A DNA stretch of 64,000 nt from Prochlorococcus marinus XMU1405 (GTDB lineage: Bacteria; Cyanobacteriota; Cyanobacteriia; PCC-6307; Cyanobiaceae): positions 124,001-188,000 of the forward strand of contig NZ_JAAORF010000003.1 of NCBI RefSeq assembly GCF_017696275.1, in the 5' to 3' direction. Within the stretch, counting starts at the first letter, position 1. Every line of letters starts with the position of its first letter. The notes under the pieces are model-generated. The model worked only from the letters and a program-made list of their open reading frames with translations. It made no database searches and was not told the DNA's origin. The translations under genes were made by a program, and so were the position numbers. Positions 1 to 64,000 of this stretch are shown here, one piece after another.

Positions 1-209
1 AAGACATAATCTTGGGTTTATCATCTAACTTTCTACTTTTTTTGGTATTAATGGTGGGTTTACAAAACGGTACAAATAAAAGCAGAGTTAATATTTTTAA
101 GAATGAAACCGTTGATTTACCTATAGGTTTTATTGTTGGTACAAGTTTTATAACAGGATCTTGTTTAGGAAATGTACTTGCTCTTAAATTGAAGAACAAA
201 AATAAATAA
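1..209 (+). CDS. Small membrane protein, LapA/DUF1049-like, 5' end cut by the window
   Basis: About 65 residues are visible from a TTG at 12, but the frame is open to base 1, so the true start probably lies outside the window. Two hydrophobic stretches (roughly residues 4-18 and 36-60) flank a short polar loop containing TNKSRVNIFKNETVDLP. That two-helix layout, with a beta-like segment before the second helix and a basic tail (KLKNKNK), resembles the LapA/DUF1049 family, which is common in cyanobacteria. Family membership is a guess from this pattern. It is convergent with the next gene, whose stop is 6 bases away. Confidence 0.45.
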   Translation, partial: DIILGLSSNFLLFLVLMVGLQNGTNKSRVNIFKNETVDLPIGFIVGTSFITGSCLGNVLALKLKNKNK

Positions 210-214
210 CTTTT

Positions 215-913
215 CTAGAGTGCTATTAATATTTCATCACTAACTATCCGAGTAATGCCTCGTGAAATTAACAAAGGAGAGACAATTTTAAAAACTTCAG
301 TATTAGGAACTTTAATTACTTTTTGCTCTTTATTACAAAACCTTTTGGCAACTTTTAAATCTGAAAAAATTTGTATTGTCTTTCTTTCCAATTCATCTTG
401 GGATAAAAATTGCCATTCTGGATAATCTCTTAATAATTTAGTTTCCAACTCAATATTTTTATCTATTATCAAAAATACAGTTTTTGGAAAATTAACTTCA
501 TCTAAAGGAATCGATGATAAATCTTTTTGATTTGCGTTTTCAAAATCATAATTTAAGGGTATAACTTCCGTATAAGTTGAAATAGGTATTTCTTCCGAAT
601 CAACTTTATTTTCTTCGAGTTGTTGCTCAATAATAATTTCCCTATTAGTATTTTTTTTTGGTAGCTTTTTAAGATCTTCTAATGAAGTTATATCTTTATC
701 AGAACTATTAATTTTTAAACTCTTATTTTTTCTAAGATGATCTTTGTAAATCTCCTCGCCAAGACTTTTTTTTAAATTTCTTGATATTGTTAATTTTGAA
801 TAACCAAATTTTCCTGAAAGAAAATCTATTGTTTTACCTTCAGTAAAATATATGACTAGATTTTGTTTTTCTTTTTCAGTAAGCCTTTTAGCCAAAATAA
901 AATATACATACAA
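215..913 (-). CDS. Hypothetical protein with N-terminal helix-turn-helix
   Basis: The first 55 residues look like a resolvase-type helix-turn-helix: a basic helix (AKRLTEKEKQNLV), then GKTIDFLSGKFGYSKLTIS. A charged linker rich in K, E and S follows (about 60-130). The compact C-terminal part (about 140-232) has alternating beta and alpha segments, including FPKTVFLIIDKN and EWQFLSQDELERKT. Function is unknown; DNA binding is possible from the N-terminus only. The ATG at 913 gives an odd MYVYFI extension. A TTG at 895 would start the protein at MAKRLTEKEK, which looks more natural. It reads away from the tRNA gene and appears to belong to the conserved flank, not the polysaccharide island. 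Confidence 0.7.
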   Translation of the reverse strand: MYVYFILAKRLTEKEKQNLVIYFTEGKTIDFLSGKFGYSKLTISRNLKKSLGEEIYKDHLRKNKSLKINSSDKDITSLEDLKKLPKKNTNREIIIEQQLEENKVDSEEIPISTYTEVIPLNYDFENANQKDLSSIPLDEVNFPKTVFLIIDKNIELETKLLRDYPEWQFLSQDELERKTIQIFSDLKVAKRFCNKEQKVIKVPNTEVFKIVSPLLISRGITRIVSDEILIAL

Positions 914-1009
914 CTGTAAATATACTAAAACTTTTCTAGAAAAGAAATTATTTTGCTATTTTTAATGAATTTTCTTAAGCAAATAAATATCATAAAAATA
1001 TAGTAATTT

Positions 1010-1038
1010 TTGATTGAGCCTTACCTGTCAGATATAAT
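1010..1038 (+). promoter_or_regulatory. Sigma70-type promoter of tRNA-Arg
   Basis: TTGATT at 1010-1015 (-35) and a perfect TATAAT at 1033-1038 (-10) are separated by 17 bases. The tRNA 5' end at 1047 lies 8 bases after the -10 box, so transcription would start almost at the mature end. Confidence 0.75.
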
Positions 1039-1046
1039 AAGATGGT

Positions 1047-1120
<74 letters not shown>

Positions 1121-1141
1121 TTTTCAAATAAAATTTGAAAA
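1121..1141 (+). terminator. Possible terminator after tRNA-Arg
   Basis: Directly after the tRNA, TTTTCAAAT (1121-1129) and ATTTGAAAA (1133-1141) form a perfect 9-bp inverted repeat with a 3-base loop. It is AT-rich and lacks a long T tract (TATTTATAC follows), so it would be weak. It could serve either strand, since the minus-strand gene ends at 1165. Confidence 0.45.
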
Positions 1142-1164
1142 TATTTATACAATAAAGAGGAAAA

Positions 1165-2577
1165 CTAAAGAGAACTACATTCCCCCATTCCTACTTGCCA
1201 AAATTTAATCCCCGTACCTTTTAAGCTATTTTTTGAAATTATCTTTCTAGTATCGAAAACCCATGAGGGTTTTCTCATTAACTTTGAAAATTTTTCAAAA
1301 TTTATTTCTTTATATTCATCCCAAGCTGTCAAAATTATAAGAGCATCGGCGTCTTTTACACATTCATTTAAATTGCTATTAAAAGACCAACTACCTTCTT
1401 TTTCAGAAAATATCTTAGATTCTTTTTTACATAATTCTTTCTCAATTTGATAAGGCAAGACTTGAGGATCATTAATCATCAAATTAGCACCATTCTCCAA
1501 AAGATCTTTTGCAATAGAAATACTAGGAGATTCTCTAGTGTCGTTGGTATTTGCCTTAAAAGCAAATCCAAACATAGCTATTTTTTTATTTGTAACAGTT
1601 CCAAAAAGTTTTTCTACAACCAAAGAAGCTATTCTCTCTTTTTGCCAGTTATTTACTATCAAAACATGTTCCCAATATCGCGAAATCTTTTCTAGACCGT
1701 AATATTGACATAAATAAACAAGATTCAATATATCCTTCTGAAAACAACTACCTCCAAAACCTGGACCAGCATCAAGGAATTTTTTCCCAATTCTTTTATC
1801 TGCACCAATTGCATTAGACACTTCTTTGATTTCTGCACCAGTAGCCTCACATAGAGCCGAAATAGCATTTATAGAACTTAATCTTTGGGCTAAGAATGCA
1901 TTAGCAGTAAGTTTTGATAATTCACTGCTCCATACATTAGTGAAAAGAATCTTGTTGGCTGGTATCCATCTCTCATAGATACCACTTAAACTTCTCATTG
2001 CATTATTATCTTCACCTCCAATTAAAACTCTATCGGGATTCTCTAAGTCATTAATAGCAGTCCCTTCGGCCAGAAATTCAGGACTCGAAAGAACAGAAAA
2101 AGACTTTTTGATATTAGAAATAAAGCTATTTTCTTCAGATTCGCTCAAAATATTTTGTATTAATTCAGCTGTCCTAACTGGAACTGTACTTTTCTCAACA
2201 ACAATTGTATGACCACTGGAGTATTCAGCCACTTGCCTAGCACTGGATTCTACCCATTTCAGATCGCTTGCATAGCCAGCTCCAAATCCACTCGTTTTGG
2301 TAGGAGTATTTACAGAAATAAAGATCATATCAGCTTCTTTAATGGTATTTGCAATATCAGTAGAGAAAAAAAGATTTTTATTACGGTTTCTTTTTATAAT
2401 TTCTTTTAAACCTGGCTCAAATACTGGCAATTTACTTAGATCTTTATCATTCCAGGCATTTATCCTCTTTTTATCAATGTCAACCAGTGTGACCTTAATG
2501 TCTTTGCATCTATCGGCTAACACTGCCATAGTAGGACCTCCCACATAACCTGCGCCGATACAACAAATTTTTTTTAT
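1165..2577 (-). CDS. ugd: UDP-glucose 6-dehydrogenase, with an apparent ATA start
   Basis: Oxidises UDP-glucose to UDP-glucuronate with NAD+, in the cytoplasm, giving uronic acid for surface glycans. The C-terminal two thirds are typical: the catalytic cysteine lies in GFGGSCFQKD (residue 267 counted from the GTG at 2544), followed by FGFAFKANTNDTRESP. The usual Rossmann motif GAGYVGGPTMA begins upstream of that GTG. In frame, the sequence back to a stop at 2605-2607 contains no ATG, GTG or TTG. The codon where relatives would have Met-Lys-Lys is ATA at 2577-2575 (ATA AAA AAA ATT). Either a rare ATA/ATT start is used or an ATG has mutated, so the gene may be weakly expressed or broken. Product identity is firm; the start is not. 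Confidence 0.9.
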   Translation of the reverse strand: MKKICCIGAGYVGGPTMAVLADRCKDIKVTLVDIDKKRINAWNDKDLSKLPVFEPGLKEIIKRNRNKNLFFSTDIANTIKEADMIFISVNTPTKTSGFGAGYASDLKWVESSARQVAEYSSGHTIVVEKSTVPVRTAELIQNILSESEENSFISNIKKSFSVLSSPEFLAEGTAINDLENPDRVLIGGEDNNAMRSLSGIYERWIPANKILFTNVWSSELSKLTANAFLAQRLSSINAISALCEATGAEIKEVSNAIGADKRIGKKFLDAGPGFGGSCFQKDILNLVYLCQYYGLEKISRYWEHVLIVNNWQKERIASLVVEKLFGTVTNKKIAMFGFAFKANTNDTRESPSISIAKDLLENGANLMINDPQVLPYQIEKELCKKESKIFSEKEGSWSFNSNLNECVKDADALIILTAWDEYKEINFEKFSKLMRKPSWVFDTRKIISKNSLKGTGIKFWQVGMGECSSL

Positions 2578-2807
2578 TTGAGAAGTGATTTTTTGGGGAA
2601 ATAATTATTTTTATTTTACTTGAAAGAGTACTTGATATTCGTAACGTGTTAAATCTCTTTTTATGTAAGAAAAAAGATTGCAATTTTTGTGAGAAGATGC
2701 AAAATTAAAATTATAAAAAATATTTCAAAAGTTACATTACTGAATATAATTAATCTAATTAATGTTTCTTTTGAATTTAAAAACATCAAAAATATTTTAT
2801 TAATTTA

Positions 2808-4091
2808 ATGCCCTTTTTAGAGTTTAAAAAAGAGGTGAACTTAAATAAGATCGGATTTTTTGGATTTAATATTGGTATTTTCTTATTATTCTCTGCTCCT
2901 GCGATAGCATCTTTTTTCTTAATAATATCTCTTTTAATAAGTATTTTTTTAATTAAAAAAAATCCTCTTCATGACAAAATCAATCTCTTTTTGATCTTAA
3001 TAAGCTTTCTTATGTTACTAAGTTGGTTTTTATATCAATTTAATTCTGATGGGAAATATCCTGTCTATGAGTCAAACCTAAGTACTGATCCATTGATTGG
3101 TTTAATAAATTGGATTCCACTTTTTCTTTCTTACATAGGATTTCAACATTACCTTAGAACAAAAAACAGTCGTCTTATTTGTGGATTATCTCTAATGTCT
3201 GGATCAATTCCTATTTTAATAAGTGGATTTGGTCAATATCTATTTAATTGGTATGGTCCCTTAGAATTTCTAAATGGATTAATAATTTGGTACCAAAGAG
3301 ACAATACAAGTGGAATGACAAGTTTTTTTAATAATCCCAACTATGCAGCTTGTTCGCTTGCTTGTATTCTTCCTTTGTTCTACGCAACTTTTTATAGAAA
3401 TAAAACTTATAAGTTAAGAAAAATTATTAACTTAATTATCATCTTTTTGATAATCATTGGAATATTATTTACTTCTTCTAGGAATGGTTTATTGGGCATA
3501 TTCTTAGGAGCATTTTTCTTCTTTATTTCATTAAGGTCAAAATTATTGACTTTCAGTTTATTATCATTTTCATCAATATTTTTATTTGACTTAATTTTTA
3601 AGTATGCATACGGTATTGCATTAATTCCGCTTAATCTTACAAATAGAATTAGTTTGCAAGAATTTTATGAAGACCCTAGATTGTTAATTTGGAAAAACTC
3701 AATATTTTATATTTTTAAAAAGCCATTTTTAGGTTGGGGAGGTAATAGCTTTTCATATCTTTGGAATAAAGATAACACATTATACCTGGGGCACTCTCAT
3801 AGCATACCTTTAGAAATATCTATTCAATATGGTCTTATAACTTCATTATTACTTTCTAGTGTAGTAGTTTTTATTTTACTAAAAAGCTTTAGAGTTATTT
3901 TCTTAGACTTAAATTTCAAATTAAGAAATTCAGATGATGAATTTCATTTTGATAGAGGATGGTTTGCAGCATGTGTTGTAATTTTGTTTTCCAATCTTAT
4001 TGATATTTTATATTTTGACGTCAGAATTAGTATACTAACATGGGTACTATTGGCAGGCTTAAGAAATATTCCGATAAGGGAAGATAAATAA
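2808..4091 (+). CDS. O-antigen ligase/polymerase-like membrane protein
   Basis: A 427-residue protein with about ten membrane helices. The later part carries the Wzy_C/O-antigen ligase pattern: FFNNPNYAACSLA, then TSSRNGLLGIFLGA, then a large periplasmic loop with PFLGWGGNSF and a histidine motif GHSHSIPLEISIQYG. Family members either polymerise O-units or ligate finished O-antigen to lipid A-core at the periplasmic face. Sequence alone does not separate the two. A second, EpsG-like polymerase candidate lies at 45627, so this one may be the ligase. It is convergent with the sugar transferase at 4124. Confidence 0.82.
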   Translation: MPFLEFKKEVNLNKIGFFGFNIGIFLLFSAPAIASFFLIISLLISIFLIKKNPLHDKINLFLILISFLMLLSWFLYQFNSDGKYPVYESNLSTDPLIGLINWIPLFLSYIGFQHYLRTKNSRLICGLSLMSGSIPILISGFGQYLFNWYGPLEFLNGLIIWYQRDNTSGMTSFFNNPNYAACSLACILPLFYATFYRNKTYKLRKIINLIIIFLIIIGILFTSSRNGLLGIFLGAFFFFISLRSKLLTFSLLSFSSIFLFDLIFKYAYGIALIPLNLTNRISLQEFYEDPRLLIWKNSIFYIFKKPFLGWGGNSFSYLWNKDNTLYLGHSHSIPLEISIQYGLITSLLLSSVVVFILLKSFRVIFLDLNFKLRNSDDEFHFDRGWFAACVVILFSNLIDILYFDVRISILTWVLLAGLRNIPIREDK

Positions 4092-4107
4092 TTTTCGCGA
4101 ATTATTT
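4086..4107. terminator. Possible bidirectional terminator between convergent genes
   Basis: An 8-bp stem (AAATAATT at 4086-4093 with AATTATTT at 4100-4107) encloses a TTCGCG loop. It lies across the stop codon of the ligase-like gene and just before the end of the convergent sugar transferase. The stem is AT-rich, so strength is doubtful. Confidence 0.4.
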
Positions 4108-4123
4108 TAAAATTTTAATCTTT

Positions 4124-4702
4124 TTAATTATCTATACCGTCGCCAATACCTTTTCCATAAAGAGTTAAAAACAAATACTTAAAGTAATTAATTTGATGAA
4201 AATTAGAAATCATATGATTCTCTATTTTGGCCAACTTTTTTGGATTTGACATGTCAATTCCTTTTATCTGAGCTAAACCAGTCACTCCTGGCTTTACTGA
4301 AAAAATACTATAAATCTGCCTCTCTTTAATTAATTGAGTTTGATTAGGTAGACAAGGTCTAGGACCGACTAAACTCATTTCACCCCTAATAACATTAAAA
4401 AGTTGTGGGAGTTCATCCAGCTTAAGCAATCTAATTATTCTCCCGCATTTTGTAACTAATTTCTTATCGACTAAATGAGAAGCAACTGAAGGAGTTCTAA
4501 AATGCATAGTTCTAAATTTAATTAAATTAAAAAGCTTTTTGTTTTTACCTAACCTTTTTTGAACGAATAGAGGTTTCCCAGAATCAAAAAAACAAATAAA
4601 ATACAATATCAAAAATAAAGGGCTAAAAGTAAAAGTAAGTAAAAGTGATATCGTTAAATCATAAAATCTGATTATGTTATTCTTTCTTAAAATTTTTTTC
4701 AT
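4124..4702 (-). CDS. Undecaprenyl-phosphate sugar phosphotransferase, small PglC/WcaJ C-domain type
   Basis: Starts glycan synthesis by transferring a sugar-1-phosphate from a nucleotide sugar to undecaprenyl phosphate at the inner face of the inner membrane. At 192 residues it is the minimal PglC-like form: one membrane segment (about 15-38), then VQKRLGKNKKLFNLIKFRTM, then LLKLDELPQLFNVIRGEMSLVGPRP and KPGVTGLAQIKG, all hallmarks of the bacterial sugar transferase family. It lies 35 bases downstream of the 4,6-dehydratase gene on the same strand, so its substrate may be the UDP-6-deoxy-HexNAc derived from that enzyme. That substrate assignment is inference. Confidence 0.9.
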   Translation of the reverse strand: MKKILRKNNIIRFYDLTISLLLTFTFSPLFLILYFICFFDSGKPLFVQKRLGKNKKLFNLIKFRTMHFRTPSVASHLVDKKLVTKCGRIIRLLKLDELPQLFNVIRGEMSLVGPRPCLPNQTQLIKERQIYSIFSVKPGVTGLAQIKGIDMSNPKKLAKIENHMISNFHQINYFKYLFLTLYGKGIGDGIDN

Positions 4703-4737
4703 TCTATGCCTAAATATAGTAAGAAATTAGAGTAGAT

Positions 4738-6684
4738 TTACTTTTTTGTAAAAGTATGGTCGATAATGCCACTGTTAGGATAAAAATCAATAACTAATTC
4801 TTTTAATTTAACTCTAATATTTTCGAAATCATTTTTTTTCATAAGACTTTTAAGACACTCGATCTCTTTCACCAATTCATCAAATTCCATAAAAGGTTCA
4901 TTAGATCTAAAAATCTTTGGATGTTTTGTTCTTACTGGATTATTTGATAAGAGCAATTCTTCATAAAGTTTCTCTCCAGGCCTCAAGCCTGTTATAACTA
5001 TTTCAATATCGCCTTGTGAATTAGGTGATGATTTCAAAGTTAAGCCTGATAATTCAATCATTTTTACTGCTAAGTCATATATTTTAATTGGAGCTCCCAT
5101 ATCTAGAACAAACACATCTCCTCCCTCTGCAAGTGCTCCAGCTTGAATTACTAATTGAGAGGCTTCTGTAATTGTCATAAAATATCTTGTAATCTTTTTA
5201 TGAGTCAAAGTTACTGGCCCACCTTTTTTTATTTGATCTCTAAATTTTGGTATTACTGAACCAGAAGATTGAAGGACATTACCAAAGCGTACTATTGAAA
5301 ATTTAGTATTGAACAAATTATCAGAATCACTATAAATTCTTTTATTGAATGCCTGCAAACAAAGCTCAGCCAATCTTTTTGTAGCCCCCATTATATTTGT
5401 TGGTCTTACTGCTTTATCTGTAGAAACAAAAACAAAATTTGAGACTTGATTAGTAATTGCTAGATTAGCTAACTCAAATGTTCCAATTACATTGTTTTTT
5501 AATCCTTCTATTAAGTTATATTCAACAATAGGAACATGTTTATAGGCCGCAGTATGGTATATAGTCTCAGGTTTCCATATTGAAACAATTTCTTTCATTC
5601 TTTTAACGTCTTGTACAGAACCTAGTAACGGAATTATTTCTGTATTTAATGGCTTTAATTGTTCTATTTCTGAATGAATAGAATAAAGTGCGAATTCACT
5701 TAGTTCTACCAACAAAAGTTTCTCTGGTTTTAATTTAATAATTTGTCGACACAATTCACTACCAATAGATCCTCCTGCACCAGTGACCAAAATAATTTTT
5801 TTATTTATATTTTTCTTCATTAATTCCTCGAAGGGTTCCACTTGTATTCTTCCTAACAAGTCATCAATATCTAAATCCACAAAATCTGTATAACTTTTCC
5901 CATTCGCAAGATCATCTATTCCTGGTATTGATCTAATAGCAATTTTGTATTTAGATAAATTTCGAATAATTTGGCTCCTTTCCTTTCTTTCAATTGAAGG
6001 TAATGCAAGAAAAATAAGATTAATTTTTTTTCTTTTAATAATTTTTTGCAGTTTTTCAGGAGAATATATGGGTTTACCATCTATAAAAAATCCTTGCTTA
6101 TCTTTATTATCATCCAAAAATCCCTTAATAAGAACTTCATTACTATCCCGCATTGCTTGAACTAATTGTCTTCCTGACTGACCAGAACCATAAACCAAAG
6201 CATTATTCATCTTTTTATTATCATGATTCATGATTAGAATCTTTCTTAAGATAGACCTTGTAAATATTCTCCAAGAGCACATTATTATTAAAAAAATTAA
6301 TGGCTGTATTAAACCTATTGATCTTGGGATACCACGAATACCAATAAAGCCAATAAAGGTTAAATAAAAAATTGAGTAAACAAATATAGCTCTAGATACT
6401 ACTAATAAAGCATATGTTCCAGAATGTCTAAAAATAGCTTTATAAAGTCCAAAAACATAAAAAATAGGTAAAGAAAATGATAGTGCAAATATTAAAGCTT
6501 CAAAACCTTTTTCTGATAAATATACTAAATCACCAAGTCTCAAATAAAAAGAAGCCCAAATAGAAATTACACATGCAGAAAAATCTAAAGAGACAGCCAC
6601 AAATGTTTTTGCAGATCTGGGTATATTAAGAATTTTATTTAATGATTTTTGAATTTTATTTAACATTATGATTTCCAATAACAA
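4738..6684 (-). CDS. Membrane-bound UDP-HexNAc 4,6-dehydratase, WbpM/CapD/PglF family
   Basis: A 648-residue two-part protein. The N-terminus has about four membrane helices (20-135), followed by a nucleotide-binding-like segment (ALVYGSGQSGRQL). The C-terminal SDR dehydratase has NAD motif TGAGGSIGSE near residue 300 and the catalytic region STDKAVRPTNIMGATKR, with Met432 in place of the usual SDR tyrosine and Lys436, as known for WbpM-type enzymes. The family converts UDP-GlcNAc to UDP-2-acetamido-2,6-dideoxy-4-keto-hexose. The reductase-like SDR at 31288 could complete UDP-QuiNAc or UDP-FucNAc. An alternative ATG at 6666 (MLNKIQ) avoids the MLLEII extension. Confidence 0.93.
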   Translation of the reverse strand: MLLEIIMLNKIQKSLNKILNIPRSAKTFVAVSLDFSACVISIWASFYLRLGDLVYLSEKGFEALIFALSFSLPIFYVFGLYKAIFRHSGTYALLVVSRAIFVYSIFYLTFIGFIGIRGIPRSIGLIQPLIFLIIMCSWRIFTRSILRKILIMNHDNKKMNNALVYGSGQSGRQLVQAMRDSNEVLIKGFLDDNKDKQGFFIDGKPIYSPEKLQKIIKRKKINLIFLALPSIERKERSQIIRNLSKYKIAIRSIPGIDDLANGKSYTDFVDLDIDDLLGRIQVEPFEELMKKNINKKIILVTGAGGSIGSELCRQIIKLKPEKLLLVELSEFALYSIHSEIEQLKPLNTEIIPLLGSVQDVKRMKEIVSIWKPETIYHTAAYKHVPIVEYNLIEGLKNNVIGTFELANLAITNQVSNFVFVSTDKAVRPTNIMGATKRLAELCLQAFNKRIYSDSDNLFNTKFSIVRFGNVLQSSGSVIPKFRDQIKKGGPVTLTHKKITRYFMTITEASQLVIQAGALAEGGDVFVLDMGAPIKIYDLAVKMIELSGLTLKSSPNSQGDIEIVITGLRPGEKLYEELLLSNNPVRTKHPKIFRSNEPFMEFDELVKEIECLKSLMKKNDFENIRVKLKELVIDFYPNSGIIDHTFTKK

Positions 6685-7006
6685 AACCTAATTTAAGAAA
6701 TTTCAAATAAACTATCTTCAATTCCATAACTTATGATAAAACAAGGATATAAAATACTCTTTTTTAATTAATCCATTATTAACATAGCTTGTTCTATATT
6801 CTTTTATCAATATTATAAAAATAAAAATTTTAAATAAGCTATGAAAATTTGTTATTTGTAAAATAAATAATTTTTAACCAAGAAATTTAGAATTACATTT
6901 GATTTCAATATAATTAAAATACCCTAACTTTTAAAAAACTATAACTTACTTATCTGTGTCAAATTATTTTAAATAATGTATTATATTAAAGTTCTAGGTT
7001 AATAAT
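6685..7006. other. Divergent intergenic region
   Basis: These 322 AT-rich bases separate the divergent 4,6-dehydratase and OstA-like genes and must hold both promoters. A TATATT at 6982-6987 is a candidate -10 for the rightward gene, but no convincing -35 is visible. I see no ORF, RNA or strong hairpin. Confidence 0.4.
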
Positions 7007-9064
7007 TTGAAAAAAAAATATTTATCTTTTATTCCTTTTTTAGTTCTAAATTTTTTAGGTGAAAAAATAAATACTGAGACCCTCCATATAAAAAAAACCA
7101 ATATAAGTTTTCCTGAAAAATCTTCAATTTCTAAGAACCTGTTAATAAATAATGAAATAGATATACAATATAATTTGCAAAATTTTGTCTATTTATTGGC
7201 AGAGAAAATTAATTCTCAAAATATTAATGACAACTCTACCTTTGATGGTTTAAATATTATTTCCAACTCACAATTAAAAACAAAAAATAAATTTATAGCT
7301 CAAGGTAATGTTCAAATCAAAAAAAATAATATGCATTTGCAATCAGATAAACTTATTTATGATTTAGAAAAAAGAATAATTACAGTATCTGGCAAAATTA
7401 AATTTATATCTGGTGAACAATTCTTTAATGCAAGCAAAATTGAATACAATTTAACGTTAAAAGAAGGCGTTATTAAAGATTTGTATGGAACTATTAATTT
7501 TGAAAAATTAGACTTAAAAAATTTTAAAAATACTTCATCAGATCAAAATCTTTTTAATGATATTGAAAGCTCTATTACAAATGTAAAGCTCAATAAATCA
7601 AGCACATTTGAATTTAATGATATTACTTCACCGCAAAACGTGAAAGTAGAAATAAATAACATGACGAAATGGCGGATGCAATCAGAAGAAATAAAAATAA
7701 AAGATGGTATATGGTCTGCAGAAATTCTTTATTTAACAAATGATCCATTCAATAAACCCCAAATAATATTAAAAAACAAGAATTTTAAAAGTTTTGAGAA
7801 AGATGGAAAATTCTTTATTGAATCTGAATGGAGCTCCATTATTTTGGAAGATAAATTGAATATTCCTATAGGCCCAAGAAAATATAATCTTAACAAAGGT
7901 AATAACTTCAGGTGGGGTATCGGATATGATAAGGGTAATAAAGATGGAATACATCTTATAAGATATGCTGATCCTTTAACTATAGGTAGGAAAACTAGCA
8001 TTAATATTAATAAGGAATTTTATATTCAAAGACTTTTACAGGGGAACTCTAAAAGTTTTTCTAAAGAAAATGAATCTGTTCTAGCAGAAAAATCTGAACA
8101 AAGTACAAAATTTTCAGATTATTTTGGTTTAAGTAGTGAATTAAACTCTGAATTTTTTGGGTTGGATTTTAATTCTGAGATCAAATTTAATTCATTGGAT
8201 TTTGATAAATTCAAAAAAATTATCACTTTTAAAGGAGAGTTATCTAAAAAACTGTATTCTTACCAAGATAAAGATAAAGAAAAGGAAACTACAATATCAA
8301 TCTTTGGTACGTACCGAGATAAAGTATGGAATGGTTCAATTGGAGAAAAAGATATCCTCACTGCTTATGGTTTTAAATTAGAAGACAGTAAAAAGTGGAA
8401 AACTAATCAAGTTTCAAATCTTGAAAACATAGCAGCAGGATATGGAGAATATCAATCAAATAAAAAATCAACTGAAAATAATATTATCAGCCGAAAAAGA
8501 TTAAATCTCCTTTGGCATAGAGAACATAATTTTCATCTTTGGAAGGTGAAAGATGATTCTGAATTAAACAAGGGATTTAAATTCACGCCAGAACCTATAA
8601 ATAAAGGTATTGATTTATTAGTATCATCAAAGATCGATTTATATAGTTATGATGATGGAAATTTTCAAAATTTAATAACTTTTAAAGCTGGTCCTAATTT
8701 AACTTTAGGAAACTTAAAAAATAATTTCTTTGATTACACACGAATAAACATCTTTGGGAAAACTACAATTGCTAATGGTGAAAGTCCATTTGATTTTGAT
8801 CAATCTGTTGATAATCATGCTATTGAATTAGGAATAGAGCAACAACTAATTGGACCATTGGTAATGAAATATTCAACCGAATATAATTTAGATATAGACT
8901 CTCCAAAATTTCATGAATTTTCAAATAATAAATATGAATTATCTTGGAATAGAAGAGCTTATAATATAGGAGTTTTTTATAATACAGATAAACAGACTGG
9001 AGGGGTCAATTTCGAAATTAATAGTTTTAGTTTTGATGGATTTAATGAAAAGTTTATTAATTAA
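7007..9064 (+). CDS. OstA/LptD-like outer-membrane protein, cyanobacterial DUF3769 type
   Basis: A 685-residue protein with a TTG start and a weak signal-like segment (KKKYLSFIPFLVLNFLG). Residues about 85-165 resemble an OstA/LptA beta-jellyroll unit: AQGNVQIKKNNMHLQSDKLI, then YDLEKRIITVSGKIKF and GVIKDLYGTINF. The remaining ~450 residues are rich in aromatic/charged alternation (WGIGYDKGN, LNLLWHREHNFHLW, YELSWNRRAYNIGVFY), as expected for an outer-membrane barrel. Cyanobacteria use proteins of this kind in place of, or alongside, LptD to place LPS in the outer membrane. Its position among O-antigen genes fits. The exact role is inferred from the family. Confidence 0.75.
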   Translation: MKKKYLSFIPFLVLNFLGEKINTETLHIKKTNISFPEKSSISKNLLINNEIDIQYNLQNFVYLLAEKINSQNINDNSTFDGLNIISNSQLKTKNKFIAQGNVQIKKNNMHLQSDKLIYDLEKRIITVSGKIKFISGEQFFNASKIEYNLTLKEGVIKDLYGTINFEKLDLKNFKNTSSDQNLFNDIESSITNVKLNKSSTFEFNDITSPQNVKVEINNMTKWRMQSEEIKIKDGIWSAEILYLTNDPFNKPQIILKNKNFKSFEKDGKFFIESEWSSIILEDKLNIPIGPRKYNLNKGNNFRWGIGYDKGNKDGIHLIRYADPLTIGRKTSININKEFYIQRLLQGNSKSFSKENESVLAEKSEQSTKFSDYFGLSSELNSEFFGLDFNSEIKFNSLDFDKFKKIITFKGELSKKLYSYQDKDKEKETTISIFGTYRDKVWNGSIGEKDILTAYGFKLEDSKKWKTNQVSNLENIAAGYGEYQSNKKSTENNIISRKRLNLLWHREHNFHLWKVKDDSELNKGFKFTPEPINKGIDLLVSSKIDLYSYDDGNFQNLITFKAGPNLTLGNLKNNFFDYTRINIFGKTTIANGESPFDFDQSVDNHAIELGIEQQLIGPLVMKYSTEYNLDIDSPKFHEFSNNKYELSWNRRAYNIGVFYNTDKQTGGVNFEINSFSFDGFNEKFIN

Positions 9065-9079
9065 AATTATCTTTAAAAA

Positions 9080-10120
9080 CTAATTTAAAACATTCCAAGA
9101 TACTGGATCTCCTCTAAATACGTCAGAGCGAAGAGTCTTACCAATTAATTCATCAAAAAATTTTGGATCCAAACCAAATCCAGGCCTAATCCTTCTTATA
9201 TCGTTTTTTCTTAAAATATCTCCTTTCTTTAAGTCATTTACAAAGTAGATGGATCTTCTAAATTTTTTGTTTATATTTTCGGACAAAGGTCTTTTGAGAT
9301 TATTTGAGATTGTCGCTTTAAATGCCAATTCAGATTCCTTGCATAAATCTTCTAATTGATTTGGCAGTATTGAAAAAGTTGAATCAGGACCACAATCGTC
9401 GTTATCAAGCTTAAAATGCTTTTCTATCGCTCTTGCACCAAGTGCAACTGATAATATTGCGGCCATATTTGAAGTTGTATGATCAGATAATCCAACCTCA
9501 ACACCAAAATGATTAGCTAAGTATTTAATATCTCCGAGGTTTGAATCAGTTAGTTCAGCAGGATAATTACTAATACAATGAAATAAAAGAATATCTTTAT
9601 TTCCTACTTTCAGGCAGGTCTCAACTGCATCAGCAATTTCATCTGCATTAGACATTCCAGTTGAAATGAACATTGGTTTTAATTTTTGGGCTGTATATTT
9701 TATTAAGGGTAAATCCGTAATCTCAAATGATGCAATCTTATAAGCTGGGGTATTTAATTCCTCTAGCAAATCAACTGCTGATTCATCAAAAGGTGTTGAG
9801 AAAATTGTTAACTTAATTTTCCTCGCAAATTCAAAAAGATCCTTATGCCATTCATATGGAGTATAAGCTTCTTTATATAGTTGATATAAATTATAACCTT
9901 TCCATAATCCATCATTAATTATGAAATCAACTTTATTAGAGTCAATAGTCATAGTATCGGGTGTATAGGTTTGGATTTTTACAGCATCAACTCCTGATTT
10001 CTTAGCTACTAAAATTGAATCTTTTGCTCTTCGAATATCTCCACCATGATTAGCTGATAGTTCTGCAATTATGTAAGGTTTAAATTGCTGGCCTATTTTT
10101 ACTTTGTTAACTTCAAACAT
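9080..10120 (-). CDS. pseI: Pseudaminic acid synthase (NeuB family)
   Basis: Condenses a 6-deoxy-diamino hexose with phosphoenolpyruvate to a nonulosonic acid, in the cytoplasm. The NeuB TIM barrel is clear: IIAELSANHGGD at the start, VDAVKIQTYTPDTM, FSTPFDESAV, STGMSNADEI, LSDHTTSNMA and IEKHFKLDN with GPDSTFS. The last ~60 residues are a SAF/antifreeze-like domain (FRRSIYFVNDLKKGDIL). KIQTYTPDTMT and the neighbourhood (PseB, PseC, PseF at 12590-15690) favour PseI over sialic acid synthase. It is the last gene of a tightly packed four-gene minus-strand arm, 6 bases after the GNAT gene. A second NeuB-family gene is at 43076. Confidence 0.93.
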   Translation of the reverse strand: MFEVNKVKIGQQFKPYIIAELSANHGGDIRRAKDSILVAKKSGVDAVKIQTYTPDTMTIDSNKVDFIINDGLWKGYNLYQLYKEAYTPYEWHKDLFEFARKIKLTIFSTPFDESAVDLLEELNTPAYKIASFEITDLPLIKYTAQKLKPMFISTGMSNADEIADAVETCLKVGNKDILLFHCISNYPAELTDSNLGDIKYLANHFGVEVGLSDHTTSNMAAILSVALGARAIEKHFKLDNDDCGPDSTFSILPNQLEDLCKESELAFKATISNNLKRPLSENINKKFRRSIYFVNDLKKGDILRKNDIRRIRPGFGLDPKFFDELIGKTLRSDVFRGDPVSWNVLN

Positions 10121-10126
10121 TATTAT

Positions 10127-10993
10127 TCAATTGTCATTCAATCTAAATGATACCTGCAAAGGTTCACATCCAATAACTTTTAATATATTCAACATCCTTT
10201 TATTAGATTCTGCAATATTTATAAAAAAATAAGGTGCTACTTTTGAAGGTTCAGGTGGATTTGGATCAAAGTTTGTTCTTATATATTTTGATATATTCTT
10301 CACGATTCTCAAGGAAGGATTATTTAGGTTCAAGCCAATAGAATTATCATTTTGGATATAAAAAGTTCCAATTGCTACTGAGTTCTGATAAATCAAATAC
10401 CAATCTTTATATGGAATTGATTTAACAAACTTCTTATGTTCGTTAAAGGATGGCAAATTTTTATGACTAATACTAAATTTTCTAGTTTGCAATAATTTAT
10501 AAAGTTCCTCTGAAAGACCAGAATCTACTTTTTTATAAGATATTTCATGAAATAATTTTTCAAATTTCATAATTTTTTCATCTTGATAAATATTTAAGAA
10601 ACCAGCTTTTTTAAAAATAATTTGACTAGGAATATTTTCTCTTTTTATGTTGGCATTTAGAGTACTTTCTATCTCTAATTCATATAAATCTATAGCTTCC
10701 AATAGAAAATTTTGGCTTAAACCTTTTCCCCTAAAAACTGGATTAATATTAATAGATATATCACTAACATTTGTTTTTTGATCAAGATCAAATCTACAAA
10801 CACCAAACATTTTATTTTCTAATTCTCCGATATAAATATGCCTATTAGGATTCAATAAAGAATTTTCAAACCAACTTAAATGCTCTTCAAAATTAATATT
10901 TTCATTATTAATAAACATCTCCCTAGCAAGGGGATCATTGCGCCAAATGAAAAGCATCTCACAATCATTTCTTCTAGCTTTTCTTATATACAT
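10127..10993 (-). CDS. Two-domain GNAT acetyltransferase, PseH-like N-terminus
   Basis: Residues 1-147 form a GNAT domain: KARRNDCEMLFIWRNDP, then the acetyl-CoA loop PVFRGKGLSQNFL and IPSQIIFKKAGF. In this setting it would acetylate an amino group on the UDP-amino-sugar made by PseC, the PseH step. PseH is usually one domain of ~160-180 residues. This protein has 288, and residues ~150-288 look like a second, diverged GNAT fold (DWYLIYQNSVAIGTFYIQ, then FFINIAESNKRMLNILKVIG) without an obvious acetyl-CoA loop. It overlaps the formyltransferase gene by 10 bases, so the two are probably co-translated. The second domain's role is unknown. Confidence 0.8.
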   Translation of the reverse strand: MYIRKARRNDCEMLFIWRNDPLAREMFINNENINFEEHLSWFENSLLNPNRHIYIGELENKMFGVCRFDLDQKTNVSDISININPVFRGKGLSQNFLLEAIDLYELEIESTLNANIKRENIPSQIIFKKAGFLNIYQDEKIMKFEKLFHEISYKKVDSGLSEELYKLLQTRKFSISHKNLPSFNEHKKFVKSIPYKDWYLIYQNSVAIGTFYIQNDNSIGLNLNNPSLRIVKNISKYIRTNFDPNPPEPSKVAPYFFINIAESNKRMLNILKVIGCEPLQVSFRLNDN

Positions 10994-11649
10994 TTGGTTA
11001 TCTTACAATTACAGATGATAGATTTATTTCGATATTTAGCTTTTGAAAATTCTATTTTAATATCACCGTATAAGATATAAGATTTCTTATAGTCCTCAAA
11101 ATCTACCATTCGAATGAAATCATAGAATTTCTCTAAATTAATATCATTAGGTATTTCATTATCTTTATAAGATAATCGTTTAAATTCATGAATTTTTCCC
11201 TCTTGAGCTTTAGGAATTATATTATTTTTTATAATTTTGATGATTAATTTATTTATAACTTTGTTTAATCTAGAAAATATTTCTTTTAAAGATCCCTCAA
11301 GACAAATATTTAAAGAAGAATAAACAGCTCCCGAGTCTAATTCTTCTTCCATTTTTATTGCACAAACTGGGGATTCCTTAAATCCACTTAAAATTAAATT
11401 TTGAATTGGACTGCCTCCTCTACCATAGGGAAGTGGTGCAGTGTGAAAAACTATACATTTAAAATTCTTAAATATTTCTTTTTTTACTTTCCAACTCCAA
11501 TGAACAAAAAAAATATAATCAGGTTTATAAAAGGAAATAAAATCAAAATTCAAATCATCTTTTTCTGATATGGTTATTACTTCAAAGTTAGCACTAATTT
11601 TTTTATCTAACTTAAACCACCTTTTTGAATTGCAAATTATTAATTTCAT
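10984..11649 (-). CDS. Formyltransferase-family protein, probable sugar N-formyltransferase
   Basis: A 221-residue protein with the methionyl-tRNA formyltransferase catalytic fold: VFHTAPLPYGRGGSPIQ around residues 67-83 and MEEELDSGAVY around 100-110. His69 and Asp105 match the catalytic His and Asp of the family, but the usual Asn two positions before the His is Val67. It is shorter than housekeeping Fmt (~310 residues) and lacks the tRNA-binding C-terminal domain, so the substrate is probably an amino sugar. The family uses N10-formyl-tetrahydrofolate. It lies between the PIG-L deacetylase (2 bases upstream) and the GNAT (10-base overlap), suggesting N-formylation of a pseudaminic-type sugar. 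That substrate is inference. Confidence 0.8.
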   Translation of the reverse strand: MKLIICNSKRWFKLDKKISANFEVITISEKDDLNFDFISFYKPDYIFFVHWSWKVKKEIFKNFKCIVFHTAPLPYGRGGSPIQNLILSGFKESPVCAIKMEEELDSGAVYSSLNICLEGSLKEIFSRLNKVINKLIIKIIKNNIIPKAQEGKIHEFKRLSYKDNEIPNDINLEKFYDFIRMVDFEDYKKSYILYGDIKIEFSKAKYRNKSIICNCKITKCI

Positions 11650-11651
11650 AT

Positions 11652-12329
11652 TTATTCCTCCAATTTTCTGATAACTTCAAATGCTTCTGCCATTGGAATG
11701 CCAATTTGTTTTCCTCTGTATTCTGCTAAATTCTTTATCCCTTCTTTTGATCTACTATGTGGGAAATTTCTTATTTCTGATTTATAGGCATCGAGTGCTT
11801 TTAGTTTATATGGCCATTCTTTCTCAATTGAAACAAATAAATTTGGCAAGAATTTGCCAGTGACTGAATGGTGTCCATAATCTGTTGCAGAAGCTACTTC
11901 AAAAAGACGAATCTCCTTACATGATTCATTAGGTTGTGGACGAAAAGCTGTAAGTACAGCATTAGCTAATATTCTATGATCAATATTTAAATCAGAAGCA
12001 CTTGAAGTATAAACAATATTAGGTTTTATTTTATTTTTAACTGATTCAATACACTTAACTATCTCAATTAGTGGATAGGTATCCAATTTATTGTCTGCGA
12101 ATTCAAAAGAAGCAATCCAATTAAAACCTAAAATTTGACTTGCCAAAATCGCAGAATTTTTTCTGCCAATTTTAATTTCATTAGTTAAATTTTCTCTTGC
12201 ACCTACTCCATCTGTCATAGAGATTGCATTAACTATATCTCCTTTATCAATATGTTTCTTAATTGTCCCTCCCATAGAAATAGACTCATCATCAGTATGA
12301 GGAGCAACTATTAGAACATTATTCTGCAT
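11652..12329 (-). CDS. PIG-L/LmbE-family deacetylase
   Basis: Zinc-dependent N-deacetylase family (GlcNAc-PI deacetylase, MshB, BshB relatives). Metal-site motifs are visible: PHTDDES (His11, Asp13, Asp14) and DLNIDHR with His118. Length (225 residues) is normal. It is the first gene of the minus-strand pseudaminic arm, immediately before the formyltransferase. A natural reading is that it removes an acetyl group from an amino-sugar nitrogen that is then formylated or re-acetylated. The sequence does not show whether it acts on a nucleotide sugar, a CMP-nonulosonate or the finished glycan. About 260 bases separate it from divergent pseB. Confidence 0.88.
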   Translation of the reverse strand: MQNNVLIVAPHTDDESISMGGTIKKHIDKGDIVNAISMTDGVGARENLTNEIKIGRKNSAILASQILGFNWIASFEFADNKLDTYPLIEIVKCIESVKNKIKPNIVYTSSASDLNIDHRILANAVLTAFRPQPNESCKEIRLFEVASATDYGHHSVTGKFLPNLFVSIEKEWPYKLKALDAYKSEIRNFPHSRSKEGIKNLAEYRGKQIGIPMAEAFEVIRKLEE

Positions 12330-12589
12330 TTGAAAAATGATTAAGTTTTACTTAAATTTAGTTATTAAAATAACTATAGGGAAAGTAATCACTAAAGACA
12401 TAGTACTTAAAAACATAATTTAAATAGATTTTTATTAAATTTAGTTGTTAATACAATAATAGTATTCCTTTCTGAAGAGCAGAATCTATCATAATAAAAT
12501 TAAAATTTTAGTTAAATATAAAAGCTTCCTAAATAATATTAATCCTTGCTGTTAGAATTTATTTATCTTTAAATGAGATTATTCTTAAA

Positions 12590-13591
12590 GTGCTAGAAAA
12601 TTCATCAATATTAATTACTGGAGGTACTGGTTCATTCGGTAAAACATTCATACCTATGACCTTAAAAAAATATAATCCAAAAAGAATTGTAGTATTTTCA
12701 AGAGATGAAATGAAACAATGGGAGATGGCAAAGCAATATACTAATGATAATAGAATAAGATTTTTTATAGGAGATGTAAGAGATAAAGATCGTCTTTGGA
12801 GGGCTTTAAAAGATATTGATTATGTAGTACATGCAGCAGCTTTAAAAATTGTACCAAAAGCAGAATATGACCCTTTTGAATGTATAAGAACCAATGTAAA
12901 TGGAGCTATGAACTTAATTGATGTAGCTATAGATAGGGGTGTTAAAAGAGTTGTCGCACTTTCAACAGATAAAGCTTGTAGTCCAAGTAATCTTTATGGA
13001 GCTACTAAACTTATTTCAGATAAAGTATTTATTTCTAGCAATTCTTATTCTCCCACGAATTCTGATACTTCTTTTTCCATTGTTAGATATGGGAACGTAA
13101 TGGGTTCAAGAGGATCCGTAATACCTTTATTTTTAGATAAAGCCACTGAAAATGTTTTTCCAATAACTGATAAAAGAATGACAAGATTCATGATATCTCT
13201 GGATGAAGCAGTTAAATTAGTTTGGCATGCTTTTTTAGATATGTATGGTGGTGAAATTTACATTAAAAAAATCAAATCTATGAAAGTTATTGATATTGCA
13301 AAAGCAATAAATCCATCCTCAAAATTTAATCTTATTGGCATAAGACCAGGAGAAAAACTTCATGAAAATATGATTGGAGTAGAAGATGCCCCACATACAT
13401 ATGAATACGAAACTTATTACAAAATACTACCTGCTATAAATAATTGGAGTTTAGACAAAAAAAGAATCAATAATGGCAAATTAGTATCTTCAGATTTTAC
13501 GTATTCTTCAAATTTGAATACAGATTGGATGGAAATTAAAGAATTACAAAACTGGATCCGAAATAATATGAAAACAATAAATACTTTCTAG
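12590..13591 (+). CDS. pseB: UDP-GlcNAc 4,6-dehydratase (inverting), PseB
   Basis: First step of pseudaminic acid synthesis: UDP-GlcNAc to the 4-keto-6-deoxy-L-arabino sugar nucleotide. It is a soluble SDR with NAD motif TGGTGSFGK at the N-terminus, VFSRDEMKQWEM, and the catalytic run LSTDKACSPSNLYGATK with Tyr136 and Lys140, plus FSIVRYGNVMGSRGSV and IGIRPGEKLHE. The 333-residue length is typical. The GTG start puts the Rossmann motif at residue ~11, as expected. It begins the rightward pse arm and is followed 9 bases later by the PseC gene. Confidence 0.95.
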   Translation: MLENSSILITGGTGSFGKTFIPMTLKKYNPKRIVVFSRDEMKQWEMAKQYTNDNRIRFFIGDVRDKDRLWRALKDIDYVVHAAALKIVPKAEYDPFECIRTNVNGAMNLIDVAIDRGVKRVVALSTDKACSPSNLYGATKLISDKVFISSNSYSPTNSDTSFSIVRYGNVMGSRGSVIPLFLDKATENVFPITDKRMTRFMISLDEAVKLVWHAFLDMYGGEIYIKKIKSMKVIDIAKAINPSSKFNLIGIRPGEKLHENMIGVEDAPHTYEYETYYKILPAINNWSLDKKRINNGKLVSSDFTYSSNLNTDWMEIKELQNWIRNNMKTINTF

Positions 13592-13600
13592 AATAAAGAG

Positions 13601-14794
13601 GTGAAGAATTTTTTTGCAATGAGTAGTTTAAAAAAAAACGACTATATACCTTATGGATTACATTCAGTCACAGAAGAGGATATTGAAGCTGTTACTGATG
13701 TTCTTAGGAATAAGCCTTTAACTCAAGGGCTAAAAGTTGAGGAGTTTGAAAATGCAATTTCTAAGCAAGTTTGCGCCGATTATTGTGTAGCAGTTAATAG
13801 TGCCACAAGTGCTCTCCATTTGTCTTGCCTAGCTCTAGGAGTATCAGATAATGATATAGTCTGGACCTCTCCAATATCTTTTGTTGCTTCTGCCAATTGT
13901 GCTTTATATTGTGGAGCAAAAATTGACTTTGTTGACATAAATCCTTCAACAGGTTTATTAGATGTCTCTAAATTAAAAATAAAGCTTAAAAAGGCAGCAG
14001 CAAATAATTCCCTACCAAAAGTAATAATTCCAGTACACCTCGCGGGCAGTTCATGTAATATGCAAGAAATCTTTAATTTATCCAAAATATATAATTTTTC
14101 CATTATTGAAGATGCTAGTCATGCTATTGGAGCTGAATATAAAGAAAGTAAAGTAGGGAGTTGTAAATATAGTTCTATAACTGTTTTTAGTTTTCATCCT
14201 GTAAAAATAATAACCACTGGAGAAGGAGGCGCAGCGACAACTAACGACACCCAAATTGCAAATAGCTTAAAAAAACTTAGATCTCATGGAATTGTTAAAG
14301 ATCATAATAAATTTATCAATTCTGCCGAAGGAAGTTGGAATTATGAGCAGCAATCTCTTGGTTTTAACTATAGGATTACTGATATTCAAGCTGCCCTAGG
14401 CTTAAGTCAACTAAAAAGGCTTAAAAAAATAACAGAGGAAAGAAATTACCTATTAAATTTTTATAGAGATATATTAAAAGATTTGCCTATCAGTTTTTTA
14501 GAAATACCTGAATTTAATTACTCCTCAGTACATCTTGCGATAATAAGGTTAAAGAAAATATCAAAAAAGTATTATTATAATGTCTTTGAAGGTTTAAAAG
14601 ATAACAATATAGGAGTTCAACTTCATTATAAACCTATTTATAAGAATCCATATTTCGAAAAATTCAAATTTAATAAAGAGGAATTTCAAGGTGCTGAGAT
14701 ATATGAATCGTCCGCTATAAGTATTCCTCTATTTCCAGGTTTAAAGCCTAAACAACAAATGAGAATTAAAGAAATACTTCAAAAATTACTATAA
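13601..14794 (+). CDS. pseC: UDP-4-keto-sugar aminotransferase, PseC
   Basis: PLP-dependent DegT/DnrJ/EryC1-type aminotransferase that aminates C4 of the PseB product using glutamate. Visible features: PLTQGLKVEEFE, CVAVNSATSALHLS, IEDASHAIGA, and the PLP lysine in FSFHPVKIITTGEGG (Lys202 from the GTG). GFNYRITDIQAALGLSQL near residue 250 is typical of the family. The GTG at 13601 adds MKNFFA; the ATG at 13619 (MSSLKKNDYIPYG) is an equally good or better start. Length and neighbours match PseC. A 209-base gap follows, before the CMP-sugar synthetase. Confidence 0.94.
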   Translation: MKNFFAMSSLKKNDYIPYGLHSVTEEDIEAVTDVLRNKPLTQGLKVEEFENAISKQVCADYCVAVNSATSALHLSCLALGVSDNDIVWTSPISFVASANCALYCGAKIDFVDINPSTGLLDVSKLKIKLKKAAANNSLPKVIIPVHLAGSSCNMQEIFNLSKIYNFSIIEDASHAIGAEYKESKVGSCKYSSITVFSFHPVKIITTGEGGAATTNDTQIANSLKKLRSHGIVKDHNKFINSAEGSWNYEQQSLGFNYRITDIQAALGLSQLKRLKKITEERNYLLNFYRDILKDLPISFLEIPEFNYSSVHLAIIRLKKISKKYYYNVFEGLKDNNIGVQLHYKPIYKNPYFEKFKFNKEEFQGAEIYESSAISIPLFPGLKPKQQMRIKEILQKLL

Positions 14795-15003
14795 AAAAAT
14801 TTAATACTTTAAATAATTTATAAAATAAATTTTATTATCTCAAATAAACATATCTTTCTGGAAATATTTTGTTTAAAGATTATTTGAAATAATTGATAAT
14901 TTTAATAAATAACTTCTAATAATTTTATTAGATTGACATATGATAAATTTTTATTTTTATTCCTTTTACTGTAAATTAAATTCAATATAAATAAGTTTTA
15001 AAA

Positions 15004-15690
15004 ATGAATTTGCTCATAATTCCTGCAAGAGGAGGTAGTAAAAGAATACCAAGGAAAAATATAAAAAATTTCAAAGGAAAACCAATTATAGAATGGGCTA
15101 TTACTGAATCAATGAAATTAAATCTTTTTGACAAATTTATAGTAAGCACAGATGATGAAGAAATTGCAGAAATTTCAGCTAAAGCAGGATTTGAAATACC
15201 TTTTTTGAGACCAAAGAATTTAGCTGATGATTACACTTCAACAAGGGATGTAGTTATTCATGCTATTAATTTCTTTAATGAAAAAAATGTTGAATTTGAA
15301 AAAGTTTGCTGTCTTTATCCTACGACTCCATTACTTGATGCCGAAGATATATCTAACGCTTTTCAAATTCTAAAAAAATCACAAAAAAATGTCTATGTTT
15401 TTTCTGCTTCAATATACTCCCATCCTATTCAGAGATCATTTTTTATAGAAAAAAATGGATTGTCAAAAATGTTTTTCCCTGAAAGTTTTTGCGAAAGAAC
15501 TCAAGACTTAAAGTCCGCTTTTCATGATGCAGGTCAATTTTATATAGCTTCAGCAAAAACATGGTTAAATAATAAAAATATTTTCGAGAATGGCTTGCCA
15601 TATATCCTCCCACAAAGTAAGTCAATTGATATTGATACTTTAGATGACTGGAAATTAGCAGAATTAATGCATGCAATAAACAAAAAATAA
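15004..15690 (+). CDS. pseF: CMP-pseudaminic acid cytidylyltransferase, PseF
   Basis: Activates the nonulosonic acid with CTP for transfer to the glycan. It has the NeuA-family N-terminus IIPARGGSKRIPRKNIK, then STDDEEIAE, DDYTSTRDVV, YPTTPLLDAEDI, and a C-terminal HDAGQFYIA / IDIDTLDDW. The 228-residue length fits PseF. The gap before it contains TTGACA at 14933-14938, so it may have its own promoter, but no good -10 is clear. A second cytidylyltransferase of this family is at 55287; pairing with PseB/PseC favours the pseudaminic assignment here. Confidence 0.93.
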   Translation: MNLLIIPARGGSKRIPRKNIKNFKGKPIIEWAITESMKLNLFDKFIVSTDDEEIAEISAKAGFEIPFLRPKNLADDYTSTRDVVIHAINFFNEKNVEFEKVCCLYPTTPLLDAEDISNAFQILKKSQKNVYVFSASIYSHPIQRSFFIEKNGLSKMFFPESFCERTQDLKSAFHDAGQFYIASAKTWLNNKNIFENGLPYILPQSKSIDIDTLDDWKLAELMHAINKK

Positions 15691-15833
15691 ATAAATATTT
15701 TTAGATTTTCTGAAAGTTTTTGTGAAAAAAATATTTCATTTACTAACTGATATTGTTCTTTGTTAATCTGTTATTATTTGAAGATTGTTCATTGATAATA
15801 TTACTTTAGAATGAACAAACACTTAATTAACGT

Positions 15834-17630
15834 ATGCTAAAAACATATAAAAAAATTTGGGGTTTGCTCCTAGTAAGAGAGAGAAAGCAGGCATTTTTTT
15901 TACTTTTATTAATGGTTATTTTTGGAGTTGTAGAGACATTTAACATAGTTTCAATATTTCCTCTTGTCTCGGTTCTATCAGATCCTAGATTAATCCAAAC
16001 CAATAATTATTTAAATTCAATTTATAAATACTTTGACTTTCAATCTAATGATCAATTCCTTGTCTTTTTAACAAGTGCAGTTTTTTTTATAACCATCACA
16101 AGAACATTATTTAATGGTTTTTTAAATCATTCCATTCTTCGATATACCCAGATGAGGAACAAAGACTTAAGTATAAGATTACTCAATTCTTATTTAAATA
16201 GACCTTATGTCTATTTTTTGACAAAACATAGTGCAGAAATGGCAAAAACAATCCTTTCTGAAGTTGAAGCAGTTATTTATGGTAGTCTCGTCCCAAGTTT
16301 AGAGTTAATTTCGAGATCAATTATAGCAATATTTGTTGTATCGGCTGTTCTATTTGCAAAGCCTGTAGTTGCTTTTATTGCAATTTTAACTTTTTCAATT
16401 TGTTATGGATTTATTTATTTTCTAATAAGAAAATATCTTTTAAAAAAAGCTTCTGAAAGAATAGAGGCAAACAAAAACCGTTTTTTAATTTCTCAAGAAG
16501 CACTTAAAGGAATAAAAGAAATTCAGGTAAAGGATGCAACAAATGCATATTTAAAAAATTTCAAAAAAGCAACAGATATTTTCCACAGATTAAGAGTTAA
16601 TACTTCATTAGCAAAACTTATTCCAAATTTATTTATACAAATTTCTGTTACTGGAGGTATTTTGGTAGTCATATTAGTTCTTTTAACGCAAACCGGAGGT
16701 AATTATACTGAGATAATTCCTTTAGTAGCCTTTTACGCATTTGCAGGAATGAGAATACTGCCTGTTGCGCAAGGTATTTTTAAAAATCTAACTTCGATAA
16801 GATCAGGCAAACCTGCCCTTGAGATTTTGTATAAAGAGTTAGTTAGATCAAAGTTGAAGAAAAATTGTTTTCCTTTAGAAGTATTATCTCCAATTAAAAA
16901 TAAAATTGAAATTCAGAATATCTCCTTTGCTTATCCAGATTCAAGAAGAGACGTTATTAAAGACTTATCGATAACAATTGATGCGAAAACTAGCGTAGCC
17001 TTTGTAGGTTCAACTGGGGCTGGTAAATCTACAACAATTGACCTAATTCTTGGTTTATTAGAGCCAGATAATGGTTGTATCAAAGTAGATAATATCCCAC
17101 TCACTAGAAAAAATATAAAAAGTTGGCAAAAGTCGATCGGCTACGTTCCCCAGAGTATCTTTATTGCGGACGATACAATCGCAAGAAATATTGCTTTAGG
17201 ATCAAATTCAAAGAGACTTGATTATGATCAAATAAGAAAAGTTGCAAGTCTTGCGAATCTTGATAAATTCATAGAAAATGATCTCCCATTCTCTTACGAA
17301 ACTAAAGTTGGAGAGGCAGGCGTTAAATTATCGGGAGGTCAAAGACAAAGACTTGGGATTGCCAGAGCACTTTATAGTAACCCAAAAGTTCTAATATTTG
17401 ATGAAGCTACTAGCGCTTTAGATAATCTTACAGAAAAAGCTATTATTGATAGTATTAATAATTTAAAAAATTCCATAACCTTAATTATGATCGCTCATAG
17501 GTTATCAACTATAAAAAATTGCGATAAAATTTTTCACCTGGAAAGTGGAGAATTAAGAAGTTTTGGGACATTTGTAGAGTTACAAAAGTCTGATGCACTT
17601 TTTAAAAAAATGTCTTCTAATTTTTTTTAA
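15834..17630 (+). CDS. ABC exporter (fused permease-ATPase), lipid-linked oligosaccharide flippase type
   Basis: A 598-residue half-transporter. N-terminal membrane domain of ~6 helices (20-330), then the ATPase with Walker A GSTGAGKST at about 392-400, signature LSGGQRQRLGIARAL from about 499, Walker B VLIFDEATSALD and the H-loop MIAHRLST. MsbA/PglK-type proteins of this size flip lipid A or lipid-linked oligosaccharides across the inner membrane. Following the pse genes and abutting the next glycan gene, it is likely the flippase for a nonulosonate-containing oligosaccharide. A second, similar protein lies at 51797. Confidence 0.9.
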   Translation: MLKTYKKIWGLLLVRERKQAFFLLLLMVIFGVVETFNIVSIFPLVSVLSDPRLIQTNNYLNSIYKYFDFQSNDQFLVFLTSAVFFITITRTLFNGFLNHSILRYTQMRNKDLSIRLLNSYLNRPYVYFLTKHSAEMAKTILSEVEAVIYGSLVPSLELISRSIIAIFVVSAVLFAKPVVAFIAILTFSICYGFIYFLIRKYLLKKASERIEANKNRFLISQEALKGIKEIQVKDATNAYLKNFKKATDIFHRLRVNTSLAKLIPNLFIQISVTGGILVVILVLLTQTGGNYTEIIPLVAFYAFAGMRILPVAQGIFKNLTSIRSGKPALEILYKELVRSKLKKNCFPLEVLSPIKNKIEIQNISFAYPDSRRDVIKDLSITIDAKTSVAFVGSTGAGKSTTIDLILGLLEPDNGCIKVDNIPLTRKNIKSWQKSIGYVPQSIFIADDTIARNIALGSNSKRLDYDQIRKVASLANLDKFIENDLPFSYETKVGEAGVKLSGGQRQRLGIARALYSNPKVLIFDEATSALDNLTEKAIIDSINNLKNSITLIMIAHRLSTIKNCDKIFHLESGELRSFGTFVELQKSDALFKKMSSNFF

Positions 17631-18998
17631 ATGATTAACTCTCAAAGAAAAGAAGTATACATACCAATAGAAATAAAGCCACGAGAATTTATATCTCAGT
17701 TATTACTAAGTGCTGAATTAGCAAAAATAGGTTTGAGGGTTTATCTTGGTTCAAAAAAATCAATTGATGATTTAGTAGAGAATAAGAAAAATAAACAGGG
17801 TACCTATTTATATAAAGGTGGAGGCGGAACTATCAACAAGTTTAAAAAATTATCAAAACTCGTCAGTTCTATAGCTGTGCTTGATCAGGAGATAAGTCCT
17901 TGCCTAATTGACTCAGGGGTTACTATAAAAAATAGATTTGTAAAAGGATGTCTTAAATATGTGTCTAGGTTGTATTATGTTGGTCCAGAAACAAAAAAGA
18001 AAGCATCTGAAGTTTTAGAGGATATTGACGCCAGCCTAATAAAAGCCTATGGATGGCCTAGAGTTGATATATGGCAACCATCACTTCATCATATTTGGAA
18101 AGATCAAATAAGAGATATTAAGAAAAAATTTCCCCAACCATTTCTCTTATTTACATCTGATTTTGGTTGTAATTCAGAAAAACTTCTTGCAGAAAGATGC
18201 CTAGCGCTAGAAAAAAGGGGTCGCCGCAAGACAGCAAAAGATATAAGTTGGTTCAAGAATTTGTATAGGAATCACCACAAAAAATATCTTGAATTTATTA
18301 ATTTTTTGCCCTTGCTAGACGCTGACGAAGATATTCCAACAATCATTATTAGACCTCACCCATCAGAAGATCATTCATGTTGGGAAGAAGATGTTCGGCA
18401 TCTTTCAAAAATACATGTTGTTTATGAGGGCACTATTAGCCCTTGGATATTAAGTAGTGAAGGAGTTCTACATCGAGGATGTACTTCAGCTATTGAAGCC
18501 GCAATTTCAAGAAAGAAATTTGCAATTCTTTCAAATTTTGCAATTAAAAATAGTGGATCAATAGCTTCTGTGATTTCAACAGAAATAAAGAGTCTGGATA
18601 CATTAAAAATCTGGCTGAAACAAAGATATGAAGAAAAAATAGAAAATTCAAGTTTTTATCCTTTGCTAAAAGATCATATAAATTTTTCAAACAAAAAAGC
18701 TGCTGAAGAAATTGCTCAAGACTTATCCTCATTATCGGGAGAAAAAGTTTTCCCCTCCGATTTGAATATTAAAAAATCAACTAAATCTAAAATAAAAATA
18801 TTTTTTTATAAATTAAAGAATAAAATCTTTAGAAAAAAAGACTATGTTCCTAAATTGCCTAAAAAAAATAAAATGCAAGATGGAATTAAACTACTGGAGT
18901 GCAAATATTTTTTAGAATTAATTTATCCAGAACTTTTTTTCTCAATTCATGAGACAAATAAAGATTTAATAAAAATTGAATTTAATAATTTAGATTAA
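17631..18998 (+). CDS. Surface carbohydrate biosynthesis protein, possible glycosyltransferase
   Basis: The 455-residue protein starts on the base after the ABC exporter's stop, so the two are coupled. The N-terminus YIPIEIKPREFISQLLLSAE followed by GLRVYLGS matches what I recall of a family annotated as surface carbohydrate biosynthesis protein (TIGR04396-like). The middle has IIIRPHPSED and HRGCTSAIEAAISRKKFAIL, a pattern seen in GT-B-like capsule enzymes of the KpsS/CDP-glycerol transferase kind, where the latter segment binds the donor. A basic tail follows (about 385-420). Which sugar it handles is unknown; context makes a nonulosonate plausible. Confidence 0.7.
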   Translation: MINSQRKEVYIPIEIKPREFISQLLLSAELAKIGLRVYLGSKKSIDDLVENKKNKQGTYLYKGGGGTINKFKKLSKLVSSIAVLDQEISPCLIDSGVTIKNRFVKGCLKYVSRLYYVGPETKKKASEVLEDIDASLIKAYGWPRVDIWQPSLHHIWKDQIRDIKKKFPQPFLLFTSDFGCNSEKLLAERCLALEKRGRRKTAKDISWFKNLYRNHHKKYLEFINFLPLLDADEDIPTIIIRPHPSEDHSCWEEDVRHLSKIHVVYEGTISPWILSSEGVLHRGCTSAIEAAISRKKFAILSNFAIKNSGSIASVISTEIKSLDTLKIWLKQRYEEKIENSSFYPLLKDHINFSNKKAAEEIAQDLSSLSGEKVFPSDLNIKKSTKSKIKIFFYKLKNKIFRKKDYVPKLPKKNKMQDGIKLLECKYFLELIYPELFFSIHETNKDLIKIEFNNLD

Positions 18999-19270
18999 TA
19001 ATCCTAAAATCCTTAGAAATTATTTTAAAATTTTAGTAGTTTTTTTGGGACGCCGAAAAGACTAAGAGTTTTAAAATTAAAAATTTTGAAATAAATAATT
19101 TTTATAATTTTTATTAAAAATATCCTCTCTTCGCAAAAAAATGAAACTACTCAAATCTTAAAATTAAGATAAATAATTAACTTTCTAATTATGAATCTTT
19201 AAATCTTTTTTTATCTGTCTAGTTTATTTATAAAGTAAAAAATTTTATTTAATTGTGATATTTTAAAATT

Positions 19271-19290
19271 AAGGAAATAGCAAATCTATG
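19271..19290 (+). promoter_or_regulatory. Shine-Dalgarno sequence of the GT8-like gene
   Basis: AAGGA at 19271-19275 lies 12 bases before the ATG at 19288. The preceding ~270 bases (18999-19270) are AT-rich and show no ORF or convincing hairpin. Confidence 0.45.
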
Positions 19291-20148
19291 GATAGAACTA
19301 TAAGTAATCATGCAATTTGCTATGTAGCTTTTGGTGAACTTTATATAGCACAAGCTTTATTATCAATAAAGTCTTTAAAGAAAATAGATAATCAAACAAA
19401 AATAGTTTTGATAACTAATATAAAATTCAATCTAGATTTGATTGAGTTTTGGGATAAAAGCAAAGATGAAATACTTTTATTTCCGGAATCTCTCACCAAA
19501 AATAGAAATTACAAAACAAATATTGACAAATATGTAAATGCAGAGAAAGTTGCTTACATAGACAGCGATACGATTGTTTTATCCGACTTTTCTATGGCAT
19601 GGAATTTTCTAGATTATTTTGATATTTGTTTTAAATTTAACCCTGTAAGACAAAAAAAACAGGGGAAAGGTGACATTTTAATACTTGATAAAAAATATAA
19701 AGTCCAACAATTACCTCATTTTAATGGAGGTTTATTCTTCTTTAAAAAGTCAAAAGTAACTATTGATTTTTTTCGAATGTGGAATGAAAGTTTTAAGAAA
19801 TTTGATTTACCTTATGATCAAATAAGTCTTAATGAATCATTATTTAAGTCCAAAGTAAGAATACTTCCATTAACTGCTGAATGGAACTATTTCCCAGATC
19901 TAAATTTCTTTAGAGGTAAAATAAGAAAACCAATTATTTTTCATTACACAAACAGAATTTCTTTTGTTATAGAAAAAGAACTTTTGAAGATAGCAGATCT
20001 TACTAGTCTTAATAAATTAAATATAAAAGAGAAAATCAAGCAAAGACGAAAAGAGAGAAGAAAAAAAATTGGTCGTTTTGAATGGTTAAAATTATTGTCA
20101 CTTTGGATAATTAACTTCACGTCAGAGAAGAAAAGACTTAATCTCTAA
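19288..20148 (+). CDS. Nucleotide-diphospho-sugar transferase, GT-A fold, GT8-like
   Basis: A 286-residue protein beginning CYVAFGELYIAQALLSIKSL, typical of GT8-like enzymes. A DSD metal motif in EKVAYIDSDTIVLSDF lies near residue 94. HFNGGLFFFKKS and PYDQISLNESLF follow in the positions where GT8-like enzymes contact the acceptor. The tail is strongly basic (IKQRRKERRKKIG). It is presumed to transfer a hexose or related sugar to the growing lipid-linked glycan on the cytoplasmic face. The substrate cannot be read. It starts a rightward run of glycan genes that continues to 31175. Confidence 0.8.
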   Translation: MDRTISNHAICYVAFGELYIAQALLSIKSLKKIDNQTKIVLITNIKFNLDLIEFWDKSKDEILLFPESLTKNRNYKTNIDKYVNAEKVAYIDSDTIVLSDFSMAWNFLDYFDICFKFNPVRQKKQGKGDILILDKKYKVQQLPHFNGGLFFFKKSKVTIDFFRMWNESFKKFDLPYDQISLNESLFKSKVRILPLTAEWNYFPDLNFFRGKIRKPIIFHYTNRISFVIEKELLKIADLTSLNKLNIKEKIKQRRKERRKKIGRFEWLKLLSLWIINFTSEKKRLNL

Positions 20149-20164
20149 ATAAATCAATAAAAAT

Positions 20165-21004
20165 TTGCATTTTTTCAAATCATTAAATCTATCTACAAAA
20201 GATAGGAAGAACGAGATCCCTTCCTCTTTTAGAGTAGGGGAAGTAGTTATTAATAATTTAAATCCCTTAGGTGGAATGTTTAAGAAAGGAGTAACTAAAG
20301 CGGGAAGAATATCACTCTCGGGTAATCTAAATGATGGGACTAAGGTTAAAGTATATGAATCATTTAGTTCGAGTCAAATTAATCTTAGGAAGATATTAGG
20401 AGATAAACTAGAAAAAGAAGATACTTTATTTCCTCCTATTTTGGCATCTGATGAAAATTTTATAGTTGAAAAATGGATCTCAGGTAAAAGATTATCGGAA
20501 ATAAAGCCAAATATCTTGGATAAATATTCAGAAAGATTAATAAATTTTATAAAAGAAATCCATTATGACTCCTCTTTTAATGAAATCGCAAAAGCCCATA
20601 GAGACTCTTTCTGTTATTTATCAGATTATTTAATGATGAGATTAAAACCTTGGCAAAAATGGTTTCCAGTTGAAAATTTGATAAATGAATGGATTAAATC
20701 AGATTCGGAAACAGAAAAAATCATTCAAACAAGAATTTCTCATCCTGATCTTTCGCTATCTAATATTATCTTATGTCCTAATGAAAATATTTATATTGTT
20801 GATAATGAGTTAATAGGAGCCGGCAAAGGTTGGCTATTAGACGAACGCAATTCATTTTTTAGAGATAAGGTTCTTTCACCAAAATATGAAGATCCAATTA
20901 AAAATTTTTACAACCTTTCTTGGAAATTGCGTCTTGTGGGATCTGCATTAGATGAAGGCGATTTTTATCGTGCTAAAAGAATGGCCGATCTTAAAAGGAT
21001 TTAA
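20165..21004 (+). CDS. Phosphotransferase-like kinase (APH/choline kinase fold)
   Basis: A 279-residue protein with a TTG start. The C-terminal half has the phosphotransferase catalytic loop HPDLSLSN (His193, Asp195, Asn200) and a metal-binding aspartate in YIVDNE (Asp213), matching the HxDxxxxN ... D/E pattern of aminoglycoside phosphotransferase/choline kinase relatives. The N-terminal lobe is reduced; FIVEKWISGKRLSEI looks like the hinge region. In an LPS cluster such kinases can phosphorylate core sugars (WaaP-like) or small molecules for activation. It is followed 33 bases later by a GT2 gene. The substrate is unknown. Confidence 0.7.
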   Translation: MHFFKSLNLSTKDRKNEIPSSFRVGEVVINNLNPLGGMFKKGVTKAGRISLSGNLNDGTKVKVYESFSSSQINLRKILGDKLEKEDTLFPPILASDENFIVEKWISGKRLSEIKPNILDKYSERLINFIKEIHYDSSFNEIAKAHRDSFCYLSDYLMMRLKPWQKWFPVENLINEWIKSDSETEKIIQTRISHPDLSLSNIILCPNENIYIVDNELIGAGKGWLLDERNSFFRDKVLSPKYEDPIKNFYNLSWKLRLVGSALDEGDFYRAKRMADLKRI

Positions 21005-21037
21005 AACTTATCACAAAATAATTTTTTTACTTTTCAA

Positions 21038-21958
21038 ATGAAATTAGTATCTATCATTATTACCTGCTTTAATTCTCAAGACACAATTAAAAGAGCTATT
21101 AATAGTGCATTAGAACAAGACTGGTCCAATACAGAAATAATAGTAATTGATGATTATTCCAAAGATTTATCTTTTAATATTTTAAGGGAAATAGCATCAC
21201 GAGAATCTCGCATTTCTTTATTAAGGAATAATTCAAATTTAGGATATCCAGCATCATTAAATAAAGCCATAAAGCAAGCTAAAGGAGAATATATAGCGAT
21301 TTTTGATGATGATGATGATAATGTATCAAATAGAATTTCTTTACAAGTAGAGCGTATTTTAGAATTTGAAAATAATCACTCTTACCCTCTTACACTATGT
21401 TATTCAAATAGAAATGTTTTTAAACCCGGCAAATCAGTTTACGACCATGTAGCTTACGCTATTGGAAGAAAACCACCTGAACCATTTGGAGAAGAAGTTG
21501 CAGATTATCTTTTTGGATTTCCAGTAGACGATAAAAAAACATGGGGCATGTTTGGAAGCTGCACTTTAATGGCCCGTAAAAGTGTTTTTGAGGAAATAGG
21601 AAACTTTGACGAATCATTTCGAAGATCCGCAGAGTTAGATTTTGCAATACGTGCTGCATTTAAAGGAACTTATTTTATATCTGTTAACAAACCATTAATT
21701 GGAATGCATAAAACAAAAGGTTCAGATAAAGCGGGAAATATACCACTTATTTACTCTCTTAAACTTCGCAAAAAATATATTGATTATCTCAAATCTCGTA
21801 ATTTTTATTTTGCTTCGATCCTGATAGCATATTCTAACTTTTACCTTAATAAAAAAAACCGAATAATAGGAATTATTTATAGGTTATTTGCCTTTATATG
21901 TTCTCTAAATTTATTGAAAAACTTTTTAAAGAGAAAATTTAAAAATTTAAAACTTTAA
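21038..21958 (+). CDS. Glycosyltransferase family 2 (tandem paralogue 1)
   Basis: GT-A enzyme of 306 residues: SIIITCFNSQDTIKRAIN at the start, VIDDYSKD (nucleotide binding), then the metal-binding IAIFDDDDDN and a C-terminal acceptor part with MFGSCTLMARKS and FDESFRRSAELDFAIRA. The C-terminal ~50 residues hold one hydrophobic, probably membrane-associated stretch and a basic tail. It is clearly related to the next gene and to the GT2 at 23849, with the same block order (FDDDD, then R-S/Q-E-D/L-x-D), suggesting local duplication. Donor and acceptor are unknown. Confidence 0.9.
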   Translation: MKLVSIIITCFNSQDTIKRAINSALEQDWSNTEIIVIDDYSKDLSFNILREIASRESRISLLRNNSNLGYPASLNKAIKQAKGEYIAIFDDDDDNVSNRISLQVERILEFENNHSYPLTLCYSNRNVFKPGKSVYDHVAYAIGRKPPEPFGEEVADYLFGFPVDDKKTWGMFGSCTLMARKSVFEEIGNFDESFRRSAELDFAIRAAFKGTYFISVNKPLIGMHKTKGSDKAGNIPLIYSLKLRKKYIDYLKSRNFYFASILIAYSNFYLNKKNRIIGIIYRLFAFICSLNLLKNFLKRKFKNLKL

Positions 21959-21969
21959 AAACATAATTT

Positions 21970-22923
21970 ATGGAATTACCTTTAATAACAATTGGCATAT
22001 CATCCTATAATGCTTCTAGAACAATAGAGAGATCAGTTTGTTCAGCATTATCTCAATCATGGAGACCAATAGAAATAATAATAGTTGATGATTGTTCTAA
22101 CGATGGAACATATGAGAAGCTATTAAAAATGTCATCAAAATATAAAGATATTAGAGTTTTTAAAAATAATAAAAATTATGGAATAGGATTCGTACGTAAT
22201 TTAATCATAAAAAAATCGCGTGGAAAATTCTTAGCTTTTTTTGATGATGATGATGAAAGTATGCCAGATAGATTAAAATTACAATATAAAAAAATAGTAG
22301 AATATGAAAAACATCTTAACTCTTCATCTCTTGTAATTTGTCATAGTAGTCGCAATGTAATTTATCCAAATGGGAAAATAAGATTAGAAAAAGCGTTAGG
22401 GTCAAAAAATACTCATCTAATACCTTTTGGAAAATCAGTTGCCAAAAGAATTCTTTTAGGAAAACCTCTAAAAAACGGTTATGGAGCTTGTCCTACTTGT
22501 AGTCAAATGGCGAGGATTTCAACTTATCATGCAGTAGATGGATTTGACGAAAAATTTCGACGCTCAGAAGATACAGATTTATGCATTAGGCTTGCAATAA
22601 AAGGAGCTCATTTTGTAGGAATAAACCAACCACTTGTCTTACAAAAGATGACTAAAACTCCTGAAAAGAATATAGATATTGAGTTTAAATTTGCGAAAAT
22701 GCTTCTTAAAAAACATAAAAACTTTATTGCCAAATACGGAAAATATGAGTTCTGTTTTGATTGGCAAAAAATTAAATATTGTTTTTACAAAAGAGACCTA
22801 AAAAAGTTTATTGCTTCTTTGTTGGTTTTGATAATGAGATATCCCAAAGAAACTTTGCTGCGTTTATTTCAATCATTAAGAAGTATCCAACTAAACATTG
22901 ATTACTCACTATTTCACAAATAG
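21970..22923 (+). CDS. Glycosyltransferase family 2 (tandem paralogue 2)
   Basis: A 317-residue GT2 protein with IGISSYNASRTIERS, IVDDCSNDGTYE, and metal site LAFFDDDDESMPDRL. The acceptor half includes GACPTCSQMARISTYH and FDEKFRRSEDTDLCIRLAIKGA. It begins 11 bases after paralogue 1. Divergence from the other two GT2 copies suggests separate linkages in one repeat unit. A C-terminal amphipathic/hydrophobic part (FIASLLVLIMRYP) may hold it at the membrane. Confidence 0.9.
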   Translation: MELPLITIGISSYNASRTIERSVCSALSQSWRPIEIIIVDDCSNDGTYEKLLKMSSKYKDIRVFKNNKNYGIGFVRNLIIKKSRGKFLAFFDDDDESMPDRLKLQYKKIVEYEKHLNSSSLVICHSSRNVIYPNGKIRLEKALGSKNTHLIPFGKSVAKRILLGKPLKNGYGACPTCSQMARISTYHAVDGFDEKFRRSEDTDLCIRLAIKGAHFVGINQPLVLQKMTKTPEKNIDIEFKFAKMLLKKHKNFIAKYGKYEFCFDWQKIKYCFYKRDLKKFIASLLVLIMRYPKETLLRLFQSLRSIQLNIDYSLFHK

Positions 22924-22956
22924 ATTTGTTTCAATCACTAAAATCCCAAATTAATA

Positions 22957-23802
22957 ATGAATTGGTTTCTAAAAATTGTATTGAAAATTTTAATTAGTCG
23001 GCTACCAATTCCATACTCATTTTGGAAAACTATTGGATTTTTTAAACATGGAAAAATGGATTCGTGTGAATATGCCATTAAAATATTCAACTTGCACTTT
23101 AATAGAGCTTTCCCGAAAAAAGTTCCTATGAATTTAAAGATACTAGAATTAGGACCTGGCGATAGTATAGCTTCTGCAATTATTGGGTTTTGTCATGGTG
23201 CTTCATGTATCTATTTAGTTGATGTTGATAATTATGTGACTAAGGATTTGAATTTTTATAAACGACTTATTTCTACTTTAAAGTCTAAAGGATTAAAAAC
23301 ACCTAATATTTCTGAAGCAAATTCAATAGAAGATATACTAACTACTTGTAATTGTATTTATCTTACAAATGGCTTAGCCAGCTTAAAAACGTTAAGAAAA
23401 AATAGTATCGATTATGTATGGTCTCATTCAGTATTAGAACATATACGCAAATATCAGTTTTTTGAAGTCCAAAAAGAATTGAAACGATTATTAAAGCCAT
23501 CTGGTCTTGCTTCACATAGTATAGATTTCCAAGATCATCTTGATTATGGTCTAAATAATCTAAGATTTTCCGAAGAAATTTGGGAGTCAAGTTTTTTTGC
23601 AAATGCTGGATTTTATACGAATAGAATACCTGCTTTAAAAATGCACTCTATCTTCGAAAAAATCGGTTTTAAAATAAAACACAAATCATTAGGCAAATGG
23701 CCAAGACTTCCTACCAAAAGATCAAGCATGCACAGAGAATTTGATATATTTTCTGATTCAGAATTAATAAATCGTACATCTTATGTTTTGCTAGAAAAAT
23801 AA
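22957..23802 (+). CDS. Class I SAM methyltransferase-like protein
   Basis: A 281-residue protein with SAM motif I as LKILELGPGDSIASAI (about residues 50-65), an acidic end of strand 2 in YLVDVDNY, and the later SIDYVWSHSVLEHIRKYQFF with ELKRLLKPSGLASHS, as in Methyltransf_11-type enzymes. Residues ~190-281 (HLDYGLNNLRFSEEIW, NRIPALKMHSIFEKIG) are typical of glycan-cluster methyltransferases. It probably O-methylates a sugar. It is embedded between GT2 paralogues 2 and 3. Confidence 0.82.
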   Translation: MNWFLKIVLKILISRLPIPYSFWKTIGFFKHGKMDSCEYAIKIFNLHFNRAFPKKVPMNLKILELGPGDSIASAIIGFCHGASCIYLVDVDNYVTKDLNFYKRLISTLKSKGLKTPNISEANSIEDILTTCNCIYLTNGLASLKTLRKNSIDYVWSHSVLEHIRKYQFFEVQKELKRLLKPSGLASHSIDFQDHLDYGLNNLRFSEEIWESSFFANAGFYTNRIPALKMHSIFEKIGFKIKHKSLGKWPRLPTKRSSMHREFDIFSDSELINRTSYVLLEK

Positions 23803-23848
23803 TACTACTTCATATTGCGAAAATGATTGAAAAATAAAATTTTTTATT

Positions 23849-24871
23849 ATGAAAAAAAAGCCCCTAATTACTATTGCAATAACCTGTTTTAATGCAGAAA
23901 AAACTATAGAGAGAGCTCTTTTAAGTGCTATAAATCAAGATTGGACGAATTTTGAAATCATTGTTGTTGACGATGCATCTACAGACTCTTCAAAAGAAAT
24001 ACTAAAAAAATATGAATCAAAATATATAAATATAAATGTTATTTATCAATTTAAAAATAAAGGTTGTGCCTATTCAAGAAACCAACTTATTGCAAATGCT
24101 AATGGAGATTTTATTGCCTTCTTTGATGACGATGATTTCAGTAGTTCTAAACGGATAAGGTTGCAATATGAACATCTTATAAATTATGAAAAGGTTCAAG
24201 CTACGAAATTTGTTGCTTGCTTTGCATCTGGTTTTAGAATTTATCCAAATAGTTATAAAAAAAATATCTTAGCAGTAGGAGCTTTTGGTCAGCCGCCAAT
24301 TGGATTTCAAATGGTTAATTATCTTTTATTTAATGAGCGTATGAAAGGTATTGATTATGGAGCAGGAGTACCGACTTGCTCACTACTTGCACGAACTATC
24401 GTTTTAAAAAATGCAGGAGGGTTTGATTCAAAGATTAGACGTCAAGAAGATATTGACTTTGCTATTAGGCTTGCAAAAAATGGATGTCATTTTATTGGAA
24501 TAAAAGAACAAGTGATTAAGCAATATGTATCTTTTACAAATGATAAAAGCGCTCTAATAGAGTATAAGAGTTCACTTTTAGTGATAGAAAAAAATAAGGA
24601 TTATCTAGTATCTAAAAGATTATATAATTACATGAAATTATGGGTTAAAATAAAATTTTTTCATTTAAGCAAAAATGATTTTGTAGCTTTTTTTGTTCTT
24701 TTAGCAATCTTTTTTTCATATCCTATTAGAACTGTTAAACATTTTTCTAGATCAAGTTTTAACAGGTTTTTACATGAGCAATTTATAAATTCTACTCCCA
24801 AAAGACTTATGATAAAAAGGAATTGTGTTAAATTTTTAAATTATCTGATTAATATTTTCAACCATGAATAA
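23849..24871 (+). CDS. Glycosyltransferase family 2 (tandem paralogue 3)
   Basis: A 340-residue GT2 protein: TIAITCFNAEKTIERALL, VVDDASTDSSKEIL, FIAFFDDDDFSSSKRIRL, and acceptor segment GAGVPTCSLLARTIV with FDSKIRRQEDIDFAIRLAKNG. It shares block order and many identities with the GT2 genes at 21038 and 21970. The C-terminus has a hydrophobic stretch (FVAFFVLLAIFFSYPI). Its end overlaps the next gene by 8 bases, implying translational coupling to a methyltransferase. Confidence 0.9.
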   Translation: MKKKPLITIAITCFNAEKTIERALLSAINQDWTNFEIIVVDDASTDSSKEILKKYESKYININVIYQFKNKGCAYSRNQLIANANGDFIAFFDDDDFSSSKRIRLQYEHLINYEKVQATKFVACFASGFRIYPNSYKKNILAVGAFGQPPIGFQMVNYLLFNERMKGIDYGAGVPTCSLLARTIVLKNAGGFDSKIRRQEDIDFAIRLAKNGCHFIGIKEQVIKQYVSFTNDKSALIEYKSSLLVIEKNKDYLVSKRLYNYMKLWVKIKFFHLSKNDFVAFFVLLAIFFSYPIRTVKHFSRSSFNRFLHEQFINSTPKRLMIKRNCVKFLNYLINIFNHE

Positions 24872-25634
24872 AAATTCATCTTTATATGAAAATTATATAA
24901 ATGATCTTAAAATTTACTCAAAGCAACCTAATGAAACTCGCTTAGTTGCAAATCAGCTATTGCGGATGCATAGTGAGATTTGCAAAAGGGAATCCCCAGT
25001 TGTTTTGGAATTAGGGGTAGATAGGGGTCAAAGTACGAAAGTTTTTCTAAATGCTATTCATAACAAACAAGAATCACATTTAATTTCGGTCGATATTCGA
25101 GATTGTTCTGAGGTCGCAGACTCAAATCTTTGGACATTTGTAAAGATGGATTCAAGTAAAGTCAACGATATTATTAAAGAGGCTCCTGTTCTCAATGATG
25201 GTATAGATGTTATTTATATAGACTCTCTTCATACACCCAAACATGTTTATAAAGAAGTTTACGGATGGTTCCCTTTTTTAAAAAAAGGTGGTGTTATTTT
25301 TTTTGATGACATAGATTCCAATCCTTATTTAAAAGGTCAAAGAAAAGATAATGTAGGAATTGAAATATCAAATAGAAAAATCCTTGAACTAATAGAATCT
25401 ATTTTTTTATCTAACATAAATATTGTTAACCTTGAAATATTTAAAGGTTCAACAGGACTTGCTAGATTAGAAAAAATTTGCGAAAAAGGAATAAATCTTC
25501 AATCTCCCAAAATAATCAAAAAAAGGAATAACACTTTTTTCTGGAAACTTCTAAATATTTTTTCTAAAAGAAAGCAGTATACTCACAGTACTAAGACTAA
25601 TGAAAGTTTTCTAATTGACGTTACCAAATATTAA
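24864..25634 (+). CDS. SAM methyltransferase, CmcI/Methyltransf_24-like
   Basis: A 256-residue protein. VLELGVDRGQSTKVFL (about residues 46-62) is a SAM motif I variant, SVDIRDCSE marks strand 2, and DVIYIDSLHTPKHVYKEV with FLKKGGVIFFDDIDSNP is the characteristic D-x-x-H / GG-x-x-x-x-DD block of this family. Such enzymes methylate hydroxyl groups of sugars or antibiotics. The last ~50 residues are a basic, low-complexity tail. The substrate is unknown. It is coupled to the upstream GT2 by an 8-base overlap. Confidence 0.83.
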   Translation: MNKNSSLYENYINDLKIYSKQPNETRLVANQLLRMHSEICKRESPVVLELGVDRGQSTKVFLNAIHNKQESHLISVDIRDCSEVADSNLWTFVKMDSSKVNDIIKEAPVLNDGIDVIYIDSLHTPKHVYKEVYGWFPFLKKGGVIFFDDIDSNPYLKGQRKDNVGIEISNRKILELIESIFLSNINIVNLEIFKGSTGLARLEKICEKGINLQSPKIIKKRNNTFFWKLLNIFSKRKQYTHSTKTNESFLIDVTKY

Positions 25635-25671
25635 TTCTTATGTTTTATTATTTTTATACTTGTGAGAAGAA

Positions 25672-26781
25672 ATGATTACGATTCTCTTCGCTTGTCGTAA
25701 TTTCAACAACATGGCAGGAGGTGTAGAGCGCATGGCATCATTGATAATGAACGAAATGATAAAAAGAGGTCATAAAGTAGTTTTATTAACTTGGGATCCA
25801 ATAAATGCAAACTCACATTACTACCTCAATCCAAAAATTCGTTGGCACAAACTTGATCTTGGATCACCTAATGAAAAAGCAAGTTGGAAATTAAGATTTA
25901 AAAGACAATTAAAAATCCGTCAAATTGTAAAAGAAATAAATCCTTCGGTAGTAATTGGATTTCAAGTAGGTACATTTCTTGCCATTCGTCTTGCTTTAAT
26001 AGGCCTTTTTATTCCTACTATTGCTGCAGAACGTAATTCCCCAGATTTGTTTAAATACTCAAAAAATGGGAGAAACAAACGTTTTTTATTTTCATTAGCA
26101 CTATTATTTTCCGATGTTATCACGGTTCAATTTGATAGCTATATTAAGAAATATCCTTTTTTTTTAAGATCTCGAATAATTACTATCTCAAATCCAGTTT
26201 TCCCTTGCATTCATCCATCTTTTCCTAATGAAATTAAAAAAACTTCAAAAAGAATACTTAATGTTGGGCGTCTTTCATTTCAAAAAAATCAACTTTTTTT
26301 AATTAAATCTTTTTCTTTAATTGCTTCTAAATATCCAAATTGGAATTTAACTTTAGTAGGGGAGGGAGAATATCGTAAAAAATTAGAAATATTGATTAAC
26401 AAAAAAGGTTTAAGTAATCGTATTGAATTAATTGGAGCAGTTAAGAAAGTAGATTATTGGTATCAAAATAGTTCTTTTTTTGTTTTCCCCTCTTTATGGG
26501 AAGGATTCCCAAATGCCCTTGTTGAGGCTCTCAGAGAGGGTCTACCAGCTATAGGTTTAATCTCTACTTCAGGAGTTAACCAATTAATAAAAAACAAACA
26601 AAATGGCTTATTAGTGGAATCTAACGAAACCGCATTTGCATCTGCTATGGAAGAAATGATAAAGAAAAAAAATTTTAGAAAAAATGCAGGGAAAAAAGCA
26701 AGTTTTTTAATTCAAAGATTCCCTCCTAATTTAATTTTTAATCAGTGGGAAAAGTTATTTTTGAATTTGTCAAATAATTAA
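25672..26781 (+). CDS. Glycosyltransferase family 4 (tandem paralogue 1)
   Basis: GT-B retaining glycosyltransferase of 369 residues. The N-terminal domain begins ILFACRNFNNMAGGVERMAS (glycine-rich acceptor loop with E-R). The C-terminal donor domain has ILNVGRLSFQKNQLFLIKSF, LTLVGEGEYRKKLE and the EX7E-type block VFPSLWEGFPNALVEALREG. It catalyses transfer to the growing glycan at the cytoplasmic side of the membrane. It is followed 7 bases later by a paralogue with the same opening pattern. Confidence 0.92.
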   Translation: MITILFACRNFNNMAGGVERMASLIMNEMIKRGHKVVLLTWDPINANSHYYLNPKIRWHKLDLGSPNEKASWKLRFKRQLKIRQIVKEINPSVVIGFQVGTFLAIRLALIGLFIPTIAAERNSPDLFKYSKNGRNKRFLFSLALLFSDVITVQFDSYIKKYPFFLRSRIITISNPVFPCIHPSFPNEIKKTSKRILNVGRLSFQKNQLFLIKSFSLIASKYPNWNLTLVGEGEYRKKLEILINKKGLSNRIELIGAVKKVDYWYQNSSFFVFPSLWEGFPNALVEALREGLPAIGLISTSGVNQLIKNKQNGLLVESNETAFASAMEEMIKKKNFRKNAGKKASFLIQRFPPNLIFNQWEKLFLNLSNN

Positions 26782-26788
26782 GTTACTA

Positions 26789-27901
26789 ATGAAAATAGTC
26801 TTTGCTATAAAAAACCTTTCCACAGCAGTAGGGGGTGCCGAAAAAGTTCTATGTAATATTGCTTCTAATTTGGCTAATCGAGGTCATGAAGTGACAATAA
26901 TAACTTTTGATCCAATAGGATCTTCCAGTTTCTATCATCTGGACTCAAAAATTAGAAGGCTTAATCTTGAAATTGGAGATAGCTCTTCAAAAGCAAATTT
27001 TCTTGAAACATTCTGTAGAATAATCGCTCTTAGAAAAGTAATCAAAGAAGAGAAGCCAAAAGTAGTTATTGGTTTTATGAATTCAATTTATGTTCTGCTT
27101 GCATTTGCACTTCAAGGGACTTCAATTCCTATAATAGCCAGTGAACATATTGTTATTGAGCATTATCAAAAGAGGGCTTTGCAATTTTTACTTTTAATTA
27201 TTACTTCATTCCTAATTAATGAATACACAGTATTGTCTGATTCTATTAAAAAAAGATACCCTTTTTTGATAAAAAGGAAAATGACAATAATCCCTAATCC
27301 TATTGGGGATATCAAAATTAATAAATTAGCAAAACAAAAATCCAAAAGAAAAATTTTATTAAATATAGGAAGATTAGAACATCAAAAAGATCATTTAACC
27401 CTTATTAAAGCTTTTTCAAGAATTGCGGTTTCTTTTCCAAAATGGGATCTTAGAATTGTAGGAGAAGGCTCACTAAAAAAGGAAATAGAAAAAAAGATTA
27501 TTTCATTAAATCTAATTAATAGAGTTTTTATACAAAGTTTTACTAAGGAAATTGAATTAGAATACATAAAAGCTGATTTGTTTGTAGTTCCTTCAATTTA
27601 TGAATCTTTTGGATTAGTTACAGCTGAAGCGATGTCTTTTGGTATACCTTGTGTTGGTTTTGCTGATTGTCCAGGAACAAATGAACTAATTATTAATGAA
27701 AAAACTGGACTTCTAGTTAATAGCGGAGGCGATAGGTCATCCTCTTTAGCCTCAGGATTAACTCGTTTAATTTTGAATGATAAATTAAGAACTAATCTAG
27801 GTAAAGCGGGGAAAGCATTTATAGATGCAAAATTTTCTGATGAAGAGGTAACTAATTCTTGGGAACGTCTTTTGTATAATGTTATAAGAAACAAATGTTG
27901 A
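26789..27901 (+). CDS. Glycosyltransferase family 4 (tandem paralogue 2)
   Basis: A 370-residue GT4 related to the previous gene: KNLSTAVGGAEKVLCNIAS, later LLNIGRLEHQKDHLTLIKAF, LRIVGEGSLKKEIE and VVPSIYESFGLVTAEAMSFG. The N-terminal sequences HEVTIITFDP here and HKVVLLTWDP in the neighbour, each followed by Y-x-L, indicate duplication of one ancestor. The catalytic glutamates of the EX7E block are present. The sugar donor is unknown. Confidence 0.92.
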   Translation: MKIVFAIKNLSTAVGGAEKVLCNIASNLANRGHEVTIITFDPIGSSSFYHLDSKIRRLNLEIGDSSSKANFLETFCRIIALRKVIKEEKPKVVIGFMNSIYVLLAFALQGTSIPIIASEHIVIEHYQKRALQFLLLIITSFLINEYTVLSDSIKKRYPFLIKRKMTIIPNPIGDIKINKLAKQKSKRKILLNIGRLEHQKDHLTLIKAFSRIAVSFPKWDLRIVGEGSLKKEIEKKIISLNLINRVFIQSFTKEIELEYIKADLFVVPSIYESFGLVTAEAMSFGIPCVGFADCPGTNELIINEKTGLLVNSGGDRSSSLASGLTRLILNDKLRTNLGKAGKAFIDAKFSDEEVTNSWERLLYNVIRNKC

Positions 27902-27924
27902 TTTTATAATTATTTTTATTTCCA

Positions 27925-29880
27925 ATGTGCGGAATATCTGGCTTTATTTCTCCTGATTTTGCTCAAAATAGTTTTAAAAAAACTATTTACAACATGGTTA
28001 ATGAAATAGACCATAGAGGGCCGGACAGAAAGGGAATATGGTTTGATTACTATGCTGGAGTTGCGCTCGGACATAATAGGCTTTCAATAGTTGATTTATC
28101 TGAAGCTGGCAATCAGCCTATGATCTCCTCCTGTAAAAGATATTATATCGTTTTCAATGGGGAAATTTATAATCACAAATCACTGAGAGAGAAACTTCCT
28201 GATTCCATTAATTGGCAAGGGCATTCTGATACAGAAACATTAATAAATGGAATTTCTTGCTGGGGATTAAAAAATACTTTAAGAGAACTAGTGGGAATGT
28301 TTGCTTTTGCAATCTGGGACAGAAAGAAAAAGAAATTAACTCTTGTGAGAGACCGTTTAGGCGAAAAGCCTCTTTATTATGGATTTAGAGGAAATACAAT
28401 GATTTTTAGTTCTGAACTTAAAGCAATTGAAACATTTCCCGAAAAATCATTAAAAATCAACAAAAATTCGCTTGGATTATATATGAGATTTGGCTATATA
28501 CCTTCTCCATATTCAATATATGAAGGGATTTATAAATTGCCTCCAGGAAGTTTTGTAGAATTCACAATAGAAGATGTAAAAGAAAGATTAATTCCTTGCA
28601 GTACGCAATATTGGTCTTTGGAGTCAATAACTAAAAGACAACAATCTAATACCTTTTTAGGTACACATATCGATGCCATTGATTATCTTGAATGTCTTTT
28701 AAAAGATACAATCTCTGGACAAATGCAAGGAGATGTCCCCATAGGTGCTTTTTTATCAGGAGGTATTGATTCAAGTACAGTTGTTTCTATAATGCAAAGT
28801 CAATCTAAAAATCCTTTAAATACATTCACAGTAGGCTTTCAAGAATTTGGATATGATGAATCAAAATCAGCGAGAGCAATTTCATCTTTTATTGGAACAA
28901 ACCACAATGATTTAGTTTTATCATCTGCTGAAGCGATGAAAACAATTCCATATTTACCAGAAATATATGACGAGCCTTTCTCTGATGTTTCACAAATACC
29001 AACTTTTTTAATTAGTAAATTTGCCTCTAAAAATGTAAAAGTTTGCTTATCTGGTGATGGTGGTGATGAATTGTTTTGCGGATATTCTAGACACATCGCA
29101 GGCCCAAAAATTTGGCGTATCTTTAATAAGATTCCAAAACCGATAAGAAAAATTTGTGTTAATTTTATCCATTCATTACCTCCCACCACTTGGGATCGTT
29201 TCTATTTTTTTTGTGAATATTTTTTACCTAAGCATCTCAGAATTAATTTCCCAGGGCTAAAGATTTATAAAATATCTGATTTAATAAACAATGATTCCCT
29301 TTTCGAAGTTTATATATCTCTAATATCTTCATGGAAAGCTCCTGAAGATATTATTTTAAATTATGATCCTTCTAAAGAATTTTATGATTATGAAGTTTCT
29401 AATATCAAGTTAAATGATCCACATCATCAAATGATGTATTTTGACTCTTTAATTTATTTACCAAATGATATTCTTGTGAAAGTTGACAGGGCCGCGATGT
29501 CTTCATCACTTGAGACTCGTTTACCCTTGTTAGATCACAGGATCATAGAATTCGCTTGGAGCATTCCTCTTTCAATGAAACTAAAAGATAAAAAAAGCAA
29601 ATGGTTGTTAAGGCAAGTTCTTAAAAAATATTTACCTAATAATTTAATCGAAAAGCCAAAAACTGGGTTTTCTGTCCCAATTGGGGAATGGCTTAGAGGT
29701 CCCCTAAAGAATTGGGCAAATGAACTACTTGATGAAAAATTAATAGATTCCCATCAATATTTTTCTTCAAAATCAATACAACAAAAATGGAAAGAACACT
29801 TAACAGGAAGAAAGGACTGGTCAAAACAAATTTGGACTATTCTTATGTTTCAATCTTGGTTGATGAAACGGCAAAATTGA
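27925..29880 (+). CDS. asnB: Asparagine synthetase-type glutamine amidotransferase
   Basis: A full-length (651 residue) AsnB-family enzyme. Glutaminase domain: Cys2 nucleophile (MCGISGF), DHRGPDRKG, HNRLSIVDLS, FNGEIYNH and SDTETL. Synthetase domain: PP-loop FLSGGIDSS at about 276-284 and SGDGGDELFCGY. In polysaccharide clusters such enzymes are thought to amidate uronic acids or related carboxyl groups (WbpS-like) instead of making asparagine. Here it ends a block of glycosyltransferases, and two more family members lie at 55973 and 57736. A housekeeping role cannot be excluded. Confidence 0.9.
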   Translation: MCGISGFISPDFAQNSFKKTIYNMVNEIDHRGPDRKGIWFDYYAGVALGHNRLSIVDLSEAGNQPMISSCKRYYIVFNGEIYNHKSLREKLPDSINWQGHSDTETLINGISCWGLKNTLRELVGMFAFAIWDRKKKKLTLVRDRLGEKPLYYGFRGNTMIFSSELKAIETFPEKSLKINKNSLGLYMRFGYIPSPYSIYEGIYKLPPGSFVEFTIEDVKERLIPCSTQYWSLESITKRQQSNTFLGTHIDAIDYLECLLKDTISGQMQGDVPIGAFLSGGIDSSTVVSIMQSQSKNPLNTFTVGFQEFGYDESKSARAISSFIGTNHNDLVLSSAEAMKTIPYLPEIYDEPFSDVSQIPTFLISKFASKNVKVCLSGDGGDELFCGYSRHIAGPKIWRIFNKIPKPIRKICVNFIHSLPPTTWDRFYFFCEYFLPKHLRINFPGLKIYKISDLINNDSLFEVYISLISSWKAPEDIILNYDPSKEFYDYEVSNIKLNDPHHQMMYFDSLIYLPNDILVKVDRAAMSSSLETRLPLLDHRIIEFAWSIPLSMKLKDKKSKWLLRQVLKKYLPNNLIEKPKTGFSVPIGEWLRGPLKNWANELLDEKLIDSHQYFSSKSIQQKWKEHLTGRKDWSKQIWTILMFQSWLMKRQN

Positions 29881-30035
29881 TTAAAAAATAATGAATAGGA
29901 TTATAAATTTTTAATTTCTAAGTTTTTAATAATTTTAATAAATATGACCTTATATATAAAAACCAAAAATATCAAATTTTGAAATTGATTGATTAACTTA
30001 TAATTATTGGGATAGATTGGATATTTAATTAAATT

Positions 30036-31175
30036 TTGAAACTGCTTATTATTGTAAATGTTGATTGGTTCCTTTATTCTCATAGATTACCTATAATTAT
30101 TGAGGCAAAACGACAGGGTTATGATGTACATATTGGCACTAAAATAACGAATTTATCTATCAAGAAAGAACTCCTAGATTATGGTTTTGTTATTCATGAA
30201 ATACCTTTCGATAGAACTGGAAAGAATATTTCGAACTTAATAAAAGTAGCTCTTTCAATTCTCAAGTTGTTGATATTTCTAAAACCAAATATTCTTCACT
30301 TAATAACAATGCAACCTATAATTTTCGGTGGAATTGCTGCTAAATTATGCCGAACTAAAAAAGTTGTTTATTCAATTTCAGGCTTAGGACATGTTTTCTT
30401 ATCGCATTCGTTTTTTACTTCAATCCGTAGATGGATCGTAATAAATCTTTATCGATTAGCGCTTTCTAATAAACCAAGAGTTGTGGTATTTCAAAACAAA
30501 TCAGATTTTAATTTAATTAGCAAAGTATCCGCATTATCAGATTCTGAAGTAGTTCTTATACCTGGATCGGGTGTTGATGTAAATAAATATCTATTCAGTA
30601 AAATCCCAGACACTGAGCCAACAATTCTTATGGCGTCTAGACTTCTAGTTTCTAAAGGAGTAAAAGAATTTATTGAAGCTGCAAAAATCTTAAAAAGCAA
30701 AGGTATAAAAATAAAATTCCAACTTGCTGGTAAACCAGACGTTTCTAATCCTTTATCCATATCTAAAATTAAGATAGATAATTGGGTTTCCAAAGGCTAT
30801 ATCGAATATCTTGGATATAGGGATGACATTCATAAAATAATTCCAAAATGTCACATAGTTGTATTACCCTCATATTATCCCGAGGGATTACCAAAAATTC
30901 TTTGCGAAGCTGCAGCTTGTGGAAGACCAGTAATTACTACATATGAGCCTGGTTGCCAAGATTCAGTTGAAAATGGTGTTACGGGATTACTTATAAAATC
31001 TAGAGAATCAAAAGAGCTCGCTAACGCAATAGAAAAACTTATAAGTGATCCCGGACTTTTAAATAGTATGAGCTTAAAAGCACGAAAAAGAGCTGAAAAA
31101 TTTTTTGATATTAAAAGCGTTGTTGAAAGTCATATTAAATTATATCGACATCTTTCAAATTTTAAAATTAAATAA
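30036..31175 (+). CDS. Glycosyltransferase family 4 (WbaZ/PglA-like)
   Basis: A 379-residue GT-B enzyme from a TTG start (MKLLIIVNVDWFLYSHRLPI). Typical blocks: FGGIAAKLCRTKKVVYSISGLGH in the N-terminal domain, PGSGVDVNKY, TILMASRLLVSKGVKEFIEA, and VVLPSYYPEGLPKILCEAAA with GRPVITTYEPGC. The opening VDWFLYSHRLP and the ISGLGH segment are shared with GT4 enzymes acting early on undecaprenyl-linked acceptors, such as PglA-like bacillosamine galactosyltransferases. That would fit a QuiNAc/bacillosamine-like initiating sugar. The assignment to that subgroup is from memory and tentative. Confidence 0.88.
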   Translation: MKLLIIVNVDWFLYSHRLPIIIEAKRQGYDVHIGTKITNLSIKKELLDYGFVIHEIPFDRTGKNISNLIKVALSILKLLIFLKPNILHLITMQPIIFGGIAAKLCRTKKVVYSISGLGHVFLSHSFFTSIRRWIVINLYRLALSNKPRVVVFQNKSDFNLISKVSALSDSEVVLIPGSGVDVNKYLFSKIPDTEPTILMASRLLVSKGVKEFIEAAKILKSKGIKIKFQLAGKPDVSNPLSISKIKIDNWVSKGYIEYLGYRDDIHKIIPKCHIVVLPSYYPEGLPKILCEAAACGRPVITTYEPGCQDSVENGVTGLLIKSRESKELANAIEKLISDPGLLNSMSLKARKRAEKFFDIKSVVESHIKLYRHLSNFKIK

Positions 31176-31287
31176 TATTGATAAAATCTTTTATATAAAT
31201 ATTCTTGAATTACAAATGATTTAATTTTCAAACAATCTCAAATTTGGATTTATAATTTAGGCAATAAATATATGATTACTTAATTCT

Positions 31288-32247
31288 TTGCGTGTTCTCA
31301 TTACTGGTGCATCTGGATTTGTTGGGAGTAAAGCTTGTACTTACCTAAAGGATAATGGGCATGAAGTTTTCGCCCATAGCAGAACTTATTGCAATTTCCC
31401 ACAAGAAATTAAATTAATCAGGGGTGGAAGCCTATCAAATATTTTTTCTAAACCTGAATTACTAGAAGGATTTGAATGTGTAATTCATTTAGCAGGAAGA
31501 ACATATGAAACAAATAGAAGTAAGAAAAATTGTTATTCTAAATACTTTAAAGATAATGTCGAAGAAACCCTCAGATTCGCTGAATTATGTAGTAGTGCAT
31601 CTATTAAAAGATTTATATTTATGAGTTCAATTAAAGTAAATGGAGAATCAACAAAAAACCGAATCCCTTTTCATGAAGAAGATATTCCAAGTCCTCAGGA
31701 CTATTATGCTTTATCAAAATATGAGGCGGAATTAGGACTTCTAAAAATTGTTAAAGATTCAAAAATGGAAGTTGTTATCGTTCGGCCTCCATTAATATAC
31801 GGTGATGGGGTTAAAGGATATTTTAAAACTATTTTAAAACTTATCAAACTAAGAATTCCTCTTCCATTTGGTTCATTTGTAGATAATAGAAGAAGTTTAA
31901 TTTATTTAGACAATTTACTCAATTTTTTAGAAATATTAATCCAACATCCAAAAGCAGGAAATCAAATATTTGTATGCAGTGATGATACTGAGATTTCTAC
32001 AGCAGATTTATTGAGAGAATTATCTTATGGAATGCATAAAAAAAACTATAATTACAATGTTCCAAAATTTTTATTATTATTATCTTATTTGATTGGTAAA
32101 GGTCAAATTTACAAAAAGCTTAACGAATCACTAGTTATTAACAATTATAAATCTAAAAAGTTGCTTGGATGGGAACCTCCTGTTAGAACATTAGATGCCC
32201 TAAAGAAAGTTTCTAATCAATTTATTAATTATCATAAAAAATTTTAA
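31288..32247 (+). CDS. NAD-dependent sugar epimerase/reductase, WbpV-like
   Basis: An SDR of 319 residues starting at TTG (MRVLITGASGFVGSKAC), with catalytic Ser in FMSSIKVNGE and Tyr-Lys in DYYALSKYEAE. HLAGRTYE and VRPPLIYGDGVKGYF resemble 4-keto-sugar reductases (WbpV/WbpK type) that reduce UDP-4-keto-6-deoxy-HexNAc to UDP-QuiNAc or UDP-FucNAc. Its partner dehydratase would be the WbpM-like protein at 4738. A plain UDP-glucose 4-epimerase function is the alternative. It is convergent with the next gene, 7 bases away. Confidence 0.82.
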   Translation: MRVLITGASGFVGSKACTYLKDNGHEVFAHSRTYCNFPQEIKLIRGGSLSNIFSKPELLEGFECVIHLAGRTYETNRSKKNCYSKYFKDNVEETLRFAELCSSASIKRFIFMSSIKVNGESTKNRIPFHEEDIPSPQDYYALSKYEAELGLLKIVKDSKMEVVIVRPPLIYGDGVKGYFKTILKLIKLRIPLPFGSFVDNRRSLIYLDNLLNFLEILIQHPKAGNQIFVCSDDTEISTADLLRELSYGMHKKNYNYNVPKFLLLLSYLIGKGQIYKKLNESLVINNYKSKKLLGWEPPVRTLDALKKVSNQFINYHKKF

Positions 32248-32254
32248 AATTAAT

Positions 32255-33292
32255 TTAACTTTTTTCGTAATAATCTAAATACCAATCTATAAATTTCTTT
32301 ATACCTGCATCAATTGAGGTACTAGGTTTAAATTTGATCCAATTTTCCAAAGATGAAGTATCTGCATAAGTTGCTTTTACATCACCAGGTTGTATGTCTT
32401 CAAATATAATTTTTGGTTTTTTGCCTAAATGTTTCTCAATGGCATTTATGTAGTCAGTTAAATTTGTAGGACTAGAATTCCCAATGTTGAAAATTTTATA
32501 TGGTGACCAACTTTTATTAGGTAAAGGATTTTCATAGTTAAAGCATTCATCTGCTTTTGGAGGTTTATCTAATAAAAGCAAAATAGACTCTATTACATCA
32601 TCAATATAGGTGAAGTCTCTAATCATTTTGCCATGATTAAAAACTCTGATAGGTTTGTTTTCTGAAATTAATTTTGTAAATTTAAATAAAGCCATATCAG
32701 GTCTACCCCATGGTCCGTAAACGGTAAAAAATCTCAGCCCAGTTGTTGGAAGATTAAATAAATGGCTATAAGTATGGGCTATTAGCTCGTTAGATTTTTT
32801 AGTTGCAGCATAAAGACTTATCGGATGATCAACTGAATCTGTTTCGCTAAAAGGTAACTTTTTATTGCCTCCATAAACTGAACTACTACTTGCATAAATA
32901 AAATGATCAACATTATTTATCCTCGATTCCTCTAGAATGTTACTAAACCCAACTAAATTTGACTGCACATATGCAGAGGGATTTTCTATTGAATATCTTA
33001 CACCTGCCTGTGCAGCTAAATTAATAACAATTCTGATTTTTGATCCATTATAAACATTGTTAAATATCATTTTTAAATTACTCTTGCTAGCAAGATCACC
33101 TTTGAAGAATTTAAATTCTCCTTTTTCATTAAAAGAAATATTTTTAATTTTCTCGATTCGATCTTTTTTTAGAGTTTGATCATAATAATTGTTTATATTG
33201 TCAAATCCTATAACCTGAAATCCATTTTTTATTAATTTAATACATAGATGAAATCCTATAAATCCAGCTGCGCCAGTAACTAATATAACCAT
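32255..33292 (-). CDS. UDP-glucuronate 4-epimerase
   Basis: An extended SDR of 345 residues, highly typical of the CapI/LspL/WbnF group: VTGAAGFIGFHLCIKLI, FDNINNYYDQTLKKDRIEKI, NLAAQAGVRYSIENP, ASSSSVYGG, SLYAATKKSNE (catalytic Tyr/Lys) and FFTVYGPWGRPDMALFKF. It interconverts UDP-glucuronate and UDP-galacturonate, so it can use the product of Ugd (1165). It stands alone on the minus strand between two rightward genes. Confidence 0.93.
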   Translation of the reverse strand: MVILVTGAAGFIGFHLCIKLIKNGFQVIGFDNINNYYDQTLKKDRIEKIKNISFNEKGEFKFFKGDLASKSNLKMIFNNVYNGSKIRIVINLAAQAGVRYSIENPSAYVQSNLVGFSNILEESRINNVDHFIYASSSSVYGGNKKLPFSETDSVDHPISLYAATKKSNELIAHTYSHLFNLPTTGLRFFTVYGPWGRPDMALFKFTKLISENKPIRVFNHGKMIRDFTYIDDVIESILLLLDKPPKADECFNYENPLPNKSWSPYKIFNIGNSSPTNLTDYINAIEKHLGKKPKIIFEDIQPGDVKATYADTSSLENWIKFKPSTSIDAGIKKFIDWYLDYYEKS

Positions 33293-33503
33293 TTAACACC
33301 CAAATGTATTATTCAATTTAAATTATATATCACCCTAAAGATCATATGAATGAGAAAATCTTTCAGCAAAACATTTTAGAAACAACTCCAAATAATAGAT
33401 TTAACTCAACTCAGTATTTATAAATATATATTTCTTATTTTAAGATTTTTAAAGTCTTTTAAAAGGAGTTAATGATAAAAAGTTTTATTGAATAAAATAA
33501 ATT

Positions 33504-33531
33504 TTGATTATAGTCAAATATATCTGATAAT
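33504..33531 (+). promoter_or_regulatory. Candidate promoter for manC
   Basis: TTGATT at 33504-33509 and GATAAT at 33526-33531 are separated by 16 bases. A start near 33538 would leave a ~28-base leader before the ATG at 33566. The rest of the 273-base gap (33293-33565) is AT-rich without an ORF. Confidence 0.42.
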
Positions 33532-33565
33532 CTAAGATTTAATTAGAAAAAAATATTCAGTATTA

Positions 33566-35020
33566 ATGGCAAATAATTTGAAAATTAAAGATTCAAAAAT
33601 AATACCTGTTATTTTATGTGGTGGTTCAGGAACACGTCTTTGGCCACTATCTAGAGCAAGTTTTCCAAAACAATTCATATCACTAAATTCAGATACAAAA
33701 AAGTCTTTACTCCAAAAAACTCAATTAAGAATAAGAGACTTAAAGAATCTTAGCGATCCTATTCTTATTTGCAATGAAGATCATAGATTTATAGTGGCTG
33801 AACAGATAAGAGAAATTGAAGTAGAAGAATTTTCAATTTTATTAGAACCTATTGGAAAGAATACTGCACCTGGAATAACTGTTGCAGCACTAAAAGCTTT
33901 GGAAAAAGATCCCGATCCAATATTACTAGTTCTAGCTTCCGACCATGAAATAAAAAATAATCAAATTTTTGTTAAAGCATTAAATGAAGGGATTAATTAT
34001 GCTTTAAAAGATCAAATAGTTACTTTCGGTATAATTCCTAATTCTCCCGAGACTGGTTATGGCTATATAAAAGCATCGAAGCCTCTATCTGAGGAAAATC
34101 TTAAAGGAGAAAAGATAGAACAGTTTTTAGAAAAACCTGATATTAAAACAGCACAAGAGCTTATTAAGAACAAACATTATTCTTGGAATAGTGGAATATT
34201 TATTTTTAAAGCCAGAACTTTATTAAATGAGATAAGTAAATTTTCTCCTGAAATATTGACATATTGTAAAAGATCTTTAAAAAACAGTATCAAAGACTTA
34301 GATTTCCAGAGATTAAACAAAATTGATTTTGAAAAATGTCCAAATAAATCATTTGACATAGCCGTAATGGAAAAAACTGATAAAGGGATTGTTATACCTC
34401 TTAATTGCGGCTGGAATGATATTGGTAGTTGGAAAGCAATTTGGGAAAACTCAAAAAAAGATAATTGTGGAAATTATATTCAGGGGAAAGTAATCGCAGA
34501 AAAGACAAAAGACTCTTACTTAAGAAGTGAAAACAGACTTATCGTAGGTCTTGGGCTAGATAATTTAATAGTAGTCGAAACAAATGATGCAGTATTAATA
34601 GCTGATAAAAACCAATCTCAAATTGTTAAAAATATTGTTCAGAAGCTTAAAGAAAGAGAAATAATAGAAGGACAGTATCACAAAGAAGTCAAAAGACCAT
34701 GGGGATCATATCTATCATTGGTTCAAGATTTAAGATGGCAAGTAAAATTAATTTTAATAAAACCTGGACAACAGTTATCTTTACAAATGCATCATCACCG
34801 CTCAGAACATTGGGTGGTTGTTTCTGGGACTGCGAAAGTAAAAATTGACGAAAAAGAAAAATTTTTAAGTGAAAATGAAAGTATTCATATTCCTCTTGGA
34901 TCAAAGCATAGATTGTCTAATCCTGGAAGGATGCCTCTAAAAATAATTGAAGTACAAAGCGGATCTTATGTAGGGGAAGACGATATACAAAGATTTGCAG
35001 ATGATTACGGCAGGATATAG
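33566..35020 (+). CDS. manC: Mannose-1-phosphate guanylyltransferase/mannose-6-phosphate isomerase
   Basis: A bifunctional type II enzyme of 484 residues. The N-terminal nucleotidyltransferase has LCGGSGTRLWPLSRASFPKQF, EPIGKNTAPGITVAAL, LASDHEI, GYGYIKA and FLEKPD. The C-terminal cupin (about 375-484) has KRPWGSYLSL, KPGQQLSLQMHHHRSEHWVV and IPLGSKHRLSNPG, the zinc-binding isomerase region. It supplies GDP-mannose for mannose, fucose, perosamine or colitose units. No GDP-mannose-modifying enzyme is visible in the window, so mannose itself or a sugar made elsewhere is implied. Confidence 0.95.
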   Translation: MANNLKIKDSKIIPVILCGGSGTRLWPLSRASFPKQFISLNSDTKKSLLQKTQLRIRDLKNLSDPILICNEDHRFIVAEQIREIEVEEFSILLEPIGKNTAPGITVAALKALEKDPDPILLVLASDHEIKNNQIFVKALNEGINYALKDQIVTFGIIPNSPETGYGYIKASKPLSEENLKGEKIEQFLEKPDIKTAQELIKNKHYSWNSGIFIFKARTLLNEISKFSPEILTYCKRSLKNSIKDLDFQRLNKIDFEKCPNKSFDIAVMEKTDKGIVIPLNCGWNDIGSWKAIWENSKKDNCGNYIQGKVIAEKTKDSYLRSENRLIVGLGLDNLIVVETNDAVLIADKNQSQIVKNIVQKLKEREIIEGQYHKEVKRPWGSYLSLVQDLRWQVKLILIKPGQQLSLQMHHHRSEHWVVVSGTAKVKIDEKEKFLSENESIHIPLGSKHRLSNPGRMPLKIIEVQSGSYVGEDDIQRFADDYGRI

Positions 35021-35035
35021 ATAAAATTTCTAAAT

Positions 35036-36073
35036 TTAATTAAATCCCTTTGGATTTAAAGATTGCCATTTCCATCCATCTTTGCACATATCTTTGATAT
35101 TTCTTTTTGGTACCCAGTTTAATAAGGAGATTATTTTTTTATTATCTGCTACCGCATTTGCAACATCTCCAATACGTCTATTACAAAAAACATATGGGAT
35201 TTTGCATTTATTTACTGACTCAAATGTTTTAACTAATTCTAAAACGCTTGTCCCGATTCCAGTACCAATATTTAATTCTAAATATTGAGGTTTATTTTCT
35301 ATTAAAAACTCTAATGAAGAGATATGTGCCTCAGCTAAATCCATAACATGAATATAATCTCTCACCCCTGTACCATCAAAAGTCGGCCAGTCATTTCCAA
35401 AAATTCTTAGTTCTTTATGTTTACCTTGAACAACTTTGCAAAGAATGGGGAAAATATTATTTGGTTCTCCCAATGGATCTTCTCCTATTAAGCCACTTTT
35501 ATGAGCACCTATTGGATTAAAGTACCTTAAATTTGCAATGCGCCAACTAGATTCTGAACTTCCAAAAATCCCTTTTAAAATAGTTTCGATAGCTGCTTTA
35601 GTAAAACCATAAGGATTTGTTGGATTTATAGGTTCGTTCTCAGTTATAGGATTGGTTTTTGTATTTCCATAGATTGTTGCACTACTACTAAAGATTATTG
35701 TGTGGCATTTAAATTCACACATAATTTTTAGTAGATTAATTGAACCACATACATTTGAATCCCAGTACATTAAAGGATTAGCAATTGACTCACCAACTGA
35801 CTTTAAACCAGCGAAATGTATTACAGCTTCAATAGGACTTTTATTTTCCCTTGCATTATTAAATACTTTTCTCATAAATGAAAGATCTCTAATATCTCCT
35901 TTTGCGAAAATTATTTTTGAATTAGGGTTCATATATTTTATTTTCTCTAGAGATTTATTTGTACTATTAATATTTGAATCAACCACAATAAGTTGATAAT
36001 TTTTTTCAGTTAAACAAAGACAAGTATGACTTCCTATAAAACCAGCACCTCCAGTGACAAGAATAGTTTTCAT
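35036..36073 (-). CDS. galE: UDP-glucose 4-epimerase
   Basis: A 345-residue GalE. TGGAGFIGSHTCLCL, HFAGLKSVGESIANPLMYWD, FSSSATIYG, NPYGFTKAAIE (Tyr/Lys catalytic pair), LRYFNPIGAHKSGLIGEDPL and GVRDYIHVMDLAEAHI are diagnostic. It interconverts UDP-Glc and UDP-Gal (or the N-acetyl forms). It is convergent with manC (15 bases between stops). Confidence 0.96.
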   Translation of the reverse strand: MKTILVTGGAGFIGSHTCLCLTEKNYQLIVVDSNINSTNKSLEKIKYMNPNSKIIFAKGDIRDLSFMRKVFNNARENKSPIEAVIHFAGLKSVGESIANPLMYWDSNVCGSINLLKIMCEFKCHTIIFSSSATIYGNTKTNPITENEPINPTNPYGFTKAAIETILKGIFGSSESSWRIANLRYFNPIGAHKSGLIGEDPLGEPNNIFPILCKVVQGKHKELRIFGNDWPTFDGTGVRDYIHVMDLAEAHISSLEFLIENKPQYLELNIGTGIGTSVLELVKTFESVNKCKIPYVFCNRRIGDVANAVADNKKIISLLNWVPKRNIKDMCKDGWKWQSLNPKGFN

Positions 36074-36755
36074 AGATCTAAAAATATTTTTTTAACGATT
36101 TCACAAATAAATTACCCCCCCTATTTGTAGAAGTTAATAAACAATTATAGAAACATTGTTTTAATTTAGAAGAAGGGGCACTAACAATAATTGCATTACA
36201 AAGTTGAATACTGTTAAAATTTTTACTTCCTTTGTTTTTGATCTTATAAATAAAAATTTTTACAAAATTCATGAATCTTGTAAGTCTAAAATTACGAATA
36301 TTAAATACTCCTCTTTGAGTTGAATAAAAATATTTCTTCACTTTTTTTTTATCTTTATTTAACGCCTCAAGACTAGCTATTTTAAAATTAATTTTAAAGT
36401 AAATTTTAAAACTATTAATAGCTATATAATTATCAAAACTATTATAAAGTTTGATTAATAATGGCAAACGACTAAATATATTTGTTCCAATCATTAAAGA
36501 TCTTACTATAGACGAATTTTAATATTATATTTTTACCAAATGCTGAAAAAACATCATTAAGCTTACAAAAATTTTAAATTGGATAATAATTAACATTCAA
36601 TCATTTTAACTTTAATTTACATAAATTATTATTTCATTTTTGGAAATTAAAAAATGCTAAAAAACAAGAAAATGACTTCTAAAAAAATTATTTTATAAAG
36701 TTTATAATTTTTAATATCATTTATTTACTAAAATAAAAAAAAATAAAAAAAATAA
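36074..36755. other. Long stretch without a convincing gene
   Basis: Between galE and rfbA, 682 bases hold no gene I can support. The only sizeable frame is 36078-36494 on the minus strand (138 codons), ending 4 bases before the galE start. Its translation is very rich in Lys, Asn, Phe, Ile and Ser, has only about three acidic residues and few G-initial codons, which is what random AT-rich DNA gives. It could be a decayed gene. The last ~25 bases before rfbA are an A-rich tract with interspersed T. The rfbA promoter presumably lies here, but no clear -35/-10 pair stands out. Confidence 0.45.
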
Positions 36756-37634
36756 ATGCAGAGGAAAGGAATAATTCTTGCGGGAGGCAGCGGCACAAGA
36801 CTCGCTCCTATTACAAAAGCAATAAGTAAACAGTTAATGCCAATTTATAATAAACCAATGATTTATTATCCTCTTTCAACTTTAATGCTTTGTGGCATAA
36901 GAGAAATTCTTGTTATTACAACTCCTTTTCATAAAGAATCATTTATGAATCTTTTAGGAAATGGTGAAGATTTAGGGATTAGATTAAATTATAAAACTCA
37001 AGAAAATCCTGATGGAATTTCTCAGGCATTTATAATAGGAGAGAATTTTATTAATAATTCACCTGTAGCTTTAATACTCGGAGATAATCTTTTTAATGGT
37101 TCTGATTTAGTTAAAAAACTAAAGATAATTAACAAAAAATATTCGAAAAATACAATATTTGCCTTCCCAGTAAATGATCCAGAAAGATATGGAGTTGTTG
37201 AATTTGATGAAAATTCAAAGGTTATAAATATTGAAGAGAAACCGAAAAAGGCAAAAAGTAGATATGCAATTACAGGTCTATATTTCTATGATAAAAGCGT
37301 TGTTGAAAAAGCACATAAAATAGTTCCATCATCAAGGGGCGAATTGGAAATAACCTCATTAAATAAGCTTTATTTAGCGGAAAATAATCTTAATGTAGAA
37401 ATTATGAACAGGGGTATGGCATGGCTAGACACTGGTACTTTTGATTCTCTAAATCAAGCGTCAAACTATATAAGAATTTTAGAAAAAAGACAAGGTCTTA
37501 AAATAGGTTGTCCATATGAAGTCGCATGGAGAAATAATTGGATAAGTGATGAAAAATTTAAAGAATCTGCAGTTAAATTCGAGAAAAGTGGATACGGTAA
37601 TTACTTTTTAGATTTAATCAATGAAAAAATTTAG
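36756..37634 (+). CDS. rfbA: Glucose-1-phosphate thymidylyltransferase
   Basis: First enzyme of dTDP-L-rhamnose synthesis (dTTP + Glc-1-P). 292 residues with IILAGGSGTRLAPITKAISKQL, YNKPMIYYPLSTLM, QENPDGISQAFIIGE, LILGDNLF, YGVVEFD and AWLDTGTFDSL, all RmlA hallmarks. The allosteric C-terminal segment GCPYEVAWRNNWI is present. It starts the compact rfbA-C-D-B set. Confidence 0.97.
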   Translation: MQRKGIILAGGSGTRLAPITKAISKQLMPIYNKPMIYYPLSTLMLCGIREILVITTPFHKESFMNLLGNGEDLGIRLNYKTQENPDGISQAFIIGENFINNSPVALILGDNLFNGSDLVKKLKIINKKYSKNTIFAFPVNDPERYGVVEFDENSKVINIEEKPKKAKSRYAITGLYFYDKSVVEKAHKIVPSSRGELEITSLNKLYLAENNLNVEIMNRGMAWLDTGTFDSLNQASNYIRILEKRQGLKIGCPYEVAWRNNWISDEKFKESAVKFEKSGYGNYFLDLINEKI

Positions 37635-37645
37635 TTGATTTTTAT

Positions 37646-38233
37646 ATGGATGTACAAAAGTGTAAAACTAAAAAAGGAGTAAATATAAATGGTCCCTTAT
37701 TGATCAGTCCAAATGTTTACGAGGATGAAAGAGGGTACTTCATGGAAAGTTGGAATATGAGAGCATTTAACCAAAAAATCATTAGAGATATTATTTTCGT
37801 ACAAGACAACCATTCAAAATCCAAAAAAAATGTACTAAGAGGGTTACATTATCAAATGCCTCCATATGATCAAGGTAAATTAGTAAGGTGCATCAAAGGC
37901 GAGATATTTGATGTCTTCGTTGACTTAAGGATTAATTCAGAAACCTTTTTATTATGGGCTGGGGAATATCTTAATGACAAAAATAAAAGTCAATTATGGA
38001 TCCCCTCTGGATTTGCCCATGGTTTTCTAACTATCACAGATACCGCAGAAGTACTTTATAAGACAACAAATTATTGGTCTAAAGATCATGAACATACTAT
38101 AAAATGGGATGACAACTCTATTAATATTGAATGGCCCTTGAATGGGAACTTGCCAATACAGTCTGATAAAGACAAAAATGCTGAAAATCTAAATGAAATT
38201 TCCATTAAAAAATTATTTAAAAATGATATTTAA
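37646..38233 (+). CDS. rfbC: dTDP-4-dehydrorhamnose 3,5-epimerase
   Basis: A 195-residue cupin-fold epimerase. ISPNVYEDERGYFMESW, QDNHSKSKKNVLRGLHYQ (catalytic His), GEIFDVFVDLR (catalytic Asp), LWIPSGFAHGFLT and VLYKTTNYW (Tyr acid/base) are all present. It epimerises C3 and C5 of dTDP-4-keto-6-deoxyglucose. It begins 11 bases after rfbA. Confidence 0.96.
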   Translation: MDVQKCKTKKGVNINGPLLISPNVYEDERGYFMESWNMRAFNQKIIRDIIFVQDNHSKSKKNVLRGLHYQMPPYDQGKLVRCIKGEIFDVFVDLRINSETFLLWAGEYLNDKNKSQLWIPSGFAHGFLTITDTAEVLYKTTNYWSKDHEHTIKWDDNSINIEWPLNGNLPIQSDKDKNAENLNEISIKKLFKNDI

Positions 38234-38239
38234 TTTCTT

Positions 38240-39139
38240 ATGAAAGTTTTACTTACTGGAGAATCTGGTCAGCTTGGAAAAATAATAAAATTAACAAAGC
38301 CTGAAAATGTAAATTTAATTTACAATAATAGACAAAATTTCAACCTAAATAATCATGAAAATTGTAAACGATTTATAAAGAAATATAAACCTGATTGGGT
38401 TATTAATACTGCTGCTTATACAAACGTTGACATGGCAGAAAAAGAAAAAGAAATTGCTTATTCAATAAACGCATTAGGTCCTAAGGCTATTGCTGAGGCG
38501 CTTGAAGAAACAAAAGGACGTCTTTTACATATAAGTACCGATTATGTTTTTAATGGGGAACAAAATCATCCCTATACCACTAATCAGCCAGTCTCACCTA
38601 TAGGAATCTATGGGAATTCCAAAGCACTTGGTGAAAAATATATTAGTAATATTTTAGGAATAAAAAACAAGTGTTTTATTATTAGAACAAGTTGGTTATC
38701 TGGACCAATAGGTAATAATTTTGTTTTAAAGATCCTCAATCTTCATAAAAACAAAGATGAGATTTCAGTCGTTTCAGATCAATTTGGTAAGCCAACTAGC
38801 ACTATTAATCTAGCAAAAGTTTGTTGGGCATTAATTCAAAATTCTTTTTTAGATCCAAACTTAAAAAATTATCCAGAAATTATGCATTGGAGCGATGAAG
38901 GAGTAACCAGTTGGTATGAGATAGCATATAGACTTGGACAATTAGGTGAAGAATATAGCTTATTTACCAAAGCTGCAAAAGTCATTCCTATCTCTTCCTC
39001 TAACTATGATAGCCTGGCAAAAAGACCTCCTTATTCGGTGTTAGATTGTACTACCACCAAGAAGATATTAAATTTAGAAGGAATGCATTGGCGTGTTGCT
39101 TTAAAGGAAATTATCAAACACCCATTATTTAAAATGTAA
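38240..39139 (+). CDS. rfbD: dTDP-4-dehydrorhamnose reductase
   Basis: A 299-residue SDR reductase giving dTDP-L-rhamnose. MKVLLTGESGQLGKII is the cofactor motif, then NTAAYTNVDMAEKE, HISTDYVFNGEQNHPY, GNSKALGEK (lysine of the catalytic set), IIRTSWLSG and DQFGKPTST. One change from usual is visible: IYGNSKALGE, where YGxSKxxGE normally continues. The gene begins 6 bases after rfbC. Confidence 0.95.
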   Translation: MKVLLTGESGQLGKIIKLTKPENVNLIYNNRQNFNLNNHENCKRFIKKYKPDWVINTAAYTNVDMAEKEKEIAYSINALGPKAIAEALEETKGRLLHISTDYVFNGEQNHPYTTNQPVSPIGIYGNSKALGEKYISNILGIKNKCFIIRTSWLSGPIGNNFVLKILNLHKNKDEISVVSDQFGKPTSTINLAKVCWALIQNSFLDPNLKNYPEIMHWSDEGVTSWYEIAYRLGQLGEEYSLFTKAAKVIPISSSNYDSLAKRPPYSVLDCTTTKKILNLEGMHWRVALKEIIKHPLFKM

Positions 39140-39155
39140 ATCTGAAAGAGATAGT

Positions 39156-40271
39156 ATGAAAAAGAATCTTAAATTAATCCAAAATAATCTAGTTGAGTTA
39201 TTAGAGAATAAAAAAATACTGATTACTGGCGGTGCAGGTTTTATCGGTGGGACTTTAATTAGAAGATTATTAAAAAAAAGTGAAGCTAAAATCTACAATC
39301 TAGATAAATTAACATATTGCAGTGACTTACAATCAATCAATCAATTATTAAAAAATAGCAAAAATAAAAATAATAGGTATAGTTTTTACAAGATAGATTT
39401 ATTTAATCAAAAAGAATTATTAGAAATAATATGCAATATAAAGCCAGATATAATTATGCATTTAGCAGCAGAAAGCCATGTAGATAGATCAATTGATAAT
39501 GCTGATTTATTTCTTAAAAGTAATGTAATTGGTACTTATAATTTATTAGAGGCAGTTAAAAAATATTATTCATCTTTGAAAAATGAAAAAAAAAATAAAT
39601 TTATTTTTCATCACATTAGCACCGATGAAGTTTTTGGTACTTTAGGTGATTCAGGAAAATTTAATGAAGAAACAAACTATAATCCTAGGAGCCCATATTC
39701 GGCAACTAAAGCGTCAAGTGATCATTTAGTAAGATCTTGGTACCATACCTTTAATCTTCCCATCATAATTACAAACTGTAGTAATAATTTTGGACCTTGG
39801 CAATTTCCTGAAAAACTTATTCCTTTAGTAATAAGAAAAGCTATCTTGAAAGAAAAAATTCCCATATATGGTGATGGACTAAATATTAGAGACTGGTTAT
39901 TTGTTGAAGATCATATTGATGCATTACTTTTAGTAATCATATTTGGCAATGCTGGCGAAACGTATTGTGTTGGAGGAGGCGAAGAAAAAACCAATATAGA
40001 TATTGTTAAAAAGATATGTAAATACTTAGATTTAAAACTAAATCCAACTAATTCTTATTTAACACAAATAGATTATGTTGCTGATAGACCAGGTCACGAT
40101 TATAGATATTCTATTGATTCATCATTAATCAAAAAAAATCTTGGTTGGATACCTGAGCACAATTTTGATACAGCACTTTTTAAAACTATAGATTGGTATA
40201 TAAATAATCAAAATTGGTGTGAAAAAAAAATTAAAGATTCAGGATATCAGCTTGAGCGAATTGGCAATTAA
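39156..40271 (+). CDS. rfbB: dTDP-glucose 4,6-dehydratase
   Basis: A 371-residue extended SDR. ILITGGAGFIGGTLIRRLL, HLAAESHVDRSIDNAD, HISTDEVFGTLGDSGKF (catalytic Asp/Glu after the Thr), SPYSATKASSDHLVRSWYHTF with Tyr181 and Lys185, and SNNFGPWQFPEKLIPL identify RmlB. An N-terminal extension of ~18 residues precedes the Rossmann motif. Gene order A-C-D-B is common in cyanobacteria. Confidence 0.97.
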   Translation: MKKNLKLIQNNLVELLENKKILITGGAGFIGGTLIRRLLKKSEAKIYNLDKLTYCSDLQSINQLLKNSKNKNNRYSFYKIDLFNQKELLEIICNIKPDIIMHLAAESHVDRSIDNADLFLKSNVIGTYNLLEAVKKYYSSLKNEKKNKFIFHHISTDEVFGTLGDSGKFNEETNYNPRSPYSATKASSDHLVRSWYHTFNLPIIITNCSNNFGPWQFPEKLIPLVIRKAILKEKIPIYGDGLNIRDWLFVEDHIDALLLVIIFGNAGETYCVGGGEEKTNIDIVKKICKYLDLKLNPTNSYLTQIDYVADRPGHDYRYSIDSSLIKKNLGWIPEHNFDTALFKTIDWYINNQNWCEKKIKDSGYQLERIGN

Positions 40272-40276
40272 ATTTT

Positions 40277-40963
40277 ATGACGATATTTGGAAATGGATAT
40301 GTAGCAAACTTACTTAAAAATAGTAGTATCAATTTTTCATTTGATATTTACGCAAAAGGAATTTCAAATTCAGTTGATGCCTCTCAAAAGGAATACAAAA
40401 GAGATATCAAATTATTGGAAGAGCTTATCAAAAAACAAGATCAACTCTTCTACTATATTTCAAGTTCAGATCTTTCAAATAAGAAACATGATAAAACAGA
40501 TTATCTAAAGCATAAAAAGAATTGTGAATCACTTGTTTTATCTACCCCCTACGCAAGAGTAATTAGAATATCACAAATTGTTGGGAATCTAAATTCTGAG
40601 ACAGCTCTATTAAATTACTTCAAAAATAAAATATTATTGAAATCAAAAATAAATATCCATTATGGAAAAATTAGGTATCCAATATCCTCAGAAGATGTAA
40701 TTAAAGGATTTGAAATATTAAATGAAATTGGTGACAAAGCTAGAATAATAGACTTTAGACCTAAGTTTGGAATAAAAGCAGAAAATATAATTAATTTGAT
40801 GATGCAAGAATTAAAAATTTCAACTGATATAGAATATTCTTTTTTTAACTCTAACGAAGAAGAATGGGAAATTAATATTTTAAATTTATATAATCACTTT
40901 CCTAAACTCGATGATGAATTTTATTGCAAAAAAATAATTAAAAATTATATTAAACAAAATTAA
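40277..40963 (+). CDS. Short SDR-like sugar nucleotide enzyme
   Basis: A 228-residue protein 5 bases after rfbB. It starts MTIFGNGYVANLL, a minimal Rossmann loop (GNGYVA), and has a serine stretch YYISSSDLS followed by DYLKHKKNCE, a possible Tyr-x3-Lys catalytic pair. RVIRISQIVGN and YPISSEDVIKGFEIL match the later part of NAD-dependent epimerases. It is ~100 residues shorter than usual SDR epimerases. It probably modifies a 4-keto-6-deoxy sugar as an alternative branch from the rfb pathway, but the reaction cannot be read. Confidence 0.65.
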   Translation: MTIFGNGYVANLLKNSSINFSFDIYAKGISNSVDASQKEYKRDIKLLEELIKKQDQLFYYISSSDLSNKKHDKTDYLKHKKNCESLVLSTPYARVIRISQIVGNLNSETALLNYFKNKILLKSKINIHYGKIRYPISSEDVIKGFEILNEIGDKARIIDFRPKFGIKAENIINLMMQELKISTDIEYSFFNSNEEEWEINILNLYNHFPKLDDEFYCKKIIKNYIKQN

Positions 40964-41004
40964 AATTTTTAAATTAAAAAATTTTATATTTCTGAAAATA
41001 AAAT

Positions 41005-41928
41005 CTAATAATTTTTCAAAACTTTGTCTAGTAATGTAAAAATTATTTTCTCTGTAGCTTCCATCGCATCAATTGTACATCCTCCAATATGAGGCGTAAG
41101 TATAATATTTTTACCTTGTTTTTTTAAGTCTGCCAGCGTCTTATCATAATTACTTAATTCTTGTTCTTCCCAATAAACATCAGTAGCATAACCTTTTAAA
41201 GAATTATTTTTAAGAGATTCTATTAAATATCTTTTTTCTATAATTTCTGCTCTAGCAGTATTAATTAGAAATTTATTTTTCATCAAATCAAATTCTTTTT
41301 TTGAAAAAAGTTTGGAACTTGTATGATTTAAATCAGCATTTATAGAAATAATGTCTGAATTAATAATCAATTCTTCAAGTGATTCACAAAAGGAATTATT
41401 ATCAAAAAAGTTATTCTTAATATCATAAAAAAAAACTTTTGCTTTAAAACTTTCCAAATATTCCCTTAGATGATTTCCTATTCTTCCAAGACCTACTATA
41501 CCTACTTTCATTTTACTCAATTCTCTTCCTCTAAATTTCATTCTATCTTTTGGTCCAATATTTTCCCAAGATGATTCAGCTAAAAAAACATTACGTATCA
41601 ATCCTATTATTAAAAATAAAGTTAATTCACTTGTTGATCTTATATTTGCTATTTCATCTAAAGTATCTCTCAAAGATAAAACTTGTATTTTTTTAGTTTT
41701 ACAATATTCTAAATCTATATGTCCTAGGCCAGTTGTAGGAGAAACTATATATTTTAATGATTTTGCTTTTTTCAATAGATTGATGCCTAAGTAATGAGCT
41801 AATCTACAAACAATAATTTCTGTTTTTTCATCAATTTGTTCTTGAATAAGAAAATTTAATTTTATTTTTTTTTGGACAGATTTTGAATAAGAATCATTCT
41901 CTAGAAAAAATATATTTGGATTGCTCAT
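41005..41928 (-). CDS. D-isomer-specific 2-hydroxyacid dehydrogenase
   Basis: A 307-residue NAD-dependent dehydrogenase. The cofactor domain shows KVGIVGLGRIGNHLREYL and the C-terminal catalytic part ILTPHIGGCT (His). Arg and Glu expected for the active site are in NTARAEII and the region following. Family members reduce 2-keto acids or oxidise D-2-hydroxyacids. It is the last gene of the NeuB/NeuC operon (4-base overlap with the NeuC-like gene), so a role in making an acyl precursor or a keto/hydroxy acid linked to the nonulosonate is likely. The substrate is not readable. Confidence 0.85.
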   Translation of the reverse strand: MSNPNIFFLENDSYSKSVQKKIKLNFLIQEQIDEKTEIIVCRLAHYLGINLLKKAKSLKYIVSPTTGLGHIDLEYCKTKKIQVLSLRDTLDEIANIRSTSELTLFLIIGLIRNVFLAESSWENIGPKDRMKFRGRELSKMKVGIVGLGRIGNHLREYLESFKAKVFFYDIKNNFFDNNSFCESLEELIINSDIISINADLNHTSSKLFSKKEFDLMKNKFLINTARAEIIEKRYLIESLKNNSLKGYATDVYWEEQELSNYDKTLADLKKQGKNIILTPHIGGCTIDAMEATEKIIFTLLDKVLKNY

Positions 41929-43079
41929 ATTTTGTAAGACAACTGCTTTTGAAGATTAATTTTATTTGTTAATTTATTTGCTATTGAATCTAATATAATT
42001 TTTGATGCTTTTCCATTCCCATAAATTCTTGATGATGGATATTTTCCTTTCTTCAATTGGACATCAAAAGCATCTTTAATAGATTCATAATCAAAAGAAT
42101 TAACTAAGATTACATTTTTAGAGACTTCTCTATTTTTTTGTCTTTCTCCAATTAATACTACTGGTGTTCCACTAAAGCTTGAGTCTCTTACAAATGAAGA
42201 AGAATTCCCTAGTGCGACTTGCGAATTTTTTAGTAAAGATTGAAAGTCTCTTGGCATAATATTAGTTATAAATCTAATATGTTTTATTTCTCTATTTGAA
42301 TCTAATATCTCATTTGAACCAGGATCTGCATTGGGCCTTATCCATAAGATAGTACCTTGATAATTTTCTAAAACTTTTAAAAGATTTTTAATTAAAATTT
42401 TTGAGTCTTCAATTCCAGTAGTAATTGGATGTACGCAAATTAATAAATAACCTTTTTTCAAAATATCTAGACTTATTTTTTTATTATTTTCATCAATTAT
42501 TTCTTGTAGAGAATCTAAATTTGAATTATTAGAAAGGATATAATCGCCTACAGGACAGCCAGAATTTACTATATTTTCCTTATATTCTCCCAATAGATTT
42601 ATGATTTTAGCCGCCTTATCAGTAGAGGGGAAATGAAAATGTGCCATCTTGGTAATTAAATGTCTAGTAGTTTCGTCTATTGATGAAGACTGTTCTCCTC
42701 CTTGGATATGAACTAAGAACCTATTAGCATAAGAAGCAGCGATTGCACATCCTAGTGCCTCATACCGATCTCCAATTAATAATATTGCATCTGGATTAAC
42801 TTTTTCATATAATTTTTTCATCTTATTAATAGTATTTGAAATTGTATCTAACATTGCTGAATGATTTCTACTCTTTACTTCAGTATTAACTTTATAGTCA
42901 ACCTTAATTCCATCTATAGATACTTTATCAACAATAATTCCATATTCTTCTAATAAAGTAGTCCCTGAAAAACAGGTATAAATTTCAAATCTTTCATCTT
43001 GATAGCCTTCTAATATTAGAGGGAAAAGTCTGCCATAATTTGCTCTATCTACAAGATTAATTAGCAGTTTATATTTCAT
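41925..43079 (-). CDS. neuC: UDP-N-acetylglucosamine 2-epimerase, hydrolysing (NeuC-like)
   Basis: A 384-residue GT-B-like epimerase. ILLIGDRYEALGCAIAASY, IQGGEQSSSIDETTRHLITKMAHFHF, and later ALGNSSSFVRDSSFSGTPVVLIGERQ give the NeuC/WecB fold; the IQGGE-x5-D-x3-RH pattern points to the hydrolysing type that yields ManNAc (or a related free sugar) and UDP. It would feed the NeuB-like synthase upstream, with which it overlaps by 4 bases. The LegG variant acting on a diamino sugar is possible, but no LegB/LegC genes are visible. Confidence 0.9.
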   Translation of the reverse strand: MKYKLLINLVDRANYGRLFPLILEGYQDERFEIYTCFSGTTLLEEYGIIVDKVSIDGIKVDYKVNTEVKSRNHSAMLDTISNTINKMKKLYEKVNPDAILLIGDRYEALGCAIAASYANRFLVHIQGGEQSSSIDETTRHLITKMAHFHFPSTDKAAKIINLLGEYKENIVNSGCPVGDYILSNNSNLDSLQEIIDENNKKISLDILKKGYLLICVHPITTGIEDSKILIKNLLKVLENYQGTILWIRPNADPGSNEILDSNREIKHIRFITNIMPRDFQSLLKNSQVALGNSSSFVRDSSFSGTPVVLIGERQKNREVSKNVILVNSFDYESIKDAFDVQLKKGKYPSSRIYGNGKASKIILDSIANKLTNKINLQKQLSYKI

Positions 43080-44083
43080 TTAAAATCATCCTCATTTATT
43101 AACTCATCGAACAAAATATCTCTTTTAGATAATTTTCCTATTATTTTGTCCTCATCTGCAAAAGTTAAACCCCCTCCTGGTTTTTTATATTTAATCATGT
43201 TTTTTTCAATCTTAGTTCCTTTCAAAATATCTACTGAAGCTACCATACTCCTACCAAAAAGATTTTTCATATTATTAATTTCTGGCGAAACAAAACTTTT
43301 ATCTACTTTAGAATTAGTTATTAATTGTATTTCTTCAACAAAGTTTTTTAACATCGCAAATTCGCTGATAAGTATAGAAGAACTTGCGTCTGGTCCAAAG
43401 CATGATTTATTAAAAATTACATGTGTTTCAAGCATAGAAGTTGATTCACATGCTGCCGCGGCAAGACTAGGAGATAATTTGCCAGAATGATCGGATAATC
43501 CTGACTTAACTCCATATCGATTAACAATTGTAACTATATTTTCTATCCCTATTTCGGAAAGATTTGTTGGATATTTACTTGTACATTGAAGTACATAAAT
43601 GTTATCAATATTTTTTTTTAAAATTTTTATTGATTTATCTATTTCATTCCAAGTAGACATTCCAGTTGATAGAACAATTTCGTCACATCTTTGAGACGCA
43701 TATATTAAAAGTGGTTCATTATTCAATTCTCCTGAACCAATTTTTAATGTTTTAATATCAAGCTTTTCACAGAGATCTATAGCTTTATATGAAAAAGGAC
43801 TAACAATAGGATTGATTTTTAACTGTCTACAGTAATTAATTAGTTCTGCCCACTCTTTATTAGAAAACTCTATTCTTTTCCAATAAGAATATCTATCAAT
43901 ATCTTGAGGAAATATATTTTTTCTAAACCTATCTTTCTTTGTAGACTCTTCATCAGCAAAATGCATCTGAAATTTTATTTCTTTTGCACCTGCATCTTTA
44001 AGAGCTTTTACATAAGAATAAGCCATCCCAAGGCTTCCATCATGGGCTTGGGCAATTTCAGGAATAACTCTAATTGAGTCCAT
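43076..44083 (-). CDS. neuB: N-acetylneuraminate synthase-like (NeuB family)
   Basis: A 335-residue PEP-dependent nonulosonate synthase. The N-terminus VIPEIAQAHDGSLGMAYSYV, KEIKFQMHFADEESTK, PIVSPFSYKAIDLC, STGMSTWNEIDK, QCTSKYPT, SGLSDHSGKLSPSLAA and ETHVIFNK are NeuB blocks. The last ~55 residues are the SAF domain (GRSMVASVDILKGTKI). AQAHDGSLG and KFQMHFADEEST differ from the PseI at 9080 and mark another subgroup. It lies between the NeuC-like gene (4-base overlap) and the UDP-HexNAc dehydrogenase (3 bases). The exact sugar (sialic or legionaminic type) is uncertain. Confidence 0.9.
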   Translation of the reverse strand: MDSIRVIPEIAQAHDGSLGMAYSYVKALKDAGAKEIKFQMHFADEESTKKDRFRKNIFPQDIDRYSYWKRIEFSNKEWAELINYCRQLKINPIVSPFSYKAIDLCEKLDIKTLKIGSGELNNEPLLIYASQRCDEIVLSTGMSTWNEIDKSIKILKKNIDNIYVLQCTSKYPTNLSEIGIENIVTIVNRYGVKSGLSDHSGKLSPSLAAAACESTSMLETHVIFNKSCFGPDASSSILISEFAMLKNFVEEIQLITNSKVDKSFVSPEINNMKNLFGRSMVASVDILKGTKIEKNMIKYKKPGGGLTFADEDKIIGKLSKRDILFDELINEDDFK

Positions 44084-44086
44084 TAT

Positions 44087-45451
44087 TTAAAACCTAATAG
44101 GATTGAGATTTCTTGGGACTACATTCTCAATATCAAAAATTAAGGATTGTTCATTTACTTTTAAATTTACCCAATCTTTTTCTTCCCATTCAGTATATTT
44201 CTTATGTGCGACTGTACAAATTATAATTCCATAACCATTTGGTTTTTGAGGTTTTGAATTAATACATATTCCTTTATGAGAAGTCAAATCAAATGCACTA
44301 GCTAAGTAATCAATAACTTCAACTTCAAATCCGTATTTTTCAAGTAATTTTGCTAAAATTATTGATTGGCTATTTCGTAAATCTGGACAGTCTCTCTTGA
44401 AGCAAGCTCCAACAATTAAAACTGAATTCATTGAAATACTTTTTGAATTTGCATTAAAGATTTTCGAAACTGTTCTTGCAATCCAACCCGCCATATTATC
44501 ATTAATTCTTCTTCCACTTTTAATCAATTCAGTATGTACATTATATTTTTCAGCGGCATATGCAAGATAGTAGGGGTCAACTCCAATACAATGTCCTCCC
44601 ACCAAGCCAGGATTAAATGGAATAAAATTCCATTTTGTAGAGGCTGCCTCAATTACGTCATATGTATCTAATTCCATATTTCTAAAAATCAACGATAATT
44701 CATTCATTAATGCAATATTTATATCTCTTTGAATATTCTCAACTACTTTTGCAGCCTCAGCAATTTTGATTGAAGAAGTAGAAAATGTTTTCGAATTAAG
44801 AATTAAGGAATAGAATTTATCTACCAATTTCCTAGTCTCTTCATCACTACCGCTTGTTAATTTAACTATTGATTCCAAAGAAATTTGATTATCCAAACTT
44901 GGGCTAACTCTCTCTGGACTATATCCAAGAGAAAACTTTTCACCAATTTTGCAATTTAATTTTTTTTCTAGTAATGAGCCACATATTTCCTCTGTAACTC
45001 CTGGATAAACCGTAGATTCATATATAATAACTTTTCTAATATTTTGATTGATTCCCTTTATTTCTGATCGTTTTATTGCTTTAGAAATTATTTCACTAGC
45101 ATTTTTTAATGGATTTAAATTAGGTACTTTATGTTCATCGACAGGGGTAGGAACGCACACAATAAAGATAGAACATTTTTCGAGTTCATTTTCGTAATAA
45201 GTAAAAAAAGACTTCTTGAAAAAATTATTAATCTCTTTTTCTTTTACTAAACCCGTTTTGTCTATTTTATTATTTAATTGATCAATTCTTTCTTTTTGAA
45301 TATCAAAACCAATTATTCTAGATTTGGAAATTCTTTTATCAATTAACAATGCTAAAGGTAATCCTACATAGCCTAACCCTATGACAGCAATATTTATATC
45401 TTTATCCAAATTAGGTAGATTAAAAGATTTATTTTTCAAAGAATATTCCAC
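44087..45451 (-). CDS. UDP-N-acetyl-hexosamine 6-dehydrogenase (TviB/WbpA/WecC type)
   Basis: A 454-residue nucleotide-sugar dehydrogenase of the HexNAc branch: INIAVIGLGYVGLPLALL, FIVCVPTPVDEHKVPNL, YESTVYPGVTEEICG, GYSPERVSP, IAEAAKVVENIQRDINIALMNE, and catalytic Cys in GLVGGHCIGVDPYYLAY. GACFKRDCPDLRNS is the C-terminal nucleotide-binding segment, with FKRDCPD in place of the common FKENCPD. It oxidises UDP-GlcNAc or UDP-GalNAc to the uronate. It is the first gene of the 41005-45451 operon. The uronate product is a candidate substrate for the asparagine-synthetase-type amidotransferases. Confidence 0.93.
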   Translation of the reverse strand: MEYSLKNKSFNLPNLDKDINIAVIGLGYVGLPLALLIDKRISKSRIIGFDIQKERIDQLNNKIDKTGLVKEKEINNFFKKSFFTYYENELEKCSIFIVCVPTPVDEHKVPNLNPLKNASEIISKAIKRSEIKGINQNIRKVIIYESTVYPGVTEEICGSLLEKKLNCKIGEKFSLGYSPERVSPSLDNQISLESIVKLTSGSDEETRKLVDKFYSLILNSKTFSTSSIKIAEAAKVVENIQRDINIALMNELSLIFRNMELDTYDVIEAASTKWNFIPFNPGLVGGHCIGVDPYYLAYAAEKYNVHTELIKSGRRINDNMAGWIARTVSKIFNANSKSISMNSVLIVGACFKRDCPDLRNSQSIILAKLLEKYGFEVEVIDYLASAFDLTSHKGICINSKPQKPNGYGIIICTVAHKKYTEWEEKDWVNLKVNEQSLIFDIENVVPRNLNPIRF

Positions 45452-45626
45452 GTATAAATTATTCTTAATCTTATAATTTAAATGATTAAAATAATAATAG
45501 AATAATTATCAATGATAACTTGTTACCCTTCTTAACAGAATAAAAATTTATTTTAGAAACTTTATGCCAATTTTCTTAAATTGACTTAAGATCTAAAACT
45601 AATTTATTTGATATATTTAAAATGTT

Positions 45627-46778
45627 ATGTCATATATTGATTCTAGTTTTTTAATTTTATATTTTTTAACTAACATTAGTCCTTTAATACTATTTTTTAA
45701 AGTAAAAGATAATTTCAAAATATATTTTTTTTCTTCGTCTTTTCTTTTCTTAACGTGTTTAATACCTTTTGTAATTAAATTTGAAGATTTATGGTTAGTT
45801 TGGCAAGAGGATAATAATTTCTCTGACCCAAGATATTTATTTCTAAATATATTATTTAAATTAATACCAAATATATATCTATTAAATTTTATAATGCAAT
45901 TAATCTCAGGATTACTTCTTATAAATGTTTTTTTTAGTATATTAAAAGAAAAAAAAACTAAAGATAATTTAGAAAAAAAAAAGTTTGATCATTATGTATT
46001 TATTATTCTAAATTATTTAATAATATTACTATCTAAACTTTATACTTATCATATTAGACAGTATTGGAGTTGCGCATTATTTATCTTTTTATTCTACATA
46101 ATATCAAAAACTAAATTTCCCAAAAAAATATTTACAATTAAAAATTTTACATTAAATTGCTTAGGCGTATCAATTCACTTAGCAAATATACCTTCTTTTT
46201 TAATAATAAATTTAATTATGTTTAATAGGTCTTTTATAAAACGAATTAAATTTATAAATTATAATTTCAAATCAAATATAGAATCAAAATGTCTATTTCT
46301 ATCAGTTTTTCTAATCCTAGTTTATATTTTTGCAAACTATTATGAGCCAATTTTTATATTCCTAGTTAATAATTTAGCTCCTAAACAATTTAGTGGTGGG
46401 TACTTAGTTCCAGGAGATTTAGGAGTTAGTCCTTATGAAAAATCTAGTATAGGATTTATTTTACCAATATTATTTTTATTACCAATCCTAATAATGACTA
46501 ATACATTACCTTTTTCAAACTTAGTTTCTTTTTTAAATAAAAAAAGAGAGATGGTTTTCAAAAATATTAACTCCCTAAGCACAATAATTATTTTCATATC
46601 AGTTATTGAATATTTTAGTGATTTCTACTCTCTTGGGAGAATGAAGACTATAATTTATCCTCTTATATTTTATGTTTTATTTAATATGCCCATAAACCAA
46701 CTTAAACTATCAAATTTAAAATTAGCATCTTTAATGGTTTTTGTTCTATCACTTTATACAACCCTAAAATTAAATTAA
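45627..46778 (+). CDS. EpsG-like polysaccharide polymerase
   Basis: A 383-residue protein with about nine hydrophobic helices. The pattern YHIRQYWSCALFIFLFYIIS followed by CLGVSIHLANIPSFLI resembles the EpsG family signature (R-Q-x-x-A ... H-x-S). FSDFYSLGRMKTIIYPLIFY lies near the C-terminus. EpsG proteins act as Wzy-like polymerases on lipid-linked repeat units at the periplasmic face. It is divergent from the dehydrogenase operon with 175 bases between, where TTGACT (45581-45586) is a possible -35 without a good -10. Confidence 0.78.
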   Translation: MSYIDSSFLILYFLTNISPLILFFKVKDNFKIYFFSSSFLFLTCLIPFVIKFEDLWLVWQEDNNFSDPRYLFLNILFKLIPNIYLLNFIMQLISGLLLINVFFSILKEKKTKDNLEKKKFDHYVFIILNYLIILLSKLYTYHIRQYWSCALFIFLFYIISKTKFPKKIFTIKNFTLNCLGVSIHLANIPSFLIINLIMFNRSFIKRIKFINYNFKSNIESKCLFLSVFLILVYIFANYYEPIFIFLVNNLAPKQFSGGYLVPGDLGVSPYEKSSIGFILPILFLLPILIMTNTLPFSNLVSFLNKKREMVFKNINSLSTIIIFISVIEYFSDFYSLGRMKTIIYPLIFYVLFNMPINQLKLSNLKLASLMVFVLSLYTTLKLN

Positions 46779-46792
46779 TTTGAATAACTGAT

Positions 46793-47371
46793 TTAAATAG
46801 TATTTGGATTTTTATTCAGCTTGTATACGCAAAAAATTGAATAAGAACTTAAATTTGCAGATAAGAATGGAAATCTAAAAGGAAAATAAAGAGTTTTTGT
46901 CGAAGCATAACCATAGTTTTTGAATAAATTATTTAAATTATCTCTTGTATAAAAAACTTTATGATCAGGATCTCTCTTATAGCCTTTCAAACCTGGAACT
47001 CCAACAATTAGATAAGCATTATTCTTTGATACCCTTACTAATTCACTAATTAACTTTTCAGGGGAAATGATATGTTCGATAACATTATCTAAAAGAATTG
47101 AATCAAATTTATTATTGTTAAATGGTAATTTATCTTTTTCCATTAAGATAACATGCATCTTTTTATTTCTTAAATAATCAATATTGTATTTATTAATATC
47201 TGTTCCAATTGCATTTTTGTTGAATGAAAGGTAATCTCCGATCCCGCACCCAACATCTAATATTTTCCCCTTTGTATATTTATTTATACGTGGGTAAAGA
47301 TAGAAATTTCTATAAGTTTTACCTATTAAAGATCTTGTTAAAAGATACTTGTGGTATTCAAAATCATTCAT
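46793..47371 (-). CDS. SAM methyltransferase, Methyltransf_11-like
   Basis: A 192-residue protein with GKILDVGCGIGDYLSF (motif I), GTDINKYNIDYLRN, and FDSILLDNVIEHIISPEKLISELVRV, typical of class I methyltransferases. NAYLIVGVPGLKGYKRDPDHKVFYT marks the later strands. It likely methylates a sugar or a lipid-linked intermediate. It overlaps the upstream GT4 by 8 bases on the same strand, so the two are co-translated. Confidence 0.88.
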   Translation of the reverse strand: MNDFEYHKYLLTRSLIGKTYRNFYLYPRINKYTKGKILDVGCGIGDYLSFNKNAIGTDINKYNIDYLRNKKMHVILMEKDKLPFNNNKFDSILLDNVIEHIISPEKLISELVRVSKNNAYLIVGVPGLKGYKRDPDHKVFYTRDNLNNLFKNYGYASTKTLYFPFRFPFLSANLSSYSIFCVYKLNKNPNTI

Positions 47372-48434
47372 AATTAAAGATTTCTTTGAATTTCTCTACA
47401 ACATTAGTTTGGGTAAATCTTTTTGGTAGCAAAGATTGTTTATTTTTTATTTTCCTAGATCTTAAGGCAGTTGATAGCATTTTGGAATACAACTCATCAT
47501 CTTTCTCAAAAAGATCACCAATAAATTTTTCTTCATTAAAAATTTGCTTGTTGCAATCAACATCTCTAACTAAACATGGAATACCAAAGAATAGAGCTTC
47601 GAGCATTGCTCGGGAGGTACCCTCTGAATATGATGGCAAGACAAAAACATCAGCTTTTTGAAGAATTTCATAGGGTTCGCTTAATTTTCCATGAATTAAA
47701 GTTTTATCAGATATTCCCAATTTAATTATCTTTTCTTTGACTTTATTAAAGAGTGGACCATCGCCAATTATGTGCAGGAAAACTTTATTATATTTAAGTT
47801 TTGAAAATTGATTTATTAATAATATTGGATTTTTTCGAACACTTAAATCTCCAATGAATACAAAAGTTAGAGGAGAATCTTTATGCTCTATTGTCTTTCT
47901 AAACTTCTCAAGAAATTCTTCATCAACACAATTAGGAATTATTATAGATTCTTTACCAGAGAAAAAACTAATTTGCTTTGAAATTGAATGATTTAAAGAT
48001 AATGGATAACTAGTAAATCTTTGTATAAATAAATGAAAACAAGCTAGAAAAATGCCCATAATCCCATAACTATAAAAATAATTCATCAGCAAATTCCCTC
48101 TAACAGAAGTAAAAGATAAATATTTCCCACCAAAATTTAGTAATACATTCATCAAATCCCCTGAAAAACACATTGAAAAAATTATTAATTTTTGAGAAGT
48201 TTTTTTATTTTTTAGATAATTCTTTAGAAAAATATATTTTCTAAAAAAGGTTCCATATTCATTTAAATTTAAAACTTTTATTTTCTTATCAACAAATGTA
48301 TTAATTCCTATACCTGACTTTAAAAAAACAACTGTTATGTCAAATTCCTGAGTTAATTTATTAATAACTGCGAAAGCCCCTTTTATAGGACCTGTTGCGT
48401 TAGGAGATGGTAGGATCACATAAAGTTGCTTCAT
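47364..48434 (-). CDS. Glycosyltransferase family 4
   Basis: A GT-B enzyme starting, by my choice, at the ATG at 48434 (MKQLYVILPSPNATGPIKG). The upstream ATG at 48464 would make it overlap the divergent gene's 5' end. Donor-domain blocks: FVFIGDLSVRKNPILLINQF, LHIIGDGPLFNKVKEKI and VFVLPSYSEGTSRAMLEALF with IPCLVRDVDCN. The N-terminal TGPIKGAFAVINKL loop binds the acceptor. It is paired with a methyltransferase downstream. Confidence 0.9.
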   Translation of the reverse strand: MKQLYVILPSPNATGPIKGAFAVINKLTQEFDITVVFLKSGIGINTFVDKKIKVLNLNEYGTFFRKYIFLKNYLKNKKTSQKLIIFSMCFSGDLMNVLLNFGGKYLSFTSVRGNLLMNYFYSYGIMGIFLACFHLFIQRFTSYPLSLNHSISKQISFFSGKESIIIPNCVDEEFLEKFRKTIEHKDSPLTFVFIGDLSVRKNPILLINQFSKLKYNKVFLHIIGDGPLFNKVKEKIIKLGISDKTLIHGKLSEPYEILQKADVFVLPSYSEGTSRAMLEALFFGIPCLVRDVDCNKQIFNEEKFIGDLFEKDDELYSKMLSTALRSRKIKNKQSLLPKRFTQTNVVEKFKEIFNYE

Positions 48435-48452
48435 ACTCACATTAGAAAAAAT

Positions 48453-49271
48453 ATGAATGCGCAAATATCGGTAAGTATAGTCACATTTTACACAGAAAGA
48501 ACAGCTAAATTAATAAAAAAAATAAATGTACTTAAAAATCTCTTAATAGAATTGAGTGAAAATTATTTAGTTCAAAATATTTTCATCTCTGACAATAGTT
48601 TAGATTCAAAATTTGTAGCCCAATTCAAATCAATCCCTAAAGTAATTTATGTCCATAATAAATCAAATTATGGATATGCTAAAGGTCATAATATAAGTCG
48701 AGATTATCTCAAATATTTAAAATATCATCTAATAATAAATCCAGATATAATTTTTGCAAAACAAACTTCTGAAAATGTATTATCAAGACTAATTTCTTTT
48801 ATGGAAAAAGATACTGATGTTCATATGATACAACCATTAATTTGCGATGAAGGTTCAGAAAAAATTCAATATTTATGTAAAAGAAATCCTACTCTATTTA
48901 TTCAGTTTCTTAGAGGTTTTTCTAATCCCAAAATTTTAAACTTTTTCAAAAAATATAATCATTGGTATGAAATGCGTGAATCAGCTTATAAAAATAAACC
49001 AGTAGAGAGTACTTATTTGTCTGGCTCTTTCATGCTTTGTAGAAGAAAATATCTTGATATAAATAACTGGATGGACTCAAGATATTTTATGTATTTAGAA
49101 GATGCGGACTTAACAAGAAGTTTTAACAAATTTGGTAAATGTATTCATTATCCACTTGTTAAAGTAGAGCATCTTTGGGAAAAAGGTAGTAAAAAATATT
49201 TATTTTTAAAAATCCATGCGATTCGATCATTCATATTCTACTCTTTAAAATGGGGGCTAAAAATTATATGA
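48453..49271 (+). CDS. Glycosyltransferase family 2 (rhamnosyltransferase-like)
   Basis: GT-A enzyme of about 272 residues from the ATG at 48453 (MNAQISVSIVTFYTERTAK); the earlier ATG at 48426 would overlap the divergent GT4. VHNKSNYGYAKGHNISRDYL and HLIINPDII give the nucleotide/metal site, STYLSGSFMLCRRKYLD and DSRYFMYLEDADLTRSFNKFG the catalytic half, very like WbbL-type rhamnosyltransferases. With the rfb genes nearby, dTDP-rhamnose is a reasonable donor (inference). Confidence 0.87.
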   Translation: MNAQISVSIVTFYTERTAKLIKKINVLKNLLIELSENYLVQNIFISDNSLDSKFVAQFKSIPKVIYVHNKSNYGYAKGHNISRDYLKYLKYHLIINPDIIFAKQTSENVLSRLISFMEKDTDVHMIQPLICDEGSEKIQYLCKRNPTLFIQFLRGFSNPKILNFFKKYNHWYEMRESAYKNKPVESTYLSGSFMLCRRKYLDINNWMDSRYFMYLEDADLTRSFNKFGKCIHYPLVKVEHLWEKGSKKYLFLKIHAIRSFIFYSLKWGLKII

Positions 49272-50623
49272 GCAGATTTAATTTATTACATATTCAGAAT
49301 AATTGGTTTATCAAAAGGTTGCCAGTAATAATCTCAATAGTAATTGACATCTTAATAATTTATTTTGTCTTCAGTTTTTTTAATAATTTTATATCGAAAA
49401 TTTATTTTTGGAACAACATATTTCAACCAATTGTTTGGTGCTTATTTAGTTATGTTGTTGGGAGATATATTAGGAGAAAAATATCTCTAAACTCATTAGA
49501 ATTTTTAAACTATCTGAAAAAAACTTTTATAGTTTGCTGTATTATTATAATTCTAAATTTACTATGCTTAAACCTATTAAATTATTTAAAAATTGATCAA
49601 ATAGATTTTTTTGAATTTCCTCTGCAAGAACTTATCCTAGTTTCATTTCTTAGCCTAATTATACAATTTTTTAAAGAACTATTATTTAATAAAATTATCT
49701 ATGATAAATTAATTTACTTATATTTTGGCAACTCAAGCGAACTTGAAGAACTAAAAAGTTTATGTAAAGTGAATGATTTGAAAAATAATTTTTTTGAAAT
49801 TTATTCTCCTGAAATAAAAGAATTTTCTAAATATTCATATATTCTAATTCCAGATTCAAATATTAAAAACTTAAATAAAGTTTATTCTTTAATTGATATA
49901 AACAAATACAATATACCAATACTCACAAAAACAGAATGGTGCGCTGCAAAACTTGAAAAAATTCCATCTGAATATTTATTAAAAGATGAAATAGAGGTTT
50001 CTGCAATTTTAAGGTCTACAAAAAATAGATCTTTTCAGCTCAAAAGAACTTTTGATATTTTTATAAGCATATTTTTACTTTTATCTACTTTCCCAATAGT
50101 AATATTAACCATTTTTTTGATTTTTATAGAAGATGGTTTCCCTATTTTTTATATCCAAAAAAGACATGGTATCGATAATAAAATTATAAAACTTCCGAAA
50201 TTCAGAAGCATGTTAAAAACTGCAGAAATCAATGGTCCAACTTGGGCAAAAAAAGATGATATCAGAGTAACCAAAATTGGGAAATATATTAGATTACTAA
50301 GAATAGATGAAATACCGCAATTATTACTTGTTTTAAAGGGTGAAATGAGTCTTGTTGGTCCTAGGCCAGAGAGGCCAGAAATTGATGAATTTTTAAAAGA
50401 AAAAATTCATCTATACGACCTTAGATATAAAGTATTACCTGGAATAAGTGGCTGGGCACAAGTAAACTATCCATACGGTTCATCTACATATGATTCTAAG
50501 GAAAAGTTGAGCTACGACCTATTTTATATAAAGAACCAATCCTTTCTACTTGATTTATTGATTATATTAAAAACAGTAAGGAGGGTTCTAACAGCATCAG
50601 GGGCCAATCCCAATACAAAATGA
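49268..50623 (+). CDS. Undecaprenyl-phosphate sugar phosphotransferase, WcaJ/WbaP type
   Basis: The longer initiating transferase of the window. About four N-terminal membrane helices (20-145), a poorly conserved cytoplasmic middle, a fifth hydrophobic segment (about 265-292), then the catalytic domain: YIQKRHGIDNKIIKLPKFRSM, IRLLRIDEIPQLLLVLKGEM, SLVGPRPERPE and LPGISGWAQVNYPYG. I prefer the ATG at 49268, which overlaps the previous stop as ATGA; an ATG at 49250 adds six residues. It begins a second glycan assembly line, distinct from the small enzyme at 4124. The following gene also overlaps by ATGA. Confidence 0.92.
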   Translation: MSRFNLLHIQNNWFIKRLPVIISIVIDILIIYFVFSFFNNFISKIYFWNNIFQPIVWCLFSYVVGRYIRRKISLNSLEFLNYLKKTFIVCCIIIILNLLCLNLLNYLKIDQIDFFEFPLQELILVSFLSLIIQFFKELLFNKIIYDKLIYLYFGNSSELEELKSLCKVNDLKNNFFEIYSPEIKEFSKYSYILIPDSNIKNLNKVYSLIDINKYNIPILTKTEWCAAKLEKIPSEYLLKDEIEVSAILRSTKNRSFQLKRTFDIFISIFLLLSTFPIVILTIFLIFIEDGFPIFYIQKRHGIDNKIIKLPKFRSMLKTAEINGPTWAKKDDIRVTKIGKYIRLLRIDEIPQLLLVLKGEMSLVGPRPERPEIDEFLKEKIHLYDLRYKVLPGISGWAQVNYPYGSSTYDSKEKLSYDLFYIKNQSFLLDLLIILKTVRRVLTASGANPNTK

Positions 50624-51720
50624 AAATTTTCTTCAACTATGATAAAAATACCCCTAGCCAATCTATTTTTTTTGAGAGACAATTACCTTTAATAAAAAAA
50701 TACAAAGTAACGTTTACAAGAAATTTTAAAAATGCTGACATTATAATTATTCCTCACACGCAGAAGCAACTAAGATTCTTAACCAATTCAGAAGTTAACT
50801 CAATTATTAAGAGGAAAGGCATAAAGATAATAATAGTTAAGCCACACAAAGAAATTGATATAAGACTTACTTACAAAAATAATTTAGATATTTTTAAAAG
50901 CCTATTTAATCGATTTTTTAAATCTGAAAGGGATTTTCACTTTCCTAAAATATTAAGAGATTTAGATACTACTTTTATATGTGATAACAGTAGGTTGGAG
51001 CGACATTTTATGTCTGATAATTGGAAAACTTTATATTTACCACTAACTTACAATAGTAAAATTATAAGCAAAAAAAATTTACAAATTAGTTCTATTGAGC
51101 AGCCTGAAATAGCTTTTATTGGAGAAATAACTCATCTTATTGAATGGATAGATGGGATTAAATATTTACTAAACAAAAAACAATTCAAAAAATATAAACT
51201 AAAAATAATAAGCTTCGGAGCAGTTTCAAGAAAAAAAATAGAAAAGAAAATAGGAAAAGACAGAATATTATGGGGGAACCCTTCAATGGACATTGATATC
51301 CTAAATAATCAATTAAAAAACGTTGTATTTGCAATAGTTCCGCATCAAACAATTAGAACCAATTACGAGGGGCAGATAAAAAATAGAATTAACCCTTTTA
51401 TATCACAACCAAATGATGTTACAAAAAGCGAAAAATTTTCTTGTAATAGCGGAAGAAATCATCTTTTATCTTCTCTTTCTATCCCATTCATTACATCTCC
51501 AATAGAAGATGTTTTGAAGGAATATAAAGGATATCCATCTTTTCTATTTATTGAAAATAATTATCAACTTTATTATGCTGCAAAAAGACTGCAAGACTTA
51601 GAATTAAGAAATAAATTATCTAAATTTATTAGGGAAAACTATATGGAAAACTTTTCACCAAATCATGTGATAAGAACCTTATTTTTATATATAAAAAATG
51701 AAAATATAAATACTGATTAA
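50620..51720 (+). CDS. Unrecognised protein, probable glycosyltransferase (GT-B-like)
   Basis: A 366-residue protein overlapping the initiating transferase by 4 bases. It opens MKIFFNYDKNTPSQSIFFERQL, with NADIIIIPHTQKQLRF, later EIAFIGEITHLIEWIDG and a C-terminal part ALSIPFITSP-like segment (SSLSIPFITSPIEDVLKEY) followed by YAAKRLQDLELRNKLSKF. The alternation and the late I-x-S-P/D-V-L segment resemble the donor domain of GT-B enzymes, but I cannot assign a family. Coupling suggests it adds the second sugar to the primed lipid. Confidence 0.6.
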   Translation: MKIFFNYDKNTPSQSIFFERQLPLIKKYKVTFTRNFKNADIIIIPHTQKQLRFLTNSEVNSIIKRKGIKIIIVKPHKEIDIRLTYKNNLDIFKSLFNRFFKSERDFHFPKILRDLDTTFICDNSRLERHFMSDNWKTLYLPLTYNSKIISKKNLQISSIEQPEIAFIGEITHLIEWIDGIKYLLNKKQFKKYKLKIISFGAVSRKKIEKKIGKDRILWGNPSMDIDILNNQLKNVVFAIVPHQTIRTNYEGQIKNRINPFISQPNDVTKSEKFSCNSGRNHLLSSLSIPFITSPIEDVLKEYKGYPSFLFIENNYQLYYAAKRLQDLELRNKLSKFIRENYMENFSPNHVIRTLFLYIKNENINTD

Positions 51721-51796
51721 TTCATAATTTAAAAATTTATGTATTCTTGCATAAATTATTAGTTATATTGATTCTATATAAAGTGATTTAAATCAA

Positions 51797-53590
51797 TTGC
51801 AGGCAATATCATTAAATCTTATTCTAGAAATATGGTTTCACATTTCTAAAAAAAGAAAAAGACAATTTACTTTTTTAATATTTTGTACTTTATTATCTGC
51901 GATATTAGAAAGCCTAACAGTCGCATTAATTTTTCCTTTTATTCAAGCCTTATCAGATCCGAACACATTAATAGATAACCAATATGTATATTCACTTAAC
52001 TTATTCTTTAATATTAATAATCCAAATTACTTTATTTTACCGTTAACAATAATACTTGGATCATCAAGTGCTTTTTCAGGTTTAATAAATATATTTAAAA
52101 TTTGGTTCACAGAGCATCTTACTGCCTTAATCACCTCAGATATCAGCAAAGAATGCTTTAAAAAAGTTATAAGTCAGTCTTATATAAATTTTTCTAAAAA
52201 AAACAGTAGTTATTTTTCTTCAACAATAATAAACGAAATAAGAGAAACTCAAACTGTAATATTCTGTACCTTAAGAGTGATTTCTGCTTTTTTATTATTG
52301 TTTGCAGTTTTTGCAACTTTATTATTATTAAGCTTCAGATTAACAATATACTCAATATTTTTTGTATTAGTTTTTTACTTTTTTACTGGATATTTTGTTA
52401 ATAATTCCCTTCTTAGAAATAGTAGGCTAATAACCTTTTCAAATAAGATGTTAATTAAAAAACTACAGGAATCTTTTGGAAATATCAAGGATATAATTTT
52501 ATATTCAAATCAAAAGAATTTCTTAGAAGATTTTTCTTTGATTGAAAAAAAATTAAGAAATAGAGAGGCTCAAAACAGATTCTTAGGACTTTTCACAAAA
52601 TATCTTATTGAATCAATTGGAATAATCATCATTTCAGCAATTACTTGTTATTTATTATTAGATGATTCAGGGAATAAAAACTTTGCACCCATACTTGGAG
52701 TTTTAGCATTTGGTTCTTTAAAAGTAATTTCACCAATACAGCAAATTTATAATAATTGGGCATTCATTAAATCAAGAGAGGCAGGATTAAAAGCCGTTTT
52801 AGAAGTTCTAAATTTACCAATCAAAAGAAATATTTATAAAAAACAAAAACTTCCTTTTAAAAATCACGATAATAATTTTATCGAAATTAAAAATCTTCAA
52901 TATCGTTACAGCAAAAATGAGAAAAATATTTTAGATATCAAAAATATCAAAATAAAAAAAGGAGAAACAATTGGAATTATTGGATCAACAGGTAGCGGTA
53001 AATCAACATTAATAGACTTAATTATGGGTCTTTTAATCCCAAATAAAGGTAACATTTTTGTAAATGGTAAAGATATATTTTCAAGTGAAAAGTTTTTAGA
53101 AACTTGGCAGAAATCTATTTCACATGTGCCTCAAGAAATTTATCTATTTGATTCCTCTATTAAGAATAATATTACTTGCACCTCTTTAAAAAAAGAATTT
53201 CAAAAAGATTACTTTAATGAAGTCTTAGAAATTGCAATGTTAAAAAATTTTATAGCTTCCAAAGAAAAAAATATTGAAACTCTCATTGGAGAAAGAGGTT
53301 CTATTCTTAGCGGAGGTCAAAGACAAAGGTTAGGAATTGCTCGTGCATTATACAGAAATTCAGAAGTTTTAATCTTTGATGAAGCGACATCAGCACTAGA
53401 CTTTAAAACAGAATCAAAAATAATTAAAAACATAAATAATTTTCGCAAAAATTTAACGATAATAATGGTAGCTCATAGATTAAATACATTAAAAAATTGT
53501 GATAAAGTAATAAAATTAGATAAAGGCTTAATACAAACTATTTTTAACAAGAATGAATTTAATGATCTATTTTCAAAGGGATTAATATGA
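51797..53590 (+). CDS. ABC exporter (fused permease-ATPase), second lipid-oligosaccharide flippase
   Basis: A 597-residue half-transporter from a TTG start. It has six-helix membrane domain, Walker A GSTGSGKST from residue 396, signature LSGGQRQRLGIARAL from residue 504, Walker B VLIFDEATSALD and MVAHRLNT. The block at the start (LLSAILESLTVALIFPFIQ, LSDPNTLI) parallels the exporter at 15834 (VIFGVVETFNIVSIFP, LSDPRLIQ), so the two are paralogues. It probably flips a second lipid-linked oligosaccharide or the same product under other conditions. Confidence 0.9.
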   Translation: MQAISLNLILEIWFHISKKRKRQFTFLIFCTLLSAILESLTVALIFPFIQALSDPNTLIDNQYVYSLNLFFNINNPNYFILPLTIILGSSSAFSGLINIFKIWFTEHLTALITSDISKECFKKVISQSYINFSKKNSSYFSSTIINEIRETQTVIFCTLRVISAFLLLFAVFATLLLLSFRLTIYSIFFVLVFYFFTGYFVNNSLLRNSRLITFSNKMLIKKLQESFGNIKDIILYSNQKNFLEDFSLIEKKLRNREAQNRFLGLFTKYLIESIGIIIISAITCYLLLDDSGNKNFAPILGVLAFGSLKVISPIQQIYNNWAFIKSREAGLKAVLEVLNLPIKRNIYKKQKLPFKNHDNNFIEIKNLQYRYSKNEKNILDIKNIKIKKGETIGIIGSTGSGKSTLIDLIMGLLIPNKGNIFVNGKDIFSSEKFLETWQKSISHVPQEIYLFDSSIKNNITCTSLKKEFQKDYFNEVLEIAMLKNFIASKEKNIETLIGERGSILSGGQRQRLGIARALYRNSEVLIFDEATSALDFKTESKIIKNINNFRKNLTIIMVAHRLNTLKNCDKVIKLDKGLIQTIFNKNEFNDLFSKGLI

Positions 53591-53661
53591 AATGTTCAAG
53601 CGCTATAGTATTTACTTGTAAAAGAAATAATTCAATAATATAATTAATAGTATTTTTTATT

Positions 53662-54378
53662 ATGAAAGGTGATACTGGGGATAACATAGAGGCTAGGACA
53701 GGCATGTGGGCATTTAATGGTGAAATGGTAAAGTCCTTCGATAAACATGTAGAAAAATCTGTACCTCTATATAAAGAAGGTCATGAATTAATATGCCAAT
53801 TATCTGATTTTTTTGTTCCTAATGAAGGAAAAATTATTCAGATTGGTTGTAGCACTGGAGTATTAACAGGTAAATTAGCAAATCATCTTAAAAACAAAAA
53901 TAATTCTATTCTGGCAATTGATATAGAAGAGGATATGATTGCAGAAGCAAATCTTAAAAACAATCAAAAATCAATACAATTTATTTGTGAAGATATAAAT
54001 TCTTATGAAATTGAAAATGAATCAGCAAATCTAATTATTGCTTATTATTCAATACAATTTATTCATCCTAGCCAAAGGCAATTATTAATTAATAAAATTT
54101 ATAAAAGTCTAAAATGGGGCGGTGCATTCATTATGTTTGAAAAAGTGAGAGGATCAGATGCAAGATTTCAGGATATATTAAGTTCTTGTTATCTTGATTA
54201 CAAGTTAAAAAAAGGATATAGTGCTGAAAATATAATAAGTAAGCAACAGTCGTTAAAATCAGTTTTAGAACCATTTTCTAGGCAAGGCAATATAGATATT
54301 CTTAAAAGATCGGGCTTTATTGATATTGAGACAATTCAAAAGTATATTTGCTTTGAGGGCTTTCTCGCTATAAAGTAA
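53662..54378 (+). CDS. CmoA-like SAM-dependent enzyme
   Basis: A 238-residue class I SAM enzyme that aligns by eye along its length with carboxy-SAM synthase CmoA: FDKHVEKSVPLYKEGHEL, then IIQIGCSTGVLTGKL, IDIEEDMIAEA, YYSIQFIHPSQRQLLINKIY, LKWGGAFIMFEKVRG, YLDYKLKKGYS and LKRSGF. The arginine that I recall binding the carboxyl group in E. coli CmoA (Arg199) would correspond to Gln195 here. If so, it may use ordinary SAM as a methyltransferase. It sits in a glycan cluster without a visible CmoB. No housekeeping tRNA-modification context is seen. The substrate is unknown. Confidence 0.8.
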   Translation: MKGDTGDNIEARTGMWAFNGEMVKSFDKHVEKSVPLYKEGHELICQLSDFFVPNEGKIIQIGCSTGVLTGKLANHLKNKNNSILAIDIEEDMIAEANLKNNQKSIQFICEDINSYEIENESANLIIAYYSIQFIHPSQRQLLINKIYKSLKWGGAFIMFEKVRGSDARFQDILSSCYLDYKLKKGYSAENIISKQQSLKSVLEPFSRQGNIDILKRSGFIDIETIQKYICFEGFLAIK

Positions 54379-54399
54379 ATAATAATTAATTCATACGAT

Positions 54400-55290
54400 T
54401 TGAAAGGGAAATTTTTAGAAACTTATCAAAAAAGATGGCTGAATGCACTTAAAAGTGGTGACGATGATATTATTTGTTTTGGATATCCAGATACTCAAGT
54501 TAAATTTTTCTATAAAAAATATTGTGAATTTATATACAGTATTATCAAAAAAAACTTTAAATCAAAAGATATCAAAAAATTAAATCTTCTTGAACTTGGT
54601 TGTGGAAGAGGAACAGCAAGTATTTTTCTTGAAAAGAAACTTAATTTGAAAGTTATTGGTGTAGACTTCAGTTCTGAAAGTATTCAAATTGCAAAAAACA
54701 ACGCAAGTAAATACAGTTCAAATGCACGTTTTATAAAAGGCGATATTTTTGAACCTGAAAAAATTCTCAAAGATTCAAATTTAGAATCAAAAAAATTTGA
54801 TATAATTATCAGCCTTGGCGTATTAGAACATATTGAAGATATAGATAATTGTTTCAAAATTCACTTTAACTTAATGAATAAAAATGGTCTATTTGTAGCG
54901 ATGATAGTACCAGAAAAAAAATCTATTCAAGATTTCTTTTCACCTTTAAACAGAATTCTTGTGAAAATTAATCGTAGAGAAAAAAAAGAACTTAATTTAA
55001 AACATTTAGATAGAAAAACCTTATCTAAAACTGATGATGTATATAGATCATTTAAAAATAAGAATTTCTATAAAAATAAACTAGAGAAATGTGGTTATAA
55101 AGAAGTTTTAGCTATTGAATCAAATCCTTTCCCTACAATTAGACCTTTAAATAAATTTTTGGAAAAGATTCTTGTAAATACCTATAATTTAATTTTAATT
55201 TTTTTGAAAGTTTTATCAAGAAATGATTGTTTCTTTAATTGTTCTACTAACTTATCAAGATGTCATTTTTTACAAGGTTTTAAAAGATGA
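54400..55290 (+). CDS. SAM methyltransferase (class I)
   Basis: A 296-residue protein from a TTG start. LNLLELGCGRGTASIFLEKK (motif I, about 66-85), VIGVDFSSESIQIAKNNA, and FDIIISLGVLEHIEDIDNCF are standard. NKNGLFVAMIVPEKKSIQDF begins a C-terminal cap that ends in a hydrophobic stretch (YNLILIFLKVLS), so it may associate with the membrane. It overlaps the CMP-sugar synthetase gene by 4 bases (ATGA), tying methylation to the nonulosonate genes. Confidence 0.86.
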   Translation: MKGKFLETYQKRWLNALKSGDDDIICFGYPDTQVKFFYKKYCEFIYSIIKKNFKSKDIKKLNLLELGCGRGTASIFLEKKLNLKVIGVDFSSESIQIAKNNASKYSSNARFIKGDIFEPEKILKDSNLESKKFDIIISLGVLEHIEDIDNCFKIHFNLMNKNGLFVAMIVPEKKSIQDFFSPLNRILVKINRREKKELNLKHLDRKTLSKTDDVYRSFKNKNFYKNKLEKCGYKEVLAIESNPFPTIRPLNKFLEKILVNTYNLILIFLKVLSRNDCFFNCSTNLSRCHFLQGFKR

Positions 55291-55988
55291 ATAAATATAT
55301 ATATTTAATACCTGCAAGAGCTGGTTCTAAACGCATTCCAAATAAAAATATTAAGACACTCAATTCAAAACCTTTATTAGTACATAGTATTGATTTTGCT
55401 AAGAATTTTATTTCATCTGAAAATATATTTGTATTAACAGACTCTTCAAAAGCCGCCGAGATATCAAAAAAAGAATCTGCCATTGTTTATTTTAGACCTA
55501 AAGAATATTCTCGAGATGATACAAGTATGTTAGAGACCGTTTTAGATTTTTTATCTTCAAAAAATATTGATGAAGATTTACATATAGTACTACTCCAACC
55601 AACTTCTCCCTTTAGAAGTATTAATTATTTTAGAAATCTCTTAGAAATATATGAAAATAACCCAGAAGCAAGTTCAGCAGTCTCATTATTAAAATGTACA
55701 TTCTTTCATCCAACCAAAATAGGAAGATTACAAAATGATATTAATTTTGTCCCAATAATGAATCATAATAGTGATAATGTCGATAATAATAAAAGAGAAA
55801 GCTTTTTTGTAATATCTGGAACTTTCTATATCACTTCTATTAAAAATCTCAAATTAAATAATTCTTTCATTGGTCAAAATCCTATAGGTCTTGAAGAATC
55901 TAGTAATAGATTTTGCAACATTGATGAACCTATTGATTTTGAAATTGCAAAAAAATTAGCTAAGAATGAGAAATGTGTGGTTTTATAG
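55287..55988 (+). CDS. neuA: CMP-nonulosonate (acylneuraminate) cytidylyltransferase
   Basis: A 233-residue NeuA-family protein: LIPARAGSKRIPNKNIKTL, VLTDSSKAAEIS, YSRDDTSMLETVLDFL, LLQPTSPFRSINYF and SGTFYITS with NIDEPIDFEIA. It activates a nonulosonic acid with CTP. It is the logical partner of the NeuC/NeuB-like pair at 41925-44083, about 11 kb away. PseF (15004) is the partner for the pse genes. Its last 16 bases overlap the start of an asparagine-synthetase-type gene, an unusual pairing. Confidence 0.88.
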   Translation: MNKYIYLIPARAGSKRIPNKNIKTLNSKPLLVHSIDFAKNFISSENIFVLTDSSKAAEISKKESAIVYFRPKEYSRDDTSMLETVLDFLSSKNIDEDLHIVLLQPTSPFRSINYFRNLLEIYENNPEASSAVSLLKCTFFHPTKIGRLQNDINFVPIMNHNSDNVDNNKRESFFVISGTFYITSIKNLKLNNSFIGQNPIGLEESSNRFCNIDEPIDFEIAKKLAKNEKCVVL

Positions 55989-57718
55989 TTACTAGTAAAA
56001 ATTTTTCAATCAATACATTAAAAGAAATATCAGAAAATCATATTTCATATAGAGGGTCAATCAAACCTTTAATAAAAACATCAAGATACTCTCACTTTGT
56101 ATTTAGCAGATTACCAATTGTAGACGTATCGAATTATTCAAACCAACCTTATATATGGCAAGATATTTCTATTGTCTTTAATGGAGAGCTTTATAACTAT
56201 AAAGACTTAAAAGATGAATTAATAAATAAATATGGCATTAAATTTACTGGTAAATCAGATGTAGAAGTTTTCTTAAAAGGCTTCATAACATTTGGTCCCA
56301 AAATATTCTTCAAGAAAGCAATTGGTATGTGGGCATATGTCATTGAAGATAAGGAATCAAATATCTTTTGGGGTAGAGATGAATATGGAATAAAGCCACT
56401 ATATTTTGTATTAAAAAATAAAAATATTAGTCTTTCATCGTCTTTACCTGCTTTAGTTCAATTAAAGGATTTAAAAATTAATGATTTCAGTAAAGAATCT
56501 TTAAAAACATTTATAGTATATGGTTTTCTTGATCAAATCAACGTCCCTTTATATAAAGATATCTCATGCGCGAAACCAGGTTTTACATATACTTTAAAAA
56601 AAGACTCCCCATTAAAAATAGAAGAAAATAAATTTGAAGAAAGAAATATTAAATTTAATGATATAAGAACGGTTTTAGATTCAGTTATTGAAAATCAAAT
56701 ACCTGAAGAAGTTGATTTTTCCATTGCATTAAGCGGAGGTTTAGATAGCAATATATTAGCTTATACTATTGCTAAAAAAAACAAAAACTTCAGTGCTTTA
56801 TCATTGGAATTGCAAGACTCTGCTCCAGAATATAACTATATTAAGCAAACTATAAAAGACCTAAAAATAAATCATGAATTTATTAAAGTAGATTCAGATG
56901 ATGTTTTTAATGAATGTAATGATATTATCCAAAAGCTTGGGATCCCTATGAGATCTAGCCAACCTGTTTATCAATCTTTTCTTAGAAAAAGAGCAAATGA
57001 ACTAGGTTCCAAAGTTTTCTTTACAGGAGATGGAGCTGATGAAATTTTTGGTGGATATGTACAAGGATTTTATTATTTTTTAAAAGATAATTTTTCAAAA
57101 GTTAATTTAAATGAATTTCAAGATTTTCTTAATGCCAAAAATAAACTTAATTTAGAGGAAGTCTTATCTTCTATTGAAGAAAAATGCAAAGTATTTAAAC
57201 TTTCAAATAATTGGATAAACTTATTTACTTATAAAAGTAATAAATTGCCCTTAGAACCAAAAAATTTATATGAATATATGAATTTCAGACTTTATATGCA
57301 CCCCATGCCTTATTGGCTTTCAACCGAAGATGTTGTCAGTTTAAAAAATCAAATTGAGACAAGAGTTCCTTTTCTTGATCAAAGAATTGTTTTTAGGTCT
57401 AAATTTCAAGATATCAATTCTTTATACTTAAAAGGTAAAAATAAATTTCAACTTAGGCAAGCTTATAAAGATTTACCTGCCCACATAATAAATTTACAAA
57501 GAAAATATCCAAGACCCGCCGATACAAGAAATTTAGTTTATTCAGTTAAAGCTCAAAATGCAATTAAAAGTTTTATTAACTCATCCTTCTACAAAGAATT
57601 AAATATATCCAAAATTTCAAGAATATCAGATCTATATCAGAATGATATGACAAAAAATAATCCTGAAAATACAGACAATTGGTTTAGAATGCTAACATGT
57701 TTTTTCTTACTTAATTGA
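55973..57718 (+). CDS. Asparagine synthetase-type amidotransferase (tandem copy 1)
   Basis: A 581-residue AsnB-family protein. Cys2 is present (MCGFIVTS), FSRLPIVDVSNYSNQPY and FNGELYNYKDL are seen, but the usual HRGPD is YRGSI and SDTE is SDVE. The synthetase half keeps the PP-loop ALSGGLDSN from residue 252, TGDGADEIFGGY and TRVPFLDQRIV. It may amidate a carboxylated sugar, perhaps the product of the overlapping neuA, or a uronate. It is diverged from both the copy that follows (17 bases later) and the one at 27925. Confidence 0.87.
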   Translation: MCGFIVTSKNFSINTLKEISENHISYRGSIKPLIKTSRYSHFVFSRLPIVDVSNYSNQPYIWQDISIVFNGELYNYKDLKDELINKYGIKFTGKSDVEVFLKGFITFGPKIFFKKAIGMWAYVIEDKESNIFWGRDEYGIKPLYFVLKNKNISLSSSLPALVQLKDLKINDFSKESLKTFIVYGFLDQINVPLYKDISCAKPGFTYTLKKDSPLKIEENKFEERNIKFNDIRTVLDSVIENQIPEEVDFSIALSGGLDSNILAYTIAKKNKNFSALSLELQDSAPEYNYIKQTIKDLKINHEFIKVDSDDVFNECNDIIQKLGIPMRSSQPVYQSFLRKRANELGSKVFFTGDGADEIFGGYVQGFYYFLKDNFSKVNLNEFQDFLNAKNKLNLEEVLSSIEEKCKVFKLSNNWINLFTYKSNKLPLEPKNLYEYMNFRLYMHPMPYWLSTEDVVSLKNQIETRVPFLDQRIVFRSKFQDINSLYLKGKNKFQLRQAYKDLPAHIINLQRKYPRPADTRNLVYSVKAQNAIKSFINSSFYKELNISKISRISDLYQNDMTKNNPENTDNWFRMLTCFFLLN

Positions 57719-57735
57719 TTTAACATCGCGAAACT

Positions 57736-59502
57736 ATGTGTGGGTTTTTAGGAATTGGTGGAAAAAAATATAAGGAGCAAAAACATAATTTAATTTTCTC
57801 TTCTTTTGAATGGCTTAAGCATAGAGGGCCAGATCAGAGTAAATTCTTTAATTTAGAAAAATTTTTTATAGGATTCCACAGACTTTCTATTGTGGGGGTT
57901 GATAATAAAAAAGCAAATCAACCGTATTATTCCAAAGATAAAAATTTTTACCTCATGTTCAATGGGGAAATTTTTAACTTCAAGGAACTAGCAAATCAAT
58001 GGCTTAATAAATTTAATTTCGAAAAAGAAATTCTTGAGTCGGATACTCTTGTGTTAGCGAAATTAATAGAAATTTATGGTTTGCGATGTCTAGAATGGCT
58101 TGATGGAATGTTTTCAATCGCCATTGTATTCGAGGAATTAGGGAAAGTTCAACTAATAAGAGATAGATATGGAATTAAACCACTTTATTATTGCATTCAA
58201 AATAATAATATTATTTTTGGAAGTCATATTAAACCAATAATAGATATCCATGAATCTATTGCCCCCAATTCAGATGCTATTTTAACCTATTTATATACAG
58301 GTCTTTATGATCATTCAAACAATACTTTTTTTAAAGATATATATTCAGTCAATCCTGGTTCCATAATTGAATTTGATTTAGAAACAAAACGAATTAGGAA
58401 TGAAAATTGGTATGATATCAAGGAATTTACAAATATAAGAAATAGGGAAAGCTATAATTCCTTGTTGGAGGAAATTGATGAGACAATATCTAGAGTTATA
58501 TTAGATTATCTTCCTGATGAGGTAGAATGTTGTATAAATGCTTCTGGAGGAGTAGATTCATCATTATTAATAAACGAGATTTTTAGTTTCAAAAAAAATA
58601 TTTTAGTTCAGAACCAAGATTATAAAATTCCATATAGCGAAAAAAAATGGATAGAAGAATATTCTAAAAAATTAAATATAAAACCTATTTACCATTTGAT
58701 AGAACCAGATTTTATTTTAGAAGACTTAAAAAGCACTTTTATATATCAAGGTCAACCATTTGGAGGGGTAACTGTTCCTGGATATACTCCACTTTATATA
58801 AATGCTAATAAACAAAATTGTAAGGTAATTTTTGATGGAACTGGACTGGATGAAGCTTTTCTAGGTTATCCACGATATGCAAGTAAGAACTTTACTAATA
58901 ATTTTTGGAAAAATTCAATTATTGGATCTTCTGGTCCAACCGATCATAGAGGAATTCGTCCAAATGCAATTAATACAAATCTATTAAAAAAAGGAAATTT
59001 AATTAATAGCAGCATTGATGAATTAGATGGGGTAGACCACGCAAGGTTAATGAGTATGAATGATATAGCACATTATAAGATTCCTAGAACTACAAGATTC
59101 ACAGATCATTCTTCAAGTAGATTTTCATTAGAACTTCGATCTCCCTTTCTTTCCCATAAAATTATCCACCTTGGTATGTCCATTGAATCGAACTTATTAA
59201 TATCAGATAAAGGAACGAAATTACCAATTAGAGATTTATTAGCAAAAAAAGGGTTACCAATGGTTGCTTATGCTCCAAAGAGATATGTTCAAAGTCCACA
59301 AAATGAGTGGTTAGCGAAAGAATTCAGAGATATGCTAAAGAATTATATTTTTTCAGATTCGTTTTATAGTAGAGGATGGATCAAACCTGAAGTCATAAAA
59401 GAGGAATATAATTTATATTTAAACTCAAGCAAAGAAAATTCATTTTATATATGGCAGTGGATGTCTCTAGAAATTTGGGCTAGAACTTTTTTAGATAATT
59501 AA
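57736..59502 (+). CDS. Asparagine synthetase-type amidotransferase (tandem copy 2)
   Basis: A 588-residue AsnB-family protein with Cys2 (MCGFLGIGG), KHRGPDQSKF, FHRLSIVG, MFNGEIFNF and ESDTLVLAK in the glutaminase domain and NASGGVDSS from residue 268, FDGTGLDEAFLGY, ELRSPFLSHK in the synthetase domain. It keeps the canonical glutamine-site motif that copy 1 has altered. Two adjacent, non-identical copies suggest different acceptors or a heteromer. It is convergent with the KpsS-like gene (4 bases between stops). Confidence 0.88.
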   Translation: MCGFLGIGGKKYKEQKHNLIFSSFEWLKHRGPDQSKFFNLEKFFIGFHRLSIVGVDNKKANQPYYSKDKNFYLMFNGEIFNFKELANQWLNKFNFEKEILESDTLVLAKLIEIYGLRCLEWLDGMFSIAIVFEELGKVQLIRDRYGIKPLYYCIQNNNIIFGSHIKPIIDIHESIAPNSDAILTYLYTGLYDHSNNTFFKDIYSVNPGSIIEFDLETKRIRNENWYDIKEFTNIRNRESYNSLLEEIDETISRVILDYLPDEVECCINASGGVDSSLLINEIFSFKKNILVQNQDYKIPYSEKKWIEEYSKKLNIKPIYHLIEPDFILEDLKSTFIYQGQPFGGVTVPGYTPLYINANKQNCKVIFDGTGLDEAFLGYPRYASKNFTNNFWKNSIIGSSGPTDHRGIRPNAINTNLLKKGNLINSSIDELDGVDHARLMSMNDIAHYKIPRTTRFTDHSSSRFSLELRSPFLSHKIIHLGMSIESNLLISDKGTKLPIRDLLAKKGLPMVAYAPKRYVQSPQNEWLAKEFRDMLKNYIFSDSFYSRGWIKPEVIKEEYNLYLNSSKENSFYIWQWMSLEIWARTFLDN

Positions 59503-59506
59503 AAAA

Positions 59507-61021
59507 TTATTTAATTAAAAAATTTGTTAATTTAATTATTTCATTTTTATATTTTTTATTAAATGGATCTTTTATTAAAAAAAATAAATTAATTTTCTTT
59601 CCTAAACTTATAGTTGCGGCTAAATAGTGGATAATAATTTTTTCATCAACAACAAAATTTTCACTGATAAAATTATCGTTTTTAAGAGCCTCAGAGATTT
59701 CTTCCATATTAAATAAATTAAAACCAGATACTTTAAAGAATTCTCCATAAATTGGATTGCCCAATATTAAAGTAGATTTTCCTAACATCGCAGACTCAAG
59801 ACCAGCAGTGCCAGCTATTGTTATATTAAGAAGCGAATTTTTTAGTAAATTTAGTGGGTTAACAATATTCCATTTATGAGTCCATTCTGATAAATAAATT
59901 ATGTTATTTATCATGGATGTTTCTCTGATGAAGTCTGTAGTCCTATCTTGAATCATTGATCTATGATCTTTACAAATCATTGGGATTAATCCAATACTTG
60001 GTCTAAATAAATCTATTACTAATCTTTCAGATAAGATATTCCCATTAAATCTCGTTTCTGAATTCTCAACGGTATTTGGCATTGGGAAATAAATATAATT
60101 AATAGGTAATGCATCTAGGGCTTTAAATGGCTCCCATATCCTAAATAAGTTTCTTATTAAAACTAAAATATTATTTATGTGAGAAGGAACTGTATTTCCA
60201 ATAATGTATTTCTTATATTTTTTAGTTAAAGGATATTTATAAAATTTTAAGTTTCCAATAAAAACTCTATATATCATCAAATATAAATAAATTAAAATTG
60301 ATTTTAATAATGAAAAAGAAGCTTTTAAAGAAAATTTTGGAATTAAAACTGTTTTTTCTACCTCAGATGTAATATCTTTACTCGATCTAAATTTCTTTAA
60401 TTCATTCTTTGCCTGCGAAAAATATTCATTTTCAATTTTTAGACTATACATTTTATTTGCTAAATTTTTACCTAACTCATTTGTTCTCAAATAATAATTA
60501 TCAAAGCGACTTCTTATAACAGAACGGTATTCAATTCCATAAAAATTAGATACGCTTAAAAGAATAGTTCTACTGACATCATAAACATCGAAATCAATAA
60601 TTAAGGATTCTTTATTATTTTCTAAAATATTGTGAAAGTATATTGCTTGAGAACATAAAACAAATTTTTGTAACTCTGGTGAATTATTTTTATTTTGAAT
60701 TCTTCTATTTAAGTCAAATAATTGATTTGGTTCAGCACAAAGTTCATTAAGAATCAATTTAAAGGTATTTGGATCAAATTTTTTTAATTCATTAATAGAA
60801 TTATTTTTCTCAATAATATTTCTAACAGATCTCCAGCAAGATATATATCTTCTGCCTTTAAAGTATTTCTTTATTAAACTATTAGATATAATTTCTTCAA
60901 CAGGAGTTATTAATAAGATTTCTGGTTTGAATTTATTTTCTTCTTTTAAAATAACATCATATACTGCAGCTGCTATTGGGATAGTTACTTCCTTAGCTAC
61001 TATAAATAATTTTCTTTTCAT
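59507..61021 (-). CDS. Capsule polysaccharide biosynthesis protein, KpsS/Capsule_synth-like
   Basis: A 504-residue protein. The C-terminal ~170 residues match the pattern of capsule beta-Kdo transferases: INYIYFPMPNTVENSET, PMICKDHRSMIQDR, then NNIIYLSEWTHKWNIV and TIAGTAGLESAMLGKSTLILGNPIYGEFF. A hydrophobic segment near 240-260 may be a membrane contact. The N-terminal half has no family I recognise (SVIRSRFDNYYLRTNEL). A possible role is sugar addition to a lipid acceptor or a terminal cap. The assignment rests on the C-terminal motifs only. Confidence 0.65.
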   Translation of the reverse strand: MKRKLFIVAKEVTIPIAAAVYDVILKEENKFKPEILLITPVEEIISNSLIKKYFKGRRYISCWRSVRNIIEKNNSINELKKFDPNTFKLILNELCAEPNQLFDLNRRIQNKNNSPELQKFVLCSQAIYFHNILENNKESLIIDFDVYDVSRTILLSVSNFYGIEYRSVIRSRFDNYYLRTNELGKNLANKMYSLKIENEYFSQAKNELKKFRSSKDITSEVEKTVLIPKFSLKASFSLLKSILIYLYLMIYRVFIGNLKFYKYPLTKKYKKYIIGNTVPSHINNILVLIRNLFRIWEPFKALDALPINYIYFPMPNTVENSETRFNGNILSERLVIDLFRPSIGLIPMICKDHRSMIQDRTTDFIRETSMINNIIYLSEWTHKWNIVNPLNLLKNSLLNITIAGTAGLESAMLGKSTLILGNPIYGEFFKVSGFNLFNMEEISEALKNDNFISENFVVDEKIIIHYLAATISLGKKINLFFLIKDPFNKKYKNEIIKLTNFLIK

Positions 61022-61105
61022 TTTTTAGTAAAAAAACTCGGTTAAATTTACCCCATATAAATTAATAAATATGAATTTAGTTTTTTAATTGAAGAAAATA
61101 TATTT

Positions 61106-62029
61106 TCAATTAAAAATAATATTTCTGTAATTTGAATGTATTATGAGAGCATAAAAACATGCTGAATTAATATTACTATATTTTATGTCTTTTAAAATAG
61201 CATTTTTTGATTCATTAAAATATTTTTTTTGGGAGACAAATCTATAACTATTATTATTTTTTTTCCCTAAAAATAGTTCTTCTTTGGTAATTTTATCAAA
61301 ATGTAATTTATTACTAAATCTTCCTCCAATAGGGAAAAGTCTTGCATAAGAATTAGTACCCTCAAAAATATCAATAATTTTCTTAATATTTCGCATATTA
61401 TATTGTCTTACTCCATGCGTTAGATAAAGCCATAAACTAGGCGGAGAAGGAAATAGATGAATTTGAACAATATTTTTTTTTGTTTTAATAATAAAATTAG
61501 ATATCTGCTCAAAAAAATATAAATCATTTTCAAAATGTTCTATTGCTGATTGAGTAATAAATAAATTTGTTTTTTTGGGAATAATTTTTTCTATAGAATT
61601 AGAATTTAGTTTTTTGAGATTTATAGATTTATCTCTAGAAATTTTATTCCAATTTAAATTATAAAATGAATCAACTCCTGTATAGTTTTCGTATCCATTA
61701 GAAAAATTTTTCAACATTATTGCGTATTTACCATCTCCACACCCAGTATCAAAAATGTTTATGGGACCAACTTCATTTTTTAATATTTTCCAACTAAGTT
61801 TTAACCAGAAAATATCTCCAAGCATCCTAGAAGGAGTATTACTTTTACTCATTATTTCCCAATCTTTTTTATTAATTTGAGGCTCAAAATTTTTTATTTT
61901 TAAGAATTTATAATCATGAGGATATTTTGGGAAAAGATTATTATTTAAAAAATTTAAAATCAACCAAATTAATTTACTTAAAAAAGATATTTTTTTATCT
62001 GCGTTTAGATTATGAAATGAAGAACACAT
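61106..62029 (-). CDS. SAM methyltransferase-like protein
   Basis: A 307-residue protein. IFDTGCGDGKYAIML (about 95-110) is a motif I with Thr in place of the usual Gly/Ala neighbour, GVDSFYNLNW marks strand 2, and TQSAIEHFENDLYFFEQIS the strand-4 region (AIEH for the usual VLEH). The first 60 residues form a basic/hydrophobic N-terminal part. The C-terminus has LFPSPPSLWLYLTHGVRQYN. It probably methylates a glycan; no substrate is indicated. It stands 37 bases after the acyltransferase gene on the same strand. Confidence 0.75.
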   Translation of the reverse strand: MCSSFHNLNADKKISFLSKLIWLILNFLNNNLFPKYPHDYKFLKIKNFEPQINKKDWEIMSKSNTPSRMLGDIFWLKLSWKILKNEVGPINIFDTGCGDGKYAIMLKNFSNGYENYTGVDSFYNLNWNKISRDKSINLKKLNSNSIEKIIPKKTNLFITQSAIEHFENDLYFFEQISNFIIKTKKNIVQIHLFPSPPSLWLYLTHGVRQYNMRNIKKIIDIFEGTNSYARLFPIGGRFSNKLHFDKITKEELFLGKKNNNSYRFVSQKKYFNESKNAILKDIKYSNINSACFYALIIHSNYRNIIFN

Positions 62030-62066
62030 ATCTATATTTATGTAGGTAACTAATTATTAGAATGTT

Positions 62067-64000
62067 TTATTTAACAATATATCTTTTCAAAATTTCTTTC
62101 CAATTTTTATATAAAACTTTATTACTTTTAAAATAAAAATGGGGACTCGTATCAACGTAAAGTAATGTATTAGTTCGATTTGGATTTGTAAGACTACAAA
62201 AATTATCTGGACATAGGAAAGAATGAAAATCTACATATTTTACATTTCTTGACTTTGCTATCTTCTTATAAACTTTTGAGAGATTTTCTCTATCGATTAA
62301 GGATGCTTCTCTTGAAACTTTGCAATCTGAAAAGTTTCCATTTTTTACTACATTAATCAAATAATATTCAGAATTTTGGCATGGTTTAGGTACAGCATCA
62401 ACTAATATCAAATCTGTTTTGTTTTCTAATGTTATATTTTTTAGATTATTTAATTGTTTTTCGAGATTATTAAGTAAATAAAAATCAGTTTCCCTAGGTA
62501 ATTTTTTATTTTTATCTTTATTTTTAATTACATCATCTCTTTCAGTTGAAAAAATAACAATATCATCAGACCTTAAATTTTTTTGTAAAAATTTAAGCAA
62601 ACTCTCATACTCTTTTTTTTCTTCATACTCCCTTATGTTTGTCCAAATATCTCTTTTCCTTCCAGCTAATGGATTTATCCTGAATTCAACAAGTGAGTTA
62701 AAAGGGTTTTTTATAGATTTTTTTTCTAGCGCATATAAAATACTTTGAACATGATTAGCAGAATGACTGTCCCCAATAACAAAAATCCTGGCTTTTGCAT
62801 TTAAATTTAATGAAGTGCAAATTGAATTATCACTCTTAAGGTATAAATCTTTTAAGTTAATTAAATTTTCGCATTCAACTTGTTTTGATCCTTTATTTGA
62901 TAACTGAAAATATGGATTTTGCCAAGGAGAAATTTTATTCCCATAATTAAAAACTTTTTGAAAAAAAGGATATTTATAGTTTTTAAAAAAGAAAAATTGA
63001 TTAGGGAAAATTATACATAAAAAATAAACAAACCCAAAAACTAAAAATTTTAAAGATTTTATATTCAAAATAAACTTGTTAAAGAATTTTTCAATAGTGA
63101 GGTAATTTAGTATTGAAATTAATATTGAAATAAGTAAAGCAAAAACTCCCCCCAATAATGAATTACCCCATATCCATCTAGAAATTACTAAACAACCCCA
63201 ATGCCATAAATATAAAGAATATGAAATTTTTCCTATTGAGACCATTAATCTACTACTTAAAATTTCTCCTACTATTTGAGATTTTCTAATGTTAATCAAT
63301 AATAAAGATGTCAATAAAACAACTAATGGTGTAGAAATAACAGCATAAGAATTAGGTAATAAAAAAATTAAACAAATTAGTAATAAAGAAAATTCAGATG
63401 ACAGAATTTCTGAGAATTTCGAAAAAACACTTTTTTTATTAACTAATAAGAAGACTAATACTCCTGCAGCAATCTCCCAAAATCGAAGTGGCATTAAAAA
63501 ATAAGCTGCTGGCTGATTGATTTGATAAAAGAAGATAAAGCTTAAAAAAGAGATCGCAAAAAAACCACTCATCCAATAAAAAAGATTTTTTTTACGACCT
63601 AAAATTCCTTTTCCAAATCCAGTAAACCAATATATTAAAGGGAAAATAAAATAAAATTGTTCCTCAACTCCCAAAGACCAAGTATGCGTAAAAGGATTAA
63701 GTAAGGTTGAATCTGCGAAATAATCTGTTGCAGTTCTATAAAATGTAATATTAGATATACCTAATAAAGCTCTCTCTGCATAAGCTAAAAAGTTAGAGGG
63801 GTGTGGATTAAATAAACATATTAAGACTGTAATAATAACCACATATAACGCCAATGAAGGTAGTATTCTTTTTATTCTTCTTAAATAAAAGCCGGTTATA
63901 AAATCCTTAAAGTTATTATATTTTCTTTTAATTAATGAAGAAGTTATTACAAATCCCGAAATCACAAAAAATATATCTACACCTAAATATCCACTCGGAA
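62067..64000 (-). CDS. OafA/YrhL-type O-acyltransferase with SGNH domain, 5' end cut by the window
   Basis: At least 640 residues; the frame is open to the right edge, and the residues just before the GTG at 63965 read GYLGVDIFF and lead into VISGFVIT, the conserved start of acyltransferase-3 proteins, so the true start lies outside. About ten membrane helices (with RIKRILPSL and HTWSLGVEEQFYF) precede a C-terminal SGNH hydrolase-like domain: FVIGDSHSANHVQ (catalytic Ser) and the late YVDTSPHFY (Asp/His). Such proteins acetylate surface polysaccharide at the periplasmic side. The protein adds another modification to this glycan set. Confidence 0.9.
   Translation of the reverse strand, partial: PSGYLGVDIFFVISGFVITSSLIKRKYNNFKDFITGFYLRRIKRILPSLALYVVIITVLICLFNPHPSNFLAYAERALLGISNITFYRTATDYFADSTLLNPFTHTWSLGVEEQFYFIFPLIYWFTGFGKGILGRKKNLFYWMSGFFAISFLSFIFFYQINQPAAYFLMPLRFWEIAAGVLVFLLVNKKSVFSKFSEILSSEFSLLLICLIFLLPNSYAVISTPLVVLLTSLLLINIRKSQIVGEILSSRLMVSIGKISYSLYLWHWGCLVISRWIWGNSLLGGVFALLISILISILNYLTIEKFFNKFILNIKSLKFLVFGFVYFLCIIFPNQFFFFKNYKYPFFQKVFNYGNKISPWQNPYFQLSNKGSKQVECENLINLKDLYLKSDNSICTSLNLNAKARIFVIGDSHSANHVQSILYALEKKSIKNPFNSLVEFRINPLAGRKRDIWTNIREYEEKKEYESLLKFLQKNLRSDDIVIFSTERDDVIKNKDKNKKLPRETDFYLLNNLEKQLNNLKNITLENKTDLILVDAVPKPCQNSEYYLINVVKNGNFSDCKVSREASLIDRENLSKVYKKIAKSRNVKYVDFHSFLCPDNFCSLTNPNRTNTLLYVDTSPHFYFKSNKVLYKNWKEILKRYIVK

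Follow-up and report, generated by a model that had tools for sequence, protein, structure and literature searches.

AsnB-type amidotransferases have been described in surface-glycan gene clusters. WbpS and WbqG form uronamides (PMC7468200), and an asnB gene is present in the pseudaminate O-glycan cluster of Tannerella forsythia (PMC6120980). The locus described here may be a variant of this known type of sugar decoration. Enzymes of the AsnB family hydrolyse glutamine in their first domain and pass the ammonia to the second, where an acyl-adenylate is formed from the acceptor carboxyl and then amidated.

The window analysed (64,000 nucleotides of Prochlorococcus marinus XMU1405) carries two asnB-type genes behind a neuA-type gene. 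We propose that their products, AsnB1 and AsnB2, tailor a nonulosonate-containing surface polysaccharide as two amidotransferases with non-redundant roles (probability about 0.55). Genome comparison suggests that these enzymes add an amide decoration to the cell-surface sugar coat. No report of nonulosonate amidation in Prochlorococcus was found among the literature matches listed.

Gene run and architecture of the two amidotransferases

The gene run and the gene behind it are as follows:

53662..54378, + strand, CmoA-like methyltransferase (TIGR00740 145.6 bits, below the cut-off of 193.3)
54400..55290, + strand, class I SAM methyltransferase (PF13847 79 bits; TTG start uncertain)
55287..55988, + strand, NeuA2, CMP-nonulosonate synthetase-type cytidylyltransferase, 233 aa (PF02348, CTP_transf_3, 87.8 bits)
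55973..57718, + strand, AsnB1, AsnB-type glutamine-dependent amidotransferase, YRGS variant, 581 aa (PF00733 and PF13537)
57736..59502, + strand, AsnB2, second AsnB-type amidotransferase of a separate clade, 588 aa (PF00733 and PF13537)
59507..61021, - strand, family-less conserved protein, possibly a glycosyltransferase (45% ortholog in genome G050)

The first five genes are co-directional and tightly packed. The run extends further upstream than the original prediction stated, as the CmoA-like and methyltransferase genes precede neuA; the 54400-55290 methyltransferase gene and neuA share 4 bases. The predicted 16-base overlap between neuA and asnB1, and the start of asnB2 17 bases past the end of asnB1, are exact. 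Class-II amidotransferases require a Cys right behind the start Met, and both AsnB genes start with ATG-TGT, so the neuA/asnB1 overlap is real. A promoter and terminator scan gave matches at chance level. The G050 ortholog of the 59507-61021 protein is encoded four genes from the CmoA-like gene and has a weak match to PF05159 (capsule synthesis).

Sequence analysis showed that AsnB1 and AsnB2 are each full-length, two-domain proteins with an Ntn glutaminase and a PP-loop ATP pyrophosphatase. Asn_synthase (PF00733) scored 124 bits in AsnB1 and 105 bits in AsnB2, each together with GATase_7 (PF13537). AsnB1 and AsnB2 agree at every glutamine-binding residue (C1, R49, N74, G75, E76, and D98 in E. 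coli AsnB), and the PP-loop SGGxDS and the Cys after the start Met are intact. The AlphaFold model of AsnB1 (pTM 0.82) matched E. coli AsnB (1ct9) over its full length, with a Z of 33 and 444 aligned residues. Residues and Pfam domains place both copies among the class-II glutamine amidotransferases, as does the modelled fold for AsnB1.

The two copies were predicted to differ in the glutamine site. The difference (YRGSI against HRGPD) is present but was overstated, since the glutamine-binding residues are identical. A broken glutamine site in AsnB1 was ruled out, since no contact residue is changed and the position of the His in HRGPD is free to vary (H, Y, E, S, N, K, R, D, A, or Q in about 70 relatives). 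The proposed two-subunit system is contradicted, as both domains are present in each copy and the full length of the AsnB1 model can be aligned with AsnB. A local tandem duplication was also rejected, because the trees put AsnB1 in one supported group and AsnB2 in another; in these trees long branches lie behind the clade labels, and the AsnB2 group is weakly supported beyond its sister pair.

The AsnB fold is shared by beta-lactam and carbapenam synthetases and by a hydroxyamidotransferase, so the product might also be an intramolecular lactam, or an amide whose nitrogen comes from some amine instead of ammonia. We regard this as very unlikely. In the lactam synthetases the glutaminase nucleophile has been lost, whereas AsnB1 and AsnB2 both retain Cys1 and an intact glutamine site, which suggests that the donor is ammonia.

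Ordinary asparagine synthetases that reside by chance in a surface-polysaccharide island would also have the full AsnB architecture, and TIGR01536 is the best general model for both copies. However, AsnB1 and AsnB2 scored 229.7 and 241.6 on TIGR01536 (cut-off 267.1) and 150.6 and 159.7 on NF006949 (cut-off 499), where the E. coli AsnB control scored 510 and 1050. The adenylate-site E348 of E. coli AsnB is Asp in AsnB1, which could be a conservative change, and Thr in AsnB2. Clade-specific partner genes also recur across genomes, and asparagine synthesis is highly improbable as the role of these genes. A 670-aa AsnB-type protein encoded elsewhere in the genome is a candidate for the housekeeping asparagine synthetase.

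NeuA2, the nonulosonate pathway, and the CmoA-like protein

Four further genes of the window are listed here:

41005..41928, - strand, D-2-hydroxyacid dehydrogenase (2HADH) of the NeuB2 operon (PF02826 126 bits)
41925..43079, - strand, NeuC-type hydrolysing UDP-sugar 2-epimerase (TIGR03568 281.5 bits, above the cut-off of 235.9)
43076..44083, - strand, NeuB2, divergent nonulosonate synthase (TIGR03569 241.5 bits, below the cut-off of 399.7)
44087..45451, - strand, TviB-type nucleotide-sugar 6-dehydrogenase (TIGR03026 316 bits, above the cut-off of 189.8)

NeuA2 has the CTP_transf_3 domain with the PAR.GSK nucleotide motif (PF02348 1.2e-24, IPARAGSKRIPNKN). Its best solved relatives are CMP-NeuNAc synthetases, and it scored 95.5 bits on the PseF model, below the cut-off of 205.7. 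NeuA2 and its G050 ortholog both have Asn in place of the carboxylate-binding Arg165 of the N. meningitidis CMP-NeuNAc synthetase (NmCSS); the R165A change inactivates NmCSS (PMC2901514). With the domain and motif present and the sugar-carboxylate Arg absent, NeuA2 is likely of the CMP-nonulosonate synthetase class, but with an atypical substrate. PseI (9080-10120) and PseF (15004-15690) in the window pass their own equivalog cut-offs, so NeuB2 is by elimination the partner of NeuA2.

The order NeuB-NeuC-2HADH is the same in G050 and in the Puniceicoccaceae locus L110 (genome G803), where it continues as NeuB-NeuC-2HADH-CmoA-MT-NeuA (MT, methyltransferase). No convincing AsnB was found in G803, which argues that amidation is not integral to this pathway. 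The Arg165 equivalent is also missing, independently, in Verrucomicrobial NeuA from loci without AsnB. We had considered the loss in NeuA2 as evidence for a C1-amide; this was dropped, since the same loss arose independently in L110/L117 and the L110 genome yielded no convincing AsnB.

The TviB-type gene lies 3 bases from neuB2 and also adjoins NeuB in G050. The nonulosonic acid might itself be a diacid or a neutralised acid. TviB, NeuC, and NeuB2 would then work in series on a uronic-acid precursor, and their nine-carbon product would carry a further carboxyl at its end, making it a nonulosaric acid. NeuA2 would activate this acid, and AsnB1 and AsnB2 would amidate one or both carboxyls. We consider this sequence of steps quite doubtful. 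Hints for it are the dehydrogenase gene in the NeuB operon of the window and G050 and the nucleotide-sugar dehydrogenase gene near NeuB in loci L128 and L114. The missing carboxylate-binding Arg of NeuA2 is a further hint but no proof, because Verrucomicrobial NeuA lost it independently in loci without AsnB.

The row of a CmoA-like gene, a methyltransferase gene, and an amide-forming gene resembles the phage CmoA-CmoX-CmoY row (PMC12783734). By analogy, the CmoA-like protein would make carboxy-SAM, the methyltransferase would carboxymethylate a sugar, and AsnB would amidate it. Arg199 of CmoA binds the carboxyl of carboxy-SAM (PMC3663124). This residue is Gln in the CmoA-like protein of the window and Thr, Ser, Ala, Gln, Met, or Asn in about 80 relatives, and the TIGR00740 cut-off is missed as well. 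The carboxy-SAM route was rejected on these two grounds; we give it practically no chance.

Recurrence beside nonulosonate genes and proposed function

Co-occurrence was counted in 200 congeneric genomes, which are not statistically independent. The AsnB1 clade was present in 7/200. The CmoA-like gene occurred in all seven and in 6/193 others (13/200 overall, p=7.5e-10; p=1.2e-8 without the window and p=7.7e-8 in genomes at least 90% complete), and neuA in 7/7 against 48/193 (55/200 overall, p=9e-5). Genomes with an AsnB1- or AsnB2-group gene all carried neuA (9/9), compared with 46/191 others. The association between AsnB and nonulosonate genes is therefore recurrent, not random, and this part of the predicted nonulosonate-linked amidation stood, whereas its two-subunit form did not.

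The arrangement neuA-asnB-asnB was found in one other genome, G042 (locus L039: 13019-13732, 13711-15444, and 15516-17366), with the clades swapped; the gene at 13711-15444 is the sister of AsnB2 (support 100/97). Conservation of the trio is thus rare, and it is not obligatory in G050, G034, or SAR116. A close AsnB1 ortholog (46%) occurs in G050 alone. G050 also has the one strong NeuA2 ortholog among the 200 genomes (49%; next 36%) and a 55% ortholog of the 54400-55290 methyltransferase adjoining the CmoA-like and AsnB1 genes. G050 retains the AsnB1 block but has no AsnB2, and its neuA is about 22 kb distant. AsnB1 is thus conserved together with the upstream CmoA-like methyltransferase more than with neuA or AsnB2; this partner was absent from the original prediction. 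A search of 292 genomes of the phylum with an AsnB1 profile gave nothing but generic AsnB beyond the window (312 bits at best, against 704), and a scan of named genomes for the AsnB1 pair gave 79 pattern matches and 0 relatives.

The combination of neuB, asnB, a CmoA-like gene, and neuA was also found in SAR116 (L184, NeuB-MT-AsnB-CmoA-NeuA) and in Hyphomicrobiales; Chelatococcus and Methylopila (L123, L119) carry CmoA, AsnB, TviB, NeuB, NeuC, and NeuA genes. Rickettsiales locus L186 has CmoA-MT-AsnB, in which AsnB is an AsnB1-clade member.

UDP-HexNAc uronic acid, probably formed by the TviB-type enzyme (44087) and a TviC-like epimerase (32255), is another candidate acceptor. AsnB1 and/or AsnB2 could amidate it to a uronamide, as WbpS and WbqG do, with the nonulosonate genes as mere island neighbours. 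This is possible, though unlikely. Of the roles that AsnB-type enzymes have in glycan clusters, uronamide formation is documented best (PMC7468200), and the TviB gene beside neuB2 also sits in the AsnB1 block of G050. However, the window has a third copy that serves as a contrast:

27925..29880, + strand, AsnB3, WbpS-like clade (TIGR03108 523.6 bits, cut-off 816.9)

AsnB3 is nearer to TIGR03108 than AsnB1 (136.8) and AsnB2 (188.8), yet also below its cut-off. Its clade lies near TviB/TviC in 6/13 loci versus 6/42 (p=0.024). For the AsnB1 and AsnB2 groups the figure is 1/11; these groups instead lie near neuA/B/C in 8/11 loci versus 7/44 (p=0.0006). The WbpS-like clade had no clear link to neuA in the 200 genomes (6/12, p=0.08). 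The uronamide that had been offered as an option thus fits AsnB3 better than AsnB1 or AsnB2.

Alternatively, the enzymes might turn a nonulosonate N-acyl group into an amidino group (acetamidino) that the methyltransferases N-methylate, by analogy with modified legionaminic acids. The AsnB homologue of the T. forsythia cluster has been proposed for this role (PMC6120980), and two methyltransferase genes by neuA would fit N-methylation. That role is a proposal only, and the activation of an amide by an AsnB-type enzyme is putative. The acetamidino-forming enzymes characterised so far belong, to our knowledge, to another PP-loop family, which is free-standing, and we consider an amidino product doubtful.

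For the proposed nonulosonate tailoring, the Ntn domain would hydrolyse glutamine, ammonia would reach the PP-loop domain, and an adenylated acceptor carboxyl would be amidated. The acceptor may be an acidic group of the nonulosonate that NeuC, NeuB2, and NeuA2 would produce, or one carried by an attached sugar or acyl group; candidates are the nonulosonate carboxyl, a linked uronate, and an N-acyl group. The CmoA-like protein and the second methyltransferase may methylate the same residue. The separate clades of AsnB1 and AsnB2, and the difference in their adenylate sites, make it probable that each enzyme targets its own acid group. Further points against the proposed tailoring are that the pair is not obligatory, since G050 lacks AsnB2, and that this locus probably also produces UDP-HexNAc uronates.

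Phages and grazers target nonulosonates, which give bacterial surfaces negative charge. If the proposal is true, amidation would mask this charge and alter recognition of the cell. The CmoA-like, AsnB, and neuB/neuA genes, from Prochlorococcus to SAR116 and Hyphomicrobiales, may mark the presence of a modified sugar not yet described. This genetic signature separates nonulosonate-linked AsnB from WbpS-like ones, which databases lump together as asparagine synthetase.

Comparison with known systems

AsnB1 and AsnB2 share with E. coli asparagine synthetase B the domain order, glutamine site, and PP-loop, and AsnB1 also the modelled fold, but both fall below the asparagine-synthetase cut-offs, have E348 replaced, and have a diverged C-terminal domain. 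NeuA2 has the fold family of the N. meningitidis CMP-NeuNAc synthetase and keeps Q104, K142, Y179, and D211; besides Arg165, the metal ligand Asp209 is also Asn. Like Synechococcus phage S-B43, the window encodes a CmoA homologue, a methyltransferase, and an amide-forming enzyme together, but its CmoA-like protein lacks the carboxy-SAM Arg, and its amide former is AsnB-type rather than the ATP-dependent ligase of the phage.

The uronamide-forming AsnB homologues WbpS (P. aeruginosa O6), WbqG (E. coli O121), and PGN_1234 (P. gingivalis) are likewise two-domain AsnB-type amidotransferases in surface-glycan clusters with uronic-acid dehydrogenase genes nearby. They form the TIGR03108-type group, whereas AsnB1 and AsnB2 belong to other clades tied to nonulosonate genes. 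By its description, the T. forsythia cluster with asnB (Tanf_01265) is similar, combining an AsnB-type gene with CMP-nonulosonate, HexNAc uronate, and methyltransferase genes. It has one AsnB, with acetamidino-Pse or ManNAc-uronamide as candidate product, whereas the window has two AsnB of separate clades placed after neuA.

Gene run and nonulosonate genes of the island

The window (G000:C3:124001-188000; genome 1.67 Mb) is a surface-polysaccharide island. Its base composition and gene content agree with Prochlorococcus, the genus of the named relatives L124 and L130. The genes discussed here are as follows.

Genes of the neuA-asnB-asnB run and related genes
53662-54378, CmoA-like methyltransferase of the run
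54400-55290, second methyltransferase of the same run, 4-base overlap with neuA
55287-55988, + strand, NeuA2, 16-base overlap with AsnB1
55973-57718, + strand, AsnB1, start codons ATG-TGT
57736-59502, + strand, AsnB2, begins 17 bases past the AsnB1 end, start codons ATG-TGT
27925-29880, AsnB3, a third copy

Re-reading of the window returned exactly the coordinates, 16-base overlap and 17-base gap of the original prediction. The ATG-TGT starts put the catalytic Cys where the enzyme class needs it, so both AsnB starts and the neuA overlap are sound. Downstream, 59507-61021 and its ortholog in the congeneric genome G050 (L037:12852-14369) encode a conserved 504/505-aa protein, possibly a transferase for the modified sugar; the window copy has no Pfam family and the ortholog a weak capsule-synthesis match. 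A TIGR04396 surface carbohydrate biosynthesis protein is encoded at 17631-18998; several Alphaproteobacteria (L108, L112, L115, L119, L121, L123) have a homologue close to their AsnB and CmoA-like genes.

The window carries a separate pseudaminate-type cluster (9080-15690), in which 9080-10120 and 15004-15690 pass the PseI and PseF equivalog cut-offs and PseB/PseC-like proteins are present. Its GNAT protein, formyltransferase-like protein and PIG-L deacetylase hint at an N-modified, possibly formylated, variant. Because this pair is PseI/PseF, NeuA2 was assigned by elimination to NeuB2. NeuB2 (43076-44083) lies in a - strand operon (41005-45451, 3-4 base junctions) with a TviB-type dehydrogenase (44087-45451), NeuC (41925-43079) and a 2-hydroxyacid dehydrogenase (41005-41928); the last also stands next to NeuC in G050 and Puniceicoccaceae L110.

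Arg165, the substrate-carboxylate Arg of N. meningitidis CSS, is Asn in NeuA2 and its G050 ortholog, and the R165A mutant of CSS is inactive (PMC2901514). Judged from sequence, this loss would suit an unusual or neutralised acid. The same Arg is missing independently in the NeuA of L110 and L117, both loci without AsnB, so it was not used to name the product; the L110 genome yielded no convincing AsnB. The NeuA-type proteins without Arg165 are 55287-55988, L102:6520-7251 (G050), L110:11661-12380 and L117:10733-11485, and the loss apparently occurred twice.

AsnB1 and AsnB2 as enzymes

Each copy has a glutaminase and an Asn_synthase domain (Pfam). Aligned to E. coli AsnB, both keep the PP-loop SGGxDS and, in the glutamine site, C1, R49, N74, G75, E76 and D98. 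At the adenylate site, E348 is replaced by Asp in AsnB1 and by Thr in AsnB2. The K449 position of AsnB1 is Lys by one alignment and Arg by another. The noted difference between the copies (YRGSI against HRGPD) is real; it is no mark of a broken glutamine site, since the contact residues are kept and His29, Tyr in AsnB1, varies freely among relatives. Both scored below the asparagine-synthetase equivalog cut-off (TIGR01536; 229.7 and 241.6 against 267.1; E. coli AsnB control, 510). The AlphaFold model of AsnB1 (pLDDT 76.5, pTM 0.82; residues 362-444 not confidently modelled) could be superposed along its whole length on AsnB 1ct9 (Z 33.2, 444 residues, 3.0 A). Half-enzymes, and with them the suggested two-subunit system, are thus excluded by the domains and catalytic residues in each copy and the full-length AsnB1 model. 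The data are in keeping with two complete ligases that each transfer ammonia to something other than aspartate.

When 57 AsnB-type proteins were arranged in a maximum-likelihood tree, AsnB1 fell within a clade of seven (99/97) and AsnB2 came out elsewhere, as sister (100/97) to a protein of congeneric genome G042; these separate placements rule out a tandem duplication. The trio recurs once, with the AsnB types in swapped order: in G042 (L039), the AsnB2 sister (13711-15444) begins within a neuA-type gene (13019-13732) and is followed by an AsnB1-clade member (15516-17366). A second tandem AsnB pair (L039:4230-7776) lies about 6 kb upstream, giving this island four AsnB-type genes.

Association with neuA and the CmoA-like gene

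Among 200 congeneric genomes, seven (G000, G025, G034, G042, G050, G070, G182) carry an AsnB1-clade gene. In a profile search of all 64 genomes with any AsnB-type match, these seven reached at least 704 bits and everything else at most 321; as the seven are rows of the profile, what the search adds is the absence of any further member. The CmoA-like gene occurs in 7/7 of them versus 13/200 overall (hypergeometric p 7.5e-10; 1.2e-8 without the window; 7.7e-8 in the 66 genomes with completeness of 90% or more) and neuA in 7/7 versus 55/200 (p 9e-5), statistics that ignore kinship and treat related genomes as independent. The association with nonulosonate genes is not random: all nine genomes that have a gene of the AsnB1 or AsnB2 group carry neuA, and nonulosonate genes lie within 6 kb at 8/11 AsnB1/AsnB2-group loci versus 7/44 for other AsnB. 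The WbpS-like AsnB3 group showed no clear link with neuA (6/12, p 0.08; 200 genomes); TviB/TviC genes lie within 6 kb of 6/13 of its members versus 6/42 other AsnB. Both 6-kb comparisons use a grouping drawn up after some loci had been seen, and two loci give two rows each.

The G050 block (L037) runs dehydrogenase, NeuB, NeuC, 2-hydroxyacid dehydrogenase, CmoA-like (61% identity to the window), methyltransferase (55%), AsnB1 (46%), a putative transferase and the 59507-61021 relative (45%), with no AsnB2. As this block keeps the others without AsnB2, AsnB1 belongs with the CmoA-like/methyltransferase pair and, judged by co-occurrence, also with NeuA2, to which set AsnB2 has been added. The G050 neuA (L102, about 22 kb upstream) is the only strong NeuA2 ortholog in the 200 genomes (49%; next 36%). 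NeuB, NeuC and the 2-hydroxyacid dehydrogenase are just 31-33% identical between the two genomes, so their specificities may differ.

A scan of named genomes for the CmoA-like family gave 80 loci in several phyla. AsnB lies within 10 kb at 15/80, a rate without a measured background outside the genus, and nonulosonate genes occur at ten, one of them (L186) through a weak partial neuA match only.

CmoA-like loci outside the genus
L184, SAR116 bacterium: NeuB-MT-AsnB-CmoA-NeuA
L123 and L119, Chelatococcus and Methylopila: CmoA, AsnB, TviB, NeuB, NeuC, NeuA
L110, Puniceicoccaceae: NeuB-NeuC-2HADH-CmoA-MT-NeuA
L186, Rickettsiales: CmoA-MT-AsnB, the window order

The L186 AsnB joins the AsnB1 clade (100/99). 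Its gene (L186:10458-12195), one gene from the neuA-type fragment, is split into two ORFs in this MAG, which may reflect a frameshift or assembly error. The CmoA-like gene is linked as well to a second AsnB group, which has eight members (100/100) and comes from L094, L184 and further Alphaproteobacteria.

Candidate acceptors and known systems

In gene make-up, the CmoA-like protein, methyltransferase and amide former resemble the phage CmoA-CmoX-CmoY system (PMC12783734), and a carboxy-SAM route would predict a carbamoylmethyl sugar. This route fails at Arg199, which binds carboxy-SAM in CmoA (PMC3663124): the position is Gln in the window and Arg in none of about 80 relatives. From this alignment, an ordinary methyltransferase is the better reading of the CmoA-like protein. 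Members of the Arg199-less family occur widely in polysaccharide loci across several phyla (L107-L186). The two that were scored (window and L184) stay under the CmoA cut-off, so annotation of the family as carboxy-SAM synthase should be avoided.

Amidation tied to the nonulosonate, as originally proposed, is the best-supported reading when the acceptor is left general, and we put it slightly above even odds (about 0.55); a two-subunit system and a broken glutamine site are without support. The acceptor may be one of three: the carboxyl of the nonulosonate, a uronic acid belonging to that glycan, or an N-acyl group, converted to an amidine.

There are precedents for AsnB enzymes encoded in nonulosonate and in uronate clusters. 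WbpS, WbqG and PGN_1234 are documented uronamide formers (PMC7468200), all of the TIGR03108-type group, whose representative in the window is AsnB3 (523.6 bits), not AsnB1 (137) or AsnB2 (189). The AsnB of the Tannerella forsythia pseudaminate cluster was proposed, as a suggestion of that paper only, to form an acetamidino group (PMC6120980). Two things are new relative to these systems: particular AsnB clades are coupled to neuA and a CmoA-like methyltransferase both genus-wide and across phyla, and two AsnB clades follow a single neuA.
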